Shown: positions 1 to 37,893 of the stretch, piece after piece
How the letters are laid out: every line of letters begins with the position of its first letter
How positions within the stretch are numbered: the first letter of the stretch is position 1
Assembly: GCA_027025615.1 (NCBI GenBank)
Contig: JALVQM010000067.1
Span: forward strand, 1-37,893
DNA: 37,893 nucleotides
Direction of reading: 5' to 3'
DNA from: Desulfobacteraceae bacterium
GTDB taxonomy: Bacteria; Desulfobacterota; Desulfobacteria; Desulfobacterales; Desulfosarcinaceae
The notes under the pieces: generated by a model
Told to the model about the DNA's origin: nothing
The model's input: the letters and a program-made list of their open reading frames with translations, nothing else
Databases searched by the model: none
Translations under genes and position numbers: made by a program

Positions 1-2
1 AT

Positions 3-653
3 GCCGCCGGACAAAACCTGGCCCAGTTGCTGTTTGGCTCCGGGGGCTTTGCCACCAAGTTTCTAAAGACCACTGCCGCTCCTTTTATTTCCCGCAGTCT
101 CAGCAAGGGTTTTTATCCAAAGAAAAAAATGGGGCGCCAGATTCCTTTTGAAAAGGGGTTTTTCAGCTTCCTGTCCCGGGGGGTCCGGGCGGCCCGTCCC
201 GTGCAGGGAAGCTACTCGGTAACAATCCGGACCTACCCGACGGATGCCAACGCCGGGGCCAGGATTCAACCCCATGCCACGGTGTTGGAACTTCAATGCG
301 CCAACGGAACCAGGCGGCTTGAGAACCTGAACTACCCGAAAAGCAAGACCTTCAAATGGTCTCCCCAGAATTGCGGAGATGTTACTTTTCAAATCATGGT
401 TGGCAACCTGGTACTGATCAAGCAGTATACCGGTTCCATGGGCTTTGCCCGTTTCCTTAACGATTTCAAATCGGGCCAAAGGATATTCAGACCATCTGAC
501 TTTCCCAACGAGGCCCCGGCCATGAAAAGAATGGGCATAACGTCAATCAAAGCCCGCTATAGGTTCCAGGGACACAAGCCGGTCATCCGCTTGTTGGCCC
601 GCAGCCTTGGCCGGGTGCCGCTGGGGATAGCAAAATGCTGGCAGCAAAAATGA
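3..653 (+). CDS. tssM: TssM (IcmF/VasK), C-terminal part
   Basis: This is the C-terminal 216 residues of the inner-membrane T6SS protein TssM, which with TssJ and TssL forms the trans-envelope membrane complex. The frame is open to the left edge, so the gene begins outside the window; the TTG at 27 is not its start. Visible family features are the segment AQLLFGSGGFATKFLK near the left edge and a following beta-rich region (residues about 70-150 of the visible part) typical of the periplasmic IcmF C-terminal domain. The last codons overlap tagF by 19 bases, so the two genes are probably translationally coupled. The N-terminal membrane helices and the NTPase-like domain cannot be assessed here. 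Confidence 0.9.
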   Translation, partial: AAGQNLAQLLFGSGGFATKFLKTTAAPFISRSLSKGFYPKKKMGRQIPFEKGFFSFLSRGVRAARPVQGSYSVTIRTYPTDANAGARIQPHATVLELQCANGTRRLENLNYPKSKTFKWSPQNCGDVTFQIMVGNLVLIKQYTGSMGFARFLNDFKSGQRIFRPSDFPNEAPAMKRMGITSIKARYRFQGHKPVIRLLARSLGRVPLGIAKCWQQK

Positions 654-1429
654 ACGCAATTGGCAGCTGGAATTGGGGTGCTGTCGGCAAACTGCCGGCA
701 GCCGGGGATTTTTTTCAGAAAGGCGACCAGGTCCCCATGCTTGACGCTTTCGCCCATTGGATCCAGACAGGTTTTGGCCAAGTCGCACTGATGAAGAAAA
801 ATAAACCGGAAACCGTCGGACAGCACCGATCATGGAGGTTTTGGGCCGCCGGCATCCGTAAGCATGAACTGGTCTGCGGTTTGAGCCGGGACAGCAGCGA
901 CAGCCTCGGACGCCCTTATCCATTGCTCATGCTGGGACAGGGAGTTTGCAAAGGCTGGCAGCAACACTGGGAACAAATACCGTTGATCCTGGGAAAAGCC
1001 TGGTCGAAAATGGAATACATCGCCGCTCAGGATTACCAGAATCTGGACGAATTCTGGAATGCGCTCAAAACAATTGGTAACGAGGCTTTAGAAAGCCCGA
1101 ACTTCCAGGGAAAAAACGATTTTTTCGGCCCTGTGCTGGAGCTGCGTTTGCAAAAACACCTGAAAGACCTCCAGCAAAACGGCCGCACGGTGATACCCAT
1201 GGATACGGCCGAATCCGGCAACCCGGAGTCCGCAGCTTTCACGTGGCACCAATTGCTGGCCAACCGGCTTCGCAAGCTGCCCCGCGCTGTTTTCATGGGC
1301 GGCACCCTGGAACAATCTTTCATTGTAATATGCCTGGAGCCGCTGACCATTGAAGATTTCATCGAACTGTGGACCGGGCCAAAATTTGAACTGGACCTAT
1401 CAAACCGGATGAGAAACCATGGATCCTGA
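635..1429 (+). CDS. tagF: TagF-family T6SS accessory protein
   Basis: 264-residue TagF-type protein (TagF_N domain family). The diagnostic N-terminal signature is GKLPAAGDF at about residues 17-25, followed by SWRFWAAG and a SLGRPYPL segment matching the family's 'R.yPL' region. In Pseudomonas aeruginosa TagF is a post-translational repressor of T6SS firing and acts opposite the threonine phosphorylation pathway, whose genes also occur in this window. The ATG at 635 has a GGGGA-like ribosome site about 8 bases upstream and overlaps tssM; an ATG at 650 overlapping the tssM stop codon is the alternative. Its 3' end overlaps tssA by 11 bases. Unlike some TagF proteins it has no PppA phosphatase fusion, and a separate PP2C gene lies at 21006. 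Confidence 0.88.
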   Translation: MLAAKMNAIGSWNWGAVGKLPAAGDFFQKGDQVPMLDAFAHWIQTGFGQVALMKKNKPETVGQHRSWRFWAAGIRKHELVCGLSRDSSDSLGRPYPLLMLGQGVCKGWQQHWEQIPLILGKAWSKMEYIAAQDYQNLDEFWNALKTIGNEALESPNFQGKNDFFGPVLELRLQKHLKDLQQNGRTVIPMDTAESGNPESAAFTWHQLLANRLRKLPRAVFMGGTLEQSFIVICLEPLTIEDFIELWTGPKFELDLSNRMRNHGS

Positions 1430-2975
1430 AAAACTCGGCAAGGAACCCATCCCGGGGGACAACCCTGCGGGAAGTGACATTCGCTACGAGCCTGAATTTG
1501 AACAAATCCAGGCTGAAATCGACAAGCTTTCATCGCCCACGGCCAGCGGACAAGTTGACTGGCAACAGGTTGTAAATCTGGCCAGCGGCCTGCTGGCTGA
1601 AAAATCCAAGGACCTCAAGGTTGCAGGATACCTTGCCGTGGGATTGATTCATACCCGCAAAATAGAAGGCCTGGCTGATGGCCTGACAATCCTGCGGACC
1701 ATGCTGGAAGAATACTGGGACAATCTCTATCCCAAGAAAAAAAGAATGCGCGGACGTGTCGGGGCTCTTACCTGGTGGATGGATAAAACCGAGGCCCTGC
1801 TTGAAAAACTGGCTAACACAACCATTGAGGCCGAACTTGCCGCCAGCATTAAGGAAAACCTCCGGCAAATCGATGAAATACTGGCTGAAAAAATGCCTGA
1901 ACCACCACTGTTGATGCCCCTGATCCGCAAGGCAGAAGCGCTGCCGATCAAAGAGGTTAAAAAACAGGAAAGCGGACAGCCAAAGCCTGCCGCCGTTCAA
2001 AAAACGGATAAACCGGCACCTGCCGGGGCCGTTGCGCCTGCAGCCGAGTCTGAGGTCATTTCAACCGAGAAAGACGCCCTCAAGACGGTTTCAGCGGCCC
2101 TCCAAAAAATTCAACAAGCCTCAGGTTTTCTGCTTGAACACAACCTGTCAGATCCAACTGCCTTTGCCCTGCGACGCATCGCCTGTTGGAGTCGGGTAAT
2201 CGATCTGCCTCCGGCCAGCGAGGGACGCACCCAGATCCCGCCACCACCGCCCCAGGTTCTCGAGGAACTGGAACAATTACAGGCCAATTCCCAGTGGGAA
2301 GCCCTGGTTATCGCCGCTGAAAAACGTCTCTCCCAGTATATTTTCTGGTTCGACCTCAATCGCTTGTCAGCCGAGGCCCTGTCATCGATGGGAGACCGCC
2401 ACCTGCCGGCTGTCGAGACCATCTGCCAGCAAACCGCTTTTACAACGGCCCGGCTCGACGGTGTCCAGAACCTTGCTTTTTCAGACGGCACTCCATTTGC
2501 CGACCAGCAAACCAAGGCCTGGCTGCAATCCATAGCTTTCGGCAACCCACAAACAGTCGCACCTGCGGCAAATGTGCCAGGTACTGGTGCAGACAGCGAC
2601 GAAATGGACCAGGTACTGGCTGAAGCCAGAAAACTTGCCAAGAAACGCAAGCTGGCCCAAGCGGTCAAACTGGTCCAGGATAAAATGCTTAAAAGTACAG
2701 GATTGCGCCGGCAATTTAAATGGCGGATGGCCATAGCCAAACTGCTGCTGGAAGCCAAAAAAGCAGACCTTGCCCGTCCCCAGCTGGAGCAGCTCCTTGA
2801 AACCATTGAACGTTTCGACCTGGAAAATTGGGAACCAGCCCTGGCCCTTGAAGGCCTGACCACAGCCCTGTCGGGTTTCAGGCTCGCCGCCGACAAGCAA
2901 GTGCGGGCCCGCTGCGACACGCTCTTGATGCGGATAGCCGCCATCGACCCGGCAGCGGCCATTGGTGCGGGCTGA
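1419..2975 (+). CDS. tssA: TssA, T6SS baseplate/tail-assembly cap protein
   Basis: 518-residue TssA. Residues about 8-115 form the ImpA_N domain, with the family pattern of a 'P.G.NP.G.D.RY...FE.' start (here GDNPAGSDIRYEPEFEQI) and a later EEYWDNLYP motif. A Lys/Ala/Pro-rich linker lies near residues 185-212. Residues about 220-515 are a helical VasJ-type C-terminal region with the motif WFDLNRLSAEAL. TssA proteins nucleate or cap the growing contractile tail and contact the baseplate, sheath and tube. The start overlaps the end of tagF. The subclass (TssA1, TssA2 or TssA3) cannot be fixed by eye, though the VasJ-like C terminus argues against the short ImpA-only form. Confidence 0.88.
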   Translation: MDPEKLGKEPIPGDNPAGSDIRYEPEFEQIQAEIDKLSSPTASGQVDWQQVVNLASGLLAEKSKDLKVAGYLAVGLIHTRKIEGLADGLTILRTMLEEYWDNLYPKKKRMRGRVGALTWWMDKTEALLEKLANTTIEAELAASIKENLRQIDEILAEKMPEPPLLMPLIRKAEALPIKEVKKQESGQPKPAAVQKTDKPAPAGAVAPAAESEVISTEKDALKTVSAALQKIQQASGFLLEHNLSDPTAFALRRIACWSRVIDLPPASEGRTQIPPPPPQVLEELEQLQANSQWEALVIAAEKRLSQYIFWFDLNRLSAEALSSMGDRHLPAVETICQQTAFTTARLDGVQNLAFSDGTPFADQQTKAWLQSIAFGNPQTVAPAANVPGTGADSDEMDQVLAEARKLAKKRKLAQAVKLVQDKMLKSTGLRRQFKWRMAIAKLLLEAKKADLARPQLEQLLETIERFDLENWEPALALEGLTTALSGFRLAADKQVRARCDTLLMRIAAIDPAAAIGAG

Positions 2976-3037
2976 TTTTTGATAAACAAGCAATTGCTTA
3001 AACCTTTTTAAACACAAACACAGTAAAGGGGGTCCCC

Positions 3038-3535
3038 ATGGCAAAAGAAGGAACCGTTGCCCCGAAAGAAAGAGTCAACATCGTCTACCGACCGGCGACC
3101 GGTGACGCCAAAGAAGAGGTGGAATTGCCGTTGAAGCTGCTGGTACTTGGAGATTTCACTCTCCAGGAAGACGAGCGCATGCTTGAAGAGCGCGAGCCGG
3201 TCAACGTGGACAAGGACAACTTCGACGAGGTGCTCAAAGCCCAAAACCTCAATCTGGACATCACGGTGGCCAACAAGCTGTCGGAAGATCCGGATGAGGA
3301 GATGAGTGTTTCGCTGAAGTTCGAGTCTCTGAAGGATTTCAACCCGGAGGCCGTTGCCCAGAACACCCCGGAACTCAAAAAGTTATTGGAGCTGCGGGAA
3401 GCCTTGAACGCTCTCAAGGGTCCCATGAGCAACCGCCCCGAGTTCCGTAAAAAGATCCAGCAAATCATCCAGGACGAAGCAGCCCGCGAAGAACTGCTCA
3501 AGGAGCTGAAGCTGGACGAGGACAAAGACAAATAA
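3038..3535 (+). CDS. tssB: TssB (VipA) small sheath subunit
   Basis: 165-residue TssB, the small subunit of the contractile sheath that wraps the Hcp tube in the cytoplasm. Family signatures include VNIVYRPATG at the N terminus, LPLKLLVLGDFT at about residues 30-41, a 'DNFDEVL' segment, and a C-terminal Lys/Glu-rich helix. Its length is typical. The ATG is preceded by AAAGGGGG. A 62-base gap from tssA contains the palindrome AAGCAATTGCTT at 2989-3000, of unknown significance. It is followed 26 bases later by tssC, the usual order. Confidence 0.95.
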   Translation: MAKEGTVAPKERVNIVYRPATGDAKEEVELPLKLLVLGDFTLQEDERMLEEREPVNVDKDNFDEVLKAQNLNLDITVANKLSEDPDEEMSVSLKFESLKDFNPEAVAQNTPELKKLLELREALNALKGPMSNRPEFRKKIQQIIQDEAAREELLKELKLDEDKDK

Positions 3536-3561
3536 CTAGCAAATAAAAGGAGGTACAGGGT

Positions 3562-5049
3562 ATGGCTGAAGAACGCCAAGAGCAACAGCAGGCAGCCGAG
3601 CAAACCGGTGAGGCGGCGCCATCGTTGCTGGATGACATTGTTACCGCCACGCGTCTCAAGCCGGCCGATGAAGGCTACTCCATAGCCAGGCGCGGCGTCC
3701 AGGCTTTCATTGCCAACCTGGTTGAACCAGGTCGCAAGGTAGATAAAATTTCAAATGCCCTGGTCGATGAGATGATTGCTGAAATCGACCGCAAGTTAAG
3801 TACCCAACTGGACGAAATCCTGCATAACCCTGATTTTCAGAAATTGGAATCGGCCTGGCGTTCATTGAAATTTTTAGTGGATCGCACTGACTTCAGGGAA
3901 AACATCAAGATTGAAATTCTCAATGTCAGCAAGGAAGACCTGCTGGAAGATTTCGAAGACGCTCCTGAAATTCCCCAATCAGGTCTTTACAAGACGGTTT
4001 ACACGGCAGAATACGGACAATTTGGGGGCCAACCTTACGGCAACATAATCGCCAATTACGAATTCGGCCCCGGCCCCCAGGACATAAAACTGCTCCAGAA
4101 CGTGGCAGCGGTTGCCGCCATGGCTCATGCCCCGTTCATTGCCGCTGCAGGGCCCCAGTTCTTTGGAGTTGAAAATTTCAACGAGCTTCCCAACCTTAAG
4201 GACCTGCGGTCGATTTTCGAAGGCCCCCAGTATGCCAAGTGGCAATCTTTCCGTGAATCGGAAGATGCCCGTTACGTTGGGCTTACTTTGCCTCGCTTTT
4301 TGTTGCGCCTTCCCTATGGCCCGGACACCCAGCCGGTCAAGGCTTTCAATTACCATGAAGATGTTTCAGATTCTCATGAGCGTTACCTGTGGGGCAACGC
4401 CGCTTTTGCCTTTGCCACCCGTTTAACCGACAGCTTTGCCAAGTACCGCTGGTGCACCAACATCATCGGCCCAATGGGCGGAGGTACCGTAGAAGATCTG
4501 CCTCTGCATCAGTTCGAAGCCATGGGCGCGGTTCAGACCAAGATTCCCACCGAAGTCCTGATATCCGAACGACGCGAGTTTGAATTGTCCGAAGAAGGTT
4601 TCATCGCCCTGACCATGCGCAAGGGCAGCGATAACGCCTGCTTTTTCTCGGCAAACTCGGTCCAGAAGCCCAAATTTTTCGGAAACAGCAAAGAGGGCAA
4701 AGAAGCAGAACTCAATTACAAGCTCGGTACCCAGCTACCGTACATGTATGTTGCCAACCGCCTGGCTCACTATCTGAAAGTAATTCAGCGGGAAAACATC
4801 GGCAGCTGGAAAGAACGCGGGGACCTTGAAAGGGAGCTGAATTCCTGGATCAGGCAGTACGTAGCCGACCAGGACAATCCACCGGCTTCGGTGCGCAGCC
4901 GCAAGCCACTGCGCAGGGCACTGATAACAGTTGAAGACGTGGAAGGCGAACCCGGATGGTACAAGGTAGGCATGAAGGTTCGTCCGCACTTCAAGTACAT
5001 GGGCGCCTTTTTTACCCTGTCTCTGGTAGGCAAACTGGACAAGGAGTAA
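3562..5049 (+). CDS. tssC: TssC (VipB) large sheath subunit
   Basis: 495-residue TssC, which pairs with TssB to form the contractile sheath that is later disassembled by ClpV. Highly conserved stretches are visible: ESAWRSLKFLVDRTDF near residue 95, FRESEDARYVGLTLPRFLLR near residue 230, and GPMGGGTVEDLPLH near residue 305. Length and domain content are normal. The start has an AAAGGAGG ribosome site about ten bases upstream. The gene lies between tssB and hcp as in most T6SSi loci. Confidence 0.96.
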   Translation: MAEERQEQQQAAEQTGEAAPSLLDDIVTATRLKPADEGYSIARRGVQAFIANLVEPGRKVDKISNALVDEMIAEIDRKLSTQLDEILHNPDFQKLESAWRSLKFLVDRTDFRENIKIEILNVSKEDLLEDFEDAPEIPQSGLYKTVYTAEYGQFGGQPYGNIIANYEFGPGPQDIKLLQNVAAVAAMAHAPFIAAAGPQFFGVENFNELPNLKDLRSIFEGPQYAKWQSFRESEDARYVGLTLPRFLLRLPYGPDTQPVKAFNYHEDVSDSHERYLWGNAAFAFATRLTDSFAKYRWCTNIIGPMGGGTVEDLPLHQFEAMGAVQTKIPTEVLISERREFELSEEGFIALTMRKGSDNACFFSANSVQKPKFFGNSKEGKEAELNYKLGTQLPYMYVANRLAHYLKVIQRENIGSWKERGDLERELNSWIRQYVADQDNPPASVRSRKPLRRALITVEDVEGEPGWYKVGMKVRPHFKYMGAFFTLSLVGKLDKE

Positions 5050-5108
5050 TCCAATAACTCAGATTAATTGAAACAAACATTCTTACTATTTAAAGAAGGA
5101 GGATTGTC

Positions 5109-5624
5109 ATGCCAACCCCTGCTTACATGTCGATTGAAGGCCAAAACCAGGGAAATATTACTGAAAATGCATTTACCGCTGAAAGTGTGGGCAACATCTA
5201 CCAGGAAGGCCACGAAAACGAGATCATGGTATATGCTTTCAACCACGAACTGTCGGTACCCACCAGCACCCAGAGCGGTCAGCCCACGGGTCAAAGGACA
5301 CACAAGCCCATGACCATAACCAAAATCTTCGACAAGTCTTCACCCCTGCTTTACACTGCCCTTACCACAGGAGAAGTGCTCACCAAGTGTGAAATCAAGT
5401 GGTACCGTACCAGCATAGACGGCAGGCAGGAACATTACTTTACCATTGCACTGGAAGACGCCATCGTCACCAACATACGGGCCTACATGCCCAACTGCCA
5501 GGATCCGAGCCAAGCCCATTTCACTCACCTGGAAGATGTATCTTTTACCTATCGCAAGATAAAGTGGACTCATGAAACTGCCAGCACAGCAGGTGAAGAC
5601 GACTGGCGTACACCGGTAACCTAG
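5109..5624 (+). CDS. hcp: Hcp (TssD) tube protein
   Basis: 171-residue Hcp-family protein, the subunit of the hexameric rings that stack into the expelled inner tube. The N terminus (YMSIEGQNQGNI), the central HKPMTITKIFDKSSPLLYTA segment and the C-terminal SFTYRKIKWTHE strand are characteristic. No C-terminal toxin extension is present, so it is a structural Hcp. It has a strong AAGGAGG ribosome site. Two stem-loops follow its stop codon (see the 5626-5674 entry), which fits the need for far more Hcp than baseplate protein. Confidence 0.95.
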   Translation: MPTPAYMSIEGQNQGNITENAFTAESVGNIYQEGHENEIMVYAFNHELSVPTSTQSGQPTGQRTHKPMTITKIFDKSSPLLYTALTTGEVLTKCEIKWYRTSIDGRQEHYFTIALEDAIVTNIRAYMPNCQDPSQAHFTHLEDVSFTYRKIKWTHETASTAGEDDWRTPVT

Positions 5625-5625
5625 G

Positions 5626-5674
5626 CCTTGGCACCAAGGGCCAATGTTAATAGGCAGGCGGCCGTCAGGCCGCC
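5626..5674 (+). promoter_or_regulatory. Tandem stem-loops after hcp
   Basis: Two inverted repeats sit between hcp and tssE. The first is CCTTG-GCAC-CAAGG at 5626-5639, immediately after the stop codon. The second is GGCGGCC-GTCA-GGCCGCC at 5657-5674, a perfect 7-bp GC-rich stem with a 4-base loop. Neither is followed by a run of T, so they are not classic intrinsic terminators. Protection of the hcp 3' end or partial attenuation before tssE are the likely roles (inference). Confidence 0.55.
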
Positions 5675-5693
5675 CGGCCTGAAATGAACAGCG

Positions 5694-6107
5694 ATGAAAG
5701 AACACCGCTTGATGGATCGCATCAGATTGCTGGCCAAAAACCCAAACCGGAGGTTCAGCGACGACCCCCGGGAGATGATCCGTTCCATCCAGATGCATCT
5801 GCAGCGAATATTAAATACGCGCCGTGGCAGTGTACCGATTGCCGCCGACTACGGGGTGCCGGATTTTACCGATTACATGAGTACTTATCCCGAGTCCCAG
5901 CGAGATATCGAAAAAGCATTAAAGCAGACTATCCAGAGGTTCGAGCCGCGTCTGAAATCTGTTCGGGTTACATTTTTACCCCAGGAAGAAAATTTTTTAA
6001 CCCTTAATTTTGAAATAAAGGCCAAGTTAGCCCTAGGCAACGGGCGGGAACCCATTATTTTTGAAAGCATGATTGACTCTGACGGGCATATAAAGATCAA
6101 AACATGA
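5694..6107 (+). CDS. tssE: TssE, gp25-like baseplate wedge protein
   Basis: 137-residue TssE, homologous to phage T4 gp25, a baseplate wedge component from which sheath polymerisation starts. Visible family features are the segment NTRRGSVPIAADYGVPDF at about residues 40-57, the following YMSTYP, and a C-terminal beta pair with PIIFESMIDSDG. The ATG at 5694 has no strong ribosome site; an in-frame ATG lies seven codons later. It follows the hcp stem-loops and precedes tssF by 79 bases, in which no clear signal is seen. Confidence 0.9.
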   Translation: MKEHRLMDRIRLLAKNPNRRFSDDPREMIRSIQMHLQRILNTRRGSVPIAADYGVPDFTDYMSTYPESQRDIEKALKQTIQRFEPRLKSVRVTFLPQEENFLTLNFEIKAKLALGNGREPIIFESMIDSDGHIKIKT

Positions 6108-6186
6108 TTGTTCAGCGGACCTGGAAAAAAGTTTTACAAGATTTTCACTTTTCGGCAATACCACTAAACATGAGAAAAGGTTTTTG

Positions 6187-7917
6187 ATGTTCAACCGATA
6201 TTTCCAGCAGGAACTTGCCAACCTTAAAGAGCTGGGGGCCGAATTTTCACGTAAGCACCCGGCCGTTGCCCCCATGCTGAGCGGGCTTTCCGCCGATCCT
6301 GACGTGGAACGGCTGCTTGAGGGGGTGGCCTTCCTGACGGCCATGCTGCGGCAGAAACTTGACGACGATTTTCCTGAAATTATTCACGAACTCTTCCAGC
6401 TGATCTGGCCCCATTTTTTAAGACCCATTCCGGCGACCTCCATTGTGGCTTTCACACCTAAGGCGGCATTAAAACAGGCGGTCAGGGTTAAACGGGGCAC
6501 CCTTTTGGCTTCGGTGCCGGTGGAAGGAACATCCTGTCTTTTCAAAACCTGTTATGACGTGGAGGTTCAACCCTTGGGCCTGGAAGCGGCCAATGTGGAA
6601 GACAAACCAGGACATCCTCCCCGGATTACCCTGCACCTGAAGCTCCAGGGCCTGGAGCTTCAAAAGTGGCAAACCGACAGGATTCGTTTCCATGTAAGCG
6701 GAGATTATCCCAGGGCGGCCGACACCTTTTTCCTGTTGTTACGCCACCTGCAACGGATCGTGCTTCGTAATGAAAATGGTTCGGCTTGCATCCTGCCCCC
6801 GGAAGCTCTCCAGGCGGTAGGAATGGGACCAGAACAAAGCCTGCTGCCCTATCCGCCCCAGTCCTTCCCGTCCTACAGGATTTTACAGGAATATTTTGTT
6901 TTACCTGAAAAATATCTTTTCCTGGAATTAAAAGGTTTTGATCGATGGCAAAAGCGGGGACCGGGAGACCGTTTTGAAATCATCTTCGAACTGAAAAAAC
7001 CTCCCTTTGGACTGCCTCCTTTAAGGAGACAAGACATTGTGCTTTTTGCCACACCGGTTGTAAACATCTTTGAGCACGAGGCCGAACCGGTCAGGCTTGA
7101 TCATCGCCGCCATGAATACCTGGTGCAACCCAGTGGCGGCCACAAGGACCAATACCAGGTATATGCGGTTGATGCTGTTACCGGTTTCAGCCAGGGGACA
7201 GCACGGGAACGTACCTTTGTGCCTTTTGAAGTGTTCGCTCCCAGGCAACAGGGGCATCCCGTCTTCCATACCCGTATTCAGCGTTCACCGGTAAGGCCAG
7301 GTTTTGATTTTTATATTTCAGTGGTTTACCCGCAAAACCAGGTCCCTCCACGGCCGGAAACCCTTTCGATGCACCTGCGCTGCACCAACGGGTTTCTTCC
7401 CGAAGCCCTGCAAACAGGCGACATTTGCCGTCCTACCAGCAGCTGTCCGGAGCTGGTGGATTTTACCAACATCCGCCCTCCAACGGCCAATATACTGCCA
7501 CCTCTGGGCCAAAACCTTCTTTGGCGCCTGGTTTCCCACCTTTGCCTTAACTACCGTTCCCTGGCATCGGCAGAAAACCTCAAGGCTCTGCTGGCGTTGT
7601 ATAATTTCGAGGAAAATCGCGACCGCCCAGCATTTCTGGCCAACCAGAAACGGATAGATGGAATCCAGACCGTGGAAAGCCTGCCGGCCGACAGGCTGGT
7701 CGACGGGATAATAATGCGTGGTCGGGATATAAAGCTGGGGTTACGCCAGGATCATTATGCCGGTCCCGGCGATCTGTTTCTCTTTGGAACAGTCCTGGAC
7801 GCTTTTTTTGGCGCTTATGCCGCAATCAACAGTTTTACCCGGCTGGTAATCAGAGAATCTCTGAAAGGCGAGCAATACCAATGGCCTGCACGGATAGGAG
7901 ATCACCTGCTGATATGA
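6187..7917 (+). CDS. tssF: TssF (VasA) baseplate protein
   Basis: 576-residue TssF, a baseplate wedge subunit acting with TssG, TssE and TssK. The N terminus FNRYFQQELANLKELGAEF and the 'KHPAVAPML' segment are standard for the family, as is LLEGVAFLTAMLRQKLDDDFPE. Near residue 330 a VYAVDAVTGFSQG motif matches the family 'v..VD.V' region. The ATG at 6187 is chosen over the TTG at 6184 because an AGAAAAGG ribosome site ends six bases before it. The gene ends in an ATGA overlap with tssG. Confidence 0.94.
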   Translation: MFNRYFQQELANLKELGAEFSRKHPAVAPMLSGLSADPDVERLLEGVAFLTAMLRQKLDDDFPEIIHELFQLIWPHFLRPIPATSIVAFTPKAALKQAVRVKRGTLLASVPVEGTSCLFKTCYDVEVQPLGLEAANVEDKPGHPPRITLHLKLQGLELQKWQTDRIRFHVSGDYPRAADTFFLLLRHLQRIVLRNENGSACILPPEALQAVGMGPEQSLLPYPPQSFPSYRILQEYFVLPEKYLFLELKGFDRWQKRGPGDRFEIIFELKKPPFGLPPLRRQDIVLFATPVVNIFEHEAEPVRLDHRRHEYLVQPSGGHKDQYQVYAVDAVTGFSQGTARERTFVPFEVFAPRQQGHPVFHTRIQRSPVRPGFDFYISVVYPQNQVPPRPETLSMHLRCTNGFLPEALQTGDICRPTSSCPELVDFTNIRPPTANILPPLGQNLLWRLVSHLCLNYRSLASAENLKALLALYNFEENRDRPAFLANQKRIDGIQTVESLPADRLVDGIIMRGRDIKLGLRQDHYAGPGDLFLFGTVLDAFFGAYAAINSFTRLVIRESLKGEQYQWPARIGDHLLI

Positions 7918-8963
7918 AAAAGAAAACCAGCAAAGTTCAGGTGGATCAGCTGTTACAACAAGCCTACGAATTCTCCTTTTTCCAGGCGATCCGCCTTCTC
8001 CGCCAGGCCTGCCGGCAAGAGCCAAAGCAGGCGGATATCAGGGTGCGCCCCAAGCTGTTCCTCGGTTTTCCGGCTGCTGATATAGACCGCGTAACAGTGG
8101 AAAAAAACAACGACCGCAAGCTTTATTGCATGACAGCCAATTTTCTTGGGCTTTACGGGGTTTCCTCCCCCCTGCCCATATTTTATACTGAAGACCTGAT
8201 TGAAGAGCGGGCCCAGGACGAATCGGTCAGCCGGGATTTCCTGGACATCTTCAATCACCGGCTTTACGACCTGCTTTTCGAATGCTGGCGCAAGTACCGT
8301 CTTTTTTTCCAGGTCAACGAGTACAATGACCAAACGGTAAAAGAACGGCTGTACTGCCTTTTAGGCCTTGGCTCCGGCACGGCGCGCAAGGAAATGGACA
8401 ATTCCCGGCGACTTTTGCGCTACCTGGGATTATTTACCCAGTTTCCCCGCAGCGCCACCGGCTTGTCCACCCTGCTTTCCGATGCCCTTAAAAATGTTCC
8501 TATAACCATCATTCCCTGCATTGCCCGCAAGGCGAGGATTGCCGAGGATCAACGTTTTTCCCTTGGCCGGGCCAACTGCCGCCTGGGCGGAAACTCATAC
8601 CTTGGAAACCAGGTCCGGGACCGGATGGGTAAATTTCGCATAAGGATCGGTCCCCTGGATCAGGAAAAGTTTCTGTTTTTCACCCCCGGAAACCCGGGAT
8701 ACAGCGAGCTTGCCGAGCTGACCTCGTTGTATCTCAACCAGCCCCTTGAATGCGAGGCCGAGCTGGTAATGGCACCCGGCCAAGCCCAAACTACCTGCCT
8801 GGGTAAAAAACCGCGGGCCTGTCTGGGGGTAAACACCTGGGTTTTCGGCGGACATACTATCGATCGCCAGATGGAAATCCGCTTTGCCGTCAGACAACCT
8901 CAAACCACCCCGGCCCCAGGAACCGCAAATGGTCCGGCCGAAGAGGAAAGGATAGCATCATGA
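7914..8963 (+). CDS. tssG: TssG (VasB) baseplate protein
   Basis: 349-residue TssG, partner of TssF in the baseplate wedge. Typical features are the early YEFSFFQAIRLLRQ segment, the FLGLYGVSSPLPIFYTE motif and the RYLGLFTQFPRSATGLSTLL region. The ATG at 7914 overlaps the tssF stop codon (ATGA) and puts the conserved N terminus at the expected distance. A GGAG lies somewhat far upstream (about 13 bases), and an in-frame ATG at 7881 would add 11 unconserved residues. It ends in a 4-base overlap with clpV. Confidence 0.92.
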   Translation: MKKKTSKVQVDQLLQQAYEFSFFQAIRLLRQACRQEPKQADIRVRPKLFLGFPAADIDRVTVEKNNDRKLYCMTANFLGLYGVSSPLPIFYTEDLIEERAQDESVSRDFLDIFNHRLYDLLFECWRKYRLFFQVNEYNDQTVKERLYCLLGLGSGTARKEMDNSRRLLRYLGLFTQFPRSATGLSTLLSDALKNVPITIIPCIARKARIAEDQRFSLGRANCRLGGNSYLGNQVRDRMGKFRIRIGPLDQEKFLFFTPGNPGYSELAELTSLYLNQPLECEAELVMAPGQAQTTCLGKKPRACLGVNTWVFGGHTIDRQMEIRFAVRQPQTTPAPGTANGPAEEERIAS

Positions 8964-11578
8964 TTCGTGTGGACATCAAGGCTCTGATCGAACGCCTCAA
9001 CCCTTATTGTGTCAACTGCCTGGAAGCAGCCGCAGGCATGTGCGTCGCCCGTACCCATTACGAGGTTACCGTGGAGCACATGCTTTCCAAGCTGATCGAT
9101 TCCCCCCAAACCGATATTCCCTTGATTCTCAAGCAGTTCGACATCGACCCGGGTCGGTTCCAAAAAGCCCTGGACCAGACCTTGGAAGGGTTTTCCACCG
9201 GCAATGCAGCCAAGCCGGTCTTTTCGCCTATTTTACTCGACTGGCTCCAGGACGCCTGGCTGGTCGCCTCGGTGGACATGGGAGAAGCCCGTCTGCGTTC
9301 CGGTGCCCTGCTGCTTTCACTGCTTAACCGCCCCCTGCAATTGGCCGCCGGTGACTGGATTGACCTGCTGGCCGATCTTAACAGGGACACTATCTCCAAG
9401 CAGTTCTGGGAACTTGTCAAGGGATCCAGCGAAAAGGCGGTCCGCCCCGAAGTGGTGGAAACCGAAGCCGGCCGACCCACAGGTGAAACCGCCCTGGAGC
9501 GTTTCTGTGTCGATTTTACCGCCAGGGCCGCAGCAGGAGAAATCGATCCTGTATTCGGGCGCGATGGTGAAATCCGACAAATGGTCGACATTCTAGCCCG
9601 ACGTCGCAAAAACAACCCCATCGTGGTGGGTGAAGCCGGGGTTGGCAAAACCGCTGTCGTCGAAGGACTGGCCCTGCGGGTGGTAGAAGGAGATGTGCCC
9701 GAAATTTTGCGTGAAGTTTCCATCATGGGACTGGACATGGGACTGCTGCAGGCCGGGGCAGGGATGAAAGGCGAATTTGAAAACCGACTGAAATCGGTAA
9801 TTAACGAAATCAAGGCTTCAGAAAAGCCGATCATCATGTTTATCGACGAGGCCCACACCCTTATAGGGGCTGGTGGCGCTGCCGGTATGAGCGATGCCGC
9901 CAACCTGCTGAAACCGGCCCTGGCCAGGGGTGAACTGCGGACCATCGCAGCCACCACCTGGTCGGAGTACAAGAAATACTTTGAAAAAGATGCAGCTCTG
10001 GCACGACGTTTCCAGCCCGTAAAACTGGACGAACCTGACGTTGAAACGGCCAAGCTGATTTTACGCGGGCTCAAGACCAAGTACGAAAGCGCCCACAAAG
10101 TGGTGGTCCGGGATGATGCCATTGAAACTGCTGCAGAGCTTGCCAGTCGTTATATTTCAGGCCGCCAGCTTCCCGACAAGGCCGTCGACCTGCTCGACAC
10201 CAGCGCAGCCAGGGTGAAAATTTTACTGACCGCCACCCCGGATATAATCGAGGACAAGCAGCGCCGCATCCAGGCCATCGACCGGGAACTGGATGCCATG
10301 GCCCGTGACCGGCTCCACGGAGTACAAATAGATATTGAGCACCAAAAAGAACTGGAAAACGAACGCCGGGATCTCAATCAACAAATGGAACAGCTCAAAG
10401 AGCGCTGGCTCAAGGAGCAGGAGCTGGCCCACCAAGTTATCGATCTGCAGAGCGAGTTGGAAGAAATGCAGGAAGATGGCGATCAAAGACAAGTCATCGA
10501 AAATCAGCTTTCCGACCTGCGGGCCAGGCTCGCCGAGATCCAGGGTGAAGAGCCCCTGGTACGCACAGAAGTCGACCCTGACGTGGTCTCCAAAGTGGTT
10601 TCGGACTGGACAGGAGTGCCCCTGGGCAAGGTTATGCGGGACGAAGCAGCCAACGTAGTCAACCTGGAAGAAAACCTGAAGCAAAGAATAAAAGGCCAGG
10701 ATCAGGCCTTGACGACCATCTGCAAGGTAATCCAATCGGCAAAAGCCGGTATCAAGGATCCCAATCAGCCCATGGGTGTATTTCTGCTTGTGGGACCCAG
10801 CGGTGTAGGCAAAACCGAGACAGGCCTGGCCATTGCCGACCTGCTCTTTGGTGGTGAAAACTTCATGGTAACCATCAACATGAGTGAATTTCAGGAAAAA
10901 CACACTGTCAGTCGCCTGATTGGATCACCGCCTGGTTATGTGGGCTACGGCGAAGGGGGTGTGCTGACCGAGGCCGTACGCCAGCGACCTTACTCTGTAG
11001 TCCTGCTGGACGAAGTGGAAAAGGGTCACCTGGAGGTAATGAACTTATTTTACCAGGTATTCGACAAGGGAATGCTGTCCGACGGCGAAGGACGACTGAT
11101 CGATTTTAAAAATACAGTAATATTTCTTACCAGCAACCTTGCCACCGATGTAATCACCGAGATGTGTGCCGACGGAAGACCGGACCTGGAAACCATTGAA
11201 GCCGCGGTCAGGCCGATTCTGTCCAGCCATTTCAAGCCGGCCCTGCTAGCCAGAATGACAGTGGTGCCCTATCTTACCCTGGATAGCGACATCCTGAAAC
11301 AGATTGTTGCTCTCAAAATGGAAAAACTGGTGCGCCGCTTAGCCGAGACCCATAAAATGGAACTGGTTTATACTCCGGCTGTGGCCGATCAGATTGCTGC
11401 CCGTTGCACCGAAGTTGAAACCGGGGCCCGCAATATCGACGCTATTATGAACGGATCCATCATGCCGCGCATGTCACATGAGATCCTGGCCCGTATGAGC
11501 CAGGCCGAACTGCCTTCAAGGGTAGTGCTGGATCTGGACGATGAAGGTGGCTTTGTTGTCAAGTTTGACCAAGCTTAA
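8960..11578 (+). CDS. tssH: ClpV (TssH) sheath-recycling AAA+ ATPase
   Basis: 872-residue ClpV, a Clp/Hsp100 ATPase that extracts and recycles contracted TssBC sheath. It has an N-terminal Clp_N-like domain (about 1-150). The first AAA+ module has Walker A GEAGVGKT at about 224-231 and Walker B IMFIDEAHT at about 291-299. A Glu/Gln-rich coiled-coil middle domain lies at about 415-530. The second AAA+ module has Walker A GPSGVGKTE at about 612-620 and Walker B VVLLDEVEK at about 680-688. All nucleotide-binding motifs look intact, so it should be active. The position between tssG and vgrG and the N-terminal domain favour ClpV over the housekeeping ClpB. Confidence 0.95.
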   Translation: MIRVDIKALIERLNPYCVNCLEAAAGMCVARTHYEVTVEHMLSKLIDSPQTDIPLILKQFDIDPGRFQKALDQTLEGFSTGNAAKPVFSPILLDWLQDAWLVASVDMGEARLRSGALLLSLLNRPLQLAAGDWIDLLADLNRDTISKQFWELVKGSSEKAVRPEVVETEAGRPTGETALERFCVDFTARAAAGEIDPVFGRDGEIRQMVDILARRRKNNPIVVGEAGVGKTAVVEGLALRVVEGDVPEILREVSIMGLDMGLLQAGAGMKGEFENRLKSVINEIKASEKPIIMFIDEAHTLIGAGGAAGMSDAANLLKPALARGELRTIAATTWSEYKKYFEKDAALARRFQPVKLDEPDVETAKLILRGLKTKYESAHKVVVRDDAIETAAELASRYISGRQLPDKAVDLLDTSAARVKILLTATPDIIEDKQRRIQAIDRELDAMARDRLHGVQIDIEHQKELENERRDLNQQMEQLKERWLKEQELAHQVIDLQSELEEMQEDGDQRQVIENQLSDLRARLAEIQGEEPLVRTEVDPDVVSKVVSDWTGVPLGKVMRDEAANVVNLEENLKQRIKGQDQALTTICKVIQSAKAGIKDPNQPMGVFLLVGPSGVGKTETGLAIADLLFGGENFMVTINMSEFQEKHTVSRLIGSPPGYVGYGEGGVLTEAVRQRPYSVVLLDEVEKGHLEVMNLFYQVFDKGMLSDGEGRLIDFKNTVIFLTSNLATDVITEMCADGRPDLETIEAAVRPILSSHFKPALLARMTVVPYLTLDSDILKQIVALKMEKLVRRLAETHKMELVYTPAVADQIAARCTEVETGARNIDAIMNGSIMPRMSHEILARMSQAELPSRVVLDLDDEGGFVVKFDQA

Positions 11579-11601
11579 CCAGGAAAAAGGGAGTATTAGC
11601 C

Positions 11602-13773
11602 ATGCCTGCCAATGAGCCCGAGTTTACTTTCGAAATTGCCGGAAACCATTTCCACGTGGTTGCCTTTAAAGCCCGCGAAAAGATTTCAGATCTTTTTCAA
11701 ATTGATCTCCAGCTGGCAACCGAAGAAGAAGTGGATTTTCCCGATGTAATCGGCCAGGCTGCAATTTTTACCATTGAAGGAATCGAATCCGAGCGCCGGT
11801 TTCACGGTATTGTCAACCGTTTTGCCCAAACCGGCTCCTCAGGTCGCTTTTTTCTGTACACGGCCCAAGTAGTCCCGTCGGCCTGGTTGCTGAACCTGGA
11901 GCAGGATTGCCGGATCTTCCAGAACAAGACCGTACAGGAAATCATTCAACAGATAATGGAAGAATCGTCCATTGCCTCGGACGCTTTCGACTTCAGGCTC
12001 CATGAAAATTATACCGCCAGGCCCTATTGTGTCCAGTACGATGAAACCGACCTGAATTTCCTCAACCGACTCTGTGAACAGGATGGAATTTTCTACTTTT
12101 TCGAGCACTCCCAGGAAGGGCACGTTATGGTCTTCGGCGACGGCCAGGTCAATTACCAGCCAATCGAGGGTGAAGCTCAGATAGAATACAACCCAGACAG
12201 CAGTATGGTGGCTGAAGAAGAAGCTGTCGTAAGTTTCAGATTCGATCGCCAGTTGACCCCCGGCAAATTCAGCACGCGGGACTACAATTTCACCCGGCCG
12301 TCTCTGGATCTTACCTCCGAACAGACAGCCGAAGACAACACCGAGAGGGAAATTTTTGAATTTCCAGGCCTCTACGAAGAACAGAGCGACGGCGACCGTC
12401 TGGCCCAGGTGAGGCTGCAGCAAACGGTGATGTTCAGGGATCTTGCCAGCGGCACCGGTGTCTGCCCCCGGTTTGTTCCCGGTTTTACCTTCACCCTGAG
12501 CGGCCACAGCCTGGATTCACTAAACCAGGAGTACTTGCTGACAGAAGTAATCCACGAGGGTAGCCAGCCCCAGGTACTGGCCGAAAGAAGTCGCACCGAC
12601 GAGCCCAGCAATTACATCAACAGTTTCAAGGCCGTGCCTTCATCGATAACCATCCGGCCGGAGAGGCGCACGCAACGGCCCAGAATCCGCGGAGTACACA
12701 CCGCCGTGGTGGTTGGGCCCTCGGGTGAAGAAATCTACACCGATGACATGGGGCGGATCAAGGTCCAGTTTTTTTGGGATCGCAATGGACAGAGCGATGA
12801 AAACAGTTCCTGCTGGATCAGGGTCAGCCAGGCCTGGGCCGGATCCGGTTGGGGAGCGCTTTTTATCCCCAGGATCGGCCAGGAGGTGGTGGTCGATTTT
12901 ATCGAGGGAGATCCCGACAGGCCGCTTGTTACCGGGACCGTTTACCACGGTACAAACACCCCGCCCTGGGACCTGCCGGATGAAAAAACCAAAAGCGGAA
13001 TCAAAAGCGAAAGTTCCACCGGCGGCGGGGGCAACAATGAAATCCGTTTCGAAGACAAGGCCGACAATGAAGAGCTCTATATGCACGCCCAAAAGGATAT
13101 GAACATCGAGGTCAACAATAATCACAGCCGCACTGTGGGCGCCAATGACAGTTTAAGCATCAAGAAAAACCGCAATATCCATGTAAAGCAAAACTGCGAA
13201 GAAAAAATCGATCAGCAGCGCAAGCTAACCATCAAGGGCAAACATGAACGCACGGCTGAAAACGACGAAACCATCAACATCACCGGCAAACGCAAACTAA
13301 CTGCCGGTACCGAAGAGCACAAGGTAAATGGAAACCGCAAGCTGGATGTTACCGGCAACGAAAATTACACTGTAACCGGCTCGCGCACCTTCAGGGCCCG
13401 CTCGGAAACCCATACCATAGGTACAACCAGACAAGTAAGCTCCCAATCAGAAACCAAAAGAGTATCTTCCTCCCGAACATTTACCGCTGGTGTTGAAACT
13501 TACACCGTAACCGGTGCCCGCACTCTCACAGTAGGTTCCGAAAACCGGACGGTCACCAACCAACAGACCTTTCTGGGCATGGATGTGACCACCGATTCAG
13601 GGGCCAAGTTCGAAAACTTCGCCGGGATGAAATGCTCAAACCATTTGGCCCTGTTGATGGAGCTGAAACAGCTCACCAACAGCGTAACTAATATAAAGCT
13701 GGAATACACAAATGTGTCATGTACTCAGAATGGAATCGAACTCGATCCAGCCACTTTACACATAATGACCTGA
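11602..13773 (+). CDS. vgrG: VgrG (TssI) spike protein
   Basis: 723-residue VgrG, the trimeric needle tip at the head of the Hcp tube. Residues about 1-380 are the gp27-like hub, with TARPYCVQYDETDLNFLNRL as the family hallmark. Residues about 395-455 are the gp5-like OB domain, with CWIRVSQAWAGSGWG and IGQEVVVDFIEGDPDRPLVTG. From about 485 to 650 there are short repeats of 'T(V/I)xG...' type that form the beta-helical needle. The last 45 or so residues leave the repeat pattern (CSNHLALLMELKQLTNS...) and are not an evident toxin domain. It could be the docking site for the following DUF2169, DUF3540 and DUF4150 proteins (inference). Confidence 0.94.
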   Translation: MPANEPEFTFEIAGNHFHVVAFKAREKISDLFQIDLQLATEEEVDFPDVIGQAAIFTIEGIESERRFHGIVNRFAQTGSSGRFFLYTAQVVPSAWLLNLEQDCRIFQNKTVQEIIQQIMEESSIASDAFDFRLHENYTARPYCVQYDETDLNFLNRLCEQDGIFYFFEHSQEGHVMVFGDGQVNYQPIEGEAQIEYNPDSSMVAEEEAVVSFRFDRQLTPGKFSTRDYNFTRPSLDLTSEQTAEDNTEREIFEFPGLYEEQSDGDRLAQVRLQQTVMFRDLASGTGVCPRFVPGFTFTLSGHSLDSLNQEYLLTEVIHEGSQPQVLAERSRTDEPSNYINSFKAVPSSITIRPERRTQRPRIRGVHTAVVVGPSGEEIYTDDMGRIKVQFFWDRNGQSDENSSCWIRVSQAWAGSGWGALFIPRIGQEVVVDFIEGDPDRPLVTGTVYHGTNTPPWDLPDEKTKSGIKSESSTGGGGNNEIRFEDKADNEELYMHAQKDMNIEVNNNHSRTVGANDSLSIKKNRNIHVKQNCEEKIDQQRKLTIKGKHERTAENDETINITGKRKLTAGTEEHKVNGNRKLDVTGNENYTVTGSRTFRARSETHTIGTTRQVSSQSETKRVSSSRTFTAGVETYTVTGARTLTVGSENRTVTNQQTFLGMDVTTDSGAKFENFAGMKCSNHLALLMELKQLTNSVTNIKLEYTNVSCTQNGIELDPATLHIMT

Positions 13774-13788
13774 AGCGGCATTTTAGCC

Positions 13789-16359
13789 ATGAAAATAATC
13801 AAACCCTTGAAACTGGGCTTGCTGTTTAAGACCTTTGAATACCGGGGGCGCTGTTTCTGGTCTCCGGCCTTACTGATCTTTTTCGACTTCCAAGACAGGC
13901 CTCAGCTGGAAACAGAGGTTGACCTCTGGAAGCTGGTGCCCCAGCGCTTGGGACAACAGATCCTGGACGAGGCCATGCCCAAAAGCCGGGCCGAAATCCT
14001 GGTAAACGGTTCCTTTTTCGCCCCCGGACACAAGCCTGTAACTGCCGGCCAGATAAAGATAAAAATAGGGCCGGTGGACAAGACCCTGTACATCTATGGC
14101 AACCGCTACTGGAAACGGTCGCCCTCCCTGGCCTGGATTATTTCCGATCCAGAACCGATGCTGGAAATGCCTATAGACTGGGGTCATTCTTTCGGGGGTC
14201 CCGACTACAAGCCCAACCCCCTGGGCAGGGGAACCCAGGCAACCAAAATGCCAGGACACGGAAAGGTTGTTGCCCTGCCCAATGTCGAGCTTCCCGGACA
14301 ACTCATAGGTTCACCCAAGGATCGGCCCCCACCGGCCGGCTTGGGTCCCATCGACCTGACCTGGCCCCAGCGTTTTTCGAAATGTGGTACCTATGGCAAG
14401 CAATGGTTTGAAGAACGCTTTCCAGGCCTGCCGGATGATATCGACTGGACTTTTTTCAACACAGCACCTACAGACCAGCAGATAGACGGTTTTTTCAGCG
14501 GAAACGAGACTTTCGTAGTGGAAGGGATGCATCCTGACCACAAACGCCTGGAAGGCAGACTGCCTGCTGTCAGGCCGCGCTGTTTTATCTGCCGCCAAAG
14601 TTCAGATCAAGCCCGGGACCTTGAAGAGCTGGAACTCAACCTGGATACCGTCTGGCTTTTTCCCGACGTGCTCAAAGGCCTTCTGATTTATCGTGGACTT
14701 ACCGAGGTTTCTGATAGCATGGCCAAGGAAATCACCAAAGTATTAATGGCCTATGAAAAGCTGGACTCTCCTGCCCGGAACCTCGAACACTACCGCCAAG
14801 CGCTTGAAAAACGATCCGATCCTCAAAAGGCGGGCCTGACTCTTCTGGACGAAACCGACCTGATCGCAGAAGGCGAACGTTCCGGTATTGCTGAGCTGAT
14901 GGCCGCCGACGATGGCCAGCAGCAACAATGGGAACAGTTGCTCCAGAAAAAGCTACGCCTGCGCATGGAAAACGACCTCAAACAGGTAAGGGCATCACTG
15001 GCTTCCCAGGGGCTTGATCCAGATAAGATCCTGCCTCTGCCTGAACCTGTAGAATACGACCCCACCGACATCGACAAGCTGCTAGCAGAGGCAAAGGATG
15101 CACGCCGCAAGTCTGAACAAGTACTTGCCGGGCATTTGAAACAGCTGGGATTGACCAAACAGCAACTGGTGGAACAAGCCGAAACCAAGCCTGCACCTCG
15201 ACCGGTTTTTTCAGCAGCCCGGGCAGTTGAGACCTTCCGGTCCATTGGCATTGAAAGTAATGAGCTGACAAAAAAGATGCTGGCAATTGAAGAAACCTTT
15301 TTTCAAAGCTATCGCCAGTTCGGTCACAAGTTGCCGCCGGTTATACCTCCGGGACCGGAGACCGACGAAGAAAGGATCCAAATCTTGATCAGGGCCTGTA
15401 AAGAAGGCACCAGCCTGGCAGATATGGATCTTGCCGGGCTCGACCTTTCCGGGATGGAGCTTTCCGGAGCCAACTTGGCCGGAGCTTTCCTGGAAGGCGT
15501 AAGTCTTGCTGGAGCAGATCTTTGCGGGGCGGATCTTTCCAACTGCGCCCTGATGCGGGCCGATCTTTCAGGAGCAATGTTGAAAGGCGCCAAAATCCGT
15601 GGCGCCGGCCTTGGCCGCAGCAAGCTGACCGGGGCAAATTTTACCGGAGCAGATCTTGACGGAGCCTATCTGGTTGAAGCAGATCTTTGCGGGACGATAT
15701 TTGTCGAAGCAAGCCTTGCAAAAGCCGACCTGAGTCAGGTCAAGGCCCTCAAAGCCGATTTCAGGCGGGCTACGATCACTAACGTACGTTTTATCGAGGC
15801 TGATTTTAGCGGCGCAAATTTCAGCCAGGCCGATCTTGGAGAAGGAATTTTTATTCAAACCGTTTTGAAAAAAGCCGATTTTAACGGCTGTAAGCTGGTC
15901 AAAGCAACTTTAGTCAAAACGGACGCAACCGAAGCCGACTTCAGCAATGTGCGCTTTGACAATCTCAGGGCCGCTGCGGACTGCATCTGCGAAAAGACCA
16001 GCTTCCGACACGCATGGATGGAAGGGGCCAACCTCAGAGGGGCCAGATTGAAAGGGGCCAACTTCGATCAGGCCAACCTCGACTCCGCCGACCTGAGCGA
16101 AGCCGATTTACGCCAAACCTCCTTTCGCTATGCAACAGCCAAAAAGGCCCTGTTCATGGAGTCAGACATGACCGCAGCCAAAATGACAGGTGCCAATCTT
16201 TTTGAAAGCCTTCTGCATAAGGCCAACCTCGAACAGACCGATCTGCAGGGTACCAATCTGTTCGGGGTCGATTTCATGAAGGCCAGGTTCCGGAACACCG
16301 ATGTTCGTCAAGCCCTCACGGCAAAGTCAACCCTACTGCGCTGGATGCCGAAAAAATGA
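13789..16359 (+). CDS. DUF2169-pentapeptide repeat fusion, T6SS accessory
   Basis: 856-residue protein with three parts. Residues about 8-300 match the DUF2169 family by pattern (PLKLGLLFKTFEYRGRCFW at the start, WGHSFGGPDYKPNPLGRG near 125-142). Residues about 310-530 are charged and helical. Residues about 540-850 are a long series of A(D/N)LxG-type pentapeptide repeats, expected to form a right-handed quadrilateral beta-helix. DUF2169 genes are known neighbours of vgrG in T6SS loci and are thought to help load PAAR-type tips or effectors; here vgrG is 15 bases upstream. No signal peptide or membrane segment is seen, so it is cytoplasmic until loaded. The 3' end overlaps the next gene by 4 bases. 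The exact function of this fusion is unknown. Confidence 0.85.
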   Translation: MKIIKPLKLGLLFKTFEYRGRCFWSPALLIFFDFQDRPQLETEVDLWKLVPQRLGQQILDEAMPKSRAEILVNGSFFAPGHKPVTAGQIKIKIGPVDKTLYIYGNRYWKRSPSLAWIISDPEPMLEMPIDWGHSFGGPDYKPNPLGRGTQATKMPGHGKVVALPNVELPGQLIGSPKDRPPPAGLGPIDLTWPQRFSKCGTYGKQWFEERFPGLPDDIDWTFFNTAPTDQQIDGFFSGNETFVVEGMHPDHKRLEGRLPAVRPRCFICRQSSDQARDLEELELNLDTVWLFPDVLKGLLIYRGLTEVSDSMAKEITKVLMAYEKLDSPARNLEHYRQALEKRSDPQKAGLTLLDETDLIAEGERSGIAELMAADDGQQQQWEQLLQKKLRLRMENDLKQVRASLASQGLDPDKILPLPEPVEYDPTDIDKLLAEAKDARRKSEQVLAGHLKQLGLTKQQLVEQAETKPAPRPVFSAARAVETFRSIGIESNELTKKMLAIEETFFQSYRQFGHKLPPVIPPGPETDEERIQILIRACKEGTSLADMDLAGLDLSGMELSGANLAGAFLEGVSLAGADLCGADLSNCALMRADLSGAMLKGAKIRGAGLGRSKLTGANFTGADLDGAYLVEADLCGTIFVEASLAKADLSQVKALKADFRRATITNVRFIEADFSGANFSQADLGEGIFIQTVLKKADFNGCKLVKATLVKTDATEADFSNVRFDNLRAAADCICEKTSFRHAWMEGANLRGARLKGANFDQANLDSADLSEADLRQTSFRYATAKKALFMESDMTAAKMTGANLFESLLHKANLEQTDLQGTNLFGVDFMKARFRNTDVRQALTAKSTLLRWMPKK

Positions 16360-17483
16360 ACGATCTGGAAAAAAAGCTGGAGCAACAGATCAAGCAAGAA
16401 CTGGCTTACTTCGGTCCACCCCAACGCCTGGATCGGCAGGAGCTTGAAAAGCGCGCTGCCGGCGGAGAGTTCCTGGCCAATTTCAATTGCAGCGGCCTGG
16501 ATCTTTCCGGAATCGATCTGTCTGGATGTATAATGGAAAGGGTTGATTTCAGGGGAGCCAATCTGGAAGGCGCCCGTTTCAAAGAGGCGGTGCTCAACCA
16601 ATGCAGCCTGGACCATACCAGGCTGGCCGGAGCCAATTTATTCATGACTTTGATTACCCAGACCGGACTGGAAAAGGCAAGCGCACCGCAGTCCTGCTGG
16701 ACAATGGCCAAGATCGTGGAAAGTCCGGCCGATGGCCTGGACCTCAGCGGCTGCCAGCTTTCCAAGGCTTTCTTTTATCAGGTAAACCTCAGCCGGGCGG
16801 TGCTGGCTTCTTCCGACCTGGAACAGGCAGCTTTCATCGAAACCGTTCTAGAAGGCTGCGATTTTTCCGGTGCCTTGCTCCCCCAGGCGGTTTTGGTGAA
16901 AGTCGATTTCAGGCAGATCAATATTTCCAAAGCCGACCTGTCCCGGGCCATCCTGATGGAATCAAACTTCAGCGGCCTTGACCTCTCCGGTATAAACCTG
17001 GTTCAAGCCCAGTTGAAAGGAAGCAACTTTTTCCAAACCGACCTCTCCGGCGCCGATCTGACCCAGGCAGGGTTTGTCAAGGCTAACCTGGAAGGCGCCA
17101 ACCTGGACCGGGTCAAGGCAAAAATGGCTCTTTTCGCGGAGTCTAACCTGAGAGGAGTTTCCATGCGCATGGCCGACCTGTGCCAAGCCGTGCTCCAAAA
17201 GGCAGATCTTACAAAGGCCGACCTGCGGGCTAGCGACCTGACCGCCGCCGTGCTATCCGAAAGCAAATTCCTGGCGGCCCGGCTGGAAAAGGCCAATTTC
17301 ACTGACGCCGACATGGCCCATGCCGATCTTTCCGGGGCCGACTTGAGCGGAGCCAACCTTTTCCGGGCCAGGTTGCATCGAATCATCGACAAGGCAACCA
17401 TCTGGAAGGGCTCCAATCGGGAATCGGCCAGCGGGGACGACAAACTAAGGGTCATGGGCGAAGAATGGCAGCCGCCTCTTTGA
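16356..17483 (+). CDS. Pentapeptide repeat protein, T6SS accessory
   Basis: 375-residue protein. A short charged helix of about 40 residues starts it, ending in GEFLANFNCSGLDLSGIDLS. Pentapeptide repeats run from about residue 46 to 345, with many A(D/N)L, GANL and SGAD units. A 30-residue tail follows (KATIWKGSNRESASG...). The gene starts in an ATGA overlap with the DUF2169 fusion, so the two are probably made together in similar amounts. Some repeats deviate around residues 105-140, where a Cys- and Lys-rich insertion interrupts the pattern. The likely role is a scaffold or adaptor in the spike-loading module (inference from context). Qnr/MfpA-type gyrase protection proteins also use this fold, but the length and neighbourhood argue against that. 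Confidence 0.85.
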   Translation: MNDLEKKLEQQIKQELAYFGPPQRLDRQELEKRAAGGEFLANFNCSGLDLSGIDLSGCIMERVDFRGANLEGARFKEAVLNQCSLDHTRLAGANLFMTLITQTGLEKASAPQSCWTMAKIVESPADGLDLSGCQLSKAFFYQVNLSRAVLASSDLEQAAFIETVLEGCDFSGALLPQAVLVKVDFRQINISKADLSRAILMESNFSGLDLSGINLVQAQLKGSNFFQTDLSGADLTQAGFVKANLEGANLDRVKAKMALFAESNLRGVSMRMADLCQAVLQKADLTKADLRASDLTAAVLSESKFLAARLEKANFTDADMAHADLSGADLSGANLFRARLHRIIDKATIWKGSNRESASGDDKLRVMGEEWQPPL

Positions 17484-17509
17484 AAAGCTAAAACAACAGG
17501 AGATAGCAA

Positions 17510-18160
17510 ATGGACAATCTGGTACGGATAAGAAAAGAAAATCCTGTCTATCAGCAGTACGCTGTTGTAACGGAATGCCATGGTGACGAATTTTGCGTCA
17601 GAACTCAGGAGCAGTTGTATTGCGCCCGCCGGGCAGCAAGCTGTCTTGTTCACCCTCAACCCGGAGACCGGGTTCTGGTCTGCTGCCAAGACAGCGGCGA
17701 TTGTTTTATCCTGGCAGTGCTGGAAGCAGCCAGCCCCGGCACCACCCGGATTGCACTGGACGGCGATCTGCGCCTGGAACTTGACTCTGGCGAACTCCAG
17801 GTGGCAGCTCAGGACGGAATCGGGCTGGCCACTGCAGGACGCTTCCAGTCCACCTCCGGCCAAGTGCAGCTAAATGCTGTTTCCGGTAAATTCAACATTA
17901 ATCAAACCGTTTTCAACGGAGCCTGTCTCCAGGCCACCGTAGAGCGTATCCGGCTGCTGGCAGCTTCCACCGAAACCCTGGTTCAGCGCCTTGTACAAAG
18001 GGCCAAGCGTGTTTTTCGCAGCGTTGAGCAAGACGAAGTGGTCAAAGTCGGCCATATTGACGTATCCGCTTCCAAACTGATGACCTTGAGCGGTAAATAT
18101 ACAATCATGACCGCTAAGGAAGATGTTAAAATAGATGCAGAGAGAATCCATATAGGATAA
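17510..18160 (+). CDS. DUF3540 protein, T6SS spike-associated
   Basis: 216-residue protein matching the DUF3540 family, which is found with DUF2169 and DUF4150 genes in T6SS loci. The N-terminal half (about 1-85) is beta-rich and contains PGDRVLVCCQDSGDCFILAV, which resembles the gp5 OB-fold segment of VgrG (IGQEVVVDFIEGDPDRPLV in this window). The C-terminal half has short alternating strands with LRLELDSGELQV, GQVQLNAVSGKFNI and a final VKIDAERIHIG, again like a spike beta-helix. A helical stretch with RLVQRAKRVFRSVEQ lies near 158-172. No signal peptide is present. AGGAG lies seven bases before the ATG. A spike-extension role is an inference. Confidence 0.8.
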   Translation: MDNLVRIRKENPVYQQYAVVTECHGDEFCVRTQEQLYCARRAASCLVHPQPGDRVLVCCQDSGDCFILAVLEAASPGTTRIALDGDLRLELDSGELQVAAQDGIGLATAGRFQSTSGQVQLNAVSGKFNINQTVFNGACLQATVERIRLLAASTETLVQRLVQRAKRVFRSVEQDEVVKVGHIDVSASKLMTLSGKYTIMTAKEDVKIDAERIHIG

Positions 18161-18176
18161 GTAAAGGAGAAGAAAA

Positions 18177-18578
18177 GTGTTTGCAAATTGTCAATTGATG
18201 GGGACCGATACCGGCTTCCCCGATGTCTGCCTGACACCGGCGCCGCCTTCACCATCGCCGGTGCCGTTACCTTATCCCAACATAGCCATGGGGCCCATGG
18301 GGGTACCGGCGGCTTACAATATCCTTTTCATGGGTGCCCCGGCCCACAACATGTCCACCAGCATCCCGCTGACCAACGGCGACAACGCGGGTCTGGCCAC
18401 CGGGGTTGCCAGCGCCACTGTAATGGGGCCCTCGCGTCATCTCAACGGGGCTTTCACAGTACTTGTGGGAGGAATGCCGGCTACCAGGCTGACCAGTATG
18501 AGCTTGCAGAATTCGACCAATGCACCGGGAACGAGGCTGGCTCCCAGCCAGGTTAAGATTCTGATCCTGTCACCCTGA
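18177..18578 (+). CDS. DUF4150 PAAR-like spike-tip protein
   Basis: 133-residue stand-alone DUF4150 (PAAR-like) protein. It has the family's Pro-rich entry (TPAPPSPSPVPLPYPN), then GPMGVPAAYNILFMGAPAHN and a GLATGV segment, and it ends soon after VLVGGMPATRLTS. PAAR-like domains cap the VgrG needle and carry effectors. Here the protein ends after the domain, with no fused toxin, so the cargo must be bound separately or encoded elsewhere. The start is GTG, supported by AAAGGAG seven bases upstream. It closes the vgrG operon and is followed by a convergent gene. Confidence 0.85.
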   Translation: MFANCQLMGTDTGFPDVCLTPAPPSPSPVPLPYPNIAMGPMGVPAAYNILFMGAPAHNMSTSIPLTNGDNAGLATGVASATVMGPSRHLNGAFTVLVGGMPATRLTSMSLQNSTNAPGTRLAPSQVKILILSP

Positions 18579-18589
18579 GAAACGAGCAG

Positions 18590-18811
18590 TCAGACCTTTT
18601 CCCATTTGAAAGCAATTTTGTCGAGAATCTTTTTATCCGCGAGGTAATTTTCAAAATACCCGCAGGACGTACATACATAGGTTGTTTTTTCAGAACGGGG
18701 GATCGTAAAGCCAAGACCTTTGACATAGGTATGTTTAACACCCGAAACTATGCCGTTTTTACAGCGATAGACAGACCTGCTTTTGCAGCGTGGACACTGA
18801 CCGTTGAGCAT
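18590..18811 (-). CDS. Small zinc-ribbon protein
   Basis: 73-residue protein with two Cys pairs, CPRC near the N terminus and CTSC at about residues 47-50 followed by GYFENYL, a typical zinc-ribbon knuckle pair. Small ribbon proteins of this shape are common in bacteria and have no settled function. On the - strand AAGGAG lies ten bases before the ATG. It is convergent with the DUF4150 gene (11 bases apart) and divergent from the gene at 18948, so it has its own transcription and may have inserted between T6SS genes. No toxin or immunity features are seen. Confidence 0.75.
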   Translation of the reverse strand: MLNGQCPRCKSRSVYRCKNGIVSGVKHTYVKGLGFTIPRSEKTTYVCTSCGYFENYLADKKILDKIAFKWEKV

Positions 18812-18947
18812 TGCACATCATCTCCTTATCCGGGGGTTGTTAATAACACATTAGCTCATATCCTGGAACGATTGCAAGCCGTTGCTTTCAACCAGACCAC
18901 GCCGATCGCTGTGTTTGCATACAGCCGGGCGGGAAAGGATAATCATT

Positions 18948-19721
18948 ATGAAAAAGAAAATTCTGGCAAGCCTGCTGGGAGAAGATGACACAACCAAGGC
19001 CTTCCTGGCCAAGCTAACAACTTACGGCCTCGAACCTGCGATGCACCTCTGGCAAAATGACAACCAGAAAATGGCCTGGCTCGGTGTCAAAGAAGTTCTG
19101 CTGGAGCCTTCCACAGCAGCCTGGATAATTGCAGGATCCGCGGCCCAGCTTGCCGATGGCGATACACGCTACGGTCTTTCCATGATAGCCCTGAGCCTGC
19201 TGGCAGGTCCACGGGCCAATACACCGATTTTGATTCTTCAGTCCGGCAAGGGTCAGGTGGGGCCTGAATCCCTGCCCACCGCCTTGCAACACGCTATTAT
19301 CATCCCGGTTCAGGAGGCAACCCCGGCAAAGATAGTGGCCAAGGTACACAGCCCGGCAACTCCGCCCCGAACCGACTGGTTCATGGAAATGGTGGGCGAT
19401 GACAAGCTGGGTCAATGGTTTTCTGTCCGCCCGGCGCAAGAAACCTGGGATGGCATGATCTTCGGTGTATGCGGGGCCGAAATCAATTTCCAGGCCGTGG
19501 GCCAAGCCGGCAATCTCCCTGACAAAGCGACACTAAACTATCCCATGCAGGGATTAAAGCTGGATCTGGGCAATAAAGAGTACACCGCCTGGGCCCTGCG
19601 CAACCGGATCAGCCCCAAGGAGGCCTATTATGTCAAGGTGACGGGCTTTCCCGAGACAGTACTTTTCGGCCCCTACGCCGAAGGTGAAGCAGCCGAGCTT
19701 TTCGTGGTTGATCTCAAATAA
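18948..19721 (+). CDS. Conserved-looking protein of unknown function
   Basis: 257-residue soluble protein that I do not recognise. The ATG at 18948 is preceded by GGAAAGGA and starts MKKKILASLLGEDD; an upstream in-frame start at 18882 lacks a ribosome site. The first half alternates hydrophobic strands and helices (KEVLLE, AAWIIAG, TPILILQSG, AIIIPV), suggesting a Rossmann-like alpha/beta domain. The second half is beta-rich with FGVCGAEINFQAVG and LNYPMQGLKLDLGNKEYTAW and a C-terminal strand LFVVDL. There is no signal peptide or membrane segment. It sits between the spike module and the FHA gene, so a T6SS-linked role is possible but unproven. Confidence 0.7.
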   Translation: MKKKILASLLGEDDTTKAFLAKLTTYGLEPAMHLWQNDNQKMAWLGVKEVLLEPSTAAWIIAGSAAQLADGDTRYGLSMIALSLLAGPRANTPILILQSGKGQVGPESLPTALQHAIIIPVQEATPAKIVAKVHSPATPPRTDWFMEMVGDDKLGQWFSVRPAQETWDGMIFGVCGAEINFQAVGQAGNLPDKATLNYPMQGLKLDLGNKEYTAWALRNRISPKEAYYVKVTGFPETVLFGPYAEGEAAELFVVDLK

Positions 19722-19760
19722 TTTGAGGAAACCGCGAAACATCAAGTGCCTGGAAAATCA

Positions 19761-20702
19761 TTAAGAAAAAAACTTCTTAAACAAAGAAGATGTTTTTTTT
19801 CGTTCGCCTTGGGTCGTTTTTGCATCCGGCTGCTGACGTTCGAATCCAGGTCCCTGGGGTGGCAATTGCCCGCTTTGCGTCTGAACTGCGGGTTTTTCTT
19901 CTTCGACCAACCTGCCCCCACCCAGAAATTTGAAAACCGGACCGTCGGCTCCCAGCCTGATATTAACCTCCGGTTTCAGGGGCGCTTGGCCTTCAAGGGG
20001 CTGACCATTGATCAAGACCCTGCCCCTTCCTGTCAAGTCCTTGATCCAGTAACTTTCCCCGGAAAAAAAGACCTGAACATGACGCAATTCAAGGGCCGGA
20101 TGCTCGATTACAAAATCACAGCCCGGATCCTTCCCAATAATAAGCGGAAGACTCTTAAAAGATTTCAGGGTCGGCCCATATTGAATGGCAAAAGGAACAC
20201 TTACCTGTTCAGCCTGAGGATCGGAACTCCCGGGGGCAATAACTGCACCTGCAGTAGGACCAGTGGCTTGGTCTGGGGGGGTGGTTGGGGAAGGCGGCGG
20301 AGTGGCCGGGGCCGGTCCGGGAGGCGGACCGGCCTGGGGCGCCGAAATTTCTTTTCCCTGGACCGGGCCGGGGGTTGCCTGGGTAACCTGGGTTAGAAAA
20401 CTTACCTTGGGCCCGCCCTCGGCAAAGGTTATCACGTCTCCGTCTTTAAGGTAAACTTCGCTGATCTGCTTGCCGTTTACATAAGTACCATTGGTGCTTT
20501 GGTCTACCAGCTTGAATCGATTACCCTCACGGATAATCATTGCGTGACGCCGGGAGATGACAACCAGATCCTTGGGAAACTGCAGGTCACAGTCCGGATG
20601 GCGCCCAATGAGAATCTGGTCCCGGCTGAAATCCTGAATTTCTCCTTTTAGAGGTCCCTGGATATGGATTAGCTGAACATTTATAGCAGGAATCTGGCTC
20701 AT
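19761..20702 (-). CDS. Twin-FHA domain protein (Fha-like T6SS regulator)
   Basis: 313-residue protein with two forkhead-associated domains. FHA1 (about 8-95) has every signature: LIGRHPDCDL, ISRRHAM and NGTYVNGKQI. A Pro/Ala/Gly-rich linker (about 100-160) follows. FHA2 (about 165-262) is degenerate, with IIGKDPGCDF in place of GR, LELRHVQV in place of S(R)xH, and no NGT. A basic tail (KKTSSLFKKFFS) ends it. FHA domains bind phosphothreonine; Fha proteins relay kinase signals to T6SS assembly in Pseudomonas and Agrobacterium. AAGGAAGG lies five bases before the ATG. The gene is divergent from the phosphatase/kinase operon, across a 303-base shared region. Confidence 0.88.
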   Translation of the reverse strand: MSQIPAINVQLIHIQGPLKGEIQDFSRDQILIGRHPDCDLQFPKDLVVISRRHAMIIREGNRFKLVDQSTNGTYVNGKQISEVYLKDGDVITFAEGGPKVSFLTQVTQATPGPVQGKEISAPQAGPPPGPAPATPPPSPTTPPDQATGPTAGAVIAPGSSDPQAEQVSVPFAIQYGPTLKSFKSLPLIIGKDPGCDFVIEHPALELRHVQVFFSGESYWIKDLTGRGRVLINGQPLEGQAPLKPEVNIRLGADGPVFKFLGGGRLVEEEKPAVQTQSGQLPPQGPGFERQQPDAKTTQGERKKTSSLFKKFFS

Positions 20703-20759
20703 GACAGCCTTCCTTAAATGATGACAACCTCATTAATAAAAACAAAAAGTTAGATTGCT

Positions 20760-20788
20760 AATATACCATAACTACCAACGCTTATCAA
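20760..20788 (-). promoter_or_regulatory. Predicted sigma-70 promoter for the FHA gene
   Basis: On the - strand, TTGATA (20788-20783) and TATATT (20765-20760) are separated by exactly 17 bases. This is a near-consensus housekeeping promoter about 58 bases upstream of the FHA start codon. It is pattern-based only. Confidence 0.55.
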
Positions 20789-20917
20789 GGATGCTGGGGC
20801 ACATCTCAAAATAATCAAAGCCGAATTTTAGACAACCAGGAAGGATGCCCCTATGGTTTGCCTGCAAGAAATAAGGGTCTGCTCAAACCCTATACTGGTT
20901 CGCTCTTATCTATATTG

Positions 20918-20946
20918 TTGACCAAAACAACCTCTTATATTAGATT
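20918..20946 (+). promoter_or_regulatory. Predicted sigma-70 promoter for the phosphatase/kinase operon
   Basis: TTGACC at 20918-20923 and TAGATT at 20941-20946 are 17 bases apart, with an AT-rich -10 area. It lies about 60 bases before the PP2C start and faces away from the FHA promoter. The 130 or so bases between the two promoters show no gene or clear operator. Confidence 0.4.
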
Positions 20947-21005
20947 TAGAGCTTAGTGGCATTATATGGGCAATCTTTTTCACACTAGGTTGCTATTCTT
21001 TTTCA

Positions 21006-21758
21006 ATGATTGCAACGGTACGTGGTTTCATGCATCAACTGGAAATATTTGGCCGCACCGATACCGGCCTTGTCAGACCGAACAACGAAGACACCTTCGC
21101 GCTGAACCCTGGTGCAGGTTACTGCCTGGTAGCAGACGGAATGGGCGGAGCTGCCGCCGGAGAGACTGCCAGCAGGCTTTTTGCCGAAGCTTCTGCTGAA
21201 ATCCTGGGTACCAGTCAAATAGCCGATGAAGAGGAAGCGGCAGGCAAAGTTCAAAAAGCTTTTCAACGCGCCAATGAACTCATCCTGGCCCATGTCCAGG
21301 AAAACCCGAACCATAAAGGAATGGGCTGCACGGCCGAACTTCTGGTCGTACATACCAGCGGTTATGTCATAGGGCACATGGGAGACAGTCGCACCTACCG
21401 CTTTCGTAACAGTGCTTTAAAACAACTCACCCGTGATCATTCCCTGGTGCAAGATCAGTTGGATCGCGGCTTGATCAGCGCCGAAGAAGCTCGCAATCAT
21501 TCCATGCGCAACGTCGTTTTGCGAGCCGTAGGTGTAGACCCGGCTCCAGCCCTGGACACTCTACGCGGCCCGGTGCATAAGGGTGACCTGTTTCTGCTGT
21601 GCTCCGACGGCCTGACCGACATGGTAACAGACGAGTCGATTGAAGAGGTTTTAAAGGCCAATCATCCTTTAGAAACCCTGGCTGACCAACTGATTGAAAT
21701 CGCCAAACAGGCTGGAGGCAGGGATAATATCACCGTAGTGCTGGCAAAAATTTTATGA
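21006..21758 (+). CDS. PP2C-family protein Ser/Thr phosphatase (PppA-like)
   Basis: 250-residue PPM/PP2C phosphatase with all metal-binding motifs: TDTGLVRPNNEDTF at about 19-32, VADGMGGAAAGE at about 43-54, GHMGDSRTYR near 125, CSDGLTDMV near 200 and GGRDNITVVLA at the end. It removes phosphate from Ser/Thr residues and, as PppA in Pseudomonas, opposes the kinase that activates the T6SS through Fha. It starts at ATG 21006 or at an in-frame ATG at 21030; neither has a strong ribosome site. Its stop overlaps the start of the protease gene by 4 bases (ATGA), implying coupled translation. Confidence 0.9.
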   Translation: MIATVRGFMHQLEIFGRTDTGLVRPNNEDTFALNPGAGYCLVADGMGGAAAGETASRLFAEASAEILGTSQIADEEEAAGKVQKAFQRANELILAHVQENPNHKGMGCTAELLVVHTSGYVIGHMGDSRTYRFRNSALKQLTRDHSLVQDQLDRGLISAEEARNHSMRNVVLRAVGVDPAPALDTLRGPVHKGDLFLLCSDGLTDMVTDESIEEVLKANHPLETLADQLIEIAKQAGGRDNITVVLAKIL

Positions 21759-22690
21759 AAAAGAAAATTTACTTAATAGTTTCCGTAATTTTATTAGCAC
21801 TGTTGCCGCCAAACGCCATGGCCCGACAGGCGGACTCAACCAGAACCCTGCAAATGCCCGTGGCAGAAGCACGCCAGGCGGCTACCGAGTTTTTCGTGGA
21901 ACGCGGCTACAGTGTCTCTCCGAGTAACACCAGCCAAGGTGGCGCAATACTTTACGCGGACCGTAAAGACAGCCGGATTGAGATTCACCTTAAGCCATAC
22001 TCGGCTCTGGCCACCAGGATCAGCCTCCTGGACAAGGCCCACAAAGGACAGGTAGATATGGTAATGTTCTGGTCGGCCATGGAAAAAGCTGCTTCCGGAA
22101 CCCGGGCCATTGGCGGCCATGCCGCTGCACCTGCACCAATCGGAGTTGTGGACCTGGCCCCGGCGGTAGTTTGCCTCTATTCTAACCAGGATTCGGTTGA
22201 TTTCCAGGCCAGCGGCTTCCTCTTTGATCGTCGTGGATTGATCATAACAACGGCCCACAAAATGGTACCCGGCCACAATATCAAAATCCTTTTCAACAAC
22301 GGGGAGCGGGCTGAAGGCCGGGTGCTGAAGATAGACAAAGAGATGGACTTGGCCCTGGTGCAGGCAACCGGAGGGGTTGATGGTCCCCTGGTGAACCTGG
22401 CTGCCGGACGCTTTTACCTGGAAAACGGTGAAAAGGTGGTCAGCATTACCTGCCCTCAACCACTGACCCCCCAGTTTCACAATGGAAAGGTAGACGGTCC
22501 GCCCCGCAAGGCCGGAGGTCAGTTGCTCTGGCAGGTCAAGCTCAACGTGGAACCAGGCACCAGCGGAAGCCCTGTGTTCGACAGCCAGGCGCGCCTGGTA
22601 GGGGTGATTAAGGGCCGTTTCCGGGGCACCGACTCCATCGGGTACATTATCCCTTTTGAAACCGTTCTCCGCTTTCTGGAAATATACTGA
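21755..22690 (+). CDS. Exported trypsin-like serine protease
   Basis: 311-residue protein with a signal peptide (MKKKIYLIVSVILLALLPPN, cleavage probably near residue 24). A small alpha/beta domain at about 30-110 (ARQAATEFFVERGYSV ... SRIEIHLKPYS) recalls DUF3568-like or BamC-like folds, which is a weak match. The trypsin-like domain from about 125 carries a full triad: His168 in TTAHK, Asp198 in EMDLALV and Ser270 in GTSGSPV. The 30-residue His-Asp and 72-residue Asp-Ser spacing fits HtrA/DegP, but no PDZ domain follows. It probably acts in the periplasm. It overlaps the phosphatase gene and is followed four bases later by the kinase, so it likely belongs to the same signalling unit. No described T6SS phosphorylation pathway contains it. 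Confidence 0.83.
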   Translation: MKKKIYLIVSVILLALLPPNAMARQADSTRTLQMPVAEARQAATEFFVERGYSVSPSNTSQGGAILYADRKDSRIEIHLKPYSALATRISLLDKAHKGQVDMVMFWSAMEKAASGTRAIGGHAAAPAPIGVVDLAPAVVCLYSNQDSVDFQASGFLFDRRGLIITTAHKMVPGHNIKILFNNGERAEGRVLKIDKEMDLALVQATGGVDGPLVNLAAGRFYLENGEKVVSITCPQPLTPQFHNGKVDGPPRKAGGQLLWQVKLNVEPGTSGSPVFDSQARLVGVIKGRFRGTDSIGYIIPFETVLRFLEIY

Positions 22691-22694
22691 ACCC

Positions 22695-23867
22695 ATGCGC
22701 TATGGAAGATACGAAATTATTAAGGAGTTGGGCAAAGGCAACATGGGTGTTGTTTACCAGGCCCATGACCCCAGTATAGACCGGCTGGTGGCCCTCAAAG
22801 TACTGCGGCCGGATCGGGTTACCGACCAGGCTTTTGTGGCCCGTTTTCTAAAGGAGGCCATGGCAATTGGCCGGTTATCCCATCCCGGAATAGTTACCGT
22901 TCACGATGTCGGTGAGGACAAGGGAACGGTTTACATTGCCATGGAATACGTAACCGGCAGCCCCCTGGACGAAGTAATTCGCGCAGGCAAGTTGTCCGTC
23001 GAACAAAGCGTGGAAATAGCCTGCAAAGTCGCCGAGGCACTCCACTATGCCCATGAAAGGGGCATAGTCCACAGGGATATCAAGCCATCTAATATCCTTC
23101 TGAATGACAACAACGAGACCAAGATTACCGATTTCGGTATCGCCCGGATTGAAGATCCTGACAGTGGTACCATGACCCAGGCCGGGGAAATACTTGGAAC
23201 ACCGGTGTACATGTCTCCTGAACAGGTAAAGGGACAGAAGGTGGACGGCCGTTCCGACCTGTTTTCCCTGGCGGTAATTCTTTACGAGCTTGTTGTCGGC
23301 AAACGGCCGTTTGGCGGTAACAACCTGGCGGCAATTTTTCACTCCATAGCCAATGATAATCCCGACCCTCCTGCTGAAGCTGATCCTTTCATCAGTAAGC
23401 GTCTAAGTGACACAATTATAAAAGCCCTGGCAAAAAAACCCGATCAACGTTTCCAAAGTGGACGGGAAATGGCCAAAGCGCTGAAAACGGCAGTCCAGCG
23501 ACGCCAAAGCTCAAATGTTGATACCGGCAAGGTTTCATCCCGCAGGGGTATACTGGTAGGACTTGGGGCTGCCGCACTGGTCGTGTTGCTGGCAGCAGCA
23601 TGGCTGGTATTTAAACCCGCTCCTGAGCCAATACCCCATGAACCAGATGTACAAAAAGCCATCTTGAATGTCACCAGCGAACCGGATGGAGCCGATATCT
23701 TTGTAAATGGAACTTTCAGGGGCAAAACTCCCCTTGAACTGCAACTGCCCCTGGGAAAATACGAGATAGCCCTCAACCTGGATAATTATTATGAATGGGA
23801 AGCCCAGTTAGAATTTGACCAGGCCGGGCCCACCCCTTTGCATGTGCGCCTGGTACCGATCCAGTGA
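22695..23867 (+). CDS. Transmembrane Ser/Thr protein kinase with PEGA domain (PpkA-like)
   Basis: 390-residue Hanks-type kinase. The glycine loop GKGNMGVVY, the ATP-binding Lys in ALKVL, the catalytic HRDIKPSN with Asp128, the DFG in ITDFGIARI and GTPVYMSPEQV are all present, so it should be active. One membrane helix at about 285-306 is followed by a PEGA domain (about 322-385, DGADIFVNGTFRGKTPLELQ) that would lie outside the membrane. This resembles PpkA kinases that activate the T6SS by phosphorylating Fha. The ATG at 22695 is chosen over an upstream in-frame start at 22656 because the kinase fold begins at once with YGRYEIIKELG. It is the third gene of the phosphatase-protease-kinase unit. 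Confidence 0.9.
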   Translation: MRYGRYEIIKELGKGNMGVVYQAHDPSIDRLVALKVLRPDRVTDQAFVARFLKEAMAIGRLSHPGIVTVHDVGEDKGTVYIAMEYVTGSPLDEVIRAGKLSVEQSVEIACKVAEALHYAHERGIVHRDIKPSNILLNDNNETKITDFGIARIEDPDSGTMTQAGEILGTPVYMSPEQVKGQKVDGRSDLFSLAVILYELVVGKRPFGGNNLAAIFHSIANDNPDPPAEADPFISKRLSDTIIKALAKKPDQRFQSGREMAKALKTAVQRRQSSNVDTGKVSSRRGILVGLGAAALVVLLAAAWLVFKPAPEPIPHEPDVQKAILNVTSEPDGADIFVNGTFRGKTPLELQLPLGKYEIALNLDNYYEWEAQLEFDQAGPTPLHVRLVPIQ

Positions 23868-23909
23868 AAACCAGTCGCCTTACGTAAATTCAACAAGGAG
23901 GAGCAAACG

Positions 23910-25886
23910 ATGAAGGCTGTTAAACCGTGGATAACTTGCTGGATTATGGTGGCCCTTGTAATCGCTGCAACCGCCGCCCCCGGCTTTTGCCAATTGAAAA
24001 CGGGCACCGCCGTTCCCTTGTTCAGCCTCAAGGATCTTAACGGCAAGATTTATGACCTGGCAAATATGAAAAACCAGCCCATGGTTATCCTTTACTTTTT
24101 CGATGCTGCCTCCCGCGCCAGCCAGGAAGGCCTGGTAAGCCTGGATGACCTGGCAAAAAAATATAAAGACGCCGACCTGGTTGTTTGGGGGGTTACCCGT
24201 TCACCCAAATCCAGGGTCAAGCAATTTGTAAAGAGGGTCAAACCCGGCTTTCCTATTTTGCTTGACACTTCCAAGGTTTCTGACATTTACCAGGCAAAAC
24301 TGGTGCTGCCCACCATTTGCATTCTGGGTCCGGACCTGAAATTAATGGATTTCTTTCAGGGCGGCGGCAAAACCACTGAAATAATGCTCGTCAAGCTGGC
24401 CCAGCGTCAATTGCAACGTCATCGGCCGGATCTTGCCAAAGCTATTTCTGAAAAAGTGGTCCGCAAAGATCCTAAGAACGTCGAAGCCAAAACGATCAAG
24501 GGTTATGCTGAGCTGAAAACCGGCAACATCAAGGGCGCTGAAAAAACATTTTACGATCTTTCAAGGTCGAAAGGAAAAGGCGAAATCCTTGGCAAAGAGG
24601 GCCTGTCACAAGTTTATGCCCGCAAAGGTGAAGCTGTCAAGGCTCGCCAGTTGGCACAGGAAGTAGAAAAGAAATCCGGCCAGCGGGCCCTGGTAAACGT
24701 GGTCAAGGGCGACCTGTTTTACAGCGAAAACAAGGTAAAGGATGCTGAAAAAGAATACCTGAAAGCCATATCCAAAAAATCGGCCTCACCGTACCACAGG
24801 GCAATCGCTTACAACCAGTTGGGGCGAATATACGCCACCAAAGGTGATTGGGCAAAGTCACGCAAGATGTACAAACAGGCCGTGGCTCTTGATCCTTACT
24901 ACATTGAAGCTACTTCCAATCAGGGGTTTACCTTTGAACGCCAAGGCAAGTGGACCGAGGCTTTAGCCTACTATAAGCGGGCTCTGGCGATCAACCCCAA
25001 TGATCTTTTTGCTTCCACTTTGGCAGCCGCAGCCCGTAAAATGGTAATTCTGCAACAGGACAAAGACCGCCAAAAAGAACTGGCCCGGCAGGTGGACGAA
25101 GTAGTCAAACGATTTAAAAAGAATGCTCCGGCAGCCAAGCCCCCTGCCCAGGACCCCTGGACAACCCGGGAAGCAATGGTAATAACCCTGCTGGAACCGG
25201 TTGAATCCGGAGGGCTCTCGGTTCGAGACGGTTTTGCCCGGGTCCTGGCCATGAATCTATCCCGGCAGATAAACTCTAGTGGACGGGTAAAAGCTGTCGA
25301 TCCCCTGGTTTTGGACAAGGTTTTGAACAAGCTGGGACTTAAGCAAAAGGACCTGGCCAAAGCCGAGACCCAGCTCAAGCTAGGCCGGGCTTTCAAAGCC
25401 AGGCTGATAATAAAAGGCCGCCTGTTTCACCTGGTGGACGGTACCCTGTTGAATTTCAAGCTTGTGGATACCAAAAACGGCCGGGAGGCTGCTACCGTTG
25501 AGCGGGAATTTGCCTCTACAGCCACTTTGCGCCAGGATATGCGCTTGCTTAACCGGGAAGTATTGACCACCATAATGAAAAAATACCCTCTCAAGGCCTA
25601 CGTTGTGGATGTCAGTGGCGGGCAAGTCCTGATCAACCTGGGCAAAAAACAGGGGGTTATCAACGGCACCCGTTTCGACGTGGTCGAAACCAAAGCCCCC
25701 ATAACCTACAAGGGGAAAACCTTTGCCCCGGAACCAACGGTGGTGGCAACCTTGGAAGTCTTCCGGGTAGAAGATGAATTCAGCTACGCCCACATTCTCA
25801 AGGATCAACGCCGTCCGGTTTACAAAGATGACAGGCTGATTGAGGCCGTGGCCCAGTTGGGAGAAGATGAGACCAAGCTCTGGTAA
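23910..25886 (+). CDS. Exported thioredoxin-like/TPR/CsgG-like multidomain protein
   Basis: 658-residue exported protein with signal peptide (about 1-27). Residues about 28-160 look like an AhpC/thioredoxin fold (PMVILYFFDAASRASQEG), but the CxxC is replaced by AASRAS, so it cannot be a redox enzyme. Residues about 165-390 are TPR helices (YNQLGRIYATKGDWAKSRKM). Residues about 420-555 resemble a CsgG-like module (LVLDKVLNKLGL ... ARLIIKGRLF), and about 560-650 an FlgT C-terminal-like beta domain (VDVSGGQVLINLGKKQGVI). A strong AAGGAGG precedes the ATG. It lies 42 bases after the kinase gene. It may be a periplasmic scaffold or sensor for the kinase; the function is inferred only from context. 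Confidence 0.75.
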   Translation: MKAVKPWITCWIMVALVIAATAAPGFCQLKTGTAVPLFSLKDLNGKIYDLANMKNQPMVILYFFDAASRASQEGLVSLDDLAKKYKDADLVVWGVTRSPKSRVKQFVKRVKPGFPILLDTSKVSDIYQAKLVLPTICILGPDLKLMDFFQGGGKTTEIMLVKLAQRQLQRHRPDLAKAISEKVVRKDPKNVEAKTIKGYAELKTGNIKGAEKTFYDLSRSKGKGEILGKEGLSQVYARKGEAVKARQLAQEVEKKSGQRALVNVVKGDLFYSENKVKDAEKEYLKAISKKSASPYHRAIAYNQLGRIYATKGDWAKSRKMYKQAVALDPYYIEATSNQGFTFERQGKWTEALAYYKRALAINPNDLFASTLAAAARKMVILQQDKDRQKELARQVDEVVKRFKKNAPAAKPPAQDPWTTREAMVITLLEPVESGGLSVRDGFARVLAMNLSRQINSSGRVKAVDPLVLDKVLNKLGLKQKDLAKAETQLKLGRAFKARLIIKGRLFHLVDGTLLNFKLVDTKNGREAATVEREFASTATLRQDMRLLNREVLTTIMKKYPLKAYVVDVSGGQVLINLGKKQGVINGTRFDVVETKAPITYKGKTFAPEPTVVATLEVFRVEDEFSYAHILKDQRRPVYKDDRLIEAVAQLGEDETKLW

Positions 25887-25956
25887 GGATCAACCGATTG
25901 CCCGGTATGAAACCAGAAAGGCATGCCACTATGTGTTGATGCTTTTATAACCATAG

Positions 25957-26751
25957 GTGGTTCCTTTGCACCAAAAAAAGACAGCTTGTATCTTGATTGT
26001 GATCCTGTTTTTCTCTGCGGGCTGCGCATCGGTCCCGCTAAAGGTGAAAAATCCATACCGGTCTCATGATTTCAACTCCATTCAACTCTCAAAAGGAAAG
26101 GTTGGGATACTGGGGGTTTTTACGCATGACAAGAAAGCAGGGTTGCTAAAAAGCGACAGGCTCAACGCCCAGCTTTATTCCGTTTTCAAGGAAAAACGGC
26201 CTGAACTCCCCATTTTTTCAAGCAATGTTACTGGTGCATTTCTGGCCAAATATGATCCGGAGATCCTGGTCAGGGCCTGCCGTAGGGATGATTCTACTTT
26301 GCTTGGATTTCCGGGAAAAAATGATGTCGAGAACATTCCTTTCAGATTTTTGCTTTTAGGCATTGTTGAAAAAAACCTGATCAGCAAATCAAGACATGAG
26401 GAGTTGAAGAGGGAACCCGACACAAAGATACCAGAACCGGGATACAAAAACAAAAAGCCAAAGGAAGAAGTCTGGATCTGCAGAACGACCACGCGTACAC
26501 TAAAGATAACCATAGCTGTTTTAGATATTAACTCCTGGAAGGTGGTATGGAAGGGCACACTTCAGGATACTGGTTCAAACAGCAGGTCTTATAAGGGGGT
26601 AGCTGGAGAAGATCTTTTTCAACAGCCCATCGCCTTTTTCGGAAATACACTGTTTGATGCCGCTGCAGGGCCTTTTCTTCAGCCCAAGGCCCCCTCTGAA
26701 GAAAAAATGGCGCGAAAAATATTTCTCTCCTTTGCGCTTCAAATAAGGTGA
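25957..26751 (+). CDS. Predicted lipoprotein of unknown function
   Basis: 264-residue lipoprotein. The N terminus has KK followed by a hydrophobic stretch and the lipobox FSAGC with Cys23 as the lipidation site. The rest is about 240 residues with no recognised domain; it has alternating strands and a basic region near 145-170 (EPGYKNKKPKEEVW). The start is uncertain: GTG at 25957 or TTG at 25966, the latter with GGTGG five bases before it. No ATG is available before the signal sequence. It lies 70 bases after the TPR protein and ends at a strong hairpin, so it is probably the last gene of the kinase operon. Confidence 0.65.
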   Translation: MVPLHQKKTACILIVILFFSAGCASVPLKVKNPYRSHDFNSIQLSKGKVGILGVFTHDKKAGLLKSDRLNAQLYSVFKEKRPELPIFSSNVTGAFLAKYDPEILVRACRRDDSTLLGFPGKNDVENIPFRFLLLGIVEKNLISKSRHEELKREPDTKIPEPGYKNKKPKEEVWICRTTTRTLKITIAVLDINSWKVVWKGTLQDTGSNSRSYKGVAGEDLFQQPIAFFGNTLFDAAAGPFLQPKAPSEEKMARKIFLSFALQIR

Positions 26752-26922
26752 AATAGCCCTGTTGTCCGGAACAGGGCTATTGGGTTTCCCTGCTGAAAGC
26801 CTTGTCATCAGGAGGGGCAGGCCTATGGCTGCAAGGAAGAAATACTTGAAGGCCTGCATCCACAGAAAAACAAGGGGCATGATGAATGTCAATGGTAAAA
26901 CCGAGCTTTGGTTTGTCTTCAT
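26575..26922 (-). CDS. Possible small membrane protein (uncertain)
   Basis: A 115-residue ORF whose ATG has an ideal AAGGAG five bases upstream and starts with a hydrophobic helix (PLTFIMPLVFLWMQAF, then YFFLAAIGLPLLM) ending near residue 40. It lies 37 bases after the stop codon of the larger - strand gene at 26960. Against it, the ORF runs through the 12-bp stem-loop and its last 59 codons are antisense to the lipoprotein gene. It may be real only for its N-terminal part or be a decayed gene. Confidence 0.35.
   Translation of the reverse strand: MKTNQSSVLPLTFIMPLVFLWMQAFKYFFLAAIGLPLLMTRLSAGKPNSPVPDNRAISPYLKRKGEKYFSRHFFFRGGLGLKKRPCSGIKQCISEKGDGLLKKIFSSYPLIRPAV
26752..26781 (+). terminator. 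Strong stem-loop after the lipoprotein gene
   Basis: A perfect 12-bp stem (AATAGCCCTGTT / AACAGGGCTATT) with loop GTCCGG starts right after the lipoprotein stop codon. The following bases (GGGTTTCC) hold only three T, so it may be a weak or Rho-assisted terminator or a 3' stabiliser. It is symmetric and could also act on the - strand. Confidence 0.55.
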
Positions 26923-26959
26923 CTTTGCTCCTTATTATTCCTGATTAAAAGCAGTCTTC

Positions 26960-28366
26960 TCACGTTTTACTATCCTCAGGATGGGCAGCGCCCTTTTCCG
27001 TTATGGGTGAAATGCGGTCCACCACAAGGCCGACCAGGTCCTTGTACGTATGCCCATAAAGGAAGCGGAGCTCTTCATCCCTTCCTGGGTAGCACACGGC
27101 AACAGGTGAGTCCTGCGGTTGATTAGGATGAAGGAAAACAGGCTCGCCGCTGCCACCCATGCTTTTTCGGAGCTTACGAAAAGGGACATCCAGCCTCCGA
27201 GAATCAAACTTCAAGATAAGCATCCCGTCCGCAGCAGCTGAGGAACGTGCCGGCAAGCGCAATTCTGCGCTTATGAGACCCGGAAATCCCCTTACGGATT
27301 TGGTCACGGTCCCATGATACACGTCCAAAGGTCCGGGACCAAAGGGACCTGCTGGTTCCTTGCTCCAGGAGACTCCCAGCAAACCGGCAGTTGCCGTTCT
27401 GGTAAACGGCCTGATCCCGTGGAGACGATCCAGGAAATCTAAAAGTTCAACCACATGCGACCGTTTCAGCATATTTTCAAATGGAAAAAGATCGATAAGG
27501 TTACCATAAAAAACTCGATAATATAATTTGATTGAGTCAATTGTTTTCTTGATTTCTGAGTCCACCCATTCAGATAATTTATCTTCTTCCTGCGGAGTCA
27601 GATCGACAGGCCAATTTTCCGGAGGAATGCCGCCTCCTTTATATTTGCCGAAAACGATCTTCCTGATTTTGTGATCCAAGATATTCTGGTGCAGCTGTTT
27701 TTTTAGCTCACTGTATTGTTTAATACCCCGTTTTTTCAATGAATCAGGAGAGTTGATCAATAATTGTAGTTCTTCTAGATGGGTATTGCCGGTTTTAAGC
27801 AAAAACTGTCTTGATCTATAAGAATTTGATAGAATGTAGTTTGATGGCAATGTCACATAGTATTTAATAAATGAAATTTTAAACGACTCCCTGCCATCCC
27901 GAAAAAAAGGAAAATCAAGGCTACAAGAATCCCCTAAGAGCTTTTTTCCTCCCTTGGCATAATAAAACCTCACTCCCCAGCCATCTTTTTCAGGATTAAA
28001 CCCCGCCAGGAAGTTAACCCCAAACACATGGGGCAGCCTGTAATGGAATGTTGCAAGTTCATACCATCTGTTACCAGGTTGGCTCATAAACCAAGACGAT
28101 ATTATGCTCGACGGGTTGTGCCCCTGATACCACGTTTCCACCAAAGAACTGCCCACTTTTCCCAGGGGATCATGCCGCCACGCAGCACCTTTTACCTTGG
28201 CTAATATTTGTTCATGAATATCTTCATATAGTCTTTTTTCTGATTGATCCAAAAAATTAAACTTAGTCCGGTCTATTGGTCGTTCATAACTATCACCTGA
28301 ACTGGCATTTAATAATAAAAACAGGATAATCATCATTAAGATACAATAGACCTCAAATCGACTCAT
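26960..28366 (-). CDS. Exported protein of unknown function
   Basis: 468-residue protein not recognised. The ATG at 28366 has AGGGGG five bases upstream and begins MSRFEVYCILMMIILFLLLN, a signal peptide or anchor. The upstream in-frame start at 28429 is not supported. The mature part has aromatic-rich strands (WYELATFHYRLPHVFGVNF, GWGVRFYYAKGGKKL), a charged helical centre, and no known domain. Base composition over 27480-28300 is visibly more AT-rich than the T6SS genes, which suggests a separate origin. It is convergent with the kinase operon and may share an operon with the uncertain ORF below it. Confidence 0.65.
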   Translation of the reverse strand: MSRFEVYCILMMIILFLLLNASSGDSYERPIDRTKFNFLDQSEKRLYEDIHEQILAKVKGAAWRHDPLGKVGSSLVETWYQGHNPSSIISSWFMSQPGNRWYELATFHYRLPHVFGVNFLAGFNPEKDGWGVRFYYAKGGKKLLGDSCSLDFPFFRDGRESFKISFIKYYVTLPSNYILSNSYRSRQFLLKTGNTHLEELQLLINSPDSLKKRGIKQYSELKKQLHQNILDHKIRKIVFGKYKGGGIPPENWPVDLTPQEEDKLSEWVDSEIKKTIDSIKLYYRVFYGNLIDLFPFENMLKRSHVVELLDFLDRLHGIRPFTRTATAGLLGVSWSKEPAGPFGPGPLDVYHGTVTKSVRGFPGLISAELRLPARSSAAADGMLILKFDSRRLDVPFRKLRKSMGGSGEPVFLHPNQPQDSPVAVCYPGRDEELRFLYGHTYKDLVGLVVDRISPITEKGAAHPEDSKT

Positions 28367-28556
28367 TATAACCCCCTGGGCACTCTGCCAGGCTATAATC
28401 TTCAGCCTGCCTATTTCACACCTGTTCATCAGGAAAGATCATTCCGTTTTAGCCCGGTTTTTAAACTTCACCGTTCATAAGCGGCTTTCAATAGTACAAG
28501 TGTCTGCAAATTGACCAAGGTTACTGAGCGCGTCCCGGGCAAGAAAGACTCCTATC

Positions 28557-29507
28557 TTAAAGTCCGTGCTCTTTAAAAAGTTCTCGCAGGATGGGTGTGT
28601 TCTTTTTATCGATCTTCTCAATCTCATCCCAATCTAGGCTTCCCAATCCCATTTGTGATACCCCGCTCCTAAGTTCTGGATGCCTCAAAGCAGAACGGAC
28701 AAAAATAGCTTTGGACACCTGAGTAAAAAGGTCGGCCAGGACAGGCGTGATCTTGATTTCCTGCACCTTAAGACCTGAGTCCCGGATACCTTTCAGGGGA
28801 AACTCGAAGTTCTTCCGGTTGATGTACAGCCCCGCAGCAATCCTGCTAAACGAGAATAAGGGGGAGCTCTCTCCTTTCGGGTACATATCCATCCTTTTTA
28901 TAGCCGGACATGATAGGGGGTCCACAAGTATTTGGCAGAAACTTCCCTTCGGTGTATAGCCCGAAAGCAGATATCCTCCTTTTGCTTTCCGGGACTTTAA
29001 ACCGACTGTGACACGCTTGACAATAGATGGCAAATCAAGAACCACAGTGTTTCTTAATTCCGGTCCTGACGATGTTTCCCTGTAACGAGCGGCGGCTATC
29101 AAGATAAACTCATTGTCCTTAAGGCCCACCTTGAAAAGTGTTCCAATATTGTACAGCAAATTAACGCGATCTTCCAACGGGTTATACAGCAGGCCATTTC
29201 CCTGGGCTATCATGAACAATGGGGTTCCATCCACATGGTCTTGCATGCATAGAGCAACCTTTCCGGGCCTCTCATAAAAAAGTGTTAAATCAAGAACTGC
29301 GTCAACACCTGCAAAATAGGAGGCCTGGACAATCAAGGATGAATAGGGGGCTTTTTCAAGGGAAATGATCTTTACACTTTTCTTGAGACTCTCAGGTGTG
29401 GGTACGACTTTTGGCTGTGCAGCTGCGGTAGCAAACAAAAGGCAACACGTAAATAGGGTAAATAAAAAAAAGACCGCGCCCTGTCTAATTTCTGCCAATA
29501 TCTTCAT
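28557..29507 (-). CDS. Exported protein of unknown function
   Basis: 316-residue protein with a signal peptide (FFLFTLFTCCLLFATAAAQP, cleavage near 31). The mature part is largely beta, with LDLTLFYERPGKVALCMQ, GNGLLYNPLEDRVNLLYNIG and VVLDLPSIVKRVTVGLK. This is loosely reminiscent of LolA-like lipid-binding folds, but the match is too weak to name. GGAG lies seven bases before the ATG. A 190-base gap to the next - strand gene start (28366) holds no clear terminator. Nothing in it looks like a toxin. Confidence 0.65.
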   Translation of the reverse strand: MKILAEIRQGAVFFLFTLFTCCLLFATAAAQPKVVPTPESLKKSVKIISLEKAPYSSLIVQASYFAGVDAVLDLTLFYERPGKVALCMQDHVDGTPLFMIAQGNGLLYNPLEDRVNLLYNIGTLFKVGLKDNEFILIAAARYRETSSGPELRNTVVLDLPSIVKRVTVGLKSRKAKGGYLLSGYTPKGSFCQILVDPLSCPAIKRMDMYPKGESSPLFSFSRIAAGLYINRKNFEFPLKGIRDSGLKVQEIKITPVLADLFTQVSKAIFVRSALRHPELRSGVSQMGLGSLDWDEIEKIDKKNTPILRELFKEHGL

Positions 29508-29685
29508 TGAGCGCTCCGTTTCTTTCCGGGCTGATGGATCCCTGCTTCAACAGGGATTCTCCTTTTCACCATGAAAATGATCAGCTCTGTACGGTTTTCC
29601 CTGACCACGAGCTAAAGGGATGTTCGGCCCGGAAAATAAGGTTTCCCGAACCTGGTTTGCGCTCCAAATCCCATAAAAGTGGTTG

Positions 29686-30336
29686 TTACTTCCTTGCAAC
29701 TGATTCTAATGTTTCGGCAATTTTGAGACGCAGTTTTCTCTGAGCCCTGGCGCTTCGACCTGATGAGCTGCGGTACGCAGTTGCCAAATTCTGAGCCATT
29801 TTGCAGGTCAGCCGCCAGTCCAATGCAATTTTGCCGGCAGTGGTAACCTGGTAAACCCAGGCCATAAGACCATATTCTGCATAATTGGCCTCTTGCGTCA
29901 AAGCAAAGCTGCTCCATACGATAAGTTCAGGTCTGCCGTTACCGTCAAGGTCATTCATCCATGGCAACGGAAGCCTTTTGTACTGTCGCAAAGTTCTCCA
30001 TCCAACTGTGCTTGTCGTAAAACAAAATCCGTGAAAAGGCATTGAGTCGTTCCTGTTACCGAGGCCAACTGTAACCGTCCAGTAGCGACCACTGCCGCTT
30101 GGACCTTCTGCATGTACAAACAAGGCAAAGGTTTCTGCCTGTGATCGCATCCAGCCATGGAAAGAAACCGTTTCACAGGGCCCATGAAATTCTTCGCCAT
30201 TCATCCACAAAAAGCCCTTATCCGGCAGTGTAACGGTCATCCAGGGGGGGTTAATCAGCCCCTCTGAACATAGAGCGTCAGCTCCAAAAAAAAGCAGCGC
30301 TGAGGCCAGGACCAACATCATTGTTCTTTTGAACAT
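29686..30336 (-). CDS. Exported protein with a VCBS/FG-GAP-like motif
   Basis: 216-residue protein starting at ATG 30336 (MFKRTMMLVLASALLFFGAD signal peptide, AGG about ten bases upstream); the TTG at 30402 is less likely. The mature part includes MNDLDGNGRPELIVWSSF, a DxDxNG motif as in calcium-binding VCBS/FG-GAP repeats, but only one copy is seen, so no propeller can be claimed. Trp and Phe are abundant. It is the first gene of the - strand group. The C terminus is basic (SARAQRKLRLKIAETLE). The function is unknown. Confidence 0.6.
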   Translation of the reverse strand: MFKRTMMLVLASALLFFGADALCSEGLINPPWMTVTLPDKGFLWMNGEEFHGPCETVSFHGWMRSQAETFALFVHAEGPSGSGRYWTVTVGLGNRNDSMPFHGFCFTTSTVGWRTLRQYKRLPLPWMNDLDGNGRPELIVWSSFALTQEANYAEYGLMAWVYQVTTAGKIALDWRLTCKMAQNLATAYRSSSGRSARAQRKLRLKIAETLESVARK

Positions 30337-30402
30337 TTGCGACTTACCTGTCTTTTTATATTTTTCTTTTAGATTTTTGGCGAAGAGAGATAGAAGCGAC
30401 AA

Positions 30403-31554
30403 TCTGTGAAAGGTCTTCCAGACTTTGTCGCTTCTGTAATGATTTCAATAAGAAAAGTCAATCCAACTACAGCCGGTGCGATTCAACCTGGTCAGGACAA
30501 AAGAAAGTGTCATCTAAAAGAATCCATCAAGGGCTCATCTGGGGACATATCAATCTTGTTGTTGCCCAAAGAGGCAGGCCCCGTTCTGCTAAAATACCGA
30601 GTCCTTGCGGAGGTGTTTTTAATCTAGACCGGTTCGTCGATCAATTCCCATGGCCCGGATTATCAGATTTTACGCATGTTCACAGGAAGACATTGAGCCG
30701 CTTGTCTTTATCAGTTGTCGTAGGTCTCATCTGGGCTCCGGCCTTTGCCAAAGCTTTCCGGTACCTGTTTTTAAAGGCTACCACCGCACTCCGGTAGTGT
30801 CAATTCTCGAGTAACCTTAAATATTTATTTCCTTTATCAGGGTCCAATCGCCAAAGCAACCCAGGTCCTGACAGTTAAAAGCAAAAAAGTGCAGTCGGCG
30901 TTTTTGTCTGCAACCATCTGCGGATACTTTGCTTTGCAGATGAATTTTTTGTTAAAACGTTCAACCTAAAAGATGGTAAAAGATAGCGAAGATATAAAAT
31001 CCTGGTTTGTGTTATATCCTCTTCTGTACTTATCCAGAGTTAAACCTGCCAGCAGGTGAATCAAGGACAGCTATACCCTGTTTAAGGAAGGCCGATCCTG
31101 CCGGGGTCATTCATTGGATAAGCGTTACTTGCACGCCGGGTTTTCAACAACTATCATCAACGATCAGATTGCCTCGGTTCACAAGTCCCGCAGTGCACAA
31201 TTTGTTGCCCATACAACACCACTTTCCTGCAGCATCCGTCCAAACCCCGTCAGCGCCTGAGCTTGTTAAAACATATGAATTACAAGTGAAGTGGTTACCA
31301 CCTCGTTTATACTTCCGGAAGGAACAGGTCCCGGAAGTTTCCCAAAGAAGCTCTGTCGTAATAAGGCTCCGTTGTATTTCAGAAAGGAGGGGCGTGTGCG
31401 GTAAGACATGTGCCATAGCCTGTTTCTTGACAGCCAGAGGTTGGTGTCCAAGATGCGGACCGGATTCTCCACGGGAAAAGATGGCTGGCAGGTCGGCTGC
31501 AGAAAAGGTAACTGACCGGCACCGGAGGTGTCTCGAAAACAGCGGTCGAATATA
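30403..31554 (+). other. Gene-poor stretch
   Basis: About 1150 bases with no ORF that has coding-like composition and a ribosome site of its own, apart from a doubtful GTG ORF discussed in the findings (31394-31657, which runs past this stretch). ORFs on both strands here read as unrelated fragments. No tRNA, rRNA, repeat array or insertion sequence ends are visible. It may be decayed sequence at the edge of the T6SS island. Confidence 0.5.
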
Positions 31555-31758
31555 TCAGCTATGGCAGGGTTTGACTGATTGCGGTTTTATCTGTGCATTG
31601 ACGGGCCTGTGTGCAGAGCCACGGCATACCCGGCAACGCTCCGCACTACATCCCTGACAGGCGTAGCAATCGGCACAAGGGTGTTTTTTATGCCTGCATT
31701 TGTCTTGTTCAGGTACAAAAACCTTGCCCGGCAAGCCAGGTACTTTCTCCCATGCCAT
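31555..31758 (-). CDS. Possible small Cys-rich metal-binding protein
   Basis: 67-residue ORF with seven Cys spaced C-x6-C-x2-C-x2-C-x2-C-x4-C-x2-C (CADCYACQGCSAERCRVC), as in small zinc or iron-sulfur knuckle proteins, plus one Cys near the C terminus. AAGGA lies ten bases before the ATG. It is isolated, divergent from the GTPase operon, and unrecognised. The regular spacing argues for a real gene, but its short length and gene-poor surroundings keep confidence low. Confidence 0.45.
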   Translation of the reverse strand: MAWEKVPGLPGKVFVPEQDKCRHKKHPCADCYACQGCSAERCRVCRGSAHRPVNAQIKPQSVKPCHS

Positions 31759-31836
31759 GGCTTTGTCATCCTTGTATGGGTTAGCCTATCTGCTGCATCA
31801 AAATCCCTTCAACTTAACCTGGCATGAATTTTCAGT

Positions 31837-31864
31837 TTGTCAAGCCGCTCAAACAGATTATATT
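31837..31864 (+). promoter_or_regulatory. Predicted promoter for the GTPase operon, near-leaderless
   Basis: TTGTCA at 31837-31842 and TATATT at 31859-31864 are 16 bases apart. Initiation 6-8 bases after the -10 box would fall at about 31871, one or two bases before the ATG at 31873. This fits the absence of a usable ribosome site before that ATG. Confidence 0.45.
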
Positions 31865-31872
31865 CTTAGGAC

Positions 31873-33849
31873 ATGAAAGATCTGAGCCTTCATTTGAAGC
31901 AACTGCGTCAGCAATTGCCGGAACTGCTCGACTGCCTTCACCCCGGTGCAAGCCGGCAACTGGATACCTGGTGCAGGGTGCTGGATGTCAAGCTTCTATC
32001 ACGCTTCGGGCCTGAATTTCCACTGGTAGCGGCTGTTTGTGGTGGAGGATCATCCGGTAAATCCACCCTGGTAAACAGCCTGGCCGGAAGGCGGATCTCA
32101 CCGGTGGGTGGAACGGCCGGCTTGAACCGGCGGGTATTGCTGTTATTTAATCCACGCTGGCTTGAATCCGGGTTTTTTCTGCCGGCCCTTGAAGAAACCC
32201 TGGATGTCAAAACAGCTCCCCTGCAGACCACTGACCAGCTTGAAACTCCGGGCGAGCCACTTTACGCGGCATTGAGCTCCATGCCCGAAAACCTGGTGTT
32301 GCTGGATACACCCGATTTCGACACCGGTGCCCGCGGGCTTTACACAAACCGCCAGTCTGCAAAAAAATGGCTCGAAACCGCCGATCTGCTGATCTACCTG
32401 TTTACCAATTCAAATTACGCCAATTGCGACAACACCGATTTTCTGCGCCAGGTCCTGACCGGAATAGGCAACCGGCCTTGTTTGCTGGTTTACCGTTCAT
32501 ATCCCGGAATGGACAGCAAACTTGTACAGGAGCACGCCGGCCTGGTGGCAAAAAATATTTACGGCCGGAACCACAAGCAGATGGTTCTTGGCGTTTTCCG
32601 GGCCGATGAAGACAACGCCGTGGCCGAAGGAGGCCTGCCGCTTACCATACGGCCGGCAGACGGTGGCTCAAGCTTCATGAACCGCCTGGCAGGGGTGGAT
32701 GCCGCTGTATGGCGCAGAAGGATCGCCGCATCAGCACTGGAAGACATAGTCCATCAGAGCCGACAGGCAGCTGAAACGGCCGCCCGGTATCTTGCCCACC
32801 TGGATTTGTACCGGGCTGCACTGAAAACCATAGAAGCACGTTGTGTTACCGAGGCCCTGGCCCACTTTCCTTCCGAACGGGTTTTAAATCTGTTTACCAG
32901 GATCTGGCTCCAAACAGATCCGACCCACGTCCGCCTGATGCGCAAAACCGGCAACCTGGTGGAATGGCCCCTGGCAAAACTTTCCCGAGCCGTCAAGTAC
33001 CTCAAGGGGCAAAAACAAACCAGGGCTGAAAGCCCAGACCTTGAATCACAGCGCCGCACAGTTGAAATAGATCTGCTCCAGGCTGCCGATCACCTTTTAA
33101 GGGCTGCCACGGCAGACTCATTAAGTATTGAACTGCCTGAAGAATCTGATTTAGGGAAAATGGCAAGCACTTTTGACACCATGACTGCTGTTGGAACTGC
33201 CACTGGAAACCTCGGCACCACCTGTCCGGTTGCCCTTGCCAAAAATAAAAACAACAGTGGTCAAAACCTGCTGACCATCAGGGTTGATCTACCTGCCTGC
33301 CTTAAGCAAGCCCAAACCAGCGTACGGCGGATTGACCAGGGCCGGCTCAATTTGCGCCTGGCCGGCTGCAAGGATCAAATCCTGCAGCCGTCAAGCAAGC
33401 TGGAGTCGGATCTTCAACAGCTTGCATCCGGTTTGCGTGAAGAAATGGGCCTGCTGGATCAGCTGCGCCAGACAGCCGCGGCCATGCTCAATGTACTGCC
33501 AGCCACCGCTGCGGTAACCTATATTATTTCCACCGGCGATCCGGTGGGAGCAGCAGCCATAAAGATAAAACTGGGCGGGCTTTTCGGTCTCAAGGATCTT
33601 TATGCCCTGATCGCGATTCCGGCTACCAGCAGTTTGAAAAAGGCCGACCGCCAACAACTGCAAAAAGTGCTCGGTCCGGTTGCCCGCAGCTGGCTGGACA
33701 GTAAGCTGTCCCTTGTGCAAAATCTGTTTGCAGAGCATATTACCGGACAACTTGTCGTTGCCGCCGATCAAATTCACACCACCGCAAGCGGCCTGCTTGA
33801 GCAGGTTGAAGCCCTGACAGACCGGATTCAGAAGAAAGGAACCCAATGA
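31873..33849 (+). CDS. Dynamin-like GTPase, paired (first)
   Basis: 658-residue P-loop GTPase of dynamin-like architecture. G1 is GGSSGKST at about 58-65 and G3 is DTPD at about 145-148 in LVLLDTPDFDTGARG. The G4 position, expected in PCLLVYRSYPGMDS (about 202-215), lacks NKxD, so nucleotide specificity may be altered or lost. A long helical region follows (about 290-500). A hydrophobic Ala/Gly-rich stretch at about 535-595 (LPATAAVTYIISTGDPVGAA) may insert in a membrane. The final helix is amphipathic. Its stop overlaps the second GTPase by 4 bases, so the pair is translated together. Bacterial dynamin-like proteins often work as pairs in membrane remodelling; the role here is unknown. Confidence 0.75.
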   Translation: MKDLSLHLKQLRQQLPELLDCLHPGASRQLDTWCRVLDVKLLSRFGPEFPLVAAVCGGGSSGKSTLVNSLAGRRISPVGGTAGLNRRVLLLFNPRWLESGFFLPALEETLDVKTAPLQTTDQLETPGEPLYAALSSMPENLVLLDTPDFDTGARGLYTNRQSAKKWLETADLLIYLFTNSNYANCDNTDFLRQVLTGIGNRPCLLVYRSYPGMDSKLVQEHAGLVAKNIYGRNHKQMVLGVFRADEDNAVAEGGLPLTIRPADGGSSFMNRLAGVDAAVWRRRIAASALEDIVHQSRQAAETAARYLAHLDLYRAALKTIEARCVTEALAHFPSERVLNLFTRIWLQTDPTHVRLMRKTGNLVEWPLAKLSRAVKYLKGQKQTRAESPDLESQRRTVEIDLLQAADHLLRAATADSLSIELPEESDLGKMASTFDTMTAVGTATGNLGTTCPVALAKNKNNSGQNLLTIRVDLPACLKQAQTSVRRIDQGRLNLRLAGCKDQILQPSSKLESDLQQLASGLREEMGLLDQLRQTAAAMLNVLPATAAVTYIISTGDPVGAAAIKIKLGGLFGLKDLYALIAIPATSSLKKADRQQLQKVLGPVARSWLDSKLSLVQNLFAEHITGQLVVAADQIHTTASGLLEQVEALTDRIQKKGTQ

Positions 33850-35648
33850 TACCTGCCAGCAAGCAGTTGAAAGCCGCAGGCAAACTAGCCCGCGTGGAAA
33901 ACGAAATTCGCAGGCTTGAGCAACAATTGGATCAACTCGACCTGTGGCTGCCTTCTGCCGACCTGCGCCACCAGGCAGAGAAGGCCTTGGAATTGCTTGG
34001 TAAAATTCGCCAGCGGATAAACCGTCAACTGGTAGTCACCCTGGTGGGGCCTTCCGGAGCCGGCAAATCCACCATCTTCAACGCCCTGGCCGGCCGGGAC
34101 GAAATATCATCCACAGGACCCAATCGCCCTACTACCCGCGGCCTGCAGGTATTGTGCTCCGATGGTGTTAATGCCGCCAACATTCTCGGTATTGAAGATT
34201 CAACGGACGTGGATATTCATATTTTCAGCCAACCGGCTTTTCCTGAACAGATTATCCTGGTAGACACCCCGGACACCGATTCGGTAGCAGCCCCAATCCA
34301 CAGGATTCTAGTCAAACAGGCCATTGCTATCTCCGATGTGCTGATCTGTGTTTTTGATACTGAAAATCCAAAACGCAGGGATCATGCTGATTTTCTGGCA
34401 CCACTGATAAGTCTCTTTGCCGGTCACAACCTGGTGGTTGTGCTCAACAAGTGTGACCGCCAGGACCGGGAGGAACTGCATCAGAACATCATTCCCGACT
34501 TTCGCAAATACCTGGCTGTGGCCTGGCAAATGCCGGTTGATCAGGTACTGGCGGTAAGTGCCCGCAGCCATTTGCAAAACCCGGACTGGGACCCGCAGAT
34601 CAAGCCTCGTCACAACTGGGACCAGTTCGACAAATTAGGTGAACTTATCCACGGTGAGCTGGCCAGGCCCGAGGCAGTGATCAACATACGCCTGGAAAAC
34701 GCCAGACACCTTCACAGCTACCTGATGGAAGCGCTCCGGAACCAGGTGGCAAAAGACCTCCCATGGCTGCAAAAAGCCCTTGAATCAGTTGCTAAACTGG
34801 AAACAACGGCCCTGGAACATTCCCTCCAGGCCCTGGAGACTGATTCTGAAACATTGACCCAGGGAACCGGAATCCGTTTATATCAATTGCTGGCCCGCGG
34901 GTGGATGGGACCTGTAGGCTGGATCCTGGCACTATGGTCCCGGCTGCTGATTTTTGGTGCCGGAGCCATTTCGATCCTACGTCCCGGTCGACCACTGAGC
35001 CAAGCCGCAGGGCTTGTCTCGGCCTTGCGCCACAGATCCGCCAGCAAGGCCAAACTGTCCCGTCTTTCTGATGCCGGGGCTGCGACCGCTGCCGCCCAGG
35101 CTTTCCAGATGACAGTGTTGCAAAACTGGCCACATACGGCAGACCTGCTGTGCAAAGCCCATTTCGACCACAAGGTACGCGACCCTCAGTCAACCATGTC
35201 GGCTGCCATCGAGCTTGCCGACACCATCTCTGAAACTTGGGCAGTAGCCCTGGATAAAAAGCTTCAAAAGGCAGCCGGACGACTGCAAAACGGACTGTTG
35301 CAATTGATTCTCAACCTGCCGGCCCTTGCAGCACTGGTTTATGCAGGTTGGCTTACCCTGAAAAATTTTTTCCGGGGTTCATACCTGCCGGCCGACTTCT
35401 TTATTCATTTCCTGGCAGCTGAAATCATCCTGGTACTGGCCGGTTTTTTCATTGTTCAACTAGCTGTCCAGTTCACCGTCCGCAAAGGCCGTCTCCAGCG
35501 CCAGGCTTTCTCCCAACTTCAAGGTTTGTCAAGGTCCGGCAGGGCCTTTGAAAAGCTACCGGCCATTAAACAGGCCTCGCTAATTCTTTCACTGGCAAGT
35601 GTCGAAAATGATATTGAACACCCTGGACTCAAGGATTCAACAGGATGA
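33846..35648 (+). CDS. Dynamin-like GTPase, paired (second)
   Basis: 600-residue GTPase with a complete motif set: G1 GPSGAGKST at about 68-76, a G2-like PTTRG at about 95-99, G3 DTPD at about 140-143 and G4 NKCD at about 201-204. An N-terminal coiled coil (about 10-60) precedes the GTPase domain. Hydrophobic segments lie near 352-376 (GWILALWSRLLIFGAGAISI), 484-505 and 518-541, the last two forming a likely membrane hairpin. It overlaps the first GTPase and the methyltransferase by 4 bases on each side (ATGA). It is probably the active partner of a heteromeric membrane-bound pair. Confidence 0.78.
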   Translation: MIPASKQLKAAGKLARVENEIRRLEQQLDQLDLWLPSADLRHQAEKALELLGKIRQRINRQLVVTLVGPSGAGKSTIFNALAGRDEISSTGPNRPTTRGLQVLCSDGVNAANILGIEDSTDVDIHIFSQPAFPEQIILVDTPDTDSVAAPIHRILVKQAIAISDVLICVFDTENPKRRDHADFLAPLISLFAGHNLVVVLNKCDRQDREELHQNIIPDFRKYLAVAWQMPVDQVLAVSARSHLQNPDWDPQIKPRHNWDQFDKLGELIHGELARPEAVINIRLENARHLHSYLMEALRNQVAKDLPWLQKALESVAKLETTALEHSLQALETDSETLTQGTGIRLYQLLARGWMGPVGWILALWSRLLIFGAGAISILRPGRPLSQAAGLVSALRHRSASKAKLSRLSDAGAATAAAQAFQMTVLQNWPHTADLLCKAHFDHKVRDPQSTMSAAIELADTISETWAVALDKKLQKAAGRLQNGLLQLILNLPALAALVYAGWLTLKNFFRGSYLPADFFIHFLAAEIILVLAGFFIVQLAVQFTVRKGRLQRQAFSQLQGLSRSGRAFEKLPAIKQASLILSLASVENDIEHPGLKDSTG

Positions 35649-36211
35649 CTGTCGGGGAAAAAGTATGTCCGGTACAAAAGGCTGGGCACTTGGACAGCCG
35701 TGTCAGAAGCTGGCTGCAGCAACCTGCCAGGATTCTGGCGCCTTACCTGAAAGAAGGTATGCTTGCCGTCGACTTCGGATGCGGGCCGGGTTTTTTCACC
35801 CTTGAAATGGCTCGCAGGGTCGGTTCGTCGGGCCGGGTCATAGCAGTCGATCTGCAGGAAGGAATGCTGGAAAAACTGGCAAAAAAGGTAAAGGCATCCG
35901 GGCTTGCAGATAGGATCGACCTGCACCTTTGTGAAAAAAAATCAATCGGAATTAAATCAGAGGCAGACTTTATCCTGGCCTTTTACGTTGTCCACGAGGT
36001 GCCGGACCAGGATCGGCTTTTCCGGCAACTGGCCGCCATCCTCAAGCCCGGCGGGCACCTGCTGCTGGCAGAACCCCTTTTCCACGTTTCCAAAAAAGCT
36101 TTCGCCCAAAGCCTGGCCCTTGCACAACTGGCCGGTTTTAAACTGCTTTCCAGGCCGCCGCTTTTATTCAGCAAAACAGCCCTGTTGACCAGGCCGGTAG
36201 CGTCTGGTTAA
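35645..36211 (+). CDS. Class I SAM-dependent methyltransferase
   Basis: 188-residue methyltransferase of the Methyltransf_11/25 type. Motif I is VDFGCGPGFFTLEMA at about 39-53, the acidic post-I residue is in VIAVDLQEGML, and the post-motif LKPGGHLLLAEP lies near 138. The substrate is not deducible; UbiE-like small-molecule enzymes are one option. It is translationally coupled to the second GTPase through ATGA, which links it to the same operon. It converges with the aminotransferase gene, with 38 bases between them and no strong terminator. Confidence 0.82.
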   Translation: MTVGEKVCPVQKAGHLDSRVRSWLQQPARILAPYLKEGMLAVDFGCGPGFFTLEMARRVGSSGRVIAVDLQEGMLEKLAKKVKASGLADRIDLHLCEKKSIGIKSEADFILAFYVVHEVPDQDRLFRQLAAILKPGGHLLLAEPLFHVSKKAFAQSLALAQLAGFKLLSRPPLLFSKTALLTRPVASG

Positions 36212-36249
36212 AAACTTTAAATTTTCTACAAGGGATTACATGCCAAAAA

Positions 36250-37092
36250 TCATGTCTCAGTTTGAGCTTTCGTTTTGTTGCACAGTGCCAAAGCCTGCAT
36301 CAAGCGTCCGGTGCGATTTCCCGGCCTGCCGCTGCCTATGGTTGTATCATCCACCTGGACCACCGGTACCAGGCCCTTGTTGGTGCCGGTTATGAAAACT
36401 TCGTCGGCCGTCAGAAGCTGTTTGCGTGAAATATCGCGCACCTGTACATTGAAAAACTTCCTGGCCAGTTCCAGGACCACTTTGCGGGTTATCCCGGATA
36501 AAATACCCTTTCCCGGAGTTGCCAGGGTATCGCCAAAAAATGCGAACAGGTTACTGGTAGCCCCTTCCAGCACATTGTCCCGGTCATCAACGTAAATTGC
36601 TTCAATGGCTCCATTGGCCCTGGCCTGCGAAAGGGCCATGGCTGCCGGCAGATAGTCAATGCTTTTGGCATCGGGAACATGACGGGTAGAAGCCATGGTA
36701 ATTACCTTGACTCCCTTTTCGTACCACCAAGCGGGCAGCTTGGGCAGGGGGGTGACAAGTATTATCAGCCGCGGCCTGCCCTGGGGAGTCATAAAATCCG
36801 GGCTGGATCCGCCGGTTATAACCATCCTGATGTTTGCCTCGTCAAGCTGGTTGCGGGCCAGGGTTTCGGTGACAATCCGCCGGATCTCATCCTGGCTCCA
36901 TGGCGGCTGGAGGTTGATCTTGCGGGCAGAATTCAACAGCCTGGCTATATGTTCCTCAAGAAACAGGGGTTTGCCATTGTAAGTGCGCAAAAGGTCAAAT
37001 ACCCCTATACCCCTGAGCAGGGCCAGGTCGTCCACCGGAACAACAGCCTTTTCAGCCGGTACGAATTCACCGTCAACATAGTATATGGGCAC
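36250..37092 (-). CDS. Class IV PLP aminotransferase (branched-chain or D-amino acid type)
   Basis: 280-residue fold-type IV PLP enzyme. The N-terminal RGIGVFDLLRTYNGKPLFLE matches the branched-chain aminotransferase motif. The PLP Lys is Lys143 in DAKSIDYLPAAMAL and the conserved Glu is Glu176 in NVLEGATSNLF. It probably moves amino groups between branched-chain amino acids and 2-oxoglutarate, but D-amino acid aminotransferase or 4-amino-4-deoxychorismate lyase cannot be excluded without substrate-loop comparison. It lies downstream of rlmN on the - strand and overlaps its 3' end by 20 bases. Confidence 0.85.
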   Translation of the reverse strand: MPIYYVDGEFVPAEKAVVPVDDLALLRGIGVFDLLRTYNGKPLFLEEHIARLLNSARKINLQPPWSQDEIRRIVTETLARNQLDEANIRMVITGGSSPDFMTPQGRPRLIILVTPLPKLPAWWYEKGVKVITMASTRHVPDAKSIDYLPAAMALSQARANGAIEAIYVDDRDNVLEGATSNLFAFFGDTLATPGKGILSGITRKVVLELARKFFNVQVRDISRKQLLTADEVFITGTNKGLVPVVQVDDTTIGSGRPGNRTGRLMQALALCNKTKAQTET

Positions 37093-37893
37093 AATGCCTC
37101 CTCAAAGAAGCAGTTCGCAAGCGGGATTGGCGGACTGGACTCTTAATTGGGCTGTCGCCTGCAAGTTGACCGCAAGCGGCCAGAATGCCGCACCCCTTGG
37201 AAGATCTGATTCGGACAAAGACTTTCCTGGTGACCAGCCGGTCACGAAAAGCTTCCAGGCGGGCCTCCGATGGTCTCTTGAAACAATCATTTGCCCCTGG
37301 GTTGTAAGCAATCAGGTTGACTTTTACCGGCAAACTGGAAACCAGCAAAGACAGGGCGTCTGCATGTGCATCAGAATCATTGATCCCGGAGATCAACACG
37401 TATTCCAGTAAAATACGGCCTTTGGGCGGCAAGGGATAGTTCCCCAGGCAGGCTATCAGTGATTTCAATGGATATCGACGGTTGACAGGCATAAGAAACG
37501 ACCGCAACCGGTCATCTGGCGCATTGAGGGAAACGGCCAGTTTCAACCCTGTCCATCCCAGTCGGGCAAGGGCATTGATCCTTTCCACCAGCCCGGCGGT
37601 GGATACGGTCATTCGTTTTTTGGCAATGTTCAGTCCGCGCTGGTCTTCCAGAACCCTAACCGCCTGGATGAAATTGGCATAGTTGTCCAGGGGCTCGCCC
37701 ATGCCCATGAAAACCAAATTGCGGATATCAAAGCCTTCAATCCTGGCTGCAAGCACCTGGCCGACAATCTCGGCCACAGTCAGATTGCGCAACAAACCCA
37801 TTTGCCCGGTACGACAGAAACGGCATCCCATCCGGCATCCCGCCTGAGTGGAAAGGCATAAGGTATAATGGGTAGCCATGGGTAAAACTACAC
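37073..37893 (-). CDS. rlmN: RlmN 23S rRNA/tRNA adenine C2-methyltransferase, C-terminal part
   Basis: Radical SAM methyltransferase that methylates A2503 of 23S rRNA and A37 of some tRNAs. The CxxxCxxC iron-sulfur motif is CRMGCRFC, followed by LVFMGMGEPLDNY. The C-terminal catalytic Cys lies in ILAACGQL. The frame stays open to the right edge (VVLP before the ATG at 37879), so the N-terminal domain is outside the window and that ATG is internal. Residues after ACGQLAGDS form a basic extension (SPVRQSRLRTASLRR) of about 28 residues beyond the usual end. Cfr is less likely given the housekeeping setting. Confidence 0.9.
   Translation of the reverse strand, partial: VVLPMATHYTLCLSTQAGCRMGCRFCRTGQMGLLRNLTVAEIVGQVLAARIEGFDIRNLVFMGMGEPLDNYANFIQAVRVLEDQRGLNIAKKRMTVSTAGLVERINALARLGWTGLKLAVSLNAPDDRLRSFLMPVNRRYPLKSLIACLGNYPLPPKGRILLEYVLISGINDSDAHADALSLLVSSLPVKVNLIAYNPGANDCFKRPSEARLEAFRDRLVTRKVFVRIRSSKGCGILAACGQLAGDSPIKSPVRQSRLRTASLRRHCAHILC

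Follow-up and report, generated by a model that had tools for sequence, protein, structure and literature searches.

A protein of the Desulfobacterota in which a thioredoxin fold carries a fixed Ser-x-x-Ser at the catalytic Cys-x-x-Cys positions serves, we are somewhat inclined to think, as a periplasmic input to the PEGA kinase encoded next to it, in the regulation arm of the T6SS. Its gene is found in a stretch of 37,893 nucleotides from a Desulfobacteraceae bacterium (contig JALVQM010000067.1), hereafter the window. The signal inputs known for T6SS kinases, TagQRST, RtkS and TssW, are lineage-specific. In the open-access literature we found no description of the SxxS protein, nor of PEGA kinases in T6SS. 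The protein is a candidate T6SS-kinase input throughout a phylum whose anaerobic members are mostly uncultured, and both its proposed partner, the PEGA ectodomain, and its residues S68 and S71 are open to experiment.

The open reading frame starts with ATG and has zero internal stops; the features of its product and of the neighbouring genes are collected in Table 1. Among the homologues, an N-terminal hydrophobic segment is present in 68 of 69 and a lipobox-like motif in 1. The thioredoxin fold is of the ResA/TlpA type, ResA being the best PDB match of the family profile (1.1e-12). Direct Pfam matches of the CsgG-like part are weak (LpoB 0.048, FlgO 0.096) and there is no direct match to Pfam CsgG; this part was recognized with a profile of CsgG-type lipoproteins encoded adjacent in related loci, one of which matches Pfam CsgG (1.2e-11). 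The FlgT_C score, 27.9 bits, lies narrowly above the cut-off of 27, and the same region gives a weak match to chain O of PDB 6ve2, a 'LysM domain-containing protein' (E 0.015). In the AlphaFold2 prediction (three close sequences; mean pLDDT 45.7), the TPR region alone is confident. The fusion of thioredoxin, TPR, CsgG-like and FlgT-like parts, proposed in an earlier note made from the letters of the window, is real by Pfam and by the CsgG-type lipoprotein profile, and the envelope-type character that it gave the protein is supported, the pattern being phylum-wide. The same note spoke of a thioredoxin fold without cysteines. The catalytic pair is indeed gone, but the protein is not literally cysteine-free: C137 is located in the thioredoxin domain, three residues past the cis-Pro (conserved in 31 of 38 representatives), and C10 and C27 are in the signal peptide or at its end.

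Table 1. Features of the target gene, its product and the surrounding genes, in window coordinates.
Feature	Position	Strand	Evidence or remark
Target protein, 658 aa: signal peptide, SxxS thioredoxin fold, TPR, CsgG-like and FlgT_C parts	23910..25886	+	
Predicted Sec-type signal peptide without lipobox, residues 1-28	23910..23993	+	sequence
AhpC/TSA (ResA/TlpA-type) thioredoxin fold, residues 32-144	24003..24341	+	Pfam AhpC-TSA, E 1.9e-12
S68-R-A-S71 replacing CxxC	24111..24122	+	SxxS in 68/70 readable homologues
TPR repeats, residues about 163-375	24396..25034	+	Pfam TPR families, best 7.2e-18
CsgG/LpoB-like domain, residues 437-536	25218..25517	+	profile of neighbouring CsgG-type lipoproteins, i-E 1.4e-11
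FlgT_C domain, residues 571-631	25620..25802	+	Pfam, 3.4e-6
PknB-like Ser/Thr kinase with TM segment and C-terminal PEGA	22695..23867	+	Pfam Pkinase 2.7e-55, PEGA 6.3e-13
Secreted trypsin/HtrA-like serine protease	21755..22690	+	Pfam Trypsin_2, 2.3e-19
PP2C phosphatase (Stp1-type)	21006..21758	+	Pfam; NCBIfam NF033484 above cut-off
Double-FHA protein	19761..20702	-	Pfam FHA, 2.4e-32
Candidate lipoprotein of unknown family	25957..26751	+	in the place of the CsgG lipoprotein; no profile match
T6SS genes: TagF-like, TssA, TssC, TssF, TssG, ClpV, VgrG, DUF2169-pentapeptide, DUF3540	635..18160	+	Pfam; TssG from sequence and order

The catalytic site reads D65-A66-A67-S68-R69-A70-S71 and, when the family profile is aligned to ResA, S68 and S71 sit on both catalytic-cysteine positions. 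We collected 72 homologues by searching relatives of the window, its order and its phylum, and in 70 the site could be read. Among these, all from Desulfobacterota, SxxS occurs in 68, the exceptions being one SxxC (G635) and one AxxR, in a divergent copy (G007). When the 145 thioredoxin columns were ranked by conservation on 38 representatives sharing less than 70% identity (49% pairwise on average), S68 came 5th and S71 joint 12th. The family is also sharply bounded. Indeed, a thioredoxin-profile search of 395 genomes of the phylum returned 24 members at about E 1e-52 or better and the next match at 2e-19; CxxC is found in 23 of the 26 next-best matches outside the family, against which the family forms one clade (SH-aLRT 100). 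Because the motif is nearly invariant, stands among the most conserved columns and is confined to one clade, SxxS appears to be selected rather than decayed. A decayed site would drift, and chance or relaxed loss of the motif is ruled out by the conservation of the two serines.

The loss of CxxC redox chemistry, which the earlier note had read from the window alone, therefore extends to the family, where no intact CxxC was found among the 70 readable members. Judged by its site, the protein is not a redox thioredoxin, since CxxC is missing. It shares the fold and the cis-Pro loop with ResA/TlpA-type thioredoxins, but these have CxxC, whereas the target has a fixed SxxS, a TPR-CsgG-FlgT_C fusion and a clade of its own. 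This is a clear case of a serine pair in a thioredoxin fold that is as conserved as a catalytic motif. Outside the SxxS family, we noticed thioredoxin-like domains without CxxC in longer open reading frames (NxxS, QxxS and SxxS in L222, L226 and L227, respectively).

The gene directly upstream encodes a PEGA kinase with intact HRD and DFG motifs; the protease before it has the catalytic motifs TTAH, DLAL and GTSGSP, and the FHA protein scores below the cut-off of the TagH model TIGR03354 (1.3e-19, 71 bits, cut-off 120). The order FHA (reverse strand), PP2C, trypsin-like protease, PEGA kinase, SxxS protein recurs across Desulfobacterota. A PEGA kinase lies directly upstream of the SxxS gene in 43 of the 66 loci with enough upstream sequence, and PEGA was present in all 47 thioredoxin-adjacent kinases scanned, the window's included. 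A genome-contig scan yielded two close relatives only. The transmembrane kinase adjoining the gene, as the earlier note described it, is thus found in the window and across the phylum, but about a third of the testable loci have no kinase directly upstream. Of 9 protein-bearing genomes tested, 8 have a kinase orthologue (G006, which is without a sheath gene, among them), versus 6 of 76 T6SS genomes without the protein (Fisher 5e-7). In two of these six (G438 and G510), the kinase bears an N-terminal extension resembling, as judged by eye only, a cyclic-nucleotide-binding domain. PEGA kinases of the same type with such an extension are encoded at L239:3364-5133 and L240:7715-9487, in T6SS-bearing genomes that yielded no SxxS thioredoxin gene.

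In the tree, the kinase-linked state is widespread, and kinase-free loci are nested within it several times. Three genomes (G012, G019 and G020) have kept the kinase cluster and encode the SxxS protein elsewhere. The protein is not obligatory, since in a few genomes (e.g. L240 and L241) the kinase, PP2C and FHA genes stand beside a sheath-like gene in its absence. Another variant is found in L049-L054, L137 and L146 (loci of G009, G017, G021, G023, G028, G029, G236 and G302): the protease gene is absent, and PP2C is preceded by a second kinase that shares, where the two were compared, about 33% identity with that of the window.

Exchanges of domains point to the roles of the two halves of the protein. 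Two distant members maintain the SxxS thioredoxin and the neighbouring PEGA kinase but end differently, L169 in DUF4384 and L170 in TPR plus CAP. Because only the tails are swapped, the thioredoxin is the constant partner of the kinase, which suggests that it is the part pairing with it. Conversely, TPR-CsgG(-FlgT_C) tails follow a class III nucleotidyl cyclase (L171:6831-9005), a cyclase plus CHAT (L177:8243-11620) and CHAT (L179:9277-11997), a hydrophobic segment separating the halves in each; these proteins are apparently membrane-spanning one-component receptors. The pairing with cyclase and/or CHAT suggests that the tail is a sensory module feeding cytoplasmic outputs, in a transmembrane input role. 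We tentatively extend this to a broader and more doubtful proposal, in which the SxxS thioredoxin would be a selected binding domain, a pseudo-enzyme turned sensor, and its carriers phylum-wide periplasmic inputs for T6SS-controlling PEGA kinases, the envelope-reading tails (CsgG-FlgT_C, CAP, DUF4384) being swapped from lineage to lineage.

The T6SS is the candidate output. T6SS have been reported in syntrophic Desulfobacterota, without detail on this protein or on PEGA kinases (PMC10553843). The gene set of T6SS threonine phosphorylation, namely a transmembrane Ser/Thr kinase, PP2C, FHA and T6SS genes, is found in the window and in related loci. In the phylum draw, the sheath gene (PF05943) was present in 22 of 22 genomes with the full-length protein versus 23 of 373 without it (Fisher 6e-24), and in the order draw in 28 of 35 (partial copies included) versus 54 of 257. 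The P values overstate independence because the genomes are related, the 22 falling in eight families; G609 was counted on a divergent fused sheath-like gene alone, and G507, with a fragment of the C-terminal part only and no sheath match, was left out. At closer range, about 20 kinase-linked loci share a contig with a sheath or sheath-like gene at a distance of 6-29 kb; the exceptions are G431, with the sheath gene 285 kb away, and G637 and G070, with it on another contig. No kinase-free copy on a long contig or closed genome was found near a sheath gene (those checked include G012, G019 and, in G017, G028 and G029, the second copy), and no sheath gene was found in the genome of G006, where the kinase module is present. 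The T6SS linkage is therefore phylum-wide but does not stand on a strict reading, and a strictly T6SS-bound role is ruled out by the kinase-free loci and by G006.

Some side observations may be added. In L148 (15585-17150), L150, L151, L152, L161, L166, L239, L240, L241 and L244, the gene next to FHA encodes a sheath-like protein that is divergent, measures about 520-580 aa and is absent from the window; in the L148 copy, a VipA-like and a VipB-like part are combined in a TssB-TssC fusion (Pfam VipB 2.8e-34, VipA 3.1e-9). In the window, a DUF2169-pentapeptide fusion, a second pentapeptide-repeat protein and DUF3540 directly follow VgrG (13789-17483), a probable effector-loading cassette, and two dynamin-like/GTPase genes lie side by side at 31873-35648.

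The chief rival to a T6SS-dedicated input is a general envelope-stress module, in which the SxxS protein would report outer-membrane or peptidoglycan damage to the PEGA kinase and a stress programme would be the main output of the kinase, the T6SS being one client or a frequent genomic neighbour. The G006 module and the kinase-free copies away from T6SS speak in its favour, as do the likeness of the neighbouring protease to HtrA/DegS and, in several loci, an RpoH-like sigma factor and a LolB-like gene directly after the SxxS gene. It fits less well with a sheath gene in every protein-bearing genome of the phylum draw and with the position of most kinase-linked copies, on long enough contigs, inside or beside T6SS clusters, and we regard it as rather unlikely, though it is the alternative to be taken most seriously.

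Two further alternatives place the function in the envelope itself, and both draw on the downstream genes. Of 58 testable loci, 37 encode a CsgG-type lipoprotein downstream, which is often accompanied by a beta-barrel-like protein and a CsgG-MopE protein. The window's downstream genes gave zero matches to the profiles of these three, and a search of its genome with the lipoprotein query found no separate CsgG lipoprotein. The lipoprotein and beta-barrel-like neighbours, together with the CsgG/LpoB-like and FlgT_C parts, could fit a protein that is not a kinase input but part of the T6SS, as its scaffold at the outer membrane or peptidoglycan; it might, for example, activate wall remodelling locally, as LpoB does for PBP1b. 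This is improbable, as the association of the protein is with the kinase module and not with the structural genes of the T6SS, as it is absent from many T6SS genomes of the phylum and as its type of tail is also found together with a nucleotidyl cyclase. Peptide binding is known for redox-inactive thioredoxin folds elsewhere, and the protein could likewise be a folding or assembly chaperone for outer-membrane proteins such as its beta-barrel-like and CsgG-MopE neighbours, with no signalling role; the window and many kinase-linked loci have the kinase but not these neighbours, and we consider this quite improbable. Finally, persistence of thiol chemistry through C137, despite the conservation of this residue, is hardly credible for a lone cysteine that some members lack, in a domain with serine at both catalytic positions.

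Returning to the kinase-input reading, we propose the following course of events. The SxxS protein would be exported to the periplasm and serve as the input subunit of the transmembrane Ser/Thr kinase. Its C-terminal CsgG-like and FlgT_C parts may provide an anchor to the outer membrane or peptidoglycan and monitor the condition of the envelope, with the TPRs as spacer or scaffold. The redox-dead thioredoxin, through its fixed Ser-x-x-Ser face, would be a binding domain for the PEGA ectodomain or for a ligand shared with it, and its binding would set kinase activity, in whichever direction. In the cytoplasm, the kinase, opposed by PP2C, would act by phosphorylation on the FHA pathway, through which T6SS assembly is licensed.

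How does this compare with known systems? The C-terminal FlgT_C and CsgG-like domains recall FlgT/TsaP and CsgG/LpoB, but the architecture differs and no flagellar or pilus genes are named around the target. The N-terminal and middle domains of FlgT have no Pfam match in the protein, no flagellar genes were found among the window proteins scanned, and the CsgG-type lipobox is not present in its signal peptide; on these sequence features, it is neither FlgT nor CsgG proper.

TagR, of the Pseudomonas TagQRST system, carries an FGE-sulfatase fold. Within about 35 kb of the SxxS gene, a gene of this type was absent in 19 of 20 module-bearing genomes, the window's included; the exception is G042, whose FGE-sulfatase gene (L059, G042:C44:23799-24356) and thioredoxin gene are about 3 kb apart. 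Among the window proteins scanned with Pfam, none was named as TagQ and no pair as an ABC transporter. TagQRST is an envelope sensor upstream of PpkA, restricted to Pseudomonas, and TagR has been proposed to touch the kinase ectodomain (PMC6082577). The suggestion of the earlier note that the protein stands in place of TagQRST agrees with these results, with one protein in Desulfobacterota for four in Pseudomonas and a domain different from that of TagR.

Parallels are also offered by two other partners of PpkA. TssW of Acidovorax citrulli, an outer-membrane protein whose gene lies between ppkA and fha, binds the periplasmic domain of the kinase and controls T6SS initiation and position (PMC12607579); the target is likened to it in gene position, as a predicted envelope protein encoded near kinase and FHA genes. 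RtkS of Serratia marcescens is a periplasmic activator that binds PpkA and is reported to resemble no known signalling protein and to need DsbA for its stability (PMC6082577). The target resembles it in its predicted export, in the kinase, phosphatase and FHA neighbourhood of a T6SS and in its proposed role as input of a transmembrane kinase, but differs in its thioredoxin, TPR, CsgG and FlgT_C parts, and kinase binding is known for RtkS. By analogy, the SxxS protein would most likely work as RtkS, TssW and TagQRST do, as an envelope input to a T6SS kinase of the PpkA kind.
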